From Anaerocolumna sp. (lineage in GTDB: Bacteria; Bacillota; Clostridia; Lachnospirales; Lachnospiraceae), in NCBI GenBank assembly GCA_029256725.1, contig JAQSXJ010000003.1, positions 29,689 to 93,688 on the forward strand: a stretch of 64,000 nt of DNA. Reading direction: 5' to 3'. The translations under genes were made by a program, and so were the position numbers. Positions 1-64,000 of this stretch are shown in pieces (position 1 is the stretch's first letter; each line of letters starts with the position of its first letter). The notes under the pieces were generated by a model. The model worked only from the letters and a program-made list of their open reading frames with translations, did not search any database and had not been told where the DNA came from.

Positions 1-113
1 TCGCCGTATCCGGTAATTCTTTCTTTTAAACCCTCAAATTGTGACCAGTAGGTTTTTAATCCCATGGTATAGATGCCGATACGTGGCTTTTTGGTCTCTT
101 TTAATTTTGTCAT
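1..113 (-). CDS. N-terminal fragment of sugar isomerase (L-fucose/L-arabinose isomerase-like), truncated by window edge
   Basis: Reverse strand from ATG at 113: MTKLKETKKPRIGIYTMGLKTYWSQFEGLKERITGYG...; resembles the N-terminus of COG2407-type isomerases; SD-like sequence upstream. Confidence 0.5.
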   Translation of the reverse strand, partial: MTKLKETKKPRIGIYTMGLKTYWSQFEGLKERITGYG

Positions 114-325
114 TATAAATCTCCTTTCATTTTCTGTTTTGATATGATTTCATTTACTCAGATAATTGCAGTATATTGCTTATAGGAATTAGCTTTACAA
201 TGTGATTATATATCGATATAATGAAAATAACATTAGAATATATTGTGCAATAATAGCATTATCTTGTGGTGTATCAATGCTTTTACCTTAGCTATTACAT
301 AAATAAAAAGAAAGAGATCAGTAAA

Positions 326-1201
326 ATGAAAATAACAGATTACCATGAACATTTAAATATGACCTGGTCTGCTGATTCTGTCAGGCTTATTCTAACACCG
401 AGCCAGACAGCGAAATCCATCTACTATTATGTGCAGGAGACAGGTTATTTTAAGACTGCATACCCTTATTTTACAGAGCGGGCTAACTTAAATTCCTTTC
501 TGATTATCTACACCATATCAGGAAAGGGGATGTTACAATACGAAAATACTGCTTACAGCCTGACAGAAGGCAGCTGTATGTTTATTAATTGTATGAAACC
601 TCATAGTTATGAATCGGAAAGAGAGAGCGAATGGGAGTTTTTATGGCTGCATTTTAATGGCAATAATGCATTGGGATATTATGAAGAATATGTCAAAGAT
701 AGTTTTAGCATTATGAAGATACAGGATAGATTTTTGGTAGAAAGTACACTTAGAAGAATAATTTCAGTTAATCAGAAGAAACTTGCTTCAGCAGAAGTCC
801 TGACTTCTAATTTAATTGTTAACATCCTTACTGAAATACTAATACAAAAGAACAGTCATAATGCAGTTTCGATTCTGATTCCGGAGTATGTTAAAGAGAC
901 CATGAAATATATTGATAAGAATTTTACGGAAAATTTATCTCTTGAGATGCTTGCTGCAAAAGTGAACCTTAGCAAGTTTTATCTTGCCAAGGAGTTTAAG
1001 TACCATGCAGGAATTACAGTAAATGAATATATTATTTCCGCAAGATTATCCTATGCAAAGGAATTATTGAAATACTCAGATTATACGATTAATGAAATAA
1101 CTTATATAACCGGAATGAACCATGTAAGCCATTTCATCCATTTGTTTAAAGAACGTGAAAATATGACACCCCTCCAATTCCGAAAGGAATGGAAGGGGTG
1201 A
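326..1201 (+). CDS. AraC-family transcriptional regulator (cupin N-terminus, HTH C-terminus)
   Basis: ORF track 266..1201; M at 326 starts a typical AraC protein; C-terminal 'LSLEMLAAKVNLSKFYLAKEFKYHAGITVNEYI...INEITYITGMNHVSHFIHLFKERENMTPLQFRKE'. Confidence 0.85.
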   Translation: MKITDYHEHLNMTWSADSVRLILTPSQTAKSIYYYVQETGYFKTAYPYFTERANLNSFLIIYTISGKGMLQYENTAYSLTEGSCMFINCMKPHSYESERESEWEFLWLHFNGNNALGYYEEYVKDSFSIMKIQDRFLVESTLRRIISVNQKKLASAEVLTSNLIVNILTEILIQKNSHNAVSILIPEYVKETMKYIDKNFTENLSLEMLAAKVNLSKFYLAKEFKYHAGITVNEYIISARLSYAKELLKYSDYTINEITYITGMNHVSHFIHLFKERENMTPLQFRKEWKG

Positions 1202-1247
1202 AAGAGTAATAATTATAAGTTTATTACAAAATTCAAGAGCTTTTTTA

Positions 1248-3068
1248 TTAGTCCTCTTTTCTGATGGCGGGTATGCGGATTTCTATTTCTGTGTATTCGC
1301 CCAGTCTGCTGCGATAGGACAGGCCAAAATTAGTATCATAGAACAGCTGGAGCCGATTATGTGTATTGACAATTCCCACACCGCTGCCGGAAGAACTCTT
1401 GATTTTACCGGCTAATAAATCTTGTATCTTTTCTTCTGAGATACCAATACCATCATCAGAGATGAGAAACACCAGTATATCCTCCTCCAACCATCCGGTT
1501 ATGACAATATTCCCTTCTTTTGATTCTTTGCCGAATATACCATGCTGAATGGCATTTTCCACCACCGGCTGGAAGATGATCTTTGGTATGGTATAATCTA
1601 AAATGTTGTCAGGAATGTCCACAGTGTAATGTATTTTATTGTTATACCGCATATTTTGAAGCTTAATGTAAAGGGATACATGTTCCAGTTCTTCTTCAAT
1701 CGTAACAACGATATTTCCTTTGCTTAATGTCATTTTATAAAATTTGGAGAGTGCAAGGATAGCAGCAGAAACCTCTTCATTCTCCCCTTTTTTAGAAAGC
1801 CAGTTTATCATGTCCAGCGTATTGTATAAGAAATGAGGATTAATTTGCGCTTGCAGTGCTTTGAATTCCGCAGTTCTTAACTCACTGGCCGTGCGTAGTT
1901 GTTCTTCGGACAGATGAGTTATTTCAGTGACCATATAATTATAGGTTTCTATTAAATCTCCGATTTCATCATGTTCGGTGGGGCTGTCTAACGGAGTAGG
2001 TTTGCCAGTCTTAACGGATCTCATTTTATCAATAACAGATGATATACGGCGCACAATAGAGTTAGACAGGGAAAGGGAAACGATACAGGCAAATACCAGT
2101 ATAGCGACATAAGCGGATAAAAACTCTAAAATCAGGATCTTATTCTCTGACCAGATGCTGTTTATTGGTATTACAGATAGCATATACCAGCCGGCTCCGC
2201 TTATTTCTCTGTAGGAAATATAACATCGCTCTGAAGAAAAATACTTGGTTACAAATTTATTGGTATCGGGTACTAGGGGCGGAATATTTTCATAGTACAC
2301 CAGATATTTTCCCACAAGATTGACATCGGAAGAGGCTACCAGTGCATCCCGCTCGTTAACGATGTACTTGGCGCTTTCTGAAAGGGTGGTATATTCCTTT
2401 AACATAGAATTGATATAGGATTTGTTTAAATAAACACTGACGTAGGCAGCTTCCTGTTGTTCGTTGTTTACTAATTTCCTGACTAAGGAAATCTGTCCGG
2501 AATTAGCCTCTTCTTCGCTGGTTAGATAGAGAGAAGGACAGAAGAGGAGACGCTTGCTGGTACTGGCAAAGATCCCGTGCCAGTAGGAATTCTGAATTTT
2601 ACTTATGGGTTTTAGGATATCACCGCTAAGTTTGGGATTATCATATATATCTTCATAAGGGGTGTCGAGATATATTTTGATATCAGTCACCTTAATTCCA
2701 TCTATCATGGAATTGACATACTGGGTGAAGGCTAGGATTTCGTTATAATATTTCGAAGGATCCTTAAGATTAACTTCCTCTGTGTTGTAGGTTAACAGTT
2801 TTGTGAAGGCATCATTACTTACGATTTCATTGGAGACATTCCTAACATCTTCAATCGTATTCTCGACATTATCAGCAGTCTCTCTGGCAAGGCTCAATTC
2901 CGTATCTTTCGTATTTGCTACGATAATTGAGAAGAGCTGACTGTAAAATAGTGCTGAAATAATTAATATAGGAGCCAGGATTAAGATAAGATGGGAAATC
3001 AAAAGCTTATGGTTTAATTTCATATCGGTGGAATAATAACGCAATACTTTCTTAAGACCTTTTATCAT
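1248..3068 (-). CDS. Sensor histidine kinase, YesM/LytS-type (extracellular sensor, HAMP, His_kinase)
   Basis: 'KALQAQINPHFLYNTLDMINWLS' and C-terminal ATPase motifs 'QPVVENAIQHGI','DDGIGI'; two TM segments. Confidence 0.9.
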   Translation of the reverse strand: MIKGLKKVLRYYSTDMKLNHKLLISHLILILAPILIISALFYSQLFSIIVANTKDTELSLARETADNVENTIEDVRNVSNEIVSNDAFTKLLTYNTEEVNLKDPSKYYNEILAFTQYVNSMIDGIKVTDIKIYLDTPYEDIYDNPKLSGDILKPISKIQNSYWHGIFASTSKRLLFCPSLYLTSEEEANSGQISLVRKLVNNEQQEAAYVSVYLNKSYINSMLKEYTTLSESAKYIVNERDALVASSDVNLVGKYLVYYENIPPLVPDTNKFVTKYFSSERCYISYREISGAGWYMLSVIPINSIWSENKILILEFLSAYVAILVFACIVSLSLSNSIVRRISSVIDKMRSVKTGKPTPLDSPTEHDEIGDLIETYNYMVTEITHLSEEQLRTASELRTAEFKALQAQINPHFLYNTLDMINWLSKKGENEEVSAAILALSKFYKMTLSKGNIVVTIEEELEHVSLYIKLQNMRYNNKIHYTVDIPDNILDYTIPKIIFQPVVENAIQHGIFGKESKEGNIVITGWLEEDILVFLISDDGIGISEEKIQDLLAGKIKSSSGSGVGIVNTHNRLQLFYDTNFGLSYRSRLGEYTEIEIRIPAIRKED

Positions 3069-4615
3069 TTTCCAAACCGCTCCCTGTATTCTGATGGTGA
3101 TAGCTCAACAATTTTCTTAAAAGTCTTACTGAAATAATTTCCATCACTGTAACCAATCTTTACTGAAATGTCAGAAATTTTATATTTTGGATCCCTTAAC
3201 ATATCTTTCGCTTTTTCTATTCTAAATTCTGTAAGGTACTGGTTTAATGTCTTGCCGGTTTCATTTTTAAACAAGGTACATACATAAGTAGAGGACAGGT
3301 AGACATGTTCACTGATATCTTTTACAGATAAATTTTCATTGTTATAATGTTTACTGATAAATTCTTTTATGGTATGAACAGTAGGGTTTTCCTCCTGACT
3401 GTTATCCGCTGCGGCAAAAAGAAGATGGATTTTATCAGTGAGCAGTTGATGAAGTTCGATTAAATTCTTGTCCCGGGAGATAAAGTCCAGAACAGCAGCA
3501 CTGTCACTTTCGTAGAAATCAGGAATATGCAGCTTGGAGGCAGTTTGAATCAGGGTAGCAAAGAGCTTATAGTACATATCTTTTGCAATACCCGGCAGGA
3601 TATGCTGACTGTTCCTGTATTGGCGGTATATGCCTTCTGCTGCTTGTATCGCAGCTTCCTCCTTTAGCTGTTGCAGGGCTTCGCAGAACTTGGTATAAAG
3701 TGACTGATCAAATGTTCTTTGTGTAGTAGGTATCTCTTGTCTTATAATGCTGTTATATTCATAGAAGAATGAACTTTGCAGCAGAATTACAGCCTGATTA
3801 TATGATTCATATACGTTCTTAAGTCCCCGGACCGTTTTGCCGACAGCGATATAGAAATGAAAGTCTTGTCTGAGGTATCCTGATAAATGGCTGCAAATAT
3901 ACGAAACGGCAGCTTCTATCGCTTTGTTTGCGAAAAAGTGTACAATAATATACTCATCATTTTTTATGGCAGGAATATGGTTTAACTTATGAAAGTCAGA
4001 TAATTCCTTTAATTTGGCGTATAGATCGTTGGCCTGCTGGTCGGAGATATTTGAAACAGGAGACACTAAAGTAATGATTAAAGTGGTAAATTCAATACCT
4101 GGTTTTAGTTCATACCCAAGCTCTTCAAACTGTTTTGTATATTCCGGAAGGTTTTCTTTTGAAACCGGGTAAATAATCTTCAAGCCCAATTTGCCTTTGA
4201 AATATTTACTGTGATAATCTGCACGTATCAGGTTGTTGTATGTAACTGCCTGTTCCTCCAGAGCGCTTTGTATAGAACTTTCTATTTCAGCAGCATCAAT
4301 AGGTTTTTCTACATAACTTACAGCTTTTAATTTAATGGCTTCTTTTAAGTATTCCTTATCAGAATAACCGCTCATAAAGATAATACTGGAAGCTGGTAAA
4401 AGCTTATGCAGCTCTTTCGCCATATCTATGCCGTTCATCCGAGGCATCCTGACATCACTTAAGATAATATCGGGATTATAAAGCCTGGCTATTTCTAATC
4501 CATGGTATCCGTCATCTGCCTCATATATCTCATCTATACCTAATCTGTCCCAATCTATGTTAGAAATAATACCTTCTCTGGTAAGAACTTCATCGTCCAC
4601 GATCAGTATCTTCAT
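3065..4615 (-). CDS. Response regulator, YesN-type (REC + AraC HTH)
   Basis: N-terminal 'MKILIVDDEVLTREG...DIILSDVRMPRMNGIDMA', C-terminal AraC HTH; 4-nt overlap with the kinase gene. Confidence 0.92.
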   Translation of the reverse strand: MKILIVDDEVLTREGIISNIDWDRLGIDEIYEADDGYHGLEIARLYNPDIILSDVRMPRMNGIDMAKELHKLLPASSIIFMSGYSDKEYLKEAIKLKAVSYVEKPIDAAEIESSIQSALEEQAVTYNNLIRADYHSKYFKGKLGLKIIYPVSKENLPEYTKQFEELGYELKPGIEFTTLIITLVSPVSNISDQQANDLYAKLKELSDFHKLNHIPAIKNDEYIIVHFFANKAIEAAVSYICSHLSGYLRQDFHFYIAVGKTVRGLKNVYESYNQAVILLQSSFFYEYNSIIRQEIPTTQRTFDQSLYTKFCEALQQLKEEAAIQAAEGIYRQYRNSQHILPGIAKDMYYKLFATLIQTASKLHIPDFYESDSAAVLDFISRDKNLIELHQLLTDKIHLLFAAADNSQEENPTVHTIKEFISKHYNNENLSVKDISEHVYLSSTYVCTLFKNETGKTLNQYLTEFRIEKAKDMLRDPKYKISDISVKIGYSDGNYFSKTFKKIVELSPSEYRERFGK

Positions 4616-5189
4616 TTAAACCAGCCTTTCTGTTAAATACCCTTTAAAAATATAACTAATTTGGTTTTTAATACTAACACCCATGTAACAACACTATCAT
4701 GCTTGCGGTATCGCTAAAATAAAAGTGTGAATTGATTATTAATTTCGTACTAAACCCCATGCAATATCACCTAAATAGAAAGATAAAAAATGCAATACAT
4801 TTTTCAAACTATGCTACCATTTTGCCTTACTTCAAAAATTGAAATAATTAATGGAGGCTAAAGCAGCACAACACTAGGCTATATTCGAATTGTAACAAAG
4901 TTAATAGCATATTGCAATAAATTTACTCTGGTAAAAGTTGTTTTGTGTTGTATATGTATAATGAAATAAGAGCGATGAAAGTAAAATACCACAAATATGT
5001 TCAGAAAACCATAAAAAACTAGAAAGACAGTAAAATAATACCCAAATCAAAATATTTTACCATAGGCTTTAGGACTGTTGGAGGATATGATGAATGTATA
5101 AAAGTTAAGTATTAGCTATATATGACGGTAATCGGTTAAGTATTGTGAATAAATTACAGACTGAAGATGTTGTCATAGCGGAAGGAGAA

Positions 5190-6701
5190 ATGAACATGTC
5201 TGATTATGTTCTTGAACTAAGAGGAATAACAAAAATATTTCCAGGCATAAAGGCCTTAGATGATGTGCACTTTCAGCTGAAAAAAGGCGAAATTCATGCA
5301 CTGATGGGAGAGAACGGAGCGGGTAAATCTACTTTTATCAAAGTAATTACCGGGGTACATAAAGCAGAAAAGGGCAGCATGTTTTTAGACGGCAGGGAAG
5401 TAAATTTTAAAAATCCCAAAGAAGCACAGGCAGCAGGTATTGCAGCAATCTATCAGCATGTTACAGCTTATCCTCATTTATCAGTGACTGAAAATATCTT
5501 TATGGGTCATGAAGAAGTACAAAAGGGAACCGGAAGAATTCTTTGGAAGCAGATGCATAAAGAAGCAAATGCGCTGCTAAAAGAGTTGTGCGCAGATTTT
5601 GAGGCCACTGCGGAAATGGGAAGTTTGAGTGTTGCCCAGCAGCAGATGGTGGAAATTGCAAAAGCACTTTCCATGAATGCCAAGATTATTATTATGGATG
5701 AACCTACCGCAGCCCTTACCAAAAGGGAAAGCGAAGAATTGTATAAAATAGCAGAGAAGTTAAGAGATGAAGGAGCCTCTATCATATTCATCTCTCACCG
5801 ATTTGAAGACATGTATAGACTGGCTACCAGAGTTACAGTTTTCCGGGATTCCAAGTATATCGGCTCCTACAATGTGGATGAGATCAGCAATGAAGATCTG
5901 ATCGTAGCAATGGTAGGAAGGGAAATCAACCAGCTTTTCCCCAAGCCTGAAATAACTCCTGGTGAAGTAGTGTTACAGGTGAATAATATCAGTCGTACCG
6001 GATTTTTTAAAGATGTATCCTTCCAGGTAAGAAAAGGAGAAATACTTGGACTTACAGGACTTGTGGGAGCAGGACGTACGGAAGTCTGTGAATCTATCTT
6101 TGGAGTTGTAGCAATTGATGAAGGCAGTATTTTTCTTAATGGAAAAGAGATTCGTACAAAAGACCCATTAGAGGCTATGAAACTGGGTATCGGATATCTT
6201 CCGGAAGACAGACAGAGACAGGGGCTTATTCTGGATTGGGGTATTGGACAGAATATTACGCTGCCGGTTATTAACAGCCTGACCAGAAAAGGGATATTAA
6301 ACGATAAGAAAGAGCGTGAGCTGGGAAAGAAACTGGCGGAAAAGGTTGATACAAAGGCTGTAACCATTTTTGACAAGGCAAGCTCCCTTTCCGGCGGCAA
6401 TCAGCAGAAAGTAGTAGTAGCTAAATTACTGGCCTCTGATTTAAAAGTGCTGATTCTGGATGAACCCACCAAAGGTGTAGATGTAGGTGCAAAAGCCGCT
6501 ATTTATGAGATTATGGGAGAATTGGCTTCCCAGGGTTATGCTATTATTATGGTATCCTCTGAAATGCCTGAGATACTGGGAATGTCAGACCGTATTGTGG
6601 TTATGTGTGACGGCAGGGTAACAGGAGAATTCAAACGCGGGGAAGCAACCCAGGAAAGTATTCTGGAAAAAGGCATGGCAAAAGTCTGCCATTGTGATTA
6701 A
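5190..6701 (+). CDS. Sugar ABC transporter ATP-binding protein, RbsA/MglA type (two ABC domains)
   Basis: Two Walker A/ABC signature regions ('GENGAGKST','LSGGNQQK'); start chosen at ATG after GGAAGGAGAA rather than the ORF-track GTG at 5145. Confidence 0.9.
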   Translation: MNMSDYVLELRGITKIFPGIKALDDVHFQLKKGEIHALMGENGAGKSTFIKVITGVHKAEKGSMFLDGREVNFKNPKEAQAAGIAAIYQHVTAYPHLSVTENIFMGHEEVQKGTGRILWKQMHKEANALLKELCADFEATAEMGSLSVAQQQMVEIAKALSMNAKIIIMDEPTAALTKRESEELYKIAEKLRDEGASIIFISHRFEDMYRLATRVTVFRDSKYIGSYNVDEISNEDLIVAMVGREINQLFPKPEITPGEVVLQVNNISRTGFFKDVSFQVRKGEILGLTGLVGAGRTEVCESIFGVVAIDEGSIFLNGKEIRTKDPLEAMKLGIGYLPEDRQRQGLILDWGIGQNITLPVINSLTRKGILNDKKERELGKKLAEKVDTKAVTIFDKASSLSGGNQQKVVVAKLLASDLKVLILDEPTKGVDVGAKAAIYEIMGELASQGYAIIMVSSEMPEILGMSDRIVVMCDGRVTGEFKRGEATQESILEKGMAKVCHCD

Positions 6702-6719
6702 CGGGAAAGGTGACAGGCA

Positions 6720-7715
6720 ATGGAAAAAAATAAATGGAATCTAAAGAAATTAACCAGTACAAGAGAAATGAGTCTGGTTATCATACTAATAGTTCTTGCT
6801 GTATTTATCCAGGCAAGAAACCACAGCTTCTTATCCTTGACCAATCTAAATGACATGATTACCAATGCAACGATGATGAGTATACTGGCAATCGGTATGA
6901 TGTGTGTTCTCTTAATAGGAGGTATCGATATCTCCATCGGATCTACCATCGCATTTTCGGGAATGGTCGTAGCATTACTGTTAAGATCCCATCCGGAAAT
7001 CCCTACACCGGTATCCTTTCTGCTAGGAGTATTAGTAGGCAGTGCCTGCGGTATGTTAATCGGTGTTATTGTTGCCAAGGGTAAGGTAATTCCCATCATT
7101 GCCACCATGGGTCTTATGAATGCTTACAGAGGCGCCACTTATCTGATTGCTGATAATCAGTGGGTTGCGGCTTACCAGCTGCCAAACGGTTTGAAAGCTT
7201 TTGCAACTGGAAAGTTTCTAGGAATCAATAATATGATCATAGTCGCTGTTGTAATTTACATAATCTTTGCTTATTTTATTAAATTTACCAGAACCGGTAG
7301 GATGATTTATGCTGTGGGAAGTAATGTGGAAGCGGCAAAGGTCAGCGGTATTAATATTGAGAAAATTAATATCCTGGTTTATTCCTTAATGGGAGCCTTA
7401 TCCGGACTGGTAGGTGTTATGTGGATATCTAAATATGCTTCTGCTCAGGGAGACGCAGCAACTGGATTTGAAATTGACATCATAGCTGCCTGTGTTATCG
7501 GCGGTGTCAGTTTAAATGGCGGTAAAGGAACCGTATTTGGCGTGATATTAGGAACTATAACTCTGGGTATTTTAAATAATGCGCTGCCTTTGATCAATAT
7601 CTCACCCTTCTGGCAGGATGCCATAAAAGGTCTGGTAATTATCGTGGCTATTATAATAAATACAATATCACAGAGATCGATCGATAAGAAAAATCTGAAG
7701 AGGAGGGAACTGTAA
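6720..7715 (+). CDS. Sugar ABC transporter permease, RbsC type
   Basis: Multi-TM; 'GIDISIGSTIAFSGM', 'GGVSLNGGKGTVFGVILG'. Confidence 0.9.
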   Translation: MEKNKWNLKKLTSTREMSLVIILIVLAVFIQARNHSFLSLTNLNDMITNATMMSILAIGMMCVLLIGGIDISIGSTIAFSGMVVALLLRSHPEIPTPVSFLLGVLVGSACGMLIGVIVAKGKVIPIIATMGLMNAYRGATYLIADNQWVAAYQLPNGLKAFATGKFLGINNMIIVAVVIYIIFAYFIKFTRTGRMIYAVGSNVEAAKVSGINIEKINILVYSLMGALSGLVGVMWISKYASAQGDAATGFEIDIIAACVIGGVSLNGGKGTVFGVILGTITLGILNNALPLINISPFWQDAIKGLVIIVAIIINTISQRSIDKKNLKRREL

Positions 7716-7717
7716 TC

Positions 7718-8728
7718 ATGGGTAAATCAAACAGAGTTATTAGCGGAGAGCAGAAGTTTTCTTTTAAGAAGTTTTTCTTGCAGTGGGAATGGTTTCTGGT
7801 AGTATTGTTTATTGGTATCAATATTATGAATGCCAATTTATCGCCATATTACATGAATGGTGATGGTTTGTTAAATGCAACTTCCTCCTTTTTGGAGAAA
7901 GCATTCTTGGCACTGCCCATGGTATTTATATTGGTGCTGGGGGAGATTGATATATCAGTAGGAGCTACAGTTGCTTTATCCTCCGTAGTAATGGGTGTAA
8001 CCTATAACAGCTTTGGAGTACCTATGCATATAGCTGTTATCATTTGTCTCTTAACAGGAACGCTTTGCGGATTCATTAATGGTTTTATTCTGACACGATT
8101 CAAAGAACTGGCACCGATGATTGTAACTCTTGGTACACAGATTCTCTATAGAGGAATTGCGACCATGATCTTAAAGGATCAGGCTGCCGGTAATTTTCCC
8201 GGTTGGTTCAGTGAAATCTACTGGGGGTCTATTGGAAGCATCCCTTATATGCTGATTGTATTTGTTATATTAGCAGTGGTATTTGGGGTTGTTCTTCATA
8301 AAACTACATTCGGCAGGCGTGTATTTGCTATCGGCAGCAACAGAGTAGCCAGCAGATATAGCGGAATACAGGTAGATAAAACCCGATTGATCATCTATAC
8401 TGTTACAGGTACCATGGCAGCGGTAACAGCAATCTTTCTGACTTCTCGTATGGGCAGTACCAGACCCAATATAGCGATGGCGTATGAGATGGATGCAATA
8501 GCCATGGTAGTCCTTGGAGGAGTCTCTACCAGCGGTGGAAAAGGAAGATTTATCGGAGCTGTTATTTCAATTTTCATTATCGGTTTCTTAAGATATGGAT
8601 TGGGATTAATCAATGTTAGTTCTCAGGTTATGTTAATTATCATTGGTACTCTTTTAATTGGAGCGGTTATGATTCCGAAATTAAATTTAGGCAGATTCTT
8701 TCAAAAGAAAATAGCCAGTGAAGTGTAA
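7718..8728 (+). CDS. Sugar ABC transporter permease, RbsC type
   Basis: 'GEIDISVGATVALSSVVMG','GGVSTSGGKGRFIGAVIS'. Confidence 0.9.
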   Translation: MGKSNRVISGEQKFSFKKFFLQWEWFLVVLFIGINIMNANLSPYYMNGDGLLNATSSFLEKAFLALPMVFILVLGEIDISVGATVALSSVVMGVTYNSFGVPMHIAVIICLLTGTLCGFINGFILTRFKELAPMIVTLGTQILYRGIATMILKDQAAGNFPGWFSEIYWGSIGSIPYMLIVFVILAVVFGVVLHKTTFGRRVFAIGSNRVASRYSGIQVDKTRLIIYTVTGTMAAVTAIFLTSRMGSTRPNIAMAYEMDAIAMVVLGGVSTSGGKGRFIGAVISIFIIGFLRYGLGLINVSSQVMLIIIGTLLIGAVMIPKLNLGRFFQKKIASEV

Positions 8729-8846
8729 ACATGTTATCTTTATAACATTCCTTTATTATAGGAATATTCTTTCTTATTCTGTTACATATAGCAGCTGCTT
8801 TTTGGCAAAAGCTATTAATGTATAAAAAACTATTGGAGGTTTAGGT

Positions 8847-9911
8847 ATGAAAAAAATGAAGAAGGTATTGTCACTGGTTCTGACTCTTGCCCTGACAGCA
8901 ACTGTATTTACAGCCTGCGGTAATAAAGAAACCGGTACATCCGCTGGGGACGCGAATACACCTGCTGATTCTGTTGCGGGTAAGAATTTTGCAATTCTGG
9001 TTAAAAGTGCCGGAAATCCTTACAACGAAAAAGAAAGCGCAGGCTTTAAAGAAGTAATTGAAGCTGCCGGAGCAAAAGCCATTATCAAAGCTCCCGAATC
9101 AGCAACCGCTGAAGCACAGATTACTATGATCAATGAGCTGATTTCTCAGAAGGTTGATGCGATTGCTATTGCAGGCAATGACTTTGATGCACTGGAACCT
9201 GCTTTGAAAAAAGCTATGAAGGAAGGAATCAAAGTATTATCTCTGGATGCAGCAGTTAACTCTAACAGCCGTATGGTTCACATTAACCAGGCAGATAGTG
9301 AGAAAATAGGACGTACCTTGATTCAGGCAACCAAAGAAATGGTAGGCGGAAGCGGACAGATTGCTATCCTTAGCGCCACCAGCCAGGCAGCAAATCAGAA
9401 TACCTGGATTGAATGGATGAAGAAAGAGCTGGAAGAAGGGGATTACTCCGGTCTTGATCTTGTAAAGATTGCTTATGGTGATGATGAATTCCAGAAATCA
9501 GTAGATGAAACAGAAGCTTTACTTAAGAATTATCCTGACTTAAAAGCTATTATAGCACCTACTACAGTAGGTATCATGGCTGCAGCCAAGGTAGTAACAG
9601 ACAAAGGTTTGATTGGTAAAGTATCCGTAACCGGATTGGGACTTCCCAGTGAAATGGCAGAATATATAACAAATGGCTCCTGTCCCTGGATGTATTTATG
9701 GAATCCTATCGACGTAGGCGGACTTGCTGCTTATGCTTCAATTGCTTTAGTGAAAGGTGATATCACCGGAGCGCAAGGTAATAAATTCGAAGCTGGTGCC
9801 TTAGGTTCTTATGAAGTTATTTCAGCTCAGGACGGTGGTACAGAAGTACTTCTTGGTGCTCCTTTTAAATTTGAGCCTGCTAATATTGATGAATGGAAAT
9901 CAGTATATTAA
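8847..9911 (+). CDS. Sugar ABC transporter substrate-binding lipoprotein (RbsB/RhaS-like)
   Basis: Lipobox 'TVFTACGNKE'; Peripla_BP_4-type sequence. Confidence 0.88.
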   Translation: MKKMKKVLSLVLTLALTATVFTACGNKETGTSAGDANTPADSVAGKNFAILVKSAGNPYNEKESAGFKEVIEAAGAKAIIKAPESATAEAQITMINELISQKVDAIAIAGNDFDALEPALKKAMKEGIKVLSLDAAVNSNSRMVHINQADSEKIGRTLIQATKEMVGGSGQIAILSATSQAANQNTWIEWMKKELEEGDYSGLDLVKIAYGDDEFQKSVDETEALLKNYPDLKAIIAPTTVGIMAAAKVVTDKGLIGKVSVTGLGLPSEMAEYITNGSCPWMYLWNPIDVGGLAAYASIALVKGDITGAQGNKFEAGALGSYEVISAQDGGTEVLLGAPFKFEPANIDEWKSVY

Positions 9912-10029
9912 TAGAGATGTAAAAGTTTATGTTTATGTGTGTCATATTTTATTTAGAATGTTTAGATGAAACGTAGATATCAAAGAAATTAGTTTTCCGA
10001 TACTTATTAATGTAAACTGGGTGTTTATT

Positions 10030-10106
10030 AGGCTGTTCAATTAATTTGTTTGCTTCCATAAGGTATATGATACCTTGGTACGCACAAGTTAACTGAGCAG
10101 TCTTTT
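10030..10106 (+). terminator. Intrinsic terminator with long branched stem after sugar SBP
   Basis: AGGCTGTTCAATTAATTT ... AAGTTAACTGAGCAGTCTTTTT pair throughout (with G-U), plus inner hairpin AAGGTATATGATACCTT. Confidence 0.7.
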
Positions 10107-10267
10107 TGTATTGGAACTGTGGTTAGATTTTAATAATGTAGCAATTTACACAGTTAAAGCTTGTAATTCAATGACTATTGTGATAGTATTTTCGTTGGAT
10201 GATTATAAACAAATAGAAGCATTACGATTCAGGAAAATAAGCAAAAATTTAAATTATTTAAACTTCA

Positions 10268-10370
10268 AAAACATAGAACATTAAATCATGGAGCATAAAA
10301 CATAAAATCATGGAGCATAAAACATAAAACATGAAACATAAAACATCTAAAAGCATATAACATCAAAAAT
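10268..10370. repeat. Short AT-rich direct repeats (ATCATGGAGCATAAAACATAAA x2, then ~11-12 nt AACATRAAACAT derivatives)
   Basis: Direct reading. Confidence 0.8.
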
Positions 10371-10406
10371 ACTTACACATTTCCATTATAGTATCAGGGA
10401 GGGTAT

Positions 10407-10907
10407 ATGGATAACAGGCTTAAAAGCATTATAGCAGTTTTTATTGCAGCATATTTTGTTGTTGCTCTTAGTTGCTTCTTTTTAAATACTAACAAAAACC
10501 AACCTGTTAATATATCGACACCTGATAATAATATTGATATAAGTATCGCGGGATATACTATGGATAAAGAAAATGTAATTATGACAGGAATTCGAGCTAA
10601 AACATATGGTACCCTTAATGGAATGGTTCTTTCAGCAGGGTTGATAGTTAAAGGGACGGCAGGAAAAGTAATTACAAGAAATGAGTTAGGTATAACAACA
10701 GAGTTTATAGTGGAAGTCAGTCTGCAGGAAATTGATAGTAACGTTATCAAGATAGTACAGTTAAAATGCGATAAGCTGCTAAAAGAAGGAGAGGACTACG
10801 TTTTAGTTTTAGAAAAAGAATTTTATGATGATAATACATATCATATCCTGGGTGGAAATCAAGGCATTTTTAAGGAAAGCAAAAGCAGCATTGAAAGAGC
10901 TGGATAA
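10407..10907 (+). CDS. Small membrane-anchored hypothetical protein
   Basis: One N-terminal TM helix; SD 'GGGAGGG' before ATG; followed by terminator. Confidence 0.6.
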   Translation: MDNRLKSIIAVFIAAYFVVALSCFFLNTNKNQPVNISTPDNNIDISIAGYTMDKENVIMTGIRAKTYGTLNGMVLSAGLIVKGTAGKVITRNELGITTEFIVEVSLQEIDSNVIKIVQLKCDKLLKEGEDYVLVLEKEFYDDNTYHILGGNQGIFKESKSSIERAG

Positions 10908-10988
10908 ACGGATGATCATACTCTCAGGTTATATTCACTGAGTAATAGCAAATATAAATAGAAGAAATTATGAATAATAAAATTTGTA

Positions 10989-11019
10989 ACGTACTGGAGT
11001 TGAAACCAGTGCGTTTTTT
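10989..11019 (+). terminator. Rho-independent terminator
   Basis: ACGTACTGG-AGTTGAAA-CCAGTGCG-TTTTTT. Confidence 0.75.
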
Positions 11020-11112
11020 ATTTGGAATTTGTGGTTTTTTGTTGTGATATAGTGATTTGGTAGAAGGTATACTTACTTTAAATGTAAAAGCTTTGTTTTG
11101 TGGACATAAAAA

Positions 11113-11225
11113 ACAAATAAAAACCACATAATATTGCAAAAAACCAATATATTGATATTGACTTGTTGGTTTTACAGTGGTACAATACAGGTAAATGCAC
11201 ATAAAACAAATAAATACCACATAAT
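11113..11225 (+). promoter_or_regulatory. SigmaA-like promoter of the BMC operon flanked by 20-bp direct repeats
   Basis: TTGACT (11158-11163), 17-nt spacer, TACAAT (11181-11186); ACAAATAAAAACCACATAAT (11113-11132) and ACAAATAAATACCACATAAT (11206-11225). Confidence 0.7.
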
Positions 11226-11241
11226 TAAAGGAGATTGCACT

Positions 11242-12042
11242 ATGATGTCAGAGTACGAAATCAAGAAGGAAATATGCGAAATAGGTAAAAGAATCTATAA
11301 CAGAGGCATGGTTGCGGCTAATGACGGTAACATATCCGTTAAGATAAGTGACAACGAGTTCCTATGTACACCTACCGGTGTAAGCAAAGGTTTTATGACA
11401 CCGGAATACATATGTAAGGTTGATAAGGAAGGTAAAGTAATTCAGGCTAACGGTAATTTCAAACCTTCTTCAGAAATCAAGATGCACATGCGTGTATATA
11501 AAGAAAGACCTGATGTTACCTCTGTTGTTCATGCACATCCTATGTATGCTACAGGTTTTGCAATTGCAGGTATTCCTTTAACTCAGCCTATTATGCCTGA
11601 AGCTGTTATAACCTTAGGCTGCGTACCCATCGCAGAGTATGGTACTCCTTCAACAGAAGAGATTCCTGATGCAGTATCTAAATACCTCCCTTATTATGAT
11701 GCGGTATTGTTAGAGAACCACGGAGCGTTAACTTTTGGTGATTCCTTACTTAATGCTTATCACAAGATGGAATCCGTTGAGTTTTATGCAAAACTTCTTT
11801 ATATCTCCAAACAGCTTGGAGGACCAAAAGAGTTATCCGATTCTCAGGTACAGAAATTATATGAGATCCGCAGACAGTTCGGAATGACCGGTAAACATCC
11901 TGCAAATCTTTGCCAGAATAACAAAGAAGGCAAGGCAAACTGCCATGGTAACTGCGGAAACCACGGAACAGCAGAAGTTGACTCCAGCCAGCTTGTAGCT
12001 GATATCACTAAGAAAGTAATGGAACAGTTAGGACTGAAATAA
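11242..12042 (+). CDS. fucA: L-fuculose-phosphate aldolase-like class II aldolase with C-terminal BMC-targeting-like peptide
   Basis: 'SVVHAHPMYATGFA', 'AVLLENHGALTFGDSLLNAYHKMESVE'; C-terminal amphipathic tail 'SSQLVADITKKVMEQLGLK'; ATG 11242 after AAAGGAG (ORF track start 11134 rejected). Confidence 0.85.
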   Translation: MMSEYEIKKEICEIGKRIYNRGMVAANDGNISVKISDNEFLCTPTGVSKGFMTPEYICKVDKEGKVIQANGNFKPSSEIKMHMRVYKERPDVTSVVHAHPMYATGFAIAGIPLTQPIMPEAVITLGCVPIAEYGTPSTEEIPDAVSKYLPYYDAVLLENHGALTFGDSLLNAYHKMESVEFYAKLLYISKQLGGPKELSDSQVQKLYEIRRQFGMTGKHPANLCQNNKEGKANCHGNCGNHGTAEVDSSQLVADITKKVMEQLGLK

Positions 12043-12146
12043 TACTTGATAGAACAGCACCGCAAAGAAAGAAAGCAATTTCCACTTTTGATTGGAGTGT
12101 AAAATAGCGGATATTGTGCAAACTTGCGGTATGCATGGGTGATAGT

Positions 12147-12899
12147 ATGGAGGAAAAAGTAAATAGCAAAAACAGCGATATAAAAATTAACGTACAGAAC
12201 AGCACGCAGATAGGCAGGACTTATAAAGAACTCAACTTTCTAAAGGAAAGAATCACAAATGTCATGGAGTATTGCGGGAATGAAGCAGTGAGTTCCTTCC
12301 TTGCAGGTGCTTTGAATGAGGTTGGCAAAGCCAGAATCCATATGGTAGAAACAACCATAAAGGATGCCGTTAGTGAAGCGATTGATAAAGCAGGCATTTC
12401 CTTAAATCAAATCACGGAAGACCAGATCTCTCAGGCGATTTCAAAGGCAGCCTTTAAAGATACAGCAGGAACAAGGAAGATTACAGAGAAACTCACCTTA
12501 TCCCATGCCAAGTTTCTTATTGAAGAAATAGAAAAAGAAGCAGAAAGATTGGGAGTCGCTGCGGTTATAGCAGTGGCAGATAAAGGTGCTAGGACAATTG
12601 CGGTTCATGCCATGAATGATTCTTATATTGCAAGTTTTGATATTGCCTTAAACAAAGCCTACACCAGCGCAGCTCTTAAAATGTCAACAATGCAGTTAAA
12701 GACATTAAGTCAGCCGGGCGGTGAGCTTTATGGAATACAGCATACAAATGAAGGTAAGATTGTTATTTTCGGAGGAGGAGAACCCCTGTATCTTAAGGAG
12801 AACCTTCTTGGCGGTCTGGGTGTCAGCGGAGGGACGGAAAGTCAGGATGCGGCTCTTGCTGCTTACGGAAAAGAAAAATTTAAGGAGGCTTTTTCGTGA
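12147..12899 (+). CDS. GlcG/HbpS (PduO C-terminal domain-like) protein with extra N-terminal region
   Basis: 'AVIAVADKGARTIAVHAMNDSYIASFDIALNKAYTSAAL...GGGEPLY...GGLGVSGGT' is GlcG/PduO-C-like; start uncertain (12114/12135/12147). Confidence 0.75.
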   Translation: MEEKVNSKNSDIKINVQNSTQIGRTYKELNFLKERITNVMEYCGNEAVSSFLAGALNEVGKARIHMVETTIKDAVSEAIDKAGISLNQITEDQISQAISKAAFKDTAGTRKITEKLTLSHAKFLIEEIEKEAERLGVAAVIAVADKGARTIAVHAMNDSYIASFDIALNKAYTSAALKMSTMQLKTLSQPGGELYGIQHTNEGKIVIFGGGEPLYLKENLLGGLGVSGGTESQDAALAAYGKEKFKEAFS

Positions 12900-14284
12900 A
12901 TTTAAAGGAAGCACAAGTGAAGGATATCGTAAGAAAAGTCCTTCTGCAGGTGGAAGCCGGTAACAAAGAAGAGCAGAAGCTGTCGGGAGTATTTGCGGAT
13001 ATGAACGATGCTATCGGGGCGTCAATCAAAGCTCAGAAGGTTATGCAGCAGCTTTCCATGGATTCCAGAGAGAAAATCATTTCTAATATCCGTAAAAAAA
13101 CCCTGGAAAATGCTGAGCTCTTTGCCCGCATGGGTGTGGAAGAAACCGGAATGGGAAATGTAGGACATAAGATATTAAAGCATCAGTTATTAGCAGAGAA
13201 GACTCCGGGAACAGAAGATATTTCCACAGTAGCCTGGTCAGGAGACAGAGGACTTACTCTTGTGGAGATGGGACCCTTTGGTGTTATCGGAGCGATTACG
13301 CCCTGTACCAATCCCAGTGAGACTATTCTTTGTAACAGTATCGGAATGATAGCGGGAGGAAATACTGTGGTATTCAATCCCCATCCTGCGGCAATCGGTG
13401 TATCAAACCTGGCAGTACATATGGTAAATGAAGCCTCCAGGGAAGCCGGCGGACCGGATAACATAGCAGTATCAATAGTGAAACCTACTTTAGCTTCCGG
13501 AGATATCATGATAAAACATCAGAGTATCCCTCTTATAGTAGCTACCGGCGGTCCGGGCGTTGTTACAACGGTTCTCTCCTCCGGAAAGCGAGGAATAGGA
13601 GCAGGAGCAGGTAATCCACCTGTTCTGGTAGATGAAACAGCAGATATCAAAAAAGCAGCTATGGATATTGTTAACGGTTGTACTTTTGATAACAACCTTC
13701 CCTGTATTGCGGAGAAAGAGGTTGTTGTAGTTGGTAAGATTATGGATGAATTAATGCATTATCTCATCGAAAATGGCTGTTATGTAATCTCCAAAGAAGA
13801 ACAGGAAAAGTTAACTGCAGTTGTTCTTAAGGATAATAAACTGAATCGTAAATGTGTAGGTAAGGATGCCAGAACAATTCTTTCCATGATAGGTATTGAA
13901 ACACCTGAGAATATCCGTTGTATCATCTTTGAAGGTGAGAAAGAACATCCTTTGATTGCAGAAGAGCTCATGATGCCTATACTGGGTATTGTAAGAGCAA
14001 AGGATATTGACGATGCCATTGAAAAAGCTGTGTGGCTGGAGCATGGCAACCGTCATTCTGCACATATGCATTCTAAGAATGTAGACAATCTGACAAGGTT
14101 CGGAAAAGCAGTAGATACGGCTATCTTTGTAAAAAATGCTCCTTCCTATGCTGCTATTGGTTTCGGCGGAGAAGGCTTCTGCACCTTTACCATAGCCAGC
14201 AGAACAGGGGAAGGACTTACCTCAGCCCGTACCTTTACCAAACAAAGACGTTGTGTTATGGCAGACAGCCTTTGTATCCGTTAA
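12896..14284 (+). CDS. CoA-acylating propionaldehyde dehydrogenase (PduP-like) with N-terminal encapsulation peptide
   Basis: 'GPFGVIGAITPCTNPSETILCNSIGMIAGGNTVVFNPHP', 'NNLPCIAEKEV'; N-terminal helix 'EAQVKDIVRKVLLQVEAG'. Confidence 0.9.
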   Translation: MNLKEAQVKDIVRKVLLQVEAGNKEEQKLSGVFADMNDAIGASIKAQKVMQQLSMDSREKIISNIRKKTLENAELFARMGVEETGMGNVGHKILKHQLLAEKTPGTEDISTVAWSGDRGLTLVEMGPFGVIGAITPCTNPSETILCNSIGMIAGGNTVVFNPHPAAIGVSNLAVHMVNEASREAGGPDNIAVSIVKPTLASGDIMIKHQSIPLIVATGGPGVVTTVLSSGKRGIGAGAGNPPVLVDETADIKKAAMDIVNGCTFDNNLPCIAEKEVVVVGKIMDELMHYLIENGCYVISKEEQEKLTAVVLKDNKLNRKCVGKDARTILSMIGIETPENIRCIIFEGEKEHPLIAEELMMPILGIVRAKDIDDAIEKAVWLEHGNRHSAHMHSKNVDNLTRFGKAVDTAIFVKNAPSYAAIGFGGEGFCTFTIASRTGEGLTSARTFTKQRRCVMADSLCIR

Positions 14285-14317
14285 TGGATTTGTATATTGA
14301 AAGCAGGAGGAGATACA

Positions 14318-15529
14318 ATGGAGAATTTGAACATTGAAGACATTGTAAGACAGGTGCTGGCAGAGATGACCAGTGATAAGAAAGCGGACAGTAATGCAGG
14401 AAGTACTGCTAAGAACGGAAGCATTCCAAAGACTGCTAAAGTTGCGGTACTTACAAAATTAGAAAATATAGAACTAAAAGAGTATCCTATTCCTGAACTG
14501 GGAGACGATGACATCCTGGTAAAGGTTGAGGGCTGTGGTATCTGCGGAACGGATGCCCATGAATATAAAAGAGATCCCTTTGCCTTAATTCCTGTAGTAT
14601 TAGGACATGAGGGCACTGGCGAAATCGTAAAAGTTGGAAAAAATGTTAAGAAAGACAGTGCAGGTAAGTCACTTAAAGTTGGAGATAAGGTTGTAACCTG
14701 TATGATTTTTAAAGATAATCCGGATATCACTATGTTCGATTTAAACAAACAGAATGTAGGCGGAGCAGATGTTTACGGACTTCTACCCGATGACGACGTT
14801 CATTTAAATGGATGGTTTTCAGATTATATCATTATAAGAGGTGGTTCTACCGTATTTAACGTAAGTGATCTGGATCTGGAATCCAGAATTCTCATTGAGC
14901 CTTGTGCGGTATTGATTCATGCAGTCGAGAGAGCTAAGACCACAGGTATCCTAAGATTTAACAGCCGTGTTGTGGTCCAGGGCTGCGGTCCTATCGGATT
15001 AATATGTATCGCTGTTCTTCGTACTATGGGTATCGAGAATATCGTAGCAGTAGACGGAGAAGATAAACGACTCGCCTTTGCAAAAGAAATGGGAGCAGAT
15101 AGTTATGTGAACTTTAAGAATTACAAAGGCGCTGAAGAACTGGCTGAAGGAGTAAAAGAAGCTTTTGGCGGTTATCTGGCAGATTTCGCATTCCAGTGCA
15201 CCGGTTCTCCTGTAGGACACTCTAATATATACAAATTTATTCGTAACGGCGGTGGACTTTGTGAACTTGGTTTCTTTATCAATGGTGGTGACGCAACAAT
15301 AAATCCTCACTTTGATATCTGTTCAAAAGAAATCACTACTGTAGGTTCCTGGGTTTATACCTTAAGAGATTATGCTACAACCTTTGATTTCATCAAGAGA
15401 GCAAAAGGAATCGGTATTCCACTTAACAAGCTTATTACCCATAAATATCCTCTGGATCAGATTAATGAAGGTTTTGTTACAAATCTGAAAATGGAAGGGT
15501 TAAAAATAGCCGTTATTAATGAGGCATAA
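14318..15529 (+). CDS. Zn-dependent alcohol dehydrogenase with N-terminal encapsulation-like peptide and linker
   Basis: 'CGICGTDAHEYKRDPFALIPVVLGHEGTGEIV'; N-terminal 'MENLNIEDIVRQVLAEMTSDKKADSNAGSTAKNG'. Confidence 0.88.
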   Translation: MENLNIEDIVRQVLAEMTSDKKADSNAGSTAKNGSIPKTAKVAVLTKLENIELKEYPIPELGDDDILVKVEGCGICGTDAHEYKRDPFALIPVVLGHEGTGEIVKVGKNVKKDSAGKSLKVGDKVVTCMIFKDNPDITMFDLNKQNVGGADVYGLLPDDDVHLNGWFSDYIIIRGGSTVFNVSDLDLESRILIEPCAVLIHAVERAKTTGILRFNSRVVVQGCGPIGLICIAVLRTMGIENIVAVDGEDKRLAFAKEMGADSYVNFKNYKGAEELAEGVKEAFGGYLADFAFQCTGSPVGHSNIYKFIRNGGGLCELGFFINGGDATINPHFDICSKEITTVGSWVYTLRDYATTFDFIKRAKGIGIPLNKLITHKYPLDQINEGFVTNLKMEGLKIAVINEA

Positions 15530-15546
15530 GAAAGGGTGGTAGCAAA

Positions 15547-15861
15547 ATGGCGATGGCCGTAGGCATGATAGAGGTGTACGGGTTGGTTGCTGCCTTTGTA
15601 GCAGGTGATGCCGGCTGTAAAGCTGCAAATGTTACTCTGGAGACCTTTGACCGTAATAAGCCGGCTAATGCAGATCAACTCCCGGTGCCCTTAATCGTTA
15701 TGGTAAAATTCCGTGGTAATGTAGAGGATGTCAGAGCAGCAGTTGAGGCTGCTGAAGTTGCCGCTAATGCAGTATCTGGTGTAATTACTAAGCATGTGAT
15801 TGCAAACCCGGAGAATGGAACTGAGAAAATGCTCTCATTAAACGGTTTGGATAAAAGCTAA
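15547..15861 (+). CDS. BMC-domain shell protein (BMC-H)
   Basis: 'VGMIEVYGLVAAFVAGDAGCKAANVTLETF...VKFRGNVEDVRAAVEAA'. Confidence 0.9.
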   Translation: MAMAVGMIEVYGLVAAFVAGDAGCKAANVTLETFDRNKPANADQLPVPLIVMVKFRGNVEDVRAAVEAAEVAANAVSGVITKHVIANPENGTEKMLSLNGLDKS

Positions 15862-16053
15862 TATTTAAAAGATGATGTGAAGCATTTTTTAGATCAATTG
15901 CCTTTCCAATATTTGGTTTTTGGTAATCAAAGATAATGTCACGTCAAACATAATGTCACATCAAAGAAAACACAGAGTTAAATAATATGTAAATTTAGTT
16001 CATTTAAAAAGTTGATAGTTGAATTGAAACATATATAACAGGAGGATAACAAA

Positions 16054-16329
16054 ATGGCTCAGGAAGCTTTAGGAATGGTTGAAACAAGAGGATTGACAGC
16101 AGCAATTGAAGCAGCAGATGCAATGGTCAAGGCAGCAGAGGTTGTACTGGTTGGAACAGAGAAGATCGGATCAGGTCTTGTAACTGTATTGGTTAGAGGT
16201 GATGTAGGAGCTGTTAAGGCAGCTACAGAAGTTGGTGCAAATGCAGCAGCAAGATTAGGTGAACTGGTAGCAGTTCATGTAATTCCCAGACCTCATACAG
16301 ACGTTGAGAAAATACTTCCTAAAATCTAA
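16054..16329 (+). CDS. BMC-H shell protein (PduA/PduJ-like)
   Basis: '[57 protein letters not shown]'. Confidence 0.95.
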
Positions 16330-16407
16330 TAAGATTTTATAATCTGATAAGATTTAATACCTTAATAAGATTTTATAATCTGTTCAGAGATTTGTTGAAA
16401 GAGGTAA

Positions 16408-16472
16408 GAGTGAAAGAAAAGCACTTTCACTCCCCCAGATTTTTTACGCGTGCCAAAGCACGCAGATGGGAG
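16408..16472 (+). ncRNA. Repeated two-hairpin leader element, copy A (overlaps the SD of the next BMC gene)
   Basis: GAGTGAAAG/CTTTCACTC hairpin, linker, GCGTGC-CAAA-GCACGC hairpin, then AGATGGGAG and ATG at 16476. Confidence 0.55.
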
Positions 16473-16475
16473 CCA

Positions 16476-16763
16476 ATGTTGAGTTCATTAGGGTTTATTG
16501 AAATTCCCAGCGTAACAGCTGCTATAGAGGCGTTGGATGTGATGCTTAAGACTGCCGATGTGGAATTCGTAACATGGGAGAGAAAGCTTGGAGGACGTTT
16601 GGTTACTATAATCGTACAGGGCGATGTATCAGCAGTATCCCATGCCGTGGAAACTGCTGCGCAGACAGCTATGAAACCTTGCGTGCATGCCGTTATTCCA
16701 AATCCCCATGAGGAAACCATTCGTATGGTTAACATCAGTGCAGCCAGACTGAACAAACAGTAA
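16476..16763 (+). CDS. BMC-H shell protein
   Basis: 'MLSSLGFIEIPSVTAAIEALDVMLKTADVEFVTWERKLGGRLVTIIVQGDVSAV'; start placed after GGGAG instead of 16392. Confidence 0.88.
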   Translation: MLSSLGFIEIPSVTAAIEALDVMLKTADVEFVTWERKLGGRLVTIIVQGDVSAVSHAVETAAQTAMKPCVHAVIPNPHEETIRMVNISAARLNKQ

Positions 16764-16778
16764 AGATAAGGGGTAGTC

Positions 16779-17399
16779 ATGGCAGAAACAAACAGACCAG
16801 AAGAAAATAGTATCAACACAGAAAAGAATAAAACCAGAAGTCGTAAGCCGGGCAAAACAGCTGATGTAAAAACGGCAGCTGGATCTGGTAAAACAGCTGA
16901 AGCAGACAAAGCAGTTGATGTAGAAATAACGGCTGCAACAGATAAAGCGGTGATAACAGCAGGCAAGACAACTGCAACAGACAAAATAGTTGATGAGACT
17001 AAAGAGACTAGCAATACCACTGATATAACTGAAACAAGTGAAACTAGTACAATAAATGAAACAGAAAAAAATAAGAAAATTAATAATGATACAGCGGAAA
17101 CCGCTGTAAGGGAGGTCAAAATGGCACAGGAAGCTTTAGGAATGGTAGAAACAAGAGGTTTAGTAGCAGCAATTGAAGCAGCAGATGCAATGTTAAAAGC
17201 AGCTAATGTTACATTAGTTGGAACAGAGAAGATCGGTTCCGGATTAGTGAGTGTTATGGTAAGAGGAGATGTAGGTGCAGTTAAGGCAGCAGTTGAGTCC
17301 GGTGCAAGCAGTGCTTCCAAACTTGGTGAACTGGTAGCTACACACGTAATTCCCAGACCTCATACAGATGTTGAGAAAATTCTTCCTGCTCTAAAGTAA
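16779..17399 (+). CDS. BMC-H shell protein with 114-aa low-complexity N-terminal extension (long form)
   Basis: ATG 16779 with SD AAGGGGTAG; T/K/E/A-rich extension then complete BMC-H domain '[25 protein letters not shown]...'. Confidence 0.85.
17121..17399 (+). CDS. Probable short-form BMC-H from internal start
   Basis: Internal ATG 17121 preceded by AAGGGAGGTCAAA; encodes a complete 92-aa BMC-H colinear with the 16054 gene. Confidence 0.6.
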
Positions 17400-17464
17400 T
17401 CGAAAACAAACCATTACTTATAATGAATGGCAGCAGTAAGGTATACGAGAAAATGCAGGATAAG

Positions 17465-17498
17465 CAGGAGCAGATGTTATAAGTAACATCGGCTCCTG
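17465..17498 (+). other. Strong stem-loop between BMC-H and pduL
   Basis: CAGGAGC-AG-ATGTTA-TAAG-TAACAT-CG-GCTCCTG; no U-tract. Confidence 0.6.
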
Positions 17499-17601
17499 TC
17501 CTTAACACGAATCATTTATGTTGAATATTAGTGTTTACCTTTTCGAGCACAAAAGGCTGAGTACAATGGTGTTTTATCAGTAAGAGGAAAAATTAATTCA
17601 G

Positions 17602-17665
17602 CTAGTACTACCTTGTGTAAATAGCGGATGCTGAATTGTGCGAAATTTATGCAAGGTAGTACTAG
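17602..17665 (+). other. Long inverted repeat over the pduL start region
   Basis: CTAGTACTACCTTG / CAAGGTAGTACTAG perfect 14-bp arms, extended by TGTAAAT/ATTTATG (two G-U pairs). Confidence 0.75.
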
Positions 17666-17690
17666 ATATGGAAAAGAGCAGGTGGATTCT

Positions 17691-18332
17691 TTGGAAGAAA
17701 AAGACGTAGAATTAATAACGGCTATGGTATTAAAAGCAATTAAGGAAAATGACTCCGAGACCAATTATTCCGTACCCATAGGTGTTTCTGCAAGACATGT
17801 ACATCTGACACAGGAGCATGTTGAGGTACTCTTTGGAAAAGGGTATGAGCTGACAAAGAAAAAGGAACTTATGGGAGGCCAATATGCCTCAAATGAGCTG
17901 GTTACCATTGTAGGTTATAAACTAAGAGCAATGGAAAATGTAAGGATATTAGGACCTGTCAGAAAGATCTCTCAGGTTGAAATATCAAAAACCGATGCCA
18001 TAAAGCTTGGAATCAAAGCACCGATTAAAGAATCCGGTGATATAAAGGGTTCTGCACCTATTTCAATTGTAGGACCAAAAGGTGCTGTTCATCTGGAGGA
18101 AGGCTGTATCGTTGCCAAACGCCATATCCATATGGCACCCGCAGATGCAAAAGCAGCAGGTGTAGTAAATGGTCAGGTAGTATCTGTTAAAGCAGATAAT
18201 GAAAGAGGAACGACCTTTAACCACGTAACAATCAGAGTAGATGGAAGTTATACTCTGGAAATGCATATAGACACAGATGAAGCAAATGCAGCGGGAATTG
18301 CAACAGGTGATTCCGCATTAATAATAAAGTAA
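17691..18332 (+). CDS. pduL: Phosphate propanoyltransferase PduL
   Basis: 'PIGVSARHVHLTQEHVEVLFGKGYELTKKKELMGGQYASNE', 'AKRHIHMAPADAKAAGV'; N-terminal helix 'EEKDVELITAMVLKAIKEN'; start ambiguous (17628 ATG, 17682 GTG or 17691 TTG). Confidence 0.9.
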   Translation: MEEKDVELITAMVLKAIKENDSETNYSVPIGVSARHVHLTQEHVEVLFGKGYELTKKKELMGGQYASNELVTIVGYKLRAMENVRILGPVRKISQVEISKTDAIKLGIKAPIKESGDIKGSAPISIVGPKGAVHLEEGCIVAKRHIHMAPADAKAAGVVNGQVVSVKADNERGTTFNHVTIRVDGSYTLEMHIDTDEANAAGIATGDSALIIK

Positions 18333-18410
18333 TACAATCAGGAGTATCTAAATCAGGCTGGGGCATGGCATTAGAAATTTAAATATACCCTAATATCCTG
18401 GAAAGTGGTT

Positions 18411-18452
18411 GCATCCTGATTTGTACGTGTGTGAAAGCACGCAGATGGGAGT
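18411..18452 (+). ncRNA. Repeated hairpin leader element, copy C (contains SD of the eutN-like gene)
   Basis: ATCCTGATTTGTA-CGTGT-GTGAAA-GCACG-CAGATGGGAG then ATG 18457; near-identical 3' half to copy A. Confidence 0.5.
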
Positions 18453-18456
18453 TTGT

Positions 18457-18720
18457 ATGATAGTCGGCAAAGTAGTTGGTTCCCTGATAGCAACCAGAAA
18501 AAATGAGAACCTCATAGGCTGTAAGTTCCTTATTGTGGAACCCTTTGACAAAATGGAGGAAAGCGGAAGATTCGTGGCCATTGACAATGTAGGAGCAGGT
18601 ATTGGGGAAGTTGTTTTGGTGGTAAAGGGCAGCGGTGCCCGCATCGGATGCCGTATGGAAAGTGCACCGGTGGATGCAGCTATTGTAGGTATTGTAGACG
18701 ACGGAATTGGATTGGAGTAA
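18457..18720 (+). CDS. BMC-P pentameric shell protein (EutN/CcmL/PduN)
   Basis: 'MIVGKVVGSLIATRKNENLIGCKFLIVEPF...VAIDNVGAGIGEVVLVVKGSGAR'. Confidence 0.93.
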   Translation: MIVGKVVGSLIATRKNENLIGCKFLIVEPFDKMEESGRFVAIDNVGAGIGEVVLVVKGSGARIGCRMESAPVDAAIVGIVDDGIGLE

Positions 18721-18727
18721 TTTCAGC

Positions 18728-20080
18728 ATGGAAATACAGGAACTTATCGGTATCGTAAAAGAGCATGGAGTGGCAGGTGCAGGGGGCGCAGGTTTTCCTA
18801 CCTATGCCAAACTTGATAAACGGGCAGAGGCAATTCTTTTAAACTGCGCGGAATGCGAACCTTTACTAAAGGTGCACAGACAGCTCCTTGAAAAATATGC
18901 CTATGAAATCATGGAGACCTTTGCTCTGATAGGAGAAGTATTAGAGGCGAAGAGAACAGTAATAGCCGTGAAGGAAGCATACAAAGGGACTGTTGAGGCT
19001 TTGCAGGCTAATAGGTCTTCTTATCCGAAGATTGAACTGAAACTGCTTCCGGAAGTCTATCCTATGGGAGATGAAGTAGTCCTGATACATGAAACTCTTG
19101 GTATAACAATTCCGCCTGGTGGGCTTCCAATTCAAAAAGGTGTTGCTGTATTTAACGTTGAAACTATTTTTAATATTCATAAGGCTCTAAAAAATAAAGG
19201 ACCGGTGAATGCAAAGTACCTTACCATTGCCGGAGAAGTTACTGCCCCTAAGACAGTTTTGGCACCTATAGGTATGGAAGTAAGAGAAGTCATTAAGGCA
19301 GCAGGAGAGATAACAGTGAAATCTGCGGTATTTGTTATGGGAGGCCCTATGACGGGCAGCGTAGTCTCATCATACGATTGTGTTACCAAGATGACCAATG
19401 CAATACTTGTTCTGGACAGAAATCATAAACTTATTCAACGAATGCTCTCTGATGTTTCCATTGATATGAAGCGGGCAATGTCTGTATGCTGCCAGTGTGA
19501 AATGTGCACAGATCTATGTCCCAGGAATCTCCTTGGTCACCCCATAACGCCTCATATGTTCATGCGGTCAGCCACCAGTGGTGTGGGTGCTGCGATGAAG
19601 GATCTAAGTCCATTTCTTCATACTTTTTATTGCTGCTCCTGCGGTATTTGTGAGCTATATGCCTGTCCACAGGATTTGTCTCCCAGAAGGCTGATAACCC
19701 AGTATAAGAACGGCTTAAGAAACAAAGGTGTTACCCCTGATAAAGAGGTGAAGTATAAAGATCCCTTATCTTTAAGAGAATACCGGAAAATACCTATGGA
19801 GAGACTTACTGCAAGAATCGGATTAACGGAGTATAATCAAGAAGCACCTTTGGTTGATACCTTACTTCGGGCAGAACAGGTTAAGATAAAGCTGGCTCAG
19901 CATATTGGTGTAAAAGCAGTACCTAAGGTAAAGAAAGGGGACACTGTTGAATACGGCAGCAAGATTGCTGAAGCGGTAGAAGACAAACTTTCCTTACCAA
20001 TCCATTCTTCTGTAAATGGTGAGGTGATCGAAGTAACAGAGGACTACATAATAATACGAAACAGCAATGAGAGGATGTAA
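18728..20080 (+). CDS. PduS-like RnfC-domain flavoprotein with two 4Fe-4S motifs
   Basis: 'GVAGAGGAGFPTYAKL', 'CCQCEMCTDLCPRNLLGH', 'CCSCGICELYACPQDLSPRR'. Confidence 0.88.
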   Translation: MEIQELIGIVKEHGVAGAGGAGFPTYAKLDKRAEAILLNCAECEPLLKVHRQLLEKYAYEIMETFALIGEVLEAKRTVIAVKEAYKGTVEALQANRSSYPKIELKLLPEVYPMGDEVVLIHETLGITIPPGGLPIQKGVAVFNVETIFNIHKALKNKGPVNAKYLTIAGEVTAPKTVLAPIGMEVREVIKAAGEITVKSAVFVMGGPMTGSVVSSYDCVTKMTNAILVLDRNHKLIQRMLSDVSIDMKRAMSVCCQCEMCTDLCPRNLLGHPITPHMFMRSATSGVGAAMKDLSPFLHTFYCCSCGICELYACPQDLSPRRLITQYKNGLRNKGVTPDKEVKYKDPLSLREYRKIPMERLTARIGLTEYNQEAPLVDTLLRAEQVKIKLAQHIGVKAVPKVKKGDTVEYGSKIAEAVEDKLSLPIHSSVNGEVIEVTEDYIIIRNSNERM

Positions 20081-20085
20081 ACGTT

Positions 20086-20634
20086 ATGAGCAAGGCAATC
20101 GGAATGGTAGAATACAAGACAGTATCCACGGGACTTCTTGCCGCAGATACCATGTTAAAAACAGCACAGGTTGAGATCCTGGAAGCTCAGACGGTATGTC
20201 CCGGTAAATATATAATCCTGTTAAAAGGTGAGTTATCGGCGATTAAAGCTTCTGTAGAAGCAGCCAGACTTAAATACAGGGAACACTTAATTGACAGTTT
20301 CATACTTGGAAATCCCCATGATTCCATATTTGCTGCCATCTATGGAGCAGCCTCTATCGAGAACATGAAAGCACTTGGAATCCTTGAGACTTTTTCCGCT
20401 GCGTCTATTATAGTAGCAGCAGATGAAGCAGCGAAATCAGCAGAGGTTACACTCATTGAACTAAGAATTGCAAGGGGAATGTGCGGTAAGTCCTATATAC
20501 TGTTAACCGGTGAGATAGCGGCTGTTGAAGCTGCCATTGACAAAGCAAAAGCGGCTGTCAGCGAATCAGCCATGCTGCTTGATTCTGCAATTATTGCAAA
20601 CCCTGACAGGAAGCTGTGTGAGAGTATTATATAG
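20086..20634 (+). CDS. BMC-T trimeric shell protein, PduT-like
   Basis: Two tandem BMC domains; Cys38 ('QTVCPGK') at the position used by PduT for its 4Fe-4S cluster. Confidence 0.88.
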   Translation: MSKAIGMVEYKTVSTGLLAADTMLKTAQVEILEAQTVCPGKYIILLKGELSAIKASVEAARLKYREHLIDSFILGNPHDSIFAAIYGAASIENMKALGILETFSAASIIVAADEAAKSAEVTLIELRIARGMCGKSYILLTGEIAAVEAAIDKAKAAVSESAMLLDSAIIANPDRKLCESII

Positions 20635-20820
20635 TTAAAAACACAAAAACTCTGTTTCTTTAAAGGAAACGACAGAACAGTTACTTTACAACTTCTTATG
20701 AACTTGTTTATAATAGAACTTATCTAATTTTCTATTAAAATACCAATTAAGGCAATAATTTTAGATGCCGGCATCTGATTATAAGAAAGTTATTAGATTC
20801 GTATAATACCAAAGCTGCAA

Positions 20821-20881
20821 GGATGAAAGAAAGCCTTTCACTCCCTGACTTTAAAGGTGTGTTAAAGCACTCAGATGGGGC
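20821..20881 (+). ncRNA. Repeated two-hairpin element, copy B (upstream of deoR-type gene)
   Basis: GGATGAAAG-AAAGC-CTTTCACTCC, then GTGT-TAAA-GCAC and CAGATGGGG; aligns with copy A. Confidence 0.5.
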
Positions 20882-20910
20882 TAAAAATAAAAGAGAGTAG
20901 GTAGAAGACA

Positions 20911-21672
20911 ATGCTTGCAATAGAAAGAAGAAATCAGATATTAGAAATATTGCAGAGGGATAAGAGAGTTGTAGTAAGTGATTTGAGTACGGTATTTGAA
21001 GTGACGGAGGAAACCATTAGAAGGGATCTTGAGAAACTTGAAAAAGAAGGTTTTGCCAGAAAAACTTATGGTGGAGCCATTCTAAATGAAAGTTTTAATG
21101 TAGATTTACCCTTTACCGTTAGAAAGAAAGCCAATGTATCCAATAAGGAGTACATTGCAGATATTATATGTTCTATGATCGAGGACGGGGATCACATTAT
21201 GATGGATGCCAGTTCTACCGCTGTTTATGCAGCTAAACATCTAAAGAACAAAAAGAATATCACATTGATTACCAATTCTATTGAAATACTTCTTGAGCTA
21301 TCCGAAGTAGCAGGTTGGAAAGTACTTTCCACCGGCGGAATGCTAAAAGAAGGTTCACTATCGCTGGTAGGTTATCAGGCAGAAAAGATGCTTGAGAACT
21401 ACCATGTAGATAAAGCAGTCATTTCCTGTAAAGGTCTTGATATGGAACGTGGAATAACCGATTCCAATGAAATGGAAGCTCAGATTAAGAAACTGATGCT
21501 GGAATCAGCCAGTACCAAAATACTTGCTGCGGACTCCTCAAAGTTTGATAAGATATCCTTTACCCGTATAGGTGGTTTGGATAATCTTGATTATGTTATA
21601 ACGGACAAAGAACCAACAGATACCTGGAAGCAAATATTTCAGACTACTAAAATATCATTAAAATATGAATAA
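20911..21672 (+). CDS. DeoR-family transcriptional regulator
   Basis: 'ERRNQILEILQRDKRVVVSDLSTVFEVTEETIRRDLEKLEKEGFARKTYGGAI'. Confidence 0.92.
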   Translation: MLAIERRNQILEILQRDKRVVVSDLSTVFEVTEETIRRDLEKLEKEGFARKTYGGAILNESFNVDLPFTVRKKANVSNKEYIADIICSMIEDGDHIMMDASSTAVYAAKHLKNKKNITLITNSIEILLELSEVAGWKVLSTGGMLKEGSLSLVGYQAEKMLENYHVDKAVISCKGLDMERGITDSNEMEAQIKKLMLESASTKILAADSSKFDKISFTRIGGLDNLDYVITDKEPTDTWKQIFQTTKISLKYE

Positions 21673-21676
21673 AAAC

Positions 21677-21742
21677 ACTGTAATCCTTCTTCAAAGAAAC
21701 ATTAATAAGTTCTATTTGGTGAAGGTTGGAATTACAGTTTTC
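21677..21742 (+). terminator. Possible weak terminator/attenuator after DeoR gene
   Basis: ACTGTAATCCTTCTTC ... GAAGGTTGGAATTACAGTTTT. Confidence 0.4.
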
Positions 21743-21842
21743 AAATAAAAAGCGTGAAGTAAAATTAAGAACTTAGAAGGTATCTTTTAAACAAATAGAA
21801 AGGATAAGTTGCTTGCTATGGCTGCCATTAAGGCAGTAAGCA

Positions 21843-24479
21843 ATGGGTATTGGCATGAATAATGTAAAGGATAGAGAAGGCTTTCATCCTTCAAAAGAAA
21901 TTGTAAAAAGCCCTCGTATTTCGATGCTTATAGAGGATTTGTATGCCTCTATGCCGGTAATTGAAGCTGACAGGGCAGTTCTTCTTACTGAGAGCTATAA
22001 AAGTACCGAAGGAGAACCGATTATCAGAAGAAGAGCAAAAGCATTTTATCATATATTAAAGAACATTCCTATTACCATACGTCCTTTAGAGCTGATAGCC
22101 GGCAGTGCTACCAAAGCGCCACGAGGCTGTCAGGTGTTTCCTGAGTTTTCCTATCAGTGGCTGTTGGAAGAATTTGATACGATCGAGAAGAGAAGCGCCG
22201 ACCCTTTCTATATAGCAGAAGATACAAAAGAAACCTTAAGAAATGTTTATACATACTGGCAAGGCAAAACAACCAGCGAACTGGCAACCTCCTATATGGC
22301 ACCGGAAACAAAGCTTGCCATGGAACATAATGTATTTACTCCCGGAAACTATTTCTATAATGGTGTAGGTCACGTAACGGTTGCTTATGAGAAAGTATTG
22401 GAAATAGGTTATGAAGGAATTAAAGGAGAAGCGGTAAAAGCGCTTGCAGAACTTAAAGTATCCGATATGGATTATGGGAAACGCAGTGAATTTCTTAAAG
22501 CTGTTATTCTAAGCTGTGAAGCTGCCTGCCTTTATGCCGAACGATATGCTGTGCTGGCAAAAGAAGAAGCAGCAGCCTGTCAGGATGCAAAGAGAAAAGA
22601 AGAACTGCTTCAGGTAGCAAAAAACTGCAGCAGAGTTCCAAGATACGGTGCTACTTCCTTTTACGAAGCCTGCCAGTCCTTCTGGTTTGTACAGATGCTT
22701 TTACAGGTGGAATCAAGCGGACATTCCATCTCCCCCGGAAGATTTGATCAATATATGTATCCGTATTATGAGAAGGATTTAAAAGAAGGAAAATTAACCA
22801 TAGAATTTGCCCAGGAACTTATGGATTGTATCTGGGTCAAGCTAAATGATTTGAATAAAGTAAGAGACGCAGCTTCTGCGGAAGGTTTTGCGGGTTACAG
22901 TCTGTTCCAGAATCTTATAGCCGGTGGCCAGAACAGAGAAGGTATTGATGTAACCAATGATCTTTCCTATATGAGTATAGAAGCCTCCATGCATGTAATG
23001 CTTCCTCAGCCGTCACTGTCCGTCAGAGTATGGAATAAGACACCACATGAATTTCTGGTAAAAGCTGCAAAGCTTACAAGAACAGGCATCGGACTTCCTG
23101 CCTATTATAACGATGAAGTAGTTATACCTTCTCTGGTAAACAGAGGGCTGACCCTTGCGGATGCCAGAGAGTATAATATCATTGGCTGTGTGGAACCACA
23201 GAAAGCCGGCAAGACTGACGGCTGGCATGATGCTGCCTTCTTTAATATGTTACGTCCTTTGGAATTTGCTTTTCATAACGGTAGAGATAAGGGTGAACTG
23301 GTAGGTGTACCTACCGGTGAAGTAGAAGAGATGAACTCTTTTGAAGAACTCTTTGATGCCTACAAAAAGCAGATGAATTATATGATAGAGCTGCTGGTGA
23401 ATGCTGATAACTCTATTGATCTTGCACATAGTGAAAGATGCCCCCTGCCTTATCTTTCTTCTATGGTAGAGGATTGTATCGGCAGAGGTAAAAGCGTACA
23501 GGAGGGCGGAGCTATCTATAACTTTACCGGACCTCAGGGCTTTGGTATTGCGAATATGACTGATTCCCTTTATGCCATAAAGAAACTGGTATTTGAGCAG
23601 AAGAAATATACACTGATTGATTTTAAAAATGCTATGGTGGGTAATTTTGGACATGGAATATCCTCCTCTGAAACAGAAGAAAATTCCTTCCAAAAGGCAG
23701 AAGATAGTTTCTTCCAAAAAGCTGAAGATAGTTTCTTCCAAAAAGCTGAAGAAACCACAAAAGCTGTTGTGAAGAAACTGCTGGAGCAGGGAGTAAAGGT
23801 CGGAGAAAAAGAGATAAAAGAAATCCTTGCAGTAACTTTAAAAGACGGAGTTTCAGCAGAGCAAGGGAATAGATGGGAACAACTGCTTCGTGATATAAAC
23901 GACCTTCCCAAGTTTGGAAATGATATAGAAGACGTCGATCTCTTTGCCAGAGAAATAGCTTATACCTATACGAAACCCATGGAGAATTTTAAGAATCCTA
24001 GAGGTGGTTCTTATCAAGCAGGGCTTTACCCCGTATCAGCCAATGTGCCGTTAGGTGCACAGACTGGAGCCACTCCTGATGGAAGATTAAGTTGTACACC
24101 GATTGCTGATGGTGTATCCCCTGCTTCTGGAAGAGATACCCATGGACCTACCGCGGCAGCTAACTCTGTTGCTAAGTTAGATCATTTTATTGCTTCTAAT
24201 GGAACGTTATTCAATCAGAAGTTCCATCCCTCCGCTCTTAGCGGTGTCAGAGGAATTGATAACTTTATCTCTCTGATAAGAGCATATTTTGACCAGAAGG
24301 GAAGTCATATGCAGTTTAATGTAGTTAGTCGTGATACCCTTATTGATGCCCAGAAACATCCGGATAATTATAAGAATCTGGTAGTCAGAGTTGCAGGGTA
24401 CAGTGCATTATTCACGACTTTGTCCAGGTCACTGCAGGATGATATTATAGCCAGAACAGAACAGGGATTTCCGGGATAA
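21843..24479 (+). CDS. Glycyl radical diol dehydratase (B12-independent 1,2-propanediol dehydratase type)
   Basis: Cys motif 'NIIGCVEPQ'; C-terminal glycyl loop 'VVRVAGYSALFTTLSRSLQDDIIARTEQGF'; PFL-like length and sequence; M at 21843 or 21855. Confidence 0.92.
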   Translation: MGIGMNNVKDREGFHPSKEIVKSPRISMLIEDLYASMPVIEADRAVLLTESYKSTEGEPIIRRRAKAFYHILKNIPITIRPLELIAGSATKAPRGCQVFPEFSYQWLLEEFDTIEKRSADPFYIAEDTKETLRNVYTYWQGKTTSELATSYMAPETKLAMEHNVFTPGNYFYNGVGHVTVAYEKVLEIGYEGIKGEAVKALAELKVSDMDYGKRSEFLKAVILSCEAACLYAERYAVLAKEEAAACQDAKRKEELLQVAKNCSRVPRYGATSFYEACQSFWFVQMLLQVESSGHSISPGRFDQYMYPYYEKDLKEGKLTIEFAQELMDCIWVKLNDLNKVRDAASAEGFAGYSLFQNLIAGGQNREGIDVTNDLSYMSIEASMHVMLPQPSLSVRVWNKTPHEFLVKAAKLTRTGIGLPAYYNDEVVIPSLVNRGLTLADAREYNIIGCVEPQKAGKTDGWHDAAFFNMLRPLEFAFHNGRDKGELVGVPTGEVEEMNSFEELFDAYKKQMNYMIELLVNADNSIDLAHSERCPLPYLSSMVEDCIGRGKSVQEGGAIYNFTGPQGFGIANMTDSLYAIKKLVFEQKKYTLIDFKNAMVGNFGHGISSSETEENSFQKAEDSFFQKAEDSFFQKAEETTKAVVKKLLEQGVKVGEKEIKEILAVTLKDGVSAEQGNRWEQLLRDINDLPKFGNDIEDVDLFAREIAYTYTKPMENFKNPRGGSYQAGLYPVSANVPLGAQTGATPDGRLSCTPIADGVSPASGRDTHGPTAAANSVAKLDHFIASNGTLFNQKFHPSALSGVRGIDNFISLIRAYFDQKGSHMQFNVVSRDTLIDAQKHPDNYKNLVVRVAGYSALFTTLSRSLQDDIIARTEQGFPG
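23679..23750 (+). repeat. In-frame 24-nt tandem repeat (x3) inside GRE gene
   Basis: E-N-S-F-Q-K-A-E / D-S-F-F-Q-K-A-E / D-S-F-F-Q-K-A-E; the last two units are identical at DNA level. Confidence 0.9.
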
Positions 24480-24530
24480 AGATACTGTAATCAGATGCTT
24501 TAGCAGTGAAATGCATCAGAACATTTATGA

Positions 24531-24584
24531 TTTTTCAACTACGGATTCAGGAATATCGAATCAAAGATTTGATATTCACGAAAG
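24531..24584 (+). ncRNA. 54-nt repeated hairpin leader (element E, copy 1) ahead of activase
   Basis: TTTTTCAACTACGGATTCAG-GAATATCGAATC-AAA-GATTTGATATTC-ACGAAAG; 52/54 identical to 56444-56497. Confidence 0.7.
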
Positions 24585-24592
24585 GGATAATA

Positions 24593-25378
24593 ATGACAGG
24601 AAGAATATTCGATATACAGAGATTTTCCATTCATGACGGACCCGGTATACGTACCATTGTGTTTCTGAAGGGCTGTTACTTAAGATGCAGATGGTGCTGT
24701 AATCCGGAATCCCAGGAATATGATATAGAGACCATGATGGTAGACGGAAAGCCTAAGATTATAGGCAGAGATGTAACCGTTAAAGAAGTGTTGGAAGAGG
24801 TTATGAAAGACCTTCCATATTACAGAAGATCCGGGGGAGGGCTTACTCTCTCCGGAGGTGAAGCCCTCTGTCAGCCGGATTTTGCGGTGGAACTGTTGAA
24901 AACTGCAAGAGAGAATGGTATTAACACGGCTATGGAAAGCACGGGTTATTCTGAGTTTTCTGTAATTGAGAGGTATCTGCCCTGGCTGGATGTCTATCTG
25001 ATGGACATTAAGCATATGGATTCTGTTAAACATGAAGAATATACCGGAAGACCCAACAGTCTGATACTTGAGAATGCCAGAAAGATAGCGGAGAAGAACA
25101 GTACCAAGGGTGGTACACGTTTGGTTATAAGAGTACCGGTAATTCCAGAGTTTAATGCTACCACTAAGGAAATTAGTGCCATTGCAGAGTTTGCGAAAAC
25201 ACTTCCAGGAGTTACTGATTTACACCTGCTGCCCTATCACCGATTGGGTCAGGATAAATATACCGGACTTAATAGAGAATATAAGATGCAGTATGTAGAA
25301 CCTTTAAGCAACGAAGCTATGGAAGGACTGCTTCAGGCAGCTTTAAAATCAGGTCTTAATTGTGAGATAGGCGGATAA
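24593..25378 (+). CDS. Glycyl-radical enzyme activating protein (radical SAM)
   Basis: 'SIHDGPGIRTIVFLKGCYLRCRWCCNPESQ', 'GGLTLSGGEALCQPDFA'; ATG 24593 after GAAAGGG. Confidence 0.93.
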   Translation: MTGRIFDIQRFSIHDGPGIRTIVFLKGCYLRCRWCCNPESQEYDIETMMVDGKPKIIGRDVTVKEVLEEVMKDLPYYRRSGGGLTLSGGEALCQPDFAVELLKTARENGINTAMESTGYSEFSVIERYLPWLDVYLMDIKHMDSVKHEEYTGRPNSLILENARKIAEKNSTKGGTRLVIRVPVIPEFNATTKEISAIAEFAKTLPGVTDLHLLPYHRLGQDKYTGLNREYKMQYVEPLSNEAMEGLLQAALKSGLNCEIGG

Positions 25379-25392
25379 GGGAGGAGAAACAG

Positions 25393-25770
25393 ATGAATTT
25401 TCAGGATATGATATCCAATGACAATAAAATGAGAATCATTCAGGAAATCGTTCCCGGTAAACAGATTACATTGGCACATATTATCGCAGGGCCTGATCAG
25501 GTTCTGTATAAGAAGCTGGGATTGAATCCGGAAATAGATTATCAGAAAGCTGCCATCGGCATTCTTACTGTTTCCCCCAGTGAGACGGCGATAATAGCAG
25601 GAGATATTGCAATCAAAACCTCTGGTGTGGAACTTGGGTTTGTTGACCGTTTCAGCGGTACTTTGATTGTTACAGGAAGTGTTTCAGAAGTGGAAACATC
25701 TCTGAAAGCGATACTGGATTATGCTGTGGAGAAATTAAATTTTTCCGTATGTGAGCTTACCAGAACATGA
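25393..25770 (+). CDS. Circularly permuted BMC-H shell protein (EutS/PduU-like)
   Basis: 'RIIQEIVPGKQITLAHIIAGP...AIGILTVSPSETAIIAGDIAIKTSGVELGFVDRFSGTLIVTGSVSEVE'. Confidence 0.9.
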   Translation: MNFQDMISNDNKMRIIQEIVPGKQITLAHIIAGPDQVLYKKLGLNPEIDYQKAAIGILTVSPSETAIIAGDIAIKTSGVELGFVDRFSGTLIVTGSVSEVETSLKAILDYAVEKLNFSVCELTRT

Positions 25771-26192
25771 AAAAGCTGATACTGATCGGAAGAAGTGAAA
25801 GTGGTAAAACAACTCTTACCCAGGCGCTTAAGGGTGAGAAGCTTCAATATGCCAAAACTCAGGCAACAGATTATATGGATATGCTGATTGATACACCCGG
25901 TGAGTACGCACAGACAAAATCTCTTGCAAGTGCATTAGCACTCTATGCATATGAAGCAGACGTAGTTGGGCTGCTGCTCGGTGCCACAGAGGATTATTCC
26001 CTGTTCAGTCCCAATATTACCAGCCTTGTTAACAGAGAAGTGATTGGTATAGTAACTCAGATAGACAAACTGGAGGCTAACTGTGTCAGAGCGGGAGAAT
26101 GGTTAAAACTGGCGGGCTGCCATCGTATTTTCTACGTAAGTGCAGTTACCGGTGAAGGTCTTACAGAACTAAGGCAATATCTTATGCAATAG
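25767..26192 (+). CDS. EutP/PduV-family small GTPase-like protein
   Basis: 'KKLILIGRSESGKTTLTQALKGE', 'DTPGEYAQTKSLASAL', 'TQIDK'. Confidence 0.9.
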   Translation: MKKLILIGRSESGKTTLTQALKGEKLQYAKTQATDYMDMLIDTPGEYAQTKSLASALALYAYEADVVGLLLGATEDYSLFSPNITSLVNREVIGIVTQIDKLEANCVRAGEWLKLAGCHRIFYVSAVTGEGLTELRQYLMQ

Positions 26193-26220
26193 ATAAAAAA
26201 ATATTATTGATATACGTAGG

Positions 26221-26258
26221 AAACTCCGGGGTATATAAAAACCCAGGAGTTTTTTTTA
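26221..26258 (+). terminator. Strong intrinsic terminator ending BMC operon
   Basis: AAACTCCGGGG-TATATAAAAA-CCCAGGAGTTTTTTTT. Confidence 0.9.
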
Positions 26259-26419
26259 AGAATGTTTTGCTCTTTTTCCCTTTGTTTACTATAATAGAAG
26301 ATGAGTAATTTATAGAATGACATTTAATTATATCAGAAGTAAAATTTAATCCAATTCATGAGGTGGATAAAGAAGGTCATTTATAAAGAAGTACATTTAT
26401 ATAAGAAAGGTGATTTGTT

Positions 26420-27199
26420 ATGGATACTATTTCATTGGGGATATTAATTCCCTTTATAGGAACAACTCTGGGTTCGGCCTTTGTGTTTCTGCTTAAAAAT
26501 CGAATCAACCCGTTGGTTCAGAAGATTCTTCTGGGGTTTGCCTCCGGCGTAATGGTGGCTGCTTCTGTTTGGTCGTTGTTAATTCCGGCAATTGATATGT
26601 CAGAGGATATGGGAAAACTATCTTTTGTACCAGCAATAACGGGTTTTGGATTAGGGATTGCCTTCTTGCTGCTGTTAGATAAAATTGTTCCCCATTTGCA
26701 TCTTGACAAGGAAGAACCAGAGGGAATCAGTACCACCTTTAAGAAAAGCACCATGCTGGTACTGGCAGTTACGTTGCATAACATACCGGAAGGAATGGCA
26801 GTAGGTGTCGTGTTTGCGGGACTGATGCAGGGTAATACAGACATTACCTTTGCTGGTGCTATGGCATTGGCAATCGGTATCGCTATTCAGAATGTTCCCG
26901 AAGGAGCAATCATTTCTCTCCCTCTTAAAAGTGAAGGAACCAGCAGAGGAAAAGCATTCTTATACGGCATGTCCTCTGGTGTTGTAGAACCTATAGCTGC
27001 CTTGATAACAATTCTCCTGACTGGTCTGGTAGTTCCTGTCTTGCCGTATTTACTTTCCTTTGCAGCAGGAGCAATGATCTATGTGGTGGTTGAAGAACTG
27101 ATTCCGGAGGCATCAGAAGGAGAGCATTCCAATATCGGTACCATTGGTTTTGCTATAGGGTTTATGATTATGATGACCTTAGATGTTGCTTTAGGTTAA
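26420..27199 (+). CDS. ZIP-family metal (zinc) transporter
   Basis: 'TLHNIPEGMAVGV', 'AIQNVPEGAIISLPL' histidine/glutamate motifs. Confidence 0.9.
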   Translation: MDTISLGILIPFIGTTLGSAFVFLLKNRINPLVQKILLGFASGVMVAASVWSLLIPAIDMSEDMGKLSFVPAITGFGLGIAFLLLLDKIVPHLHLDKEEPEGISTTFKKSTMLVLAVTLHNIPEGMAVGVVFAGLMQGNTDITFAGAMALAIGIAIQNVPEGAIISLPLKSEGTSRGKAFLYGMSSGVVEPIAALITILLTGLVVPVLPYLLSFAAGAMIYVVVEELIPEASEGEHSNIGTIGFAIGFMIMMTLDVALG

Positions 27200-27218
27200 A
27201 ACTTTTTCAGGGAAGGAA

Positions 27219-28202
27219 GTGGGTATCATCCACCAGGAACTCTTAGATAAATTAAAAGAGATAACAGAAGAAGAACAGGATATCTTATCCGGAAACAGTA
27301 CGGTAGCTAGAGATCTGTATACCAGTGAAAAGGATTTTGTCATTGACAGTAAGAAGATGCTTGCCAAAGGCAAACTCATAGATGTCAGGACACATACCCG
27401 ATTTGTACATTTTCCAAAGCATAAGCATAACTATATCGAAATCATCTATATGGTAAGCGGCAGTACTACCCACATCATCAATGACAATAGTAAGGTAGTC
27501 TTAAACCAAGGGGATATGCTGTTTCTGAATCAGAATGCATACCAGGAAATACTCCCTGCAGGACTAGAAGATATTGCAATTAACTTTATAGTTCTGACAG
27601 AATTCTTTGATGTGGCTTTTCAAATGCTGGATGGTGAGAATCTGTTGAAGAATTTCTTGGTGGATTCTCTGCGTCAGGATAATAAGACCGCGGGATATCT
27701 GTATTTTAAAGTAGCAGATATCCTGCCGGTTCAGAATCTTATCGAAAATATGATCTGGTCTATATTAAATGAGCAGGTCAATAAAAGAAAGATTAATCAG
27801 ACTACCATGGGGTTATTATTCCTGCAGCTCTTAAATTATACGGACAAAATTGAGCAGGGTGAGGATGACCCTTACGATAATTACCTCACATTATCAGTAT
27901 TACGTCATATAGAAGAGAATTACCGGGACAGCAATCTGACAGTATTGGCAAAAGACTTAAATCAACCGATATATCTGCTTAGCAGGCTTGTCAAACGGAG
28001 CACAGGTTATACCTATAAGGAACTGCTGCAGCGTAAACGGTTTCAGAAAGCCGTTGAATTGCTTGGAAACACGACCCTTTCGGTTAATGATATTATATCA
28101 GCGGTTGGATATGACAATACAAGCTATTTTCATAGGGTATTCAGAGAAAAATATAAGATGTCACCAAGACAGTTCCGAACCATGAAACAGCAGGAACCAT
28201 AA
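27219..28202 (+). CDS. AraC-family regulator with cupin domain (GTG start)
   Basis: 'HFPKHKHNYIEIIYMVSG', C-terminal HTH 'VNDIISAVGYDNTSYFHRVFREKYKMSPRQFR'. Confidence 0.87.
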   Translation: MGIIHQELLDKLKEITEEEQDILSGNSTVARDLYTSEKDFVIDSKKMLAKGKLIDVRTHTRFVHFPKHKHNYIEIIYMVSGSTTHIINDNSKVVLNQGDMLFLNQNAYQEILPAGLEDIAINFIVLTEFFDVAFQMLDGENLLKNFLVDSLRQDNKTAGYLYFKVADILPVQNLIENMIWSILNEQVNKRKINQTTMGLLFLQLLNYTDKIEQGEDDPYDNYLTLSVLRHIEENYRDSNLTVLAKDLNQPIYLLSRLVKRSTGYTYKELLQRKRFQKAVELLGNTTLSVNDIISAVGYDNTSYFHRVFREKYKMSPRQFRTMKQQEP

Positions 28203-28289
28203 GGTAAGCAAATGTTATAACTATTTAGTCTTAATCAAGCTAACGTTAAAACAAGCACAATATAAGAAAGCGTGAGGGAAAAGGAAATA

Positions 28290-29105
28290 ATGGATAACCA
28301 GGCACTAAAAAATATTTATATATGTTACCCGGAAGGAAAACACAAAGTATTGACCATGAGCTATGATGACGGTAAATTAGAGGACCGCAAACTGATATCT
28401 ATATTCAACCAGTATGGTATCAAAGGTTCCTTTCATTTGAATTCAGGCCTTGATGGAGAACAATACATTCCTTCATCAGAGTACATAGAGCTTTACAAAG
28501 GTCACGAGGTATCCGCACATACCAGTACTCATCCGACCATTGCCCGTTCTCCGATAGAGCAGGTTGCCTTACAGGTACTAAAGGATAGGAAGGAATTAGA
28601 GGAGATAATGGGTTATCCGGTTAGAGGATTGTCTTATCCCAACGGCTCCTATTCGGAACCAATAAAGAAGCTTCTGCCATCTATGGGAATCCGTTATGCG
28701 AGAATTGTCGGTAATTCTGATGGTTTTGCACTTCCTTCTGATTATTACGAGTGGAAAGCGACCTGCCATCATAATCATAACTTACTTCAACTTGGCAAGG
28801 AATTCTGTGGTCTCTTTAAGACACAATACCTGTATATGATGTATGTATGGGGACACAGTTATGAATTTACTATTGATAACAATTGGAAATTGATGGAGGA
28901 ATTCTGTGAAATGATGGGGGGGAGAGAAGATATATGGTATGCTACCAATATACAGATAGTGGATTATACGGAGGCAGCGGACAGACTTCGTTTCACAGTG
29001 AACGGGGATAAGGTCTATAATCCTTCTTTTGATTCGGTCTGGATCAGTGTAAACGGCAAAGTCCTGGAAATTAAAGGTGGTACAAGTGTAACAATAGACA
29101 TCTAG
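28290..29105 (+). CDS. Polysaccharide deacetylase (NodB-homology) family protein
   Basis: 'VLTMSYDDGKLEDRKLISIFNQYGIKGSFHLNSG', 'HTSTHPTI'. Confidence 0.8.
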   Translation: MDNQALKNIYICYPEGKHKVLTMSYDDGKLEDRKLISIFNQYGIKGSFHLNSGLDGEQYIPSSEYIELYKGHEVSAHTSTHPTIARSPIEQVALQVLKDRKELEEIMGYPVRGLSYPNGSYSEPIKKLLPSMGIRYARIVGNSDGFALPSDYYEWKATCHHNHNLLQLGKEFCGLFKTQYLYMMYVWGHSYEFTIDNNWKLMEEFCEMMGGREDIWYATNIQIVDYTEAADRLRFTVNGDKVYNPSFDSVWISVNGKVLEIKGGTSVTIDI

Positions 29106-29135
29106 GTAAACTAATATTAGGGTAGGATAAATTAT

Positions 29136-29179
29136 AAAAAGAGATGGTTTCAGTATACTAACGGGAATCTCTCTTTTTT
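29136..29179 (+). terminator. Intrinsic terminator
   Basis: AAAAAGAGAT ... ATCTCTCTTTTTTT. Confidence 0.8.
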
Positions 29180-29278
29180 TCATACAAACTTATACCGTTA
29201 AGTTAATAGTAATCGTCATTTGAAATAATAACTAATTGTAAACTGGGATGGAAACTGAAACAGCAGGATTGGGGGGAA

Positions 29279-29506
29279 ATGAAAGGGAGAGATGTTTTGA
29301 AAAGTGAATCAGCAGGAGTAAAAGCAATAAATATAGGTATTCAGGGTAGAGGGATAAAAGTGTTTATCGGTTATGCTTTTTTAATTTTGATGGTTTTGGT
29401 GTATTGTTTATTTCTAACTGCTTGCCAAGTTAAACAGTATAGCTCTGAAGAATTTGAAACTAATGGTCAAGATACTTTTTCAATATTGGGTTTATTGATT
29501 TCTTAA
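29279..29506 (+). CDS. Small (75 aa) single-TM hypothetical protein
   Basis: Upstream GGGGGGAAA; hydrophobic 'VFIGYAFLILMVLVYCLFLTAC'; followed directly by terminator. Confidence 0.45.
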   Translation: MKGRDVLKSESAGVKAINIGIQGRGIKVFIGYAFLILMVLVYCLFLTACQVKQYSSEEFETNGQDTFSILGLLIS

Positions 29507-29525
29507 TACTACTATGTGAGTGAGG

Positions 29526-29556
29526 CAGACAAGCTTTGAATGCTTGTCTGTTTTTT
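29526..29556 (+). terminator. Intrinsic terminator
   Basis: CAGACAAGC-TTTGAAT-GCTTGTCTG-TTTTTT. Confidence 0.92.
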
Positions 29557-30055
29557 GTTAATAAAAAGAATACGGTAATATGTTTGGTTTAACTTTATAA
29601 ATTAGCTAAGACAGAAAATTCATTTAATAAGGTTATAAGAAATTAGAAATTCAAAAAATACATTCGGTTAATATGGACAAGCTAAATGAAACTAAAAAAA
29701 TAAAGTAAATGACTAAATAAGTAAATTAATGTTAATTACCATTTTGTGCATTGATTAAAAACGAGTAAAATCGACAAATGAGATATATTATAATAAAATA
29801 AAATAGTCAAAGTGCACAAATTAATTTAAGGATATTAGCCAAAGTGACAATTTGCATAATTTGTATTGAAGTAATAATGATTATATAGTAAAATTAACAC
29901 ATGAGTTAGAAAATATTAAAAGAGAGTAAATGAAGGTAAATAAAACTAAAATTACTTAAATAAATTTGGTAAATGGTTAAATTTTAGTATGTTAAAATAA
30001 TAGTTAAATATAATAACAAAAGTAAGAGCTATATTTTAATTGTAAGAATTTAACA

Positions 30056-30490
30056 AAATGAAATTCTAATAACAAGAGTAAGAGATAAAACGGCAAAAAT
30101 TAAGAAATTCAATTCTAACGGCAAAAATTAAGAGACACAATTCTAACAGCAAAAATCAAGAGACGCAATTCTAACGACAAAATCAAGAGACAAAATTCTA
30201 ACAGCAAAATCAAGAGACACAATTCTAACGACAAAAATCAAGAGACACAATTTTAATGACAAAAATCAAGAGACACAATTCTAACAGCAAAAATCAAGAG
30301 ACACAATTTTAATGACAAAAATCAAGAGACACAATTCTAACAGCAAAAATCAAGAGACACAACTCTAATGACAAAATCAATACACACAACTCTAACGACA
30401 AAATCCATTGACATAATTCAAATGACAAAATCAACAGGAATAATCAAATGACAAAATTACAGTAACAAACTCCATCGACGAAATTCAAGC
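30056..30490. repeat. Degenerate ~28-nt tandem repeat (about 14 units) in intergenic region upstream of GH26
   Basis: Unit approx AATTCTAACRGCAAAAATCAAGAGACAC; units near the centre nearly identical, decaying at the edges. Confidence 0.92.
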
Positions 30491-30583
30491 AATATAAATC
30501 AAAGGTTTAACTCTAAGGGTAAAACCAAGACAAAACCAGCAAATATCATTTAAGAATGCAAATTTAGGCTTGAGGAGTGAATT

Positions 30584-32152
30584 ATGAAAAAGAGAAAGAA
30601 AGCTGTATGTATTATCACTGCAGTTGTTATGGTTTTTATGGCCACAGGGTGCGCTGCCGGAAGTAATAATAATGCTGGAAAGAATACGAAGCAGAATGTT
30701 GAGGCTGTAACAGTTAATACATTTGTTCAAGAATCAGTTGGAGTATATGAAGCAGAGAAGGCTGCTTGGACTGGTAATGTTAAGGTGGTTTCTAATCCAA
30801 TAATGGAGGGGTACTCAGGAACCGGATACATAGAGGGGTTTGAAGAAGATTCAGATACCTGTACCTTTACTGTTACCATAAAAAAGGATGGATTTTATGA
30901 TTTGAATTTTAGAAGTGCTAGTAAAGGCGGCGAAAAGCACAATTATGTCAGTGTGGACAGTGAACGTCTGGGGACAGTGTTTGTTGAAGCGGAAGACTTT
31001 ACAGATGCTTACTTAACAAGGGTATATCTGGTGGCAGGGGAACATGAAATCAGTCTCTCAAAGTATTGGGGGTGGATATGGTTGGATTATCTTGAGGTTC
31101 TCACTGCAGAACCTATAGATCCTTCATTTTATGAGATTAAGGCAGATCTGTCAAATAAGAATTCTTCTGAGCAAACTAAGAGGTTATACAGTTATTTATG
31201 TGATATTTATGGTAAGAAATTTCTCTCTGGACAGTTTTGTGATACAGGACAGTATGGAAAAGAATTTCAGATTATGAAAAAGGTTACCGGTAAGACACCA
31301 GCAGTACTGGGACTGGACTTTATTGAATATACACCTTCCAGAGTAGAAAATGGAAGTAACGGATATGCAACAAATTATGCAATCGATTTTTGGGATAACG
31401 GAGGTATCGTTACTTTCTGCTGGCACTGGAATGCACCCTCTGAATATCTGATCGGAGAATGGTACCGAGGATTTTATGCAGATGCCACTGATATAAATCT
31501 GGAGAAGATTATGAAAGGAGAGGATACCAAGGGATATGAACTGCTGATGAGGGATATTGATGCTATTGCAGAACAGCTTTTGTTACTAAAAGAAGCAGGA
31601 GTTCCAATACTTTGGAGACCTCTCCATGAAGCGAGTGGAGGCTGGTTCTGGTGGGGAGCATCCGGACCGGAAGCTTATAAGAAGCTTTACATACTGCTTT
31701 ACGATAGACTTACCAAAGAATATGGACTGGATAATCTTATTTGGGTGTGGAATGGACAGGATGCTGAGTGGTATCCGGGTGATGAGTATGTGGATATCAT
31801 CGGTGAGGATATCTATCCTGGTGAGAAAGTCTATACTTCGCAAATATCATCCTATCTGAATGCAGCGAAGAATTATAGCAATGAGAGGAAAATGGTGTAT
31901 CTGACGGAAAATGGATGTCTCTTTGATACCGACCTTGCAAGACGGGATGGAGCGATGTGGGGCATGTGGTGTACCTGGCAAGACGAATTTGTTGCAAAAG
32001 ATACTGCAATTTTCACCTTAAGTGAGCAATATACAGAGGAGTCAATGCTTAAAAAGGTATACGAAGATAAAGATGTTCTTACAAGAGAAGATCTGCCTGA
32101 TTTAAGTACTTATGAAATCCGCAGTAGCGACAGTGGTAAAGGGGAAAAATAG
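30584..32152 (+). CDS. GH26 beta-mannanase-like lipoprotein with N-terminal CBM-like domain
   Basis: Lipobox 'MATGCAAG'; 'WRPLHEASGGWFWWG', 'IGEDIYPGEK', 'WVWNGQDAEWYPGDEYVD'. Confidence 0.88.
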   Translation: MKKRKKAVCIITAVVMVFMATGCAAGSNNNAGKNTKQNVEAVTVNTFVQESVGVYEAEKAAWTGNVKVVSNPIMEGYSGTGYIEGFEEDSDTCTFTVTIKKDGFYDLNFRSASKGGEKHNYVSVDSERLGTVFVEAEDFTDAYLTRVYLVAGEHEISLSKYWGWIWLDYLEVLTAEPIDPSFYEIKADLSNKNSSEQTKRLYSYLCDIYGKKFLSGQFCDTGQYGKEFQIMKKVTGKTPAVLGLDFIEYTPSRVENGSNGYATNYAIDFWDNGGIVTFCWHWNAPSEYLIGEWYRGFYADATDINLEKIMKGEDTKGYELLMRDIDAIAEQLLLLKEAGVPILWRPLHEASGGWFWWGASGPEAYKKLYILLYDRLTKEYGLDNLIWVWNGQDAEWYPGDEYVDIIGEDIYPGEKVYTSQISSYLNAAKNYSNERKMVYLTENGCLFDTDLARRDGAMWGMWCTWQDEFVAKDTAIFTLSEQYTEESMLKKVYEDKDVLTREDLPDLSTYEIRSSDSGKGEK

Positions 32153-32182
32153 CAGCCGGGGGCGGCGGAAGGAGTAGTAAAT

Positions 32183-35182
32183 ATGATATCCAGGGTAACC
32201 TGTAAAAGAATCATGGCACTATTATTGACAGTTGTAATCTTACTGCCTCTGTTTCGAATAGGAGAAGTTCGAAGCTTTGCAAAGACAGAGATGACAATGG
32301 ATGAATTTGATGATGTTATCAGTACTTACAATATTGATGTTTCCATTCCCTCCTATAAGGACTACATGGAAGCGTATAAAGATGCCTCTAGACCGGAGCT
32401 GGCAATTGAGGTTACGGCAGAAGATTATGTTAGATATGAAGAGAATGATAATGTTGCGGTGCCTGAAATATACAAGGATTATGAAGGTATGGAAGGCGCC
32501 AGTGTTTTAACGGGAGAGGATTCACTAATAGAATTTGAAGCAGAGGTAGCGGAAAGCGGATTATATAATCTCTCTGTTGTTTATTATCCGGTAGAAGGTA
32601 AGAATTCAGATATTGAACGCAGTATATTTATCGATGGAATGCTTCCTTTTGAGGAAATGGCCTTACTTACTTTCCCCAGAGTATGGAGCACTTATGTAAA
32701 AGATACTTATGTAAATGAAGATGGTGTTACTGAAAAAAACTGGGAGAAAGATAATCAAGGAAATGATGTAAAGCCACAAAGTATGGAGGTTCCGGAATGG
32801 CAGAGCAGATATTTATATGACAGTAACGGCTATATAACGGATGTGTTATCAATATACCTGGAAAAGGGCAGCCATACAATCTCCATGGTCTCTTTAAAGG
32901 AACCCATGCTAATCCGTAAATTGGTGCTTAATAACGAAGGAGTCACAAAATCCTATGAAGATATAAAAGCTGTCTGGGATTCTACGGGCGTCAAGGATAC
33001 AAGTAATACCAATATTCAGATTGAAGCTGAATATGCCACAAAGACCTCTTCACAGATGTTATATCCGAAGCAGGATCAGTCATCCCCTGCGGTTTCTCCC
33101 TCCAGTTCCAAAGAGCTGCTTAATAACACCATTGGCGGAAATTCCTGGCGGCTTGTTGGGCAATGGATTGAATGGGAGTTTACTGTTCCTGAGAGCGGGT
33201 ATTACAACATATCGCTGTATGATAAACAGAGTCTTTCCAGAGGAGTTCATGTTTCCAGGCGTATTACCATTGATGGAGCTGTTCCGTTTCAGGAAATGTC
33301 TGCTTATGCGTTTAATTACAGCCAGGATTGGAGAGAAGATGTACTGTCTGATAAAGAGGGGGAGGCTTATCGTTTCTATCTGACAGAAGGACAGCATAGT
33401 CTTCGAATGGAAGTCGTGTTGGGTGAATTTTCAGAAGTAGTGGGTCTTGTCAGGGACTCTGTACAACAGCTCAACAGTATATACAGACAGGTTATAAAGG
33501 TAATTGGTGTGAAGCCGGATACCTATCGTGACTATCAGCTGTCAGCAGTACTTCCGGAGTTGAAGGGGAAGCTGATAGAGGCAAGGGATACGTTAAACCA
33601 AGCCATTGATGAGCTTTCAAAAGTAGCAGGAAAAAATACGGATAAGAAAGCCGTACTTTTGACCATGCGTGACCAGCTGGATAAGCTGATTGAAGACGAA
33701 GAATATTTTGTAAGAGTTATTACTGCATATAAGATAAATGTAAGAGCCTTGGGTAATTGGATAACGCAGGCGATTAATCAGCCGCTGCAGGTAGATCGTA
33801 TTAATATCTATTCACCGGATCAAACAAACACCTATGACGGGGATTCTTTTCTTGATAAGGCTGCATTTGAGATAAAGCGGTTATTTTATTCCTTTGTAGT
33901 TGATTATAATTCTATAGGAAGTGTGACAGATGACAAGGTACAGGGAACCCAGTCCATTACCTTATGGATTGGTTCCGGACGTGATCAGGCCAATGTTATA
34001 AAGTCATTGATTGATGAGAGCTTTACCAATGAGTCAGGAATCAGTGTAAATGTTCAGCTGGTGGATATGTCTACATTACTTAAGGCGACGCTGGTAGGAG
34101 AGGGGCCGGATGTAGCTATCCAGGTAGCAAATACCAACGGTGTTGCAGGAGCTGTTCTAAATACCGGAAATGATACACCGGTCAACTACGGAATCCGGAA
34201 TGCGGTACTTGATCTCAAACAGTTTCAGGATGCAGATGAGATCCTTTCAAGATTCTTAGAAGCGGCAACTACTCAGTTTACTTATGACGGTGGTGTTTAT
34301 GCTTTGCCAGAGACCATCACCTATCCGGTTATGTTCTATAGAAAAGATATTTTAGCTGAGATTGGAATGAAAGTTCCTACTACCTGGGAAGAGGTAAAGG
34401 TGGCAATGGCTGTCCTTGCCAAAAATCAGATGGAATTTGGAATGCTGCCTACGGAACAGATTTTTGCATCGCTGCTCTATCAGAACGGCGGAGCTTATTA
34501 CACAGAGAATGGGGCGGCATCTGCGCTGGATTCTGACATAGCTGTAAATACCTTTAAGGATTTCTGCGAATATTATACGGATTATAAACTGGATAAGGAA
34601 ACCAGTGTGGAGGAACGTTTCCGTACAGGTGAGTGTCCGATTATGATAGCGGATTATACAACCTATAATAATTTTGCAGTATCAGCACCGGATATAGCAG
34701 GACTTTGGAGCTTTACCCAGATACCTGGAACTTTGAAAGCTGATGGTACAGTCAATCATTCCGTGGCAAGCACAGGACTTGCCAGTATGATTATGGCAGA
34801 TACCGTAAATGCAGAGGCTAGCTGGGAGTTCTTAAAATGGTGGACCAGTGAGGATACACAGACTCAGTACGGACGTGAGATGGAAGGTCTGATGGGTTCT
34901 GCAGCAAGAGTTCCTACAGCGAACTATGAAGCCTTTTTAAATATGCCATGGCCTGTGGATGATTTTGAAGCTTTACAGGAATCCATGAAATGGGTGAAAG
35001 GAATCCCGCAGGTACCAGGTGGTTACTATTCCTGGCGAAATGTATATAACGCATTCTTTAAGGTGGTAACCAATACGGATACAGCTTTACCAAGAGAAGA
35101 ATTGATGGAAAAGATCATCTATGTAAATGCAGAGATTACTTACAAACGGGAAGAGCTTGAACTGGATGGCAAGAGAAAATAA
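32183..35182 (+). CDS. ABC extracellular solute-binding protein (family 1) fused to large N-terminal CBM-like region
   Basis: 999 aa; C-terminal half 'TLWIGSGRDQANVIKSLIDESFTNESGISVNVQLVD...PEVAIQ'-like SBP_1; N-terminal two jelly-roll-like segments. Confidence 0.8.
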   Translation: MISRVTCKRIMALLLTVVILLPLFRIGEVRSFAKTEMTMDEFDDVISTYNIDVSIPSYKDYMEAYKDASRPELAIEVTAEDYVRYEENDNVAVPEIYKDYEGMEGASVLTGEDSLIEFEAEVAESGLYNLSVVYYPVEGKNSDIERSIFIDGMLPFEEMALLTFPRVWSTYVKDTYVNEDGVTEKNWEKDNQGNDVKPQSMEVPEWQSRYLYDSNGYITDVLSIYLEKGSHTISMVSLKEPMLIRKLVLNNEGVTKSYEDIKAVWDSTGVKDTSNTNIQIEAEYATKTSSQMLYPKQDQSSPAVSPSSSKELLNNTIGGNSWRLVGQWIEWEFTVPESGYYNISLYDKQSLSRGVHVSRRITIDGAVPFQEMSAYAFNYSQDWREDVLSDKEGEAYRFYLTEGQHSLRMEVVLGEFSEVVGLVRDSVQQLNSIYRQVIKVIGVKPDTYRDYQLSAVLPELKGKLIEARDTLNQAIDELSKVAGKNTDKKAVLLTMRDQLDKLIEDEEYFVRVITAYKINVRALGNWITQAINQPLQVDRINIYSPDQTNTYDGDSFLDKAAFEIKRLFYSFVVDYNSIGSVTDDKVQGTQSITLWIGSGRDQANVIKSLIDESFTNESGISVNVQLVDMSTLLKATLVGEGPDVAIQVANTNGVAGAVLNTGNDTPVNYGIRNAVLDLKQFQDADEILSRFLEAATTQFTYDGGVYALPETITYPVMFYRKDILAEIGMKVPTTWEEVKVAMAVLAKNQMEFGMLPTEQIFASLLYQNGGAYYTENGAASALDSDIAVNTFKDFCEYYTDYKLDKETSVEERFRTGECPIMIADYTTYNNFAVSAPDIAGLWSFTQIPGTLKADGTVNHSVASTGLASMIMADTVNAEASWEFLKWWTSEDTQTQYGREMEGLMGSAARVPTANYEAFLNMPWPVDDFEALQESMKWVKGIPQVPGGYYSWRNVYNAFFKVVTNTDTALPREELMEKIIYVNAEITYKREELELDGKRK

Positions 35183-35195
35183 CGGAGGGAAAGAG

Positions 35196-36155
35196 ATGAC
35201 TGAGCATAAAAATAATTCCCAGGTAAATGTATCCCAGGAGGCTCTGGAAATAGCAAGAAAACAAGGAACTTTGAGATACCGGATAAAAAAGAGCAAAGCT
35301 TCTTATCTGATGCTGGCTCCTTACTTTATCTTATTTTTCTTCTTTACCGTACTTCCGGTGGTTATGAGTATAGCCTTTAGCTTTACTTATTATAATATGC
35401 TTGAACTGCCGGAATTCATTGGCTGGAAGAATTATATAAAGCTTTTCCTTGAGGATGATATCTTTTTAAAATCCTTAAAAAATACACTTATACTGGCTGT
35501 AATCACCGGGCCTGTAAGTTACTTTCTATGTCTTTTATTTGCATGGATTATTAATGAATTCAAAGGCTGGCTGCGTGCTTTTCTGACCTTGATCTTCTAT
35601 GCACCCAGTATTTGCGGTAATGCCTATGTGGTGTGGGCCTTGATTCTGTCCGGTGACCGTTACGGTTATCTAAACGGTCTGCTTATGGATCTTGGTATTC
35701 TGGATCAAGCAATTGTATGGATGAAGACAGAAAAATGGGTACTTCCTTTCTTAATCGTAGTACAGCTTTGGTTAAGTCTTGGAACCGGATTCCTGGCATT
35801 TATAGCAGGACTTCAGACTGTTGATAAATCCCTCTATGAAGCAGCAGCACTGGATGGGGTAAAAAATCGCTGGCAGGAGCTGTGGTATGTGACATTACCT
35901 GCTATGAAACCGCAGCTTATGTTCGGTGCGGTAATGCAGATTACACAATCCTTTGCCATAGCAGACGTCTCCATACAGCTGGCAGGTAATCCTTCCGTTA
36001 ACTACTCCGGTACTACAGTAGTAACTCATTTGCTTGATTATGGTACGGTACGTTTTGAAATGGGTTATGCCTCTGCAATTGCAACGGTGCTGTTTCTTTT
36101 GATGATAGGCACTAACTTGCTGGTACAGAAGGGATTAAGGAGGGTAGGAGAGTAA
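35196..36155 (+). CDS. Sugar ABC permease (MalF/UgpA-like)
   Basis: EAA-like loop 'EAAALDGVKNRWQELWYVTLPAMKPQ'. Confidence 0.9.
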   Translation: MTEHKNNSQVNVSQEALEIARKQGTLRYRIKKSKASYLMLAPYFILFFFFTVLPVVMSIAFSFTYYNMLELPEFIGWKNYIKLFLEDDIFLKSLKNTLILAVITGPVSYFLCLLFAWIINEFKGWLRAFLTLIFYAPSICGNAYVVWALILSGDRYGYLNGLLMDLGILDQAIVWMKTEKWVLPFLIVVQLWLSLGTGFLAFIAGLQTVDKSLYEAAALDGVKNRWQELWYVTLPAMKPQLMFGAVMQITQSFAIADVSIQLAGNPSVNYSGTTVVTHLLDYGTVRFEMGYASAIATVLFLLMIGTNLLVQKGLRRVGE

Positions 36156-37033
36156 TGAAGAAGCTGAGACTTTATTTTTTCAGACCAAGGGAAAAACGGT
36201 TGAATCGTTCCATGGCAGGAAATTCCTTGTTATTTATCATCATGGCTATCTGTGGTGTGGCAATGATGCTGCCACTGATCATGGTAATCAATAATTTCTT
36301 AAAACCTTTGGATGAGTTATATCAATTTCCACCTAAAATATTTGTAAGAAACCCTACTCTTGTAAATTTTTCTGACTTATTTACTTTAATGAATGATTCC
36401 TGGGTTCCTTTTTCCAGATACATACTAAATACAGTTATCATCACAGGCGGCGGAATGGTTGGGCATGTAATTATTGCTTCCCTGGCAGCCTATCCCCTGG
36501 CAAAGCATGATTTTCCGGGCAAGAATATACTATTTCATCTGGTAGTGCTGTCTATGATGTTTTCCTGGACAGTAACCCAGACACCGCAATATATGATAAT
36601 CTCCTGGCTCCATATCAATAACAGCTACTGGGCGTTGATTCTGCCTGCTTGCTCTTTTGGTATGGGACTCTACCTGATGAAGCAGTTCATGGAGCAGCTA
36701 CCGGACTCTCTTATGGAATCTGCAAGACTTGATGGTGCAAGCGAATGGCAGATTTACTTAAGGATTGTCATGCCGAATGTGAAGCCTGCCTGGCTTACAC
36801 TGGCTATCTTTCAGTTTCAGCAGATGTGGGGAAACACAGGCAGTACCTTCCTTCGAGATGAGAGTCTTAAGCCTCTGCAATTTGCCCTGCAGCAGATTTC
36901 GGCAGGTGGAATGGCAAGGGCAGGAGCCGCAGCCGCAGTAACCTTTATTATTGCCGCAGTTCCGATAACATTTTTCCTCATATGTCAGAAGAATATCCTG
37001 GAAACTATGACATCATCCGGAATGAAAGATTAA
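36155..37033 (+). CDS. Sugar ABC permease (MalG/UgpE-like)
   Basis: 'ESARLDGASEWQIYLRIVMPNVKPAW'. Confidence 0.9.
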   Translation: MKKLRLYFFRPREKRLNRSMAGNSLLFIIMAICGVAMMLPLIMVINNFLKPLDELYQFPPKIFVRNPTLVNFSDLFTLMNDSWVPFSRYILNTVIITGGGMVGHVIIASLAAYPLAKHDFPGKNILFHLVVLSMMFSWTVTQTPQYMIISWLHINNSYWALILPACSFGMGLYLMKQFMEQLPDSLMESARLDGASEWQIYLRIVMPNVKPAWLTLAIFQFQQMWGNTGSTFLRDESLKPLQFALQQISAGGMARAGAAAAVTFIIAAVPITFFLICQKNILETMTSSGMKD

Positions 37034-37047
37034 TAGGGGGGTAAAGG

Positions 37048-38535
37048 ATGAAACATATTAATAATTTACACAAAATCATATCCTTATTTCTGGCTGTACT
37101 TCTGCTTACGGTTTTTGCAGGAGAGGAAGTAAAGGCCGCAAAACTTCCCTATGACACCTATAATTACGACTACCGGGATTATGTTCATTTTACTCCGTCA
37201 GCCTTTATTCCGGCTGGTACTATACGCGGAGAAGAGCTGACTTATCAGGGAGAGGCTGTTGGAAAGTTTCTAACGCCCCAGGATATCTGCCAGACAACCG
37301 ATGGCAGGGTATATGTGGCGGATACGGGAAATAATCGAATTGTAGTGTTGGATAAAGATATGAAAAAAGCAGTGGATGTTATAACTTCTTTTGATAACGG
37401 CGGAAAAGAGGATACCTTTAATCAACCCTATGGTGTCAGTGTTTCCGAGAAAGGTCAGATATACATAGCAGATTCACAAAACCACCGGATTGTTGTACTG
37501 AGCCAGGACGGTACTTTGGTTAAGATCGTAGAAAATCCCAGGTCGGAGAGTTTAGAAGAGGGTTATGTCTTTATACCACTAAAAATAACCGTTGACTATG
37601 CAGACAGAATCTATGTCATTGCCGGGAATATGTTCGAGGGCATTATGGTATTTGAAGCAGATGGTAATTTCTCAAGCTTCTTTGGTACCATCAAGGTTGA
37701 AATAAGTCTCTGGGAGAAATTCTGGAAGAGAATTGCAACAAAAGAAGAGCGTTCCAAGCAGCAGTTATATATTCCGACTGAGTTTACCGGTATTGATATC
37801 GATCCGGAAGGATTTGTATATGCTTCGAATATCGACGCTACCGGAGTACAGGGAGTCAGAAGATTAAATCCCAAAGGGGAAGATGTCATAAAAAAGGGTG
37901 CCAATAAAAATGTGGGAGGTGATCTTTGGATTGCCGGTTCTACAGAGTATTCAGGACCTTCTCAGTTTACAGATGTAGTTTACAGAGACAATGGCATATA
38001 TTCCTGTCTGGATCGAAAGAGAGGGCGTATTATTACATATGATCATGAAGGTAACCTGCTCTATATTTTTGGCGGCTTAGGAACCCAGGAAGGAACATTT
38101 TCCATGCCTGTGGCGGTGGAAGACATTGGAGGAAATCTGGCTGTCCTTGATGCCAATAGAGGAGAAATCATCTGCTTTTCAGTAACGGAATATGGAAGAC
38201 TGATTGATGAAGCAGTGGCACTTCGCTTTGACGGCAACGAAGCTGAGGCAGTAGCTTTATGGCGCAGAGTATTGGAACTTGATGAGAACAATGAACTTGC
38301 CAATACGGGTATCGGAAAAGCTTATCTTACGGCAGGGGATTATGATCTGGCAATGAAGTATTTAAGACTAGGTATGAACCGCGACTACTATTCCATCGCA
38401 TACAAACGTTTCCGCAATAGTGTATTAGTAGATAATGCAAGTTATTTTCTAACGGGAATCGTTATACTCTTTGTTGGCTTGAAGGGTTTTAAATATGTAA
38501 GGAATAGAAAGAAAGGGGTAAACATAAATGGGTAA
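37048..38535 (+). CDS. Secreted NHL-repeat protein with TPR-like segment and C-terminal TM
   Basis: Signal peptide; 'RVYVADTGNNRIVVLDKD', 'QIYIADSQNHRIVVLSQDG'; 'NTGIGKAYLTAGDYDLAMKYLRLGMNRDYYSIAYKRFR'. Confidence 0.8.
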   Translation: MKHINNLHKIISLFLAVLLLTVFAGEEVKAAKLPYDTYNYDYRDYVHFTPSAFIPAGTIRGEELTYQGEAVGKFLTPQDICQTTDGRVYVADTGNNRIVVLDKDMKKAVDVITSFDNGGKEDTFNQPYGVSVSEKGQIYIADSQNHRIVVLSQDGTLVKIVENPRSESLEEGYVFIPLKITVDYADRIYVIAGNMFEGIMVFEADGNFSSFFGTIKVEISLWEKFWKRIATKEERSKQQLYIPTEFTGIDIDPEGFVYASNIDATGVQGVRRLNPKGEDVIKKGANKNVGGDLWIAGSTEYSGPSQFTDVVYRDNGIYSCLDRKRGRIITYDHEGNLLYIFGGLGTQEGTFSMPVAVEDIGGNLAVLDANRGEIICFSVTEYGRLIDEAVALRFDGNEAEAVALWRRVLELDENNELANTGIGKAYLTAGDYDLAMKYLRLGMNRDYYSIAYKRFRNSVLVDNASYFLTGIVILFVGLKGFKYVRNRKKGVNING

Positions 38536-39160
38536 ATATTTTTCTAAAGAAAAATGGAGTTATATGCTTTACACCATTTCCCATCCCATGGACGGTTATT
38601 ACTGGATTCGACATGAGAATAGGGGGAGTGTTCCCCTTGCAATACTTATGGTAATTCTGTTTTCTGCTTGTTTTAGTGCAAACCGTTTGCTTGCCAGTTT
38701 TGTGGTAAATGATATAGATCCAAGATCCGTGGACAGTTATTACGAATTTTTAGGGGTTCTTGCTTTTTATGCCTTGATATGCGTTAGTAACTGGTCTGTG
38801 ACATGTCTGATGAACGGCGAAGGCAGAATGAAGGATATAGCAATAGCAGTCGGCTATAGCACAGTACCCATGAGCACGGTACTGGCAGCTGGCACTTTAA
38901 TCAGCTGGTTCATTGCTGATGATGAACAGCCCTTTTATGTATTGATCCTTGGTGCAGGTATTGTATTTGGTATCCTTTTAATGCTGATTGGCATTATGCA
39001 GGTACATAATTATACATTGGGAAAAACCTTAGGGACATTATTTATTACTTTCTTAGCCATGTTAGTAATTATCTTCCTGCTGTTGCTGTTATCAAATCTT
39101 CTGGGCATGGTAGTAACATTTATTCGGAGTATCTACACTGAGCTAATTTTTAGAACTTAG
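38528..39160 (+). CDS. Yip1-family multi-TM membrane protein
   Basis: Five hydrophobic segments; 'GEGRMKDIAIAVGYSTVPM'. Confidence 0.65.
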   Translation: MGKYFSKEKWSYMLYTISHPMDGYYWIRHENRGSVPLAILMVILFSACFSANRLLASFVVNDIDPRSVDSYYEFLGVLAFYALICVSNWSVTCLMNGEGRMKDIAIAVGYSTVPMSTVLAAGTLISWFIADDEQPFYVLILGAGIVFGILLMLIGIMQVHNYTLGKTLGTLFITFLAMLVIIFLLLLLSNLLGMVVTFIRSIYTELIFRT

Positions 39161-39171
39161 GAGGCGTAAGC

Positions 39172-41781
39172 ATGAAGACTTTAATAAAGAAGCAAAACCG
39201 TCGGCCCATCAGCCTGATGAAGAAAATCGTGCTTTGTATCTTGAGTACTGTGCTGGTAGTTGGAATAATCTATCTGACCTATTACGTGATTCATTACCTG
39301 GCTTACAACAAGTACAGAGATTATCTGACAAGTTACGATTATGAAACCGGAGAAGAGTACCAACCGGTGAAAGAAAATAAAACAGATGTAGCTGGGATGG
39401 AACTGGTATGTGAAAATGAATATTTAAAGCTTTATACAGATACCACCACCGCTGCCGTTGCAGTCTATGACAAGAGAAACGGAGAAATCAGTTACTCCAA
39501 TCCTCCGGGTGCAGAGGAGGATGGTATCGCCAATGATGCCAATATGAACTATTTAAAGTCACAATTTATCTTAAATTATTATAACCCGGAGGTGAAATCC
39601 GGGACATACGATTCCTACAGCATGGCGGTAGAAAAAGGGCAGATAACGGCCCAGAGCCTTGAAAATGGTCTTCGCTACATATATCGTCTGGGAGATTTTA
39701 ATAGCAGTAAAACCGGTATAATCCCATTGTACATTACCCAGGAAAAGTTGGAGGAAATCAGAGGAAAGCTTTCAGAGAAGGATTCTGTATCCTTAGAAAG
39801 ATATTACATAGAAAGTACTACTACAAAGGATATGCTGGAACTTAACGGTGTTGTTAAGAAGAATCCAAAAACCATCAAAAAAATTCAGGAATGGCTTGAA
39901 AAAATTGGCTGGACGAACGAGGAGTATGAAGAACAGATGGAACTTGCCGGGGTTGAAACCACTCTGCCGATTTCCTTTCAGGTTCCTTTGGAATACAGGC
40001 TTATGGAAGACGGATTAAAGGTATCCATTCCGGTATCCGCAATCGAGGAATACGGCGGAGGCTCTATCTACCGAATTCAGTTACTGCGCTATATGGCCGC
40101 TGCGGATTCCACAGAAAATGGTTATATGGTTGTACCAAATGGTTCCGGTTCTTTGATTGATTTTAATAACGGCAAGATTAATGCAGCATCTTATTCCCAA
40201 TATATCTATGATCTTGATCCGTTGTCTGCAAATTATACAACTACTGAGAACAGTATAAGTGCTAAACTACCGTTGTTTGGTATCTGCAGAGAGAATTCCT
40301 CCGTCCTTGTAACCATTGAAAGCGGCGCAAGTCTTTCTCTTATAACGGCCGGAATTTCCGGTGTCTATAACGAGTATAATTACGCTTATCCGACCTTTGT
40401 ACTTCGTTCAGTCGATAATCTTAGGATGTTTGGTAATACCAGTCAGGATGTTTTAGTACTGGAACCTGAATTATACGATGCCAATCTGGAAGTAAAGTAT
40501 ACGTTTCTCACAGAAGAATACAAGGGTTATGCAGGCCTTGCAGGTTATTACAGAGAGAGGCTGATAGCTGAAGGAGTACTTACTCCTGGCACTCTGACCG
40601 GAGACATTCCTTTCTATTATGATATTATCAGCGGGGTGAAGGAAACAGCTCATTTTCTTGGAAAACAGTATCTGCATACCTTTTCCATGACTACCTTTGA
40701 TCAGGCAGCAAAGATATCTGAGGAGCTGTCAGCGCAGGGTATAAACAACCAGGTGATGAATCTGCAAGGTTGGTTTAACGGCGGGTATTATCATAATACG
40801 GCTGACAAGATAAAGATTCCTGGGAAACTTGGCGGAAAGTCAGATTTGGAAAGTCTGAATGAAACCCTGGAAAAAAACGGTGGAAGACTATATGCAGATG
40901 TTGCGTTACAACAGATAACCTATGCAGATAAGGATTTTAACTATAATGCAGAGGCTTCTAAATATTATGGAGCAGGTTATGTGGTAGCCTTAGGACAGGT
41001 AAATCCTACAACCTTAAGAAGCACCTCAAGCCTTGGGTATATGGAGACGGTCTACAATCTGCTCTCCCCCAGATATTTACCCAGATATGTGAGTAAATTT
41101 ACTGAAGAAATTAATGGCTATGATATTGAAGGAATCTCCTTAAGAGATCTAGGTAATGTAGTCTACTCTGATAAAAAACGTACGAATATAATCGACAGAG
41201 AAGAAGCACTAAAAGTGGTGTTAGGTCAGCTTGACTTATTAAAAGGAACCGGCAAGAAGCTTATGACCAATGGTGCTAATGATTACAGCTTTGCATACAG
41301 TTCAGATATTATTAATGTACCTATTGAACAGAATGATTTCCTCCTTGTAGATGAACGGATTCCCCTTTATGAAATGATTCTTCACGGCAGTATTTCCTAT
41401 TCTACAGAGCTATTAAATTATGAGGACAAAGAGGGTATGAACGAAACAGTACTTAAGATGATCGAAAGTGGTGCTGCACCTCATTATATTTTCACTTGGG
41501 AAGAGTCAAACAAGATGAAGAATACCGGCTTAAACAGGTATTATGCGACTACATTCGGAGTTTGGAAGGCCGATGCGATTGCCATTTACAATCAGGTAAA
41601 TGAACCATTAAGTCAGGTAAGGGGTTCTGTAATGCAGAATCATGAAATACTTTCAAACGGAGTAAGAAAGGTTACTTATAGCAATGGTATCGTAATCTAT
41701 ATCAACTACAGTGATGAAGTACAAATGACAGATGGGTATGAGGTACCGGCAAAAGGCTATAGATTGGAGGAGAGAAAATGA
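39172..41781 (+). CDS. Large membrane-anchored protein, DUF5696-like, possible glycosidase-type fold
   Basis: N-terminal TM; beta-rich N-domain, then barrel-like C-terminal region 'GDIPFYYDIISGVKETAHFLGKQYLHTFSMTTFDQAAKISEEL'; family name from memory and neighbourhood. Confidence 0.55.
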   Translation: MKTLIKKQNRRPISLMKKIVLCILSTVLVVGIIYLTYYVIHYLAYNKYRDYLTSYDYETGEEYQPVKENKTDVAGMELVCENEYLKLYTDTTTAAVAVYDKRNGEISYSNPPGAEEDGIANDANMNYLKSQFILNYYNPEVKSGTYDSYSMAVEKGQITAQSLENGLRYIYRLGDFNSSKTGIIPLYITQEKLEEIRGKLSEKDSVSLERYYIESTTTKDMLELNGVVKKNPKTIKKIQEWLEKIGWTNEEYEEQMELAGVETTLPISFQVPLEYRLMEDGLKVSIPVSAIEEYGGGSIYRIQLLRYMAAADSTENGYMVVPNGSGSLIDFNNGKINAASYSQYIYDLDPLSANYTTTENSISAKLPLFGICRENSSVLVTIESGASLSLITAGISGVYNEYNYAYPTFVLRSVDNLRMFGNTSQDVLVLEPELYDANLEVKYTFLTEEYKGYAGLAGYYRERLIAEGVLTPGTLTGDIPFYYDIISGVKETAHFLGKQYLHTFSMTTFDQAAKISEELSAQGINNQVMNLQGWFNGGYYHNTADKIKIPGKLGGKSDLESLNETLEKNGGRLYADVALQQITYADKDFNYNAEASKYYGAGYVVALGQVNPTTLRSTSSLGYMETVYNLLSPRYLPRYVSKFTEEINGYDIEGISLRDLGNVVYSDKKRTNIIDREEALKVVLGQLDLLKGTGKKLMTNGANDYSFAYSSDIINVPIEQNDFLLVDERIPLYEMILHGSISYSTELLNYEDKEGMNETVLKMIESGAAPHYIFTWEESNKMKNTGLNRYYATTFGVWKADAIAIYNQVNEPLSQVRGSVMQNHEILSNGVRKVTYSNGIVIYINYSDEVQMTDGYEVPAKGYRLEERK

Positions 41782-42710
41782 GCAGAAAGAAAAGAATGAC
41801 TCTTCTCCAAAAAAGAAAGATGACAGGACTTTTATTCATTCTGCCCTGGTTTGTGGGATTTCTGGTTTTCTATGTCAGATCCATACTTCTGGCAGGACAA
41901 TTTGCTTTTTCAGAACTGAATATGGATGCAGTGAATGGGGGGTACAGTCTTACAAATGTCGGATGGGAGAATTTCCGCTATGCCTTCCGCGTCCATGGTA
42001 CCTTTAAACAGATACTTACGACTTCCGTACTGGATATGCTGGTGGATGTACCATTGATTACTTTCTTCAGCTTATTTATGGCAATGCTGCTCAACAAGAA
42101 ATTCAAAGGAAGAACCATTGTAAGAGCGATTTTCTTTCTGCCAATCATCTTGAATTCCGGAGCAATTACCGCAGCAATGGAATTATCAGCTCAGATGATG
42201 CAAGGCGGTATTTCCTCTCAGGCGGCAGAGATGTTATCGTCATCAGCCTCAGCGGGCACTACCCTTGCTTTGGACATTGACTTTTTTATTGATATGTTCT
42301 TAAATCTTGGACTTCCGGTAACCCTTATCGGTTATATTATTACAGCTGTTGCGCGTATCAATGATATCATTGCTGCTTCTGGTGTACAGATAATAATCTT
42401 TATTGCTGCCTTGCAGTCCATACCGGGATCTATGTATGAGGTGGCAAAGATTGAAGGGGCGACCGGGTATGAAACCTTTTGGAAGATAACTTTTCCCATG
42501 GTAATGCCGCATATCATAACCAACGTGGTATATACCATTGTAGACAGCTTCACGGAAAGCGGTGTGGTTGATCTGGCTTATAAAACAGCCTTTAATGAAT
42601 TTAATTATGGACTGAGCAGTGTCTTCAGTCTGGTATCAACCATAATCACCTGTATTATTCTGGTAACAGTCTGCGGGCTCATACAGAAGCGTACTTTCTA
42701 CTACAATTGA
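41778..42710 (+). CDS. Sugar ABC permease
   Basis: 'EVAKIEGATGYETFWKITFPMVMPH'. Confidence 0.9.
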   Translation: MSRKKRMTLLQKRKMTGLLFILPWFVGFLVFYVRSILLAGQFAFSELNMDAVNGGYSLTNVGWENFRYAFRVHGTFKQILTTSVLDMLVDVPLITFFSLFMAMLLNKKFKGRTIVRAIFFLPIILNSGAITAAMELSAQMMQGGISSQAAEMLSSSASAGTTLALDIDFFIDMFLNLGLPVTLIGYIITAVARINDIIAASGVQIIIFIAALQSIPGSMYEVAKIEGATGYETFWKITFPMVMPHIITNVVYTIVDSFTESGVVDLAYKTAFNEFNYGLSSVFSLVSTIITCIILVTVCGLIQKRTFYYN

Positions 42711-42728
42711 GGAAAGGAGAAGCATACC

Positions 42729-43721
42729 ATGATAAAAAATTCTGCATTAACGGATAGTTTCCTTAAGATAAAAGCCATAGCCAGTGATAAAGATCAGGGT
42801 AAAAGCCTGTTGAACAATGTGAAGAAGTTCCTGATCAGCTTATCAAGAATTGCCATATTAATTGGAGTTGGATATGTAATACTGTCACCTATCATTGGCA
42901 TGGTAGTGAACTCCATTTCCTCAGATCGGGATGCTTACAATCCAATGGTATTTGTATTGCCACAATTTCCAACGCTGGAAAGATACCGGCTTGTTTATGA
43001 GTCTCTTAATTATCTGCCAACCATGGCCAGGGATTTGCTTTATACCTTATCTCTGATGCTGCTTCAGATTCTTATATGCTCTATGGTGGGATATGGTTTT
43101 GCACGATTTGATTTTCCTTTTAAGAAGCTTTTGTTTGGCTGTGTGGTGGTGATGATCGTTATTCCTGCACACACAATTATGCTTCCGTTATACATAACTT
43201 TCAGGCAGTTTGATCCATTTGGAATTGCCACCGCTCTTACAGGTTCGTCTATCAATCTCATGGGAACTCCTGTTCCTATGTATATTATGACAGCTCTGGG
43301 CTGCGGACTGAGATCAGGTTTATATATTTATATCTTCAACCAATTTTTCAGAGGTCTTCCCAAAGAAATTGAGGAGGCGGCTTTTGTAGACGGTGCAGGC
43401 GTTTGGTATACCTATTTCAAGATCATGCTGGTAAACGCCACACCAGCTGTCATAACCGTAGCGGTGTTCTCTATGGTATGGCAGTTCAATGATACTTTTT
43501 TTGCGAAGTTATTTTTGATTAGTGAGGATGTGGTAATCAGTAAAAAGATCTCCATATTGCAGGCAACCATAGCAAACGATTATAAGATCCTGGATACAGC
43601 CATACAGGAATTATATCTGAATGCCGGCATTATTTTGGTTATCTTACCCATATTGATTATCTATCTGTTGCTACAGAGATACTTTATAGAGGGTGTGGAG
43701 AGAAGCGGTATTGTGGGGTAG
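42729..43721 (+). CDS. Sugar ABC permease
   Basis: 'EEAAFVDGAGVWYTYFKIMLVNATPAV'. Confidence 0.9.
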   Translation: MIKNSALTDSFLKIKAIASDKDQGKSLLNNVKKFLISLSRIAILIGVGYVILSPIIGMVVNSISSDRDAYNPMVFVLPQFPTLERYRLVYESLNYLPTMARDLLYTLSLMLLQILICSMVGYGFARFDFPFKKLLFGCVVVMIVIPAHTIMLPLYITFRQFDPFGIATALTGSSINLMGTPVPMYIMTALGCGLRSGLYIYIFNQFFRGLPKEIEEAAFVDGAGVWYTYFKIMLVNATPAVITVAVFSMVWQFNDTFFAKLFLISEDVVISKKISILQATIANDYKILDTAIQELYLNAGIILVILPILIIYLLLQRYFIEGVERSGIVG

Positions 43722-43766
43722 ATTTCTCTCGCCTGGAAGCTATTAACTTTTATTTTAAAAGGAGGA

Positions 43767-45635
43767 GTGGAAAAGGTGAAGAACCAAAAAATTTTAGCCT
43801 GCCTGTTGGTGGGTACCATGGCTTTTGCTTTGGTTGGCTGTAAAGGTGACGGCACGAAGAAAACGGATGCAGAGGTAAAGAACGAGATTGTGCAGGAAGT
43901 GACCCAGACACCGGAACCGGAGGTAGAGCCGGTTGAGGAAACGGTAACAGCAAGCCTGGATTTTGAAGACGGTAATATGGGGTTTGTCTCTTTGTATACC
44001 CAGTCTGCTGATGCGGATAATTCGGAACTGACAATTGTAGATTACAACGGAAGTAAAGCACTGCAGGTAAAGAACATGGAGGGGAAGGTTCCTTATGTTG
44101 GAATTGATGCTACCAGCCTTCTGGGAGCTGACGTTGCGAAAGTGGCTGTCTTGGAGATGACGATTGGAACAGCCTATGGAAACGGCGGTTTTAGTGCTTC
44201 TTCCGGAAATATTCTTACCTGGACCGGTGAAAAGCTTGAAGAGACCAAATATGACTGGTCTGTATATCTGGATACCAAGAATCCAAACAAAGCTGTTGCG
44301 AAACTGGATACCGGTAAAGAATTCATAGCAGATGCCGGCAATATCTTTATTATATGCCTTAAGACAGATAACGGTATAACGGAAGGGAATGGAAATGCTA
44401 CGATGTATATCGATGATATTCGTTTCCTGGATGCTTCCGGTAATGTACTGACAGCAAATAGTACAGTAGCTTTTGCACCACCCAAAGGATTTGAAAGTAC
44501 AGGTATTGACTTGTCCAATCTTGCAGCAGTTACCAATGCTGTGAACTTTGAAGGTTTTGCTTGTACGGGAGCTGGCTGGGCACAGAATGGTTTTGAAATG
44601 CCGAAGGAAATAATCGATGCCTTGGTACCCGGTACCGTGGTAGAAATTGAATATACCAGTGAAACTGGAGATATGTGGCTGGTAATGCCCGGAGCAGCAG
44701 CTGGTTGGATGAGAGTTGGCGATGGTACCAATAGTAAAGCTTATATCAACAACTCTAAAAACGTTGCACAGATTACCTATGAGCAGATTGCAGAGTTCTG
44801 CGGAGAGGATAAAGCTACCTGGGGTACTACAATGCAGTGTGAGGCTTCCGGTGCGTGGGAAGTTTACAGTGTGAAGGTTGGCACGAAATCACCTGTCTAT
44901 GGTTTATCCAATCCTGTGGAGTTCAAAGATTTCGCTTGCAAAGCAGACGCCTGGGCACAGAATGGTTTTGATATGCCACAGGAAATTCTGGATGCCTTAG
45001 TGCCTGGTTCTGTTGTGGAAGTTAGCTATACCAGTGAGTCCGGTAAGCTGTGGTTAGTAATACCCGGAGCTGCTGCAGGCTGGATGAGAGTTGGAGATGG
45101 TACCAATGGCTCTGCCGTAAGTTATAATGGCAAGAGTTATATCACCTATGAACAGATTGCAGAATTCTGCGGTGAGGATAAATCCACCTGGGGACTTACA
45201 ATGCAGTGCGAATCCGATACACCATGGGAAGTATATGGTGTAAGAGTAGGAACTGCGGCAACTATGAACATGTTAAATAATGTTGTGGAATTTAAAGATT
45301 TCGCCTGCAAAGCAGATGCCTGGGCTCAGAATGGCTTTGATATGCCCAAGGAAATCCTGGACGCTTTCGTACCAGGTTCTGTGGTATCCGTAAAATACAC
45401 CAGTGAGTCCGGAAAACTGTGGCTTGTAATGCCGGGAGCAGCGGCAGGCTGGATGAGAGTCGGAGATGGTACCAATGGGCAGGCAGCAAACAATGATGGT
45501 ATCGCTCAAATTACCTATGAGCAGATTGCAAAGTTCTGTGGAGAGGATAAATCCACTTGGGGAACTGTGATGCAGTGTGAATCAGATACACCATGGGAAG
45601 TATATAGCGTAAGCGTTGGCCAGGCAGCTAAATAA
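43767..45635 (+). CDS. Lipoprotein with three tandem ~123-aa repeat domains (putative carbohydrate binding)
   Basis: Lipobox 'ALVGCKG'; repeats begin at 44541, 44916, 45285 ('VEFKDFACKADAWAQNGFDMP.EILDA.VPGSVV...WLV.PGAAAGWMRVGDGTN'). Confidence 0.8.
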   Translation: MEKVKNQKILACLLVGTMAFALVGCKGDGTKKTDAEVKNEIVQEVTQTPEPEVEPVEETVTASLDFEDGNMGFVSLYTQSADADNSELTIVDYNGSKALQVKNMEGKVPYVGIDATSLLGADVAKVAVLEMTIGTAYGNGGFSASSGNILTWTGEKLEETKYDWSVYLDTKNPNKAVAKLDTGKEFIADAGNIFIICLKTDNGITEGNGNATMYIDDIRFLDASGNVLTANSTVAFAPPKGFESTGIDLSNLAAVTNAVNFEGFACTGAGWAQNGFEMPKEIIDALVPGTVVEIEYTSETGDMWLVMPGAAAGWMRVGDGTNSKAYINNSKNVAQITYEQIAEFCGEDKATWGTTMQCEASGAWEVYSVKVGTKSPVYGLSNPVEFKDFACKADAWAQNGFDMPQEILDALVPGSVVEVSYTSESGKLWLVIPGAAAGWMRVGDGTNGSAVSYNGKSYITYEQIAEFCGEDKSTWGLTMQCESDTPWEVYGVRVGTAATMNMLNNVVEFKDFACKADAWAQNGFDMPKEILDAFVPGSVVSVKYTSESGKLWLVMPGAAAGWMRVGDGTNGQAANNDGIAQITYEQIAKFCGEDKSTWGTVMQCESDTPWEVYSVSVGQAAK

Positions 45636-45679
45636 TAGTAAAACAAGGGGACACACGCATTGAAGGAGGATATGGAATA

Positions 45680-47137
45680 ATGAAAAATTTAAAAAAATTA
45701 ATAGCTCTTTGCTTATCTGTTATGATGGTCATATCAATGTTTGGATGCAGTAAAAAGACTGAGAAAGATACTCCCGCAAACATCGAGGTTACAGAAAATG
45801 CCACAGAAGCACCTACCACCGAACCTGCCAAGAATACTGGTGAGAAAAGAACAATTAACATTGGTACCTGGTGGATACAATACTATGACAGCTCCCATAA
45901 AGCCGTAGAAGATGATCCCTCCTATTCAGGTCTTGATGTAGCACATTTAAAATTTGATAATGTTAAAAAGATTCATGATAAATATAATGTTGATTTCTTC
46001 TGGAAGAATCTTACCTATGCAGGAGTTCAGGAATCCATTAATAACTCCATTCTTGCAGGTACACCTGATTGCGACATCTATATGGTAGAGCTGGCATTTG
46101 GTATTCCGGCGGCACTTAATGGTCTGGGATTGGATATGAAAACGGTCCTTCCGGCAGATAACGATCTCTTTACTACACAAAAGAATATTACCTATCTGGA
46201 TCTGGGTGATGGCAAAGCAACTCTGTTAAAGAGGGTAGAAGCAGCTTCTACTATAGAAGCAACCTATCCTTTAGGCTTTAATGTGCAGATGTTAGAAAAT
46301 AGTAATCTGGAGGATCCCAGAAAATTATATGAGCGTGGAGAGTGGACTTGGGATAAATTCATTGAATATTGCAAAGTTCTGACCCAGGACTCAGATGGCG
46401 ATGGACAGACAGATCAATATGGCTATTGTGGCTTCCAAAATGAAACCTTTGAGCAGCTGCTTATGAGTAATGGTGCACATATTGCAGCCACTACAAAAGA
46501 AGAACTTTCTACTGCTGCAACCGGCGAGACCCTGCAGATGATGTCAGATATGTACAATGTTTATAATGTTGCCTATCCTTATGATTTTGAAAGCGGTGAC
46601 GATTCTACTACCATGAGGGGTCAATACCGTGAAGGAAACATCGGTTTCTTCCCTATTGCAGCATGGATTGCAGCGGATAAGGCAGATTATGACTACTCGG
46701 GTGCAAACGGATCTACTCTTGCATTTGATACTGCCTATGTTCAGTGGCCGGTAGGTCCTTCCGGAAATAAGGATACCAATGCCGGAAAAGTATCAGCAGG
46801 TGAATATTATATTATTCCTGCAGGCGTAAAAGATCCGGAAACAGTTTACAATGTACTTTATGATATGTGGAATTGGTATGACGGAGATACTTCCGTTCGT
46901 GATGATGAAGAAACACTTTATTGGTGGTATGCAGTTACTGCTTCTGATGAGACTTTACAGAATGAGAACTTCTCTGTTATGGAGAATGTCGGCAGCAGAG
47001 AGACCTTCGAACTCTGGAATCAGCTGGGTATTTCATACGATCTGCAATCACTGATCAGAGGAGAGACCACACCTGCACAGTTCCAGGAAACCTATAAACA
47101 ACAGGTGCAGGATGCCCTTGATGCATATTTTAAGTAA
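45680..47137 (+). CDS. ABC extracellular solute-binding lipoprotein (family 1)
   Basis: Lipobox 'SMFGCSKK'; SBP_1-like sequence. Confidence 0.85.
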   Translation: MKNLKKLIALCLSVMMVISMFGCSKKTEKDTPANIEVTENATEAPTTEPAKNTGEKRTINIGTWWIQYYDSSHKAVEDDPSYSGLDVAHLKFDNVKKIHDKYNVDFFWKNLTYAGVQESINNSILAGTPDCDIYMVELAFGIPAALNGLGLDMKTVLPADNDLFTTQKNITYLDLGDGKATLLKRVEAASTIEATYPLGFNVQMLENSNLEDPRKLYERGEWTWDKFIEYCKVLTQDSDGDGQTDQYGYCGFQNETFEQLLMSNGAHIAATTKEELSTAATGETLQMMSDMYNVYNVAYPYDFESGDDSTTMRGQYREGNIGFFPIAAWIAADKADYDYSGANGSTLAFDTAYVQWPVGPSGNKDTNAGKVSAGEYYIIPAGVKDPETVYNVLYDMWNWYDGDTSVRDDEETLYWWYAVTASDETLQNENFSVMENVGSRETFELWNQLGISYDLQSLIRGETTPAQFQETYKQQVQDALDAYFK

Positions 47138-47360
47138 GTAATAGTAAGTAATATAGTTTATTTTAAATCGTATTTCTGTTTATGATAAAACACCATGTCC
47201 TTTGCTGTCGCGGAGCCGATTTATAGGAATGTTTTATATTCATACCAATATAACATAGTGTAATTTGTATCTCGGATTTCTGATAAGAGAGAGCTGTTTT
47301 TATGGATGTGCATAGGATCATAGGAACATTTTATGTACCTGTAATATACAAATAAAAACT

Positions 47361-47382
47361 ACAGGGCGGTGTGCCGCCCTGT
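47361..47382 (+). other. Perfect 9-bp stem-loop upstream of GH130 gene
   Basis: ACAGGGCGG-TGTG-CCGCCCTGT followed by AAAAAA. Confidence 0.8.
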
Positions 47383-47406
47383 AAAAAAGGTAGAATGGAG
47401 GAACTT

Positions 47407-48429
47407 ATGAGCAATATAAAAATGATAGCTCCTGCGGTGCCAAATGTTCCCTGGCAGGAACGTCCGACAGGGCTAAAGGATGCCCCGGTTTGGAGATATA
47501 ATGAAAATCCAATCATTGGACGTAATCCCGTAAAAGGTGTTGCCAGAATATTTAACAGTGCGGTTATGCCATATGGTGATGAATTTATTGGTGTTTTCCG
47601 CAGTGAGCAGACTAACGGTATTCCTTATATCTACCTGGGTAGAAGCAAGGATGCCATTCACTGGGATTTTGATGAGAACAAAATACCTTTTGTGGATACT
47701 GAAGGCAAATCCTTTATGCCGCTATATGCCTATGACCCAAGACTGGTAAAGATAGAGGATACATATTACATCATTTGGTGTCAGGATTTTTATGGTGCGG
47801 CAATTGGTATGGCTAAAACAAAAGATTTTGAAATCTTTGAAAGAGTGGAAAACCCATTCCTGCCTTATAATCGGAATGCAGTACTATTTCCCAGAAAAAT
47901 TAACGGAAACTTCGTGATGTTAAGCAGACCCTCTGACAGCGGGCATACACCTTTTGGTGATATTTTCGTAAGTGAAAGTCCTGATCTCACTTTTTGGGGG
48001 AAACACAGGCATGTAATGGGCAGAGGTAACAATTGGTGGGAGTCTTTAAAAATCGGCAGCGGAGCAACTCCGATTGAAACCAGTGAAGGTTGGCTTCTAT
48101 TCTATCATGGGGTAAGCGGCACCTGTAATGGCTATGTATACAGCATTGGTGGAGCAATTCTGGATCTTGATAATCCTTCCATTGTTAAGTATCGTTGTGA
48201 GACCTTCCTGCTTACACCGGAGGAGTGGTATGAAGAGAGAGGATTTGTTCCCAATGTAATTTTCCCCTGTGCTACCATTCATGATTCAGAGTCTGGAAAG
48301 ATTGCTATTTACTATGGTTCAGCAGATAGTTATGTAGGTCTTGCCTTCACCAAATTTGATGAAATCATAGCCTATATTAAGGAGCATAGCAATGTATCCG
48401 GAAGTGATACAGAAATTGGTAACCGATAG
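47407..48429 (+). CDS. GH130 beta-1,4-mannosyl(oligosaccharide) phosphorylase-like
   Basis: 'NPIIGRNPVKGVARIFNSAVMPYGDEFIGVFRSE', 'YDPRLVKIEDTYYIIWCQDFYG', 'WLLFYHGV'; start at ATG after GGAGGAA (track start 47371 rejected). Confidence 0.85.
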   Translation: MSNIKMIAPAVPNVPWQERPTGLKDAPVWRYNENPIIGRNPVKGVARIFNSAVMPYGDEFIGVFRSEQTNGIPYIYLGRSKDAIHWDFDENKIPFVDTEGKSFMPLYAYDPRLVKIEDTYYIIWCQDFYGAAIGMAKTKDFEIFERVENPFLPYNRNAVLFPRKINGNFVMLSRPSDSGHTPFGDIFVSESPDLTFWGKHRHVMGRGNNWWESLKIGSGATPIETSEGWLLFYHGVSGTCNGYVYSIGGAILDLDNPSIVKYRCETFLLTPEEWYEERGFVPNVIFPCATIHDSESGKIAIYYGSADSYVGLAFTKFDEIIAYIKEHSNVSGSDTEIGNR

Positions 48430-48454
48430 AGGAGTATTGTTATAGAAAATTAAT

Positions 48455-48504
48455 AAAGGGATTTTGTAAAATAGATTATAAGTCTATGGAACAAAATCCT
48501 TTTT
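48455..48504 (+). terminator. Intrinsic terminator ending the mannan operon
   Basis: AAAGGGATTTTGT ... AACAAAATCCTTTTT with nested ATAGA/TCTAT. Confidence 0.85.
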
Positions 48505-49130
48505 CAAGTTATGCAACTTTCTTTTTCTGTATTAATCGTGTTTTTCTATTTTATCGGATTCATCTTTAAGATGGATTAACTGTTTGTTTAATTTAATGAA
48601 TTGATTGAAAGTGACAGAAGGTTGTTTTCTCGCAAGGTGACGACAAATTGCACAAACTAGAAAAACTCATACTTCGAGGCCAAGGCATAGAATCGTTAAT
48701 ACTCCTAAGTATTTTATGCTTCTCATGCAAATAAACAAAAATTTAACATCGCTTAAACAATCTAATACTTAATACTTTTTCATAGTTGCATTTGTTCTTA
48801 ATGATTTGTACAATTGCCTGTATTCATAGAGAAACAAGTCTTATGAGAACTGATTCATGATTCATGATTTAATAATATATTAGTAGATGTTAATTGTTTT
48901 TATAGTTATTATGATTAGATAAATATATAATTATATTGACTTGTTGTAATTATATGTGTATAATAGCAGTGATTTCACAATTACTTTAATATTAACATCA
49001 AGGAGTGTTGTTAACCACTATAACAAATTAAAGTAAATATATTTTTGTGTGTGTATGGTTATAGCAATAAAATAGTAATAGCATCCTAAAAATTCATAAT
49101 ACAAATTATAAATGTAGAAACGGAGGCAAA

Positions 49131-49541
49131 ATGGAAGTATTGAACAGATGTACAGAAATCGCAAATTACCGCAAATTGATGGAAGAAGAGAAAGAAAGAA
49201 TCACCTCCCGGGTAAATCACTTACAGAAAGACAACCGAGAGGACGAGGCGGTATTTGAAAAAATCAGACTGAATGTCTATAACATCTTTCTATCCTGTTT
49301 ACAAGTAAGTATCACTAAATTAGATAAGGGTGGAGCTGCCGATGACCTGAGTTATATGACACAACTTAAAACCGAGTACCTGGCCTGCATTGAGAGGATA
49401 AGTGAGCCATGGAAAGAAAAGCTTTCCTTTGCAGAAAATCATGAAATTACGGAAGACAAAATAATTGAAACGATAAAGCTCGAAACAGCAGGCACTATTA
49501 AGACCCTGTTTCTGTATAGTATAGAAGGAGCAGACCAATGA
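49131..49541 (+). CDS. Hypothetical protein co-transcribed with ArsR-type regulator
   Basis: SD ACGGAGG; 4-nt overlap with next gene. Confidence 0.75.
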   Translation: MEVLNRCTEIANYRKLMEEEKERITSRVNHLQKDNREDEAVFEKIRLNVYNIFLSCLQVSITKLDKGGAADDLSYMTQLKTEYLACIERISEPWKEKLSFAENHEITEDKIIETIKLETAGTIKTLFLYSIEGADQ

Positions 49542-50092
49542 CAGAAGAACAGGTTATCAAATTATTAAAATGTCTTTCTGATAAGTCCAGACTTCAGATT
49601 GTAAAAAACCTGGTAAAGGAACCCATGTATGTAGAGCTTCTGGCTGAAAGGCTTGATTTAACACCTCCAACGGTATCTTTTCATTTGAAGAAATTAATGG
49701 ATAGCGGGCTGGTAACCTCTGAGAAAGAGCAGTACTATATGATATACCGCGTGAATCGGGAGGTATTTGGTAATACACTGGAGGAACTGATATTAAGTAA
49801 AGCTACCGAAACTGAAGCTGAGGTGGAAAGGGAAATGAAATATCGGAGCAAAATCATCAACAGCTTCTTTGAAAGAGGGAAACTTAAGAGCATACCTGTT
49901 CAAAAGGAAAAACGAAAGATAATTCTAAGTGAGCTGGCAGATAAATTTGAATACAAAAGAGACTATAAAGAGAAAGAAGTTAATCTTATATTAGCAGATT
50001 TCAATGATGACTTTTGTACCTTGCGTAAATACATGGTGGAAGAAGGTTTATTTGAGCGGATCAATGGCAGCTATAAACGAAAGGAAAAGTAA
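49538..50092 (+). CDS. ArsR-family HTH regulator with DUF2087-like C-terminus
   Basis: 'LKCLSDKSRLQIVKNLVKEPMYVELLAERLDLTPPTVSFHLKKLMDSGLV', C-terminal 'ILSELADKFEYKRDYKEKEVNLILADFNDDFCTLRKYMVEEGLFER'. Confidence 0.85.
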   Translation: MTEEQVIKLLKCLSDKSRLQIVKNLVKEPMYVELLAERLDLTPPTVSFHLKKLMDSGLVTSEKEQYYMIYRVNREVFGNTLEELILSKATETEAEVEREMKYRSKIINSFFERGKLKSIPVQKEKRKIILSELADKFEYKRDYKEKEVNLILADFNDDFCTLRKYMVEEGLFERINGSYKRKEK

Positions 50093-50214
50093 GAAAGACA
50101 TTTTTGGACAGCTGATTAAGGAATTACTGTGAATTCCAAACATTGTTAATTGATTGCCATTCTGTTATACTTTATATAAAAGATAACAAAGCTATTAGCA
50201 AAGGAGTGACTTAA

Positions 50215-51048
50215 ATGTCTGGAATCGTTTTAGAAGGTGGAACCTTTCGTCCTATATTCAGTGCCGGTATTATGGATGCCTTATTAGAGCATGGTATTGT
50301 GTTTCCGTACTGCATCGGTGTATCAGCTGGTATAAGTTATGGGTATTCCTATGTGTCAAAACAGAAAGGCAGGAACCTGGATATACTTCTTAACTTCAGA
50401 AAAGACAAGCGATATATAGGTACAAGAAATCTAATTAAATACAAAAGTCTCTTTGGACTGGATTTTGTTTATGATGAAATACCGAACAAACTATATCCTT
50501 TTGATTGGGACACCTTTAACCAGTACGACGGAAAAGTAGTGGTAGGTGTAACCAATGCCAATACCGGAAAAGTCGAATACTTGGATGGTAAAGATACGGA
50601 TAAGAAATGTACTGTATTACAAGCCACCTGTGCTATGCCATTGTTCTTTCCGGCGATTAATTGGAAAGAAAATATGTATTATGACGGTGGGCTTACAGAT
50701 TCCATACCTATTAGAAAAGCTATTGATGACGGCAATGAGAAAAATCTTATTATATTAACCAGACCAAAGGGTTATCAAAGAACACTGGGAAGAGACAGCA
50801 AGATTGCTATGAGGATGCTGCGGAATAAATATCCGGCAATGGTAGATGTATTAAGAGATAGACCAACTATGTATAATGAAACAGTTGCATTTTGTGAAGA
50901 GCTTGAAAAGCAAGGAAAAGCAGTTATATTAAGACCGGAATACCCAATTGAAAGCTTGGAAAAGGATTTGGATACCATAGAAAAGAATTACCGCCATGGA
51001 TATGATATGGCTGTAAATAAAATAAAAGAAATTGAGAAACTTCTTTAA
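50215..51048 (+). CDS. Patatin-like phospholipase family protein
   Basis: 'GIVLEGGTFRPIFSAGIMDALLEHGI', 'IGVSAGISYG', 'YYDGGLTDSIPI'. Confidence 0.9.
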   Translation: MSGIVLEGGTFRPIFSAGIMDALLEHGIVFPYCIGVSAGISYGYSYVSKQKGRNLDILLNFRKDKRYIGTRNLIKYKSLFGLDFVYDEIPNKLYPFDWDTFNQYDGKVVVGVTNANTGKVEYLDGKDTDKKCTVLQATCAMPLFFPAINWKENMYYDGGLTDSIPIRKAIDDGNEKNLIILTRPKGYQRTLGRDSKIAMRMLRNKYPAMVDVLRDRPTMYNETVAFCEELEKQGKAVILRPEYPIESLEKDLDTIEKNYRHGYDMAVNKIKEIEKLL

Positions 51049-51150
51049 AATAAGTACTGAGAAATTTCTCTGAAAATACGTTTAGGATTGAATTATAATT
51101 TTTTTGATATTATATTGATAAAAAGTGAACTTAAGCCTCTTTGTTATTTA

Positions 51151-51213
51151 GTAAAATCCATGTATCAACATAGAGGCTGGTAACTTAGCCATAACGTGAT
51201 CCATGGATTTTAC
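51151..51213. repeat. Palindromic element (AAATCCATG family), copy 1; possible bidirectional terminator
   Basis: GTAAAATCCATG ... CATGGATTTTAC. Confidence 0.7.
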
Positions 51214-51239
51214 AGGTTGAAAAATTTACAAGGAGCGTC

Positions 51240-52337
51240 TTAAGCTCCTTTTGAAATTTCACCTAAGCGGTCAATGATGGGTAAGTGCTGGGTACATAAC
51301 TTTTCACATTTACCGCATTTGATACATTCAGCAGCCATTTCTACAGGTATATGCCAATGATAGTTAATTCTGTTATACATGTTATTTCCGAGAAGTTTCT
51401 CATTATAAGCATCCATAAATTTAGGGATGTCTATATCTTTTGGACAGTGTTTGCAATAAGCACAGCCGGTGCAAAGGTTATTTAAGGCAACTCCTTTATT
51501 TTCATACTCTTCAAAGATTTCTTTTGCAGGTCTTTCCTTCAGATTTTCAACGGCCTTACAGGCATCATCTACATGTTCTTTGGTAGTACACCCGGAAAGT
51601 GTTATGGTGATTTCCTTATGGGAGGCTACAAAGTTAAGAGCAGCCTGGGCAACTGTCAGCTCAGTACCCTCTGCAAGATATTCAAAGGTTTTTGGGTTAT
51701 TAGGAATTAAACCGCCGCCTAAGGGATTCATTACAACTACACCCATACCTTTTTCATGAGCCGCTGTAATACCGGTTTGACGAAAACGATAGTTTAAAGC
51801 GTTATACCCAATTAACATTCCTCTGAATTTATCTGCGGCTACGGCATCTTCAAGTTCATTACCTTGCATGTGAGAAGAAAATACAATGTTTCTGATAAGT
51901 CCTTCACTTTTCGCTTCTTCAAAGAAGCCATATAGTGACTCACATTGGCTTTCAAAGGAGTCCAGGTTCAGAACACACCACAGGTGATAAAAGTCGAGAT
52001 AATCTACTTTTAATCTGCTTAAGGTTGTTTCAAGTCTGCTGCGAAAAGCATCACGGGTGCTTTTTCCGCCGATAGTACCCAGATTGGTCTTAGAAGATAT
52101 GTAGTAGCTGTCTCTGGGCAGCTGGGAAAGCGCAAGTCCTGTTATCATTTCACTTTTATCATTACAATAAAAAGGTGCGGTATCAAAGTAGTTTATACCT
52201 TTTTCATGGGCATATAATACAACTTCTGAACATTTCTCATAGCGTTCTGCTTTTACATCTTCATCGTCATAGCGCATACAACCCATGCCTATGGCAGATA
52301 CTTTCATATCAGTATTACCGTATTGTTTGTAGTACAT
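51240..52337 (-). CDS. Aldo/keto reductase with C-terminal 4Fe-4S ferredoxin domain
   Basis: 'IGMGCMRYDDEDVKAERYEKCSEVVLYAHEKGINYFDTAPFY', 'CTGCAYCKHCPKDIDIP', 'CIKCGKCEKLCTQHLPI'. Confidence 0.92.
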   Translation of the reverse strand: MYYKQYGNTDMKVSAIGMGCMRYDDEDVKAERYEKCSEVVLYAHEKGINYFDTAPFYCNDKSEMITGLALSQLPRDSYYISSKTNLGTIGGKSTRDAFRSRLETTLSRLKVDYLDFYHLWCVLNLDSFESQCESLYGFFEEAKSEGLIRNIVFSSHMQGNELEDAVAADKFRGMLIGYNALNYRFRQTGITAAHEKGMGVVVMNPLGGGLIPNNPKTFEYLAEGTELTVAQAALNFVASHKEITITLSGCTTKEHVDDACKAVENLKERPAKEIFEEYENKGVALNNLCTGCAYCKHCPKDIDIPKFMDAYNEKLLGNNMYNRINYHWHIPVEMAAECIKCGKCEKLCTQHLPIIDRLGEISKGA

Positions 52338-52362
52338 TTTCTACCTCCGTCTAATTAGGGCG

Positions 52363-52540
52363 TGTCTGATAGCTCATTGCACTGTACTGAATGCCCACTT
52401 TGTGATATTCTGGGTCGTGATATTCTGGGTCGCAATTTTGAGAACGTAACACCTCTACGTCCCCAAATACCGCCTTGCTGTATCTGGCAAATGCATCACA
52501 CAAAGTGGAGCATCCAGCCCGGCACAAGTAGTTTCAGACA
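52363..52540. repeat. MITE-like imperfect palindromic element
   Basis: TGTCTGA...CCACTTTGTG ... CACAAAGTGG...TCAGACA; internal 16-nt tandem duplication (TGATATTCTGGGTCG). Confidence 0.6.
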
Positions 52541-52832
52541 TACCTTGGATTCCTGATTAAAATTTTATATAAGAATCTTTCTATAAGTTGAATTTAAGTC
52601 TTGCCTCTTCCAGTTATAAAAGGCTTGTTTAGTGACGCTTTATAGGACAACTTATAGTATCTATAATAGTATAACATATAAATAAAATAAATCTCAATGG
52701 AGAATATGATACTAAAAGCCGCTCCTGGCGGTAAGTTAAAGGACTTTCTCTTTTATCAGAATAGTAGTATAATGAATGTAAAATATAAGCGGATATTATT
52801 GCTAAGGAATTAATGAGAGGGAATGAACGGAA

Positions 52833-53582
52833 ATGATAAAGAAAAAAACGAATAATGCAGAAGCCTTGAGCGTTTCAAACAGCGAAAAAACAAGAGAAGA
52901 TAACACAAAAAAAGTGGGTGTAAGTAAAATGAATACCGGTAATAAATTATTAAAAAGCAGTAGTAATAAAGATTCCAAAAGCAGCAGTAATAAGGATTCC
53001 AAAAGGGACAGTAATAAAGATTCCAAAAGCAGCAGTAATAAGGATTCCAAAAGCAACAGTAATAAAGATTCCAAAAGCAGCAATAATAAAGATTCAAAAA
53101 GTTACAGTAAAAATAACAGCAATTCTGCTAAGTTTGGAAGCAGTTATAAAAATAATACAACGAACAAACAAGATAGTAAAAGCAAAAAAAGTATTAATAG
53201 TACCAATGTGAAAGTTAAAAAAGAAGCATCTATAACCGATTGGTTTTTTATGTGTAAACAAGAAATCACAGCGAAAGATATAGCAGAGTATTTAAAGCAA
53301 CTTAATCTCGGTGAATTGGATTTATGGGAGGAACTGAATATTCTTGCACTTGAAATAGGAGATAGAAACAGTATTGATTTTGAAGGTTTGACGGGTGGTT
53401 TCAAAGGGGAAGATGATATTGCATTTATGAAGCGACATGGGTTTGTGACTGTATTTACAGTAACCGCCAGTGAGGACAGTACATCAATCCGTGGGTTGTT
53501 TGATGGAATACTAAAGCAATTTCCCGGAGCTTTCTGTGCGGATACCGAGGATTTTAAGCCTTGTATTATGAGCAGGGACTAA
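52833..53582 (+). CDS. Repeat-containing hypothetical protein ([S/N]SNKDSKS repeats + conserved-looking C-terminal domain)
   Basis: SD-like upstream; about seven 8-aa repeats then ordered C-terminal domain 'ITDWFFMCKQEITAKDIAEYLKQLNLGELDLWEELNILALEIGD...'. Confidence 0.7.
   Translation: MIKKKTNNAEALSVSNSEKTREDNTKKVGVSKMNTGNKLLKSSSNKDSKSSSNKDSKRDSNKDSKSSSNKDSKSNSNKDSKSSNNKDSKSYSKNNSNSAKFGSSYKNNTTNKQDSKSKKSINSTNVKVKKEASITDWFFMCKQEITAKDIAEYLKQLNLGELDLWEELNILALEIGDRNSIDFEGLTGGFKGEDDIAFMKRHGFVTVFTVTASEDSTSIRGLFDGILKQFPGAFCADTEDFKPCIMSRD
52955..53101 (+). repeat. 24-nt in-frame minisatellite
   Basis: AAAAGCAGTAGTAATAAAGATTCC-type units. Confidence 0.92.
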
Positions 53583-53645
53583 TAACAGACATCTTGAGAG
53601 AAGGGATGCTTTGCTGAAGAGTCACATAGAAGGAAGGGTGCAAAA

Positions 53646-54653
53646 GTGAAAATGTTACGGGGTATATTTGGTTTACTGTTTGGCCTGCTCCTGTTTCTTC
53701 TGGTTATGTTTGGGCAGCTTTTATTTAGAGATGATAAGAGTAATGATGCAATCAGCAGTAAAAATGATGCTAAATATCATATACAGATACTTGTTCAGAA
53801 TACGGACGAATACTTTTGGACCTATTTTAAAGACGGTGCAAAGGATGCTTCTGATGAAATGAAAGTTCATACTGAATTTGTACCTATCACCGGTAAAGAC
53901 GGTGAAGCGATACAGGATGCCGTTGAGAAAGGTATCTATGCCGGTGTTGACGGGATTGCCTTAAAACCCGCTGATGCTATCGGTACCGGAGAGATTGCAA
54001 AAGAAGCCAGAGAGAAAGGAATTCCTCTGGTGGTATATGAGAATGACAGTTATAACATATCTGGGGTGCCAACGGTAGCCTCTAACAGCTATACCATAGG
54101 ATCCATGGCTGGTAAGATGGCAACGGATGCAGTGGGCAAAGGAGCTAAAGCCGTAGTTATAATGAACGAAGCCGGAGAAGAAGGAGATGTTCTGTACAGA
54201 AATTTAAGTATTCAGGGTATTACAGAGGCTTTTTCTGTAAATGATGTGCAGCTCGAAGAAATCTATACCTTAAAGCAGAATATGTTTGATGCTGAGAAAG
54301 TGACCTACTCAATAATTTCAAAACATAAGGACACGGATGTTATTATATGTCTGGATGAAAAAAGTACACCAGGTGTTGCACAGGTATTGGTAGATAACAA
54401 TCTGGTTGGAGATATTAAGCTTGTCGGGTATGGCAGTATGCCTCTTACCCTTGATTATGTAGAAAGAGGAGTTGTCTATGGAACTGTCTGCCCTAATGCT
54501 TATGAGATTGGATATTATACAGTGAAACAGCTGGCTCAGGTATTAAACGGTGTACAGATTAGTGACTACAAGAGTACACCTCTCTATACCATAGATGCCT
54601 CTAATGTGGCTGATTATTATGATCAGATTGCAGGACAGGCAGGTGAAGAATGA
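53646..54653 (+). CDS. Membrane-anchored sugar-binding protein (Peripla_BP_4), sensory type
   Basis: N-terminal uncleaved-looking TM 'GIFGLLFGLLLFLLVMFGQLLF'; Peripla_BP_4 sequence; immediately precedes HK. Confidence 0.82.
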   Translation: MKMLRGIFGLLFGLLLFLLVMFGQLLFRDDKSNDAISSKNDAKYHIQILVQNTDEYFWTYFKDGAKDASDEMKVHTEFVPITGKDGEAIQDAVEKGIYAGVDGIALKPADAIGTGEIAKEAREKGIPLVVYENDSYNISGVPTVASNSYTIGSMAGKMATDAVGKGAKAVVIMNEAGEEGDVLYRNLSIQGITEAFSVNDVQLEEIYTLKQNMFDAEKVTYSIISKHKDTDVIICLDEKSTPGVAQVLVDNNLVGDIKLVGYGSMPLTLDYVERGVVYGTVCPNAYEIGYYTVKQLAQVLNGVQISDYKSTPLYTIDASNVADYYDQIAGQAGEE

Positions 54654-56230
54654 AAGTAAGAAGTAAATTAAGCAGTAAGGTAAGTGACAAGGTAAACAGT
54701 AAAGTAAGTAAGAAAATAACCAGTAAAGTAAGAAAAGATCTGTCTTACCGAAGCAAACTTACCAGTTTCTTTCTGTTAGCTATTGCTATTACCATACTAG
54801 TTGGTTTGTATAATTATATCTCTTCACAGATGTTGATGCAGGATATGACCGATTTGCTGAACAAGAGCCAGGAGCTTACCGCATTGTACAAGGAAGTGGA
54901 TGAGATTCAAAATGATCTTGAGGTTTATTTATCCACCAGAAGTTCCGACAGTCTTCAGTCCTTTTATAATCACAGCAATTCAATCAGTTATAATAACAGC
55001 ATTTTAAAGGCAGATACCGATTATACAGATCGTGGTGTCAGGATAACGAATCTTACAGGTATGATCGATCATTATCTTAAAATACTGGATGAAACCATCG
55101 TTGACAAAAGAAACCGTAAAATAAGTGATTATACTGCCGGATATCAACAGGCAGTAAAAGAATATAATTACATCGGCAGTTATATCAAAGAAATCATGAG
55201 TACAGATTTAAGTGACAGTGCTGAAAAGTATATTGATATACGTAGAGAAGCCGATAGAAGCTCGATACTAAGTTATACCATGTTTGGCATAAGCTTTGCA
55301 TTGATTCTTGTGCTAATCGTTCTGTTCAGTTATGAGATCACCAGACCAATTACAAAACTATCAGCTTATGCCAAAGAAGTATCCTCCGGTAATTTTGAAG
55401 TGGATATATCAGAGGAAGGCACCAGCAGTGAGATTAGGGTACTATACCGGGCTTTTAGTAAAATGACCAGAAGTATTAAGAAATATATCAATGAACTGAA
55501 GGAAAAAGAAAGACTTGAAAGGGTATTGATTCAGGAGAAATATGATAATCTGAAGATGAAGAATGCCCTGCATGAAGCGGAGCTGCTGGCACTTCAGTCT
55601 CAGGTCAATCCACATTTCATCTTCAATTCCATAAATATCGGGGCAAAGGTAGCCATGCTTCAAGGAGATAGCGTTACCTGTGAATACCTGGAGAATTTCG
55701 CAGATATTTTTCGGTATAACTTAAAAGGTCTTGATTATAATGCGACTTTGTCAGATGAAGTGAACAATGTTATGGCATATATGAGTTTATTAACTACCAG
55801 ATTTGGTGATTTCATTGAATTTCGTACTGACATTCCGGAGGACCCGGAAATAAAGGATTTTGTCATTCCAAGAATGACGCTTCAGCCTCTGACAGAAAAT
55901 GCTTATATCCATGGAATAAGTAAGCTGGAAGAGGGAGGAATTATTGAATTAAGCGTTAGAAAAGAAGAAGAGAGATTAATAATTATAGTCTCCAATTCCG
56001 GTGATCATTTTCCCGAGGAAGCTATTCAGCTGATTCTGAATCGTAAATGGAAACATGAGAAAAATGATAAGCAAAAAGGACATACCACCGGTATCGGTAT
56101 GGATAATGTGTTAAAAAGGCTAAGATTATTTTATGATGACTATGATGTTATGAATATCACTAGTAAAGACGGGGTAACCAAGGTCATTTTGTCACTGCCC
56201 TTTGTAAATCGAAGAGAAGAAGACATGTAA
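54650..56230 (+). CDS. Sensor histidine kinase, LytS/YesM type
   Basis: 'LLALQSQVNPHFIFNSINIGAKVAML', 'PLTENAYIHGI'; 4-nt overlap with SBP gene. Confidence 0.9.
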   Translation: MKVRSKLSSKVSDKVNSKVSKKITSKVRKDLSYRSKLTSFFLLAIAITILVGLYNYISSQMLMQDMTDLLNKSQELTALYKEVDEIQNDLEVYLSTRSSDSLQSFYNHSNSISYNNSILKADTDYTDRGVRITNLTGMIDHYLKILDETIVDKRNRKISDYTAGYQQAVKEYNYIGSYIKEIMSTDLSDSAEKYIDIRREADRSSILSYTMFGISFALILVLIVLFSYEITRPITKLSAYAKEVSSGNFEVDISEEGTSSEIRVLYRAFSKMTRSIKKYINELKEKERLERVLIQEKYDNLKMKNALHEAELLALQSQVNPHFIFNSINIGAKVAMLQGDSVTCEYLENFADIFRYNLKGLDYNATLSDEVNNVMAYMSLLTTRFGDFIEFRTDIPEDPEIKDFVIPRMTLQPLTENAYIHGISKLEEGGIIELSVRKEEERLIIIVSNSGDHFPEEAIQLILNRKWKHEKNDKQKGHTTGIGMDNVLKRLRLFYDDYDVMNITSKDGVTKVILSLPFVNRREEDM

Positions 56231-56267
56231 GAGTTGGTAGATAACCGGCGAGCTACATGGAGTTATT

Positions 56268-56349
56268 GTGAATTATTGAAAAGCATAATTCACATCCTGA
56301 TTTGCGGCGGTGCCGCATCTGCAAGCAGATGCGGAATGCAATGGGAGTT
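56268..56349 (+). ncRNA. Repeated two-hairpin element, copy D
   Basis: GTGAATTAT-TGAAAAGC-ATAATTCAC, ATCCTGATTTG, CCGCATCTG-CAAG-CAGATGCGG, ATGGGAG. Confidence 0.55.
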
Positions 56350-56443
56350 AGTGGGAAATAGAGGACATTTCACACATATTATTTGGACAGTACCACAAGC
56401 AGGTTTGCGGTATTTATGGGTGTTAGGTTGAAAAAATAAAGCA

Positions 56444-56497
56444 TTTTTCAACTACGGATTCAGGAATATCAAATTAAAGATTTGATATTCACGAAAG
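56444..56497 (+). ncRNA. 54-nt repeated hairpin leader (element E, copy 2) ahead of response regulator
   Basis: TTTTTCAACTACGGATTCAG-GAATATCAAATT-AAA-GATTTGATATTC-ACGAAAG. Confidence 0.7.
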
Positions 56498-56505
56498 AGG
56501 TTAAT

Positions 56506-58107
56506 ATGATGTACAAGGTATTAGTAGTTGATGATGAACCAATAGCAGCAGAGTCTGTGATATATATGCTAAACAGGAATTTTGAAGAGATAGAAATAGT
56601 AGGCAGTGCACGTTCGGGAAAAGATGCAATCGAAAAAGCCTACAATCTCCATCCGGATATTATTATAATGGATATTAATATGCCGGGTATCAACGGATTA
56701 GAGGCAATGAAACAAATAAAAGCCTCTAATTCTAATGTAAGTTTTATCGTAATATCTGCCTTTGATTATTTTGATTATGCCGTAGAAGCAGTAGCACTGG
56801 GTGTTGTGGAATATTTGCTAAAACCCGTTAAGGAAGCGAAACTTAAGGAGACCATGACAATTACTCTGGAACAGATTCGTGTCCGCAAGCAGAATATTCA
56901 GAAGAATCTGGAGCAGCAGGAAAGAATGGAGATGGTAATTCCTGTTCTGGAGAATGGCTTTATGAATTCACTGTGCCTTTATAACGGCGGAGCAGAGGAA
57001 CTTAAGAACTACTGCCAGCTCTTTGGAATACCAAAAGGCAGCGGTTATGTAATGGCAATTGAATTAGGTCAGAAGAAGAGCAGAAAGATAGAGAACAAAA
57101 TCGGTGCCGGAGTATATGGCGATAAAATGTATGGGGAATATAAGAAAATCATACAATCAAGACTTAAGGCAATTGTTGGACCAATCATGCTTAACCGGAT
57201 TATTGTATATGTCTTTGAAGAGAATGAAGCAGAAGAATATGAGCTTAAGAAACATTCCGTTGAAGAAGCAGGAAGAATACTTGAGAGAGCAATAAGAATC
57301 TATCCGGATATCTATATCGGTATCGGACGGTATTACAGCTCTATTGAAGAAGCCAGGAAATCCTATCAGGAATCCTTGTTTGCTCTAGGTGTATTAACGG
57401 GAGAAAAAGAAAGCAAGGAAGCGCAGATTCTTCATGTAGATGATATACTGGACAGGGTTGAATACTCAGAAAGTGATTATGAGGAACAATTAGAAGAAAT
57501 CTATCTTCATGCTGCGGAACAGGAAGAGGAGGGAGTACTGGTGACCTTTGAAGAGGTATACAACCGGATGACCAGAGATAATTCCCTGACCTTTGAAGGA
57601 ATCAAAAATAGCATGATCGGACTGGTAACAGGGTTTGCTGCCCGCTGGAAAAATGCAGCAGGTAATTATTATGATGTATTAAAGGATATTATCGGGACAG
57701 AGCAAAAGGACGCACTTTACGCAATCAGCAGAAGCTTTCTGGAACGCACCGTCAAGAGACTGGCAGAAGGAAGACAGCTTAAGGTAAATACTATAATTGA
57801 AAAGGCGAACCGTTATATGGAGCAGAATTTCGCCAGAGAAATTTCTTTAGAGGAGGTAGCCAGAGAGGTAAATTTAAGTCCTTATTATTTCAGCAGGTTC
57901 TATAAAGAAGAGGCAGGGATTAATTTCAGCGACAGACTGACAGAAATTCGTATGGATAAGGCAAAGGAACTGCTGCGAAAGGATGAATATTCCATTAAAG
58001 ATGTCTGCTATATGACAGGCTATATGGAGCCGAACTATTTTTCAAAGATATTTAAAAAGGTAACCGGTGTTACTCCCACAGAATATAAAAAGCTGTTTGG
58101 GAATTAA
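56506..58107 (+). CDS. Response regulator (REC + AraC HTH)
   Basis: 'YKVLVVDDEPIAAESVIYML...DIIIMDINMPGINGLEAM', C-terminal AraC HTH; start 56506/56509. Confidence 0.92.
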   Translation: MMYKVLVVDDEPIAAESVIYMLNRNFEEIEIVGSARSGKDAIEKAYNLHPDIIIMDINMPGINGLEAMKQIKASNSNVSFIVISAFDYFDYAVEAVALGVVEYLLKPVKEAKLKETMTITLEQIRVRKQNIQKNLEQQERMEMVIPVLENGFMNSLCLYNGGAEELKNYCQLFGIPKGSGYVMAIELGQKKSRKIENKIGAGVYGDKMYGEYKKIIQSRLKAIVGPIMLNRIIVYVFEENEAEEYELKKHSVEEAGRILERAIRIYPDIYIGIGRYYSSIEEARKSYQESLFALGVLTGEKESKEAQILHVDDILDRVEYSESDYEEQLEEIYLHAAEQEEEGVLVTFEEVYNRMTRDNSLTFEGIKNSMIGLVTGFAARWKNAAGNYYDVLKDIIGTEQKDALYAISRSFLERTVKRLAEGRQLKVNTIIEKANRYMEQNFAREISLEEVAREVNLSPYYFSRFYKEEAGINFSDRLTEIRMDKAKELLRKDEYSIKDVCYMTGYMEPNYFSKIFKKVTGVTPTEYKKLFGN

Positions 58108-58124
58108 GGAGGAGGTATAAGGAT

Positions 58125-59174
58125 ATGAAGAAGCGCTTATGGGGAAGAGCTTTGAGTTTTATCCTTGGTTTAATGGTACTGGTGTCTGGGACAGGATGTG
58201 AAAAACGAACAGAGAGAGACATTCGGCCTGAAAAGGATGATAAAATCGTGGTCGGGTTTTCTCTTGGAACCTTGATGGAGGACAGATGGATCAGGGACAG
58301 AGATATCTTCATTTCAAAAGCAGAGCAGGAAGGTATCGAAGTAATCGTAAATAATGCCAACAAGGATTCTGACCTGCAGTATGAACAGGTTAAGACCATG
58401 TTAAGCCAGGGAATAGACGTACTTGTAATCGCACCAAATGACAGCGTCTCAGAGGCAAAATGTGTAAAAGCTGCCAAAGAGGAGAAAGTACCGGTAATCT
58501 CCTATGACAGACTGGTCTCAAACAGCAATGTAGATGTCTATATATCCTTTGATAACCACCAGGTGGGGCAGATTATGGCTGAGTATCTTACAGAGAATGT
58601 TCCAAAAGGCGGGTATATTATTCTTGGTGGTTCTGAAAATGACAGTAACAGCAAGATGCTTTATGAGGGTGCCATGTCTGTATTGCAATCTTTTATTGAT
58701 AAGGGTGATATTGAAATTCTTGATCAGACCTGGATTGATGGCTGGATCAGAGAAAGTGCTTATGATTTTATGAGAGAAGAGCTGAAAAGCTATAAAGATA
58801 AAGTAAAAGCTATAATCTGCGGTAATGATTCCCTGGCTTGGGGAGCCATTGATGCTCTGTCTGAGGCGCAGATAGCGGAGCAGGTGCAGGTTACCGGTCA
58901 GGATGCAGATTTGGTTGCCTGCCAGAGAATCGTTACAGGGAAACAGGCGCTTACCGTTTATAAACCCATTAAGGATTTGGTGGAGAAAACTGTTGAGGTC
59001 TGCATTGCTCTTAAGAATGGTGATGAGATTCAGAGTGACGGTTATATAAATGATGGGAATTATAAAGTTCCTTACATTTATATTGGTGTTCAGGCTGTTA
59101 CGAAGGATAATATTGATGAAACGGTTATTAAAGATGGGTTTCATTTGTATGAGGATGTTTATCAGACAGAATAA
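58125..59174 (+). CDS. Sugar-binding lipoprotein (XylF-like)
   Basis: Lipobox 'VSGTGCEKR'; 'VGFSLGTLMEDRWIRDRDIFISKAEQEGIEVIVNNANKDSDLQYEQVKTMLSQGIDVLVIAPND'. Confidence 0.88.
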   Translation: MKKRLWGRALSFILGLMVLVSGTGCEKRTERDIRPEKDDKIVVGFSLGTLMEDRWIRDRDIFISKAEQEGIEVIVNNANKDSDLQYEQVKTMLSQGIDVLVIAPNDSVSEAKCVKAAKEEKVPVISYDRLVSNSNVDVYISFDNHQVGQIMAEYLTENVPKGGYIILGGSENDSNSKMLYEGAMSVLQSFIDKGDIEILDQTWIDGWIRESAYDFMREELKSYKDKVKAIICGNDSLAWGAIDALSEAQIAEQVQVTGQDADLVACQRIVTGKQALTVYKPIKDLVEKTVEVCIALKNGDEIQSDGYINDGNYKVPYIYIGVQAVTKDNIDETVIKDGFHLYEDVYQTE

Positions 59175-59230
59175 ACAGTGGGATAGTACCAATTATTTTG
59201 GGTTAAAAATAATAGGTTGTGGCAGCGGAC

Positions 59231-59462
59231 GATGATTTAAAGCTCTGTTTATTCATTTTGTTATTCGAGAACCCATATTCCACTAAAGCGGCAGAAGCTG
59301 TTCATAGCAGGTACAACAGTGCCAAACTCGCTGCTGCTTTGTGGTCGCGGTAGGTTTTTGCGCTCAGACAGTGGCACTGTTGTACCTTTTCACAGTTTCT
59401 GCCGCTTAAGTGTCATATGGAACCTCTCAATACAAAATTCATAAACAGAGCATTAAATCATC
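59231..59462. mobile_element. 232-bp MITE-like/fold-back element with 22-nt terminal inverted repeats
   Basis: GATGATTTAAAGCTCTGTTTAT ... ATAAACAGAGCATTAAATCATC (1 mismatch), inner palindromes AAGCGGCAGAA/TTCTGCCGCTT and AGGTACAACAGTGCCA/TGGCACTGTTGTACCT. Confidence 0.65.
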
Positions 59463-59751
59463 TGATTACATGTTATATGTAACTCTGGCTATAAATCTTG
59501 TTTTAAAGGAGCTTGGCGTTTATAAGGAAAAAGATAAAGATGAATTTGATAGTATTAATTTATATAAGTTTAGAAGAATGGATTAGTAATAATCCTATGA
59601 TTTGTCATCTTAGATTCATTTCTGGCAAGTTTAATTTTTTCTGTGTGTAATAGTGGTGCATTTAAGCTTATGTATTGATGGTTGTGATATTATTTGGTAA
59701 TGTGCTATAATTTTTAAGATTTGTAATTGGTAATTTTGGGAGGATACATAG

Positions 59752-60441
59752 ATGGCACATATTTTAGTGGTTGAGGACGATGCGGATATCAACAGGATTT
59801 TGTGCAGATATCTTGAGAAAGAGAATTATGAGACGACGGCTGCTTTTTCGGGATCGGAAGCGAAGCTTCTGCTGTCGGTAAAGACCTTTGACTTAATTCT
59901 TCTGGATTTGATGCTTCCAGGTATGAATGGAGAGGAGCTGGTTGCTGATATCAGAAAATCTTCTTTTATTCCTATTATGATTATTTCGGCTAAGAGTGCC
60001 TTGGAAGATAGAGTGAAGTTGTTAAAATCGGGTGCAGATGATTATCTTGTAAAACCTTTTGAGAGGGAGGAGGTTCTTGCCAGGGTAGATGCTCTTCTTA
60101 GACGGAGCAGAGATTTTGCGGTTAAAATTCCAGGTAATAATGAGATTTCTTTTAAACAGCTGACGATGAGACCTGTTTCAAGGGAAGTCCTTGTGAAGGG
60201 AAATCTTATTGGGCTTACTTCTCATGAATACGAGATTCTAAATTTGTTATTAAAGTATCCGGAACGAGTTTTTACGAAAGAGCAGCTTTATCAGGATATC
60301 TGGAAGAGTGGTTATTATGGTGAGGATAATACCATTAATGTCCACATTAGTAACATACGTAAAAAAATCAAAGACTTTGATGAGGATTCTTATATTAAAA
60401 CCGTTTGGGGGATTGGATTTAAGTTGGATACTGCTTTATAG
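59752..60441 (+). CDS. OmpR-family response regulator
   Basis: 'HILVVEDDADINRILCRYLEKENYETTAAFSG', winged-helix 'LTSHEYEILNLLLKYPERVFTKEQLYQDIW'. Confidence 0.94.
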   Translation: MAHILVVEDDADINRILCRYLEKENYETTAAFSGSEAKLLLSVKTFDLILLDLMLPGMNGEELVADIRKSSFIPIMIISAKSALEDRVKLLKSGADDYLVKPFEREEVLARVDALLRRSRDFAVKIPGNNEISFKQLTMRPVSREVLVKGNLIGLTSHEYEILNLLLKYPERVFTKEQLYQDIWKSGYYGEDNTINVHISNIRKKIKDFDEDSYIKTVWGIGFKLDTAL

Positions 60442-60586
60442 GTAAAGAATTTCACTATTTTTATCTTTATACTTTCTTTAAACTTTTTTAAGTACTTGTT
60501 TAAATCAGATAAGTATACTGATTACTGTAAACAGGATAGTTTAAATTGAAAGAATTAAGAGAGAAAGAATAGAGAGGAGCAGTAAC

Positions 60587-61510
60587 GTGCAGGAAATAAT
60601 ATTAGCAACAAGAAATCTTACGAAAAAATACAATAATATATCTGCAGTAAGTGGCATCAATCTGGAAGTTAAGCAGGGTCAGATTTACGGACTTGTAGGA
60701 AAGAATGGCGCAGGTAAGACCACCTTACTTCGTATGATTACAGGGCAGTCTTATGCAACAGAAGGAGAAATGGTACTGTTTGGTGCAAATACAGAAGCAG
60801 ATTTATGCAAGGGAAGGAAAAGAATCGGTGCGATTATCGAAACCCCAAGTTTCTATTCCTATATGTCAGGAAAAGATAATCTGGAATATTATCGTATTCA
60901 AAGAGGTATTCCCGGCAAACAATGTGTTGTGGAAGCTTTAGAGGAAGTTGGTCTTACAGAGGCTGCCAATAAGAAATATAAGAGTTATTCCTTAGGTATG
61001 AAACAGAGGCTGGGGCTTGCCTTAGCACTTATGAACAGACCGGAGCTACTCTTACTGGATGAGCCTATTAATGGTCTGGACCCTTTTGGTATCGTTGAAA
61101 TCCGTAAGCTGCTTTTTAAACTGAATCAGGAAAAGAATATTACGATATTAATATCCAGTCATATATTAAGTGAATTATCAAATCTTGTTAATTATTATGG
61201 TTTTATTGATAAAGGAAAATTAATTAAGCAGCTCTCTGCAGAAGATTTGTCAAAAGAATGCAATAAGTATATTGAACTTAAAGTTGACAATGTAGAGCGG
61301 ATGACTGCCCTCTTAGAAACGAAATTAAATTGCCACTCCTACAAGTTAACACCGGAGTATGCTATTCATATTTATGAGTATCTCGATCAACCAAAAAAGA
61401 TTAGTGAACTGGCTGTTACAAACGGCATTGGCCTTCAGTCCATGATGATGAAGGAGATCAATCTTGAGAATTATTTTATACAGTTGGTGGGAGGAGAAAG
61501 TAATGATTAG
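60587..61510 (+). CDS. ABC transporter ATP-binding protein (BcrA/lantibiotic-immunity-like; GTG start)
   Basis: 'GLVGKNGAGKTTLLRMITG', 'SLGMKQRLGLALALMNRPELLLLDEP'. Confidence 0.92.
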   Translation: MQEIILATRNLTKKYNNISAVSGINLEVKQGQIYGLVGKNGAGKTTLLRMITGQSYATEGEMVLFGANTEADLCKGRKRIGAIIETPSFYSYMSGKDNLEYYRIQRGIPGKQCVVEALEEVGLTEAANKKYKSYSLGMKQRLGLALALMNRPELLLLDEPINGLDPFGIVEIRKLLFKLNQEKNITILISSHILSELSNLVNYYGFIDKGKLIKQLSAEDLSKECNKYIELKVDNVERMTALLETKLNCHSYKLTPEYAIHIYEYLDQPKKISELAVTNGIGLQSMMMKEINLENYFIQLVGGESND

Positions 61511-62282
61511 TTATATCAAAAGTGAATATTACCGTATTTTTCGTAATAAATGGACATATCTTTTCATTTTAATATGCTCTGCATTATTAGTCAGTGCCAA
61601 TGTGGTATTGGCAGTAGTAAACGCTTCAGAGGAAAACTTTCCTTATGCTACTACAAAGTTCGCATTAAGTATGTTCTACAGTAATTTTCCTATAGTGTTT
61701 ATCTTATGTATAGCAATAACAGCCCTTGTTTTTGGAAATGAACATAATAACCATACCATGAAGAACAGTGTGTCCTATGGTATTTCCAGAGGTAACATAT
61801 TTTTGGGGAAATTTATTGTTGAAGTGGTATATTCCATCCTGGCGTTCGTGATTATTGGAGCCATTGATATTGGTACAGCGTACCTGCTCCTTGAAAATTC
61901 CGGAGTGGACCATATGTTTCTTCTGCTTAGAGCCTGTGCGGCAGCTTTGCCATTATTCATAGTTGCCATAGCAATTACAAACAGCTTTTTATTTACCATT
62001 GAAAGTACAGGAGCAAGCAATGCAGCATCTGTAGGATTACTCTTGGCTTTGCCGCTGGTGTGCAATATGTTAGGAATGAAGTTTACTTTTTTTCTGGAAC
62101 TGGCAAAGCTTCTTCCCTGGAATATGATTTACTATATGGGATTTGACATGGAGAAATTTCAACTTACTCTTTTGTGGGGAGGAAATAACGGTTATGGGTA
62201 CTACTGGTTAATAGCTTGCGTTGAGGTTGTTATTGTATCTGTAATCGGATTTGTAATTTTTAAAAAGAAAGAAATTAAGTAA
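61503..62282 (+). CDS. ABC-2-type permease
   Basis: Six hydrophobic segments; 'NEHNNHTMKNSVSYGISRGNIFLGKFIVE'. Confidence 0.88.
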   Translation: MISYIKSEYYRIFRNKWTYLFILICSALLVSANVVLAVVNASEENFPYATTKFALSMFYSNFPIVFILCIAITALVFGNEHNNHTMKNSVSYGISRGNIFLGKFIVEVVYSILAFVIIGAIDIGTAYLLLENSGVDHMFLLLRACAAALPLFIVAIAITNSFLFTIESTGASNAASVGLLLALPLVCNMLGMKFTFFLELAKLLPWNMIYYMGFDMEKFQLTLLWGGNNGYGYYWLIACVEVVIVSVIGFVIFKKKEIK

Positions 62283-62302
62283 CAGAGAGGGAGGTAAGCA
62301 TA

Positions 62303-63202
62303 ATGAATTATCTTATCATAGTTCTGGTATTCATCATAATTGTTCTTGTTGCTTACCTTTTCTTACTGTTTAAAGCTTTATCCGATGCAGCAGATCAAAT
62401 GGATGAGATTGAGAAGAACCCTGAGAGAAACAGACAGTTAAAAGGAATTCCAACGATTCCAAGACTTGAAAAGCTGTTCGTTAGAATCAACACCATATAT
62501 ACAGCAAGGCAGAAGGAAAGAATAACCTATCAGATTAATGAAACGAAAATACGGCAAGAGATTGAGAACATCTCCCATGACTTACGGACGCCACTTACTT
62601 CAATTCTGGGTTATCTGGACCTGGTTCAGGACAGTACTTCCATAAAAGAACAAGAAGAGTATCTTGGGATTATCAGAAATAGAGCTCGGATGTTACAGGG
62701 ATTTATAGAGAATTTTTATGAAATCTCACGTTTGGAGGCTAATGATTATCCACTGGAACCGGAGGTTATAAAAGTCAAAGGAATGCTTACAGATACCGTA
62801 ATAGCTTATTATCATGAATTTGAGAAGAAACACATGGAGGTATCTATTGAGCTTTCGGAGAGGGAGACTTCTATAATCGCTGACAGGATTCAGTTTGGAA
62901 GAGTGTTAAATAATCTTATACAGAATGCTTTAAAATATGCAGATGATAAATTCATACTGAAACAGTTTGTCAGAGAGAATCGTTGTGTTATAAAGTTTAT
63001 AAATGATAAGAATAAACTGACAGAAAATGAGTTAAGGTATATATTTGAGCGTTTTTATACTGGGGATCAGTCACGGAGCAATCAAAGTACGGGTTTGGGA
63101 TTGACCATAACAAAGATTCTGGTTGAGAAGATGAAAGGAACCATTGAAGCCAGATTTGAAGGAGAGTATTTTGTGGTGGAGCTTAGCTGGCTTATAAAAT
63201 GA
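62303..63202 (+). CDS. Sensor histidine kinase
   Basis: H-box 'ENISHDLRTPLTSILGYLDLV', 'GLGLTITKILVEKMKGTIEA'. Confidence 0.93.
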   Translation: MNYLIIVLVFIIIVLVAYLFLLFKALSDAADQMDEIEKNPERNRQLKGIPTIPRLEKLFVRINTIYTARQKERITYQINETKIRQEIENISHDLRTPLTSILGYLDLVQDSTSIKEQEEYLGIIRNRARMLQGFIENFYEISRLEANDYPLEPEVIKVKGMLTDTVIAYYHEFEKKHMEVSIELSERETSIIADRIQFGRVLNNLIQNALKYADDKFILKQFVRENRCVIKFINDKNKLTENELRYIFERFYTGDQSRSNQSTGLGLTITKILVEKMKGTIEARFEGEYFVVELSWLIK

Positions 63203-63294
63203 TAGATTAATCGAAAACAAACTGTCAGCCCAGTTTCTTATTTCGTGTAAACTTGCTTTACAGAATACTCCATTTTGAGCTTAATGACATACAC

Positions 63295-63353
63295 AAAGTC
63301 CATGAAACACTGTCAAGGCAAGGGTTCAGCCTTTACTGTGGTTCATGGATTTT
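63295..63353. repeat. Palindromic element (AAATCCATG family), copy 2
   Basis: AAAGTCCATGAAACACTGTCAAGGC ... GCCTTTACTGTGGTTCATGGATTTT. Confidence 0.7.
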
Positions 63354-63445
63354 ATAAAATTATTTATTTGTTCAAGTGCCTGATCTAGCTTATTCTGAAC
63401 CTCATTTAAGTAAATTTTTTCATCAGTTTCTTTGGGATCAAACAT
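63326..63445 (-). CDS. 39-aa small protein (unannotated in ORF track)
   Basis: Reverse strand AAGGAG-AGCATAT-ATG; MFDPKETDEKIYLNEVQNKLDQALEQINNFIKSMNHSKG*; helical, charged. Confidence 0.5.
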   Translation of the reverse strand: MFDPKETDEKIYLNEVQNKLDQALEQINNFIKSMNHSKG

Positions 63446-63713
63446 ATATGCTCTCCTTATGATTTCACTTAATTACAGATTCAGTATAGAAGTAAATTCA
63501 AAAAATACTAGACTTTTAAGGGGTATGTTATTCTATAAATAAGATGCGCCCCGAAATAGAAGGCGTTTTTTGTATGTTTATACATAAAATTAGAAACCTT
63601 ATGAATATAAGTTTATGAAATAACTCATTTCATCATTATTTTAGTTGAATGAGTGTTTTTTTGCGTAAGCTATGTCTGTAAAAGATGTTAATTCTAATAA
63701 CTCTAATATTACT

Positions 63714-63845
63714 AAATTCTAATTCTTGCAATTGCTAAATTCTTGCAATTACTAAATTCTTGCAATTACTAAATTCTTGTTATTATTAAATTCTTGTTAT
63801 TACTCAATTTTTGCTATTACTTATGCATGCTATTACTTATTCATG
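63714..63845. repeat. 17-nt AT-rich tandem repeat (about 7 units, decaying)
   Basis: AAATTCTTGCAATTACT units. Confidence 0.9.
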
Positions 63846-63897
63846 CCTTAATGCACATTTTAAGAATATTATGTATTAAGTTTACTGTAGATTATGT

Positions 63898-64000
63898 TTA
63901 TTTTGAACGCAAAAAATAGTGCTCTCCTTCATATGCATTGCCTTCACAGAAGTCAATTTTTAATAATGTATTCCGCCTTTCAACAGCTTGAGGTATTGCC
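63898..64000 (-). CDS. C-terminal fragment of unidentified protein running off the right edge
   Basis: Reverse strand frame AIPQAVERRNTLLKIDFCEGNAYEGEHYFLRSK*. Confidence 0.5.
   Translation of the reverse strand, partial: AIPQAVERRNTLLKIDFCEGNAYEGEHYFLRSK

Follow-up and report, generated by a model that had tools for sequence, protein, structure and literature searches.

CUT1 importers that share an MsmX/MsmK-type ATPase combine MalF/MalG-like permeases bearing EAA loops with a solute-binding protein (SBP), lack a local ATPase and are served by a single multitask ATPase encoded elsewhere. As described in PMC6385246, the beta-mannan loci of Roseburia intestinalis contain one SBP and two permeases together with a GH26 surface mannanase and GH130 phosphorylases. 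Bacteroidota SusCD-type PULs encode surface glycan handling and uptake together with GHs. Here we describe a locus that resembles each of these systems, located in a 64,000-nucleotide stretch (the window) of the 5.53 Mb genome of Anaerocolumna sp. The locus contains a conserved module composed of an SBP fusion, two permeases (perm1 and perm2), an NHL-TPR protein, a Yip1-family protein, a DUF5696 protein and two further permeases (perm3 and perm4), which appears to be an import machine of general use that has not been described before, not a peculiarity of mannan loci. A search of mainly open-access literature found no paper on DUF5696 and no relevant paper on an NHL/Yip1/SBP module.

Layout of the locus

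ORF calls and Pfam matches place twelve genes, all on the + strand, at positions 30584-48429 of the window:

30584..32152, +, GH26 (beta-mannanase-type) with CBM35 and the lipoprotein signal ATGC (Pfam, sequence)
32183..35182, +, secreted SBP fusion with an N-terminal extension of ~570 aa and without a lipobox
35196..36155, +, perm1, MalF-like CUT1 permease (ORF opens at 35127; start at 35196 likely)
36155..37033, +, perm2, MalG-like permease (EAA loop ESARLDGA)
37048..38535, +, NHL propeller plus TPR, with signal peptide and C-terminal TM helix
38528..39160, +, Yip1-family multi-pass membrane protein (Pfam Yip1)
39172..41781, +, DUF5696, N-terminal TM anchor plus GH129/GH101-like fold
41778..42710, +, perm3, permease (EAA loop YEVAKIEGAT)
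42729..43721, +, perm4, MalG-like permease (EAA loop EEAAFVDGAG)
43767..45635, +, lipoprotein with three CBM65_1 domains (Pfam), accessory in mannan-type loci
45680..47137, +, SBP2, by appearance a lipidated solute-binding protein, also in related loci
47371..48429, +, GH130, beta-1,4-mannooligosaccharide phosphorylase family, without signal peptide (Pfam)

The gene order and family labels proposed in an initial annotation are borne out by these calls, as are its statements that the locus encodes no ABC ATPase and that the trio of NHL, Yip1 and DUF5696 genes overlaps or abuts between two permease pairs: NHL and Yip1 overlap by 8 nt, 11 nt separate Yip1 from DUF5696, and DUF5696 overlaps perm3 by 4 nt. 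All four permeases match BPD_transp_1, and the window DUF5696 protein matches PF18952 with an E-value of 2e-186. The SBP fusion is 999 aa long and carries its SBP_bac_1/8 match at the C-terminus, preceded by an extension with two jelly-roll/CBM-like domains plus a helical linker; its AlphaFold2 model had a pLDDT of 53 and was set aside. SBP2 gave no Pfam match above threshold. An apparent 56-nt overlap between the SBP fusion and perm1 probably reflects a mis-called start, because the later in-frame Met at 35196 gives a protein of 319 aa, the family median. The closest match to the locus is in Clostridium sp. KNHs205, where DUF5696 is 92% identical and the twelve genes stand in identical order.

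Directly before GH26, the operon leader contains an A-rich array of ~13 copies of a 28-nt repeat, AAAATCAAGAGACACAATTCTAACGAC (window 30071-30502). KNHs205 has a diverged array at the corresponding place (L006 799-1208), other upstream regions tested lack it, and within the Anaerocolumna genome the motif is confined to this leader. The array is possibly regulatory. An Rfam scan of the window returned no match, and promoter and terminator scans did not rise above shuffled sequences. Elsewhere in the window (12896-26192) lies a glycyl-radical-enzyme microcompartment-type cluster with genes for an aldehyde dehydrogenase, three BMC-domain proteins, a phosphate propanoyltransferase, an RnfC-like ferredoxin protein, a PFL-like enzyme with a radical-SAM activase and PduV/EutP.

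Conservation, spread and substrate range of the module

With DUF5696 as the sole criterion, we assembled 97 loci (genome contigs gave 54, a phylum-wide panel 40 and the Anaerocolumna genome 3) and read their neighbourhoods with profiles built from close relatives, counting loci with enough sequence. NHL lies upstream of DUF5696 in 93 of 93 loci and perm3 lies downstream in 94 of 94, with Yip1 and perm4 each present in 93 of 93. The profiles detected an SBP fusion in 66 of 74 loci; the eight without it belong to four genomes (G058, G077, G125 and G151), each of which encodes SBP fusions elsewhere. G058, for instance, has a stand-alone SBP fusion-perm1-perm2 half (L114) in addition to joined copies (L113 and L115), and panel families f42 and f56 show that this half can sit apart from the NHL-to-perm4 half in some genomes. 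The invariant core of the module consists of NHL, Yip1, DUF5696, perm3 and perm4, usually after the SBP fusion, perm1 and perm2; GH26, the CBM65 lipoprotein, SBP2 and GH130 are mannan-specific dressing at the window locus. This arrangement is far beyond chance, and the 97 loci together with the genome panel rule out the trio as chance neighbours. Co-conservation of the trio with ABC permeases, which the initial annotation had set as a gene-neighbourhood check, proved strict across the same material. The module is co-inherited, and inter-locus distance matrices, calculated without a background control, correlate at 0.78-0.95 across seven proteins.

The panel comprised 250 genomes of one phylum. 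DUF5696 exceeded the cut-off in 24 of them, and strong NHL-Yip1 matches were found in exactly these 24. A full-length SBP fusion occurs in the same genomes (a contig end truncates one of them) and additionally in G098 and G141. Neither these two, which have the SBP fusion only, nor the fragments in G075 and G224 are clear exceptions: at 3.8 and 4.3 kb, the G098 and G141 contigs stop within the module, and the contigs of the G075 and G224 fragments, in the range of 3-9 kb, stop within it or close by. Module carriers span eleven families and are patchy within genera (G165 and G189 have the module, congeneric G045, G083 and G114 do not), a pattern that, with kinship between genomes ignored, looks like gain and loss as a unit. 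The Anaerocolumna genome has three copies (window, L004 and L005), and some genomes have four or more. DUF5696 is also encoded by two 'Bacteriophage sp.' records from human faeces, MT835600.1 (L108) and MT835587.1, the former containing a whole module plus the CBM65 lipoprotein, SBP2 and GH130; both records are most likely bacterial fragments misfiled as phage.

Inspection of the flanking genes revealed a broad range of associated enzymes. The window copy adjoins GH26 and GH130, L004 lies beside GH43, L005 beside GH30 and GH35, and a Butyrivibrio plasmid copy beside GH43, with GH42, alpha-galactosidase, GH3, GH31, fucosidase, GH26, GH130 and GH43 at the flanks of other loci. Because the set recurs beside enzymes for many sugars, the module is general and the window copy is its beta-mannan version. 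The paralogues beside other GHs led us to reject a mannan-specific trio. The local GHs, CBM lipoproteins and SBPs would set the substrate, beta-mannan in the case of the window. On a Paenibacillus cellulosilyticus plasmid (L107), the GHs are replaced by three LLM-class flavin-dependent oxidoreductases that flank the module, accompanied by an NADPH-dependent oxidoreductase and two further SBPs; flanks with oxidoreductases rather than GHs suggest a non-polysaccharide substrate for this copy.

Transport components and NHL-Yip1

The module has the characteristics of CUT1 transport, with BPD_transp_1 permeases that carry EAA loops, a solute-binding protein and a MalK/MsmX-type ATPase in the genome. 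The EAA coupling loops of perm2, perm3 and perm4 are kept across 73-94 homologues, and the window sequence gives YEAAALDGV as the perm1 loop. A shared MsmX-type ATPase had been expected elsewhere in the genome, and this is what we found: the Anaerocolumna genome encodes a single OB_MalK (MalK/MsmX-type) ATPase, on a different contig from the window, which keeps three of four MsmX signature residues (D77, R104 and K154; E110 is Q). Exactly one OB_MalK ATPase is encoded in 20 of 23 other carriers, and on the P. cellulosilyticus plasmid the ATPase gene ugpC lies directly before the module. Taken together, the EAA loops, the single ATPase and the position of ugpC suggest that one and the same ATPase probably drives both permease pairs. 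Close to the lone MsmX-type ATPase gene, L105:1779-5021 encodes a DUF5704 protein of 1081 aa.

No lipobox is present in 63 of 67 SBP fusions. This is unusual for a Gram-positive SBP, and the protein is therefore probably retained through contacts with other proteins or by a signal that stays uncleaved.

NHL and Yip1 form a single ORF of ~700 aa in 28 loci, one of which is the Anaerocolumna paralogue L004. In these fusions, the Yip1 match falls within the final 200 residues, and there are several additional TM segments. The fusions and the gene overlap in the window provide strong evidence that NHL and Yip1 act as one protein, presumably a membrane scaffold with its propeller facing outward.

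Possible functions and relation to known systems

With moderate confidence, we favour a reading in which NHL-Yip1 and DUF5696 are accessory subunits that link two CUT1 importers with one shared ATPase in a substrate-generic module. DUF5696 would be a membrane-anchored, largely non-catalytic GH129 relative that binds or guides glycan. Together with NHL-Yip1, it would dock the non-lipidated SBP fusion at the cell surface and couple the perm1/2 importer with the perm3/4 importer, both powered by the shared MsmX-type ATPase. We infer this physical assembly and mechanism; perm1/2 and perm3/4 could also be two separate importers, since the module halves sit apart in some genomes. A bolder reading, which we regard as tentative, is that all eight proteins join in a single stable supercomplex, with an NHL-Yip1 scaffold and a pseudo-glycosidase bridging two ABC importers, a single-membrane SusCD counterpart that would feed bound glycan chains to the coupled importers. 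The initial annotation had envisaged a surface complex that handles long beta-mannan and would coordinate its hydrolysis with import: the complex gains indirect support from the 28 fusions, the topology and the invariant gene order, and the specificity for mannan is not supported, given the other GH neighbours.

The AlphaFold2 model of DUF5696 (pLDDT 80) has a GH129-type fold consisting of a beta-sandwich, a TIM barrel and a C-terminal beta domain. Foldseek matched the model to DagB (8RZK/5OPQ; E 1e-29, TM (target) 0.67 to 8RZK), to the GH129 enzyme NagBb (E 3e-22) and to GH101, and a profile of 38 diverse DUF5696 C-terminal halves reached NagBb at E 5e-7 and DagB at E 1e-4; Pfam Glyco_hydro_129 (PF11308) was absent among all 22 families matched by the 38 members (set A5). 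This fold and homology would suit a GH129/DagB-type alpha-glycosidase that is active at the surface and removes side groups ahead of uptake, with two ordinary importers making up the remainder of the module, an alternative that we consider unlikely. A catalytic Asp of NagBb is Asp435, with Asp486 its counterpart in DagB, and the alternative draws some support from the fact that these two enzymes themselves differ in one catalytic residue (PMC5698469). The DUF5696 counterpart of Asp435 is Asp659, located where barrel strand 4 ends, an assignment that is provisional because positions were mapped by strand topology rather than by residue-level superposition of structures. Asp659 is kept in the window protein and its mannan-type relatives, a point in favour of an enzyme, but in just 20 of 42 distant members. 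By the same topology mapping, no acid is conserved across the family at the ends of strands 5 and 6, and the conserved catalytic Asp/Glu pair of GH129 was not found in DUF5696; a search of 61 genomes and of plasmids found no GH129 proteins for direct catalytic-residue alignment. Unlike an accessory enzyme, DUF5696 is moreover fixed beside permeases whatever the GH set. Since the expected catalytic positions hold no conserved acid, we infer that most DUF5696 members are not hydrolases and that DUF5696 is a mostly non-catalytic glycan-binding protein with the look of a degenerate glycosidase.

More doubtful still is that the trio serves as a glycan sensor, in which the NHL propeller senses an extracellular ligand and signals via Yip1, and the ABC pairs import different oligosaccharides independently of each other. 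PknD, a signalling kinase with an extracellular NHL propeller, is among the PDB matches, and the separable module halves would fit this proposal, but the trio lacks any kinase, cyclase or DNA-binding domain, the conserved genes include no regulator, and the trio genes always directly precede a permease pair. A chaperone-like assembly or stability factor for the permeases, outside the working importer, is very improbable: eukaryotic Yip1-family proteins are membrane-trafficking factors and the trio always adjoins perm3 and perm4, but the extracellular NHL, TPR and GH129-like domains are large, which points to a function on the outer side.

Should the trio belong to the importer, as in the favoured reading of two linked CUT1 systems, the textbook picture of ABC sugar import (SBP, two permeases and ATPase) leaves out components in many gut and soil Bacillota, about one-tenth of the sampled genomes of the phylum being carriers. 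This reading would also assign a role to DUF5696 and to a bacterial Yip1 family and make the module a useful marker with which to find and classify glycan loci in Gram-positive genomes.

The module differs from CUT1 importers with a shared ATPase in that fixed NHL-Yip1-DUF5696 genes separate two permease pairs in each locus and the SBP fusion has a long N-terminal extension and no lipid anchor. The excerpted description of the R. intestinalis mannan loci mentions no NHL, Yip1 or DUF5696 protein (PMC6385246). DUF5696 has its overall fold and detectable sequence homology in common with GH129 (NagBb), GH129-like DagB (5OPQ) and GH101, but its catalytic Asp is not conserved in the family, and it is membrane anchored and fixed beside ABC permeases. 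In contrast to SusCD PULs, the module would rely on ATP-driven ABC import in a single-membrane cell, and the locus has no Pfam match to a SusC/SusD pair. The module is a variant of ABC import rather than a SusCD PUL, and it may behave like a system that captures glycans at the surface and imports them.
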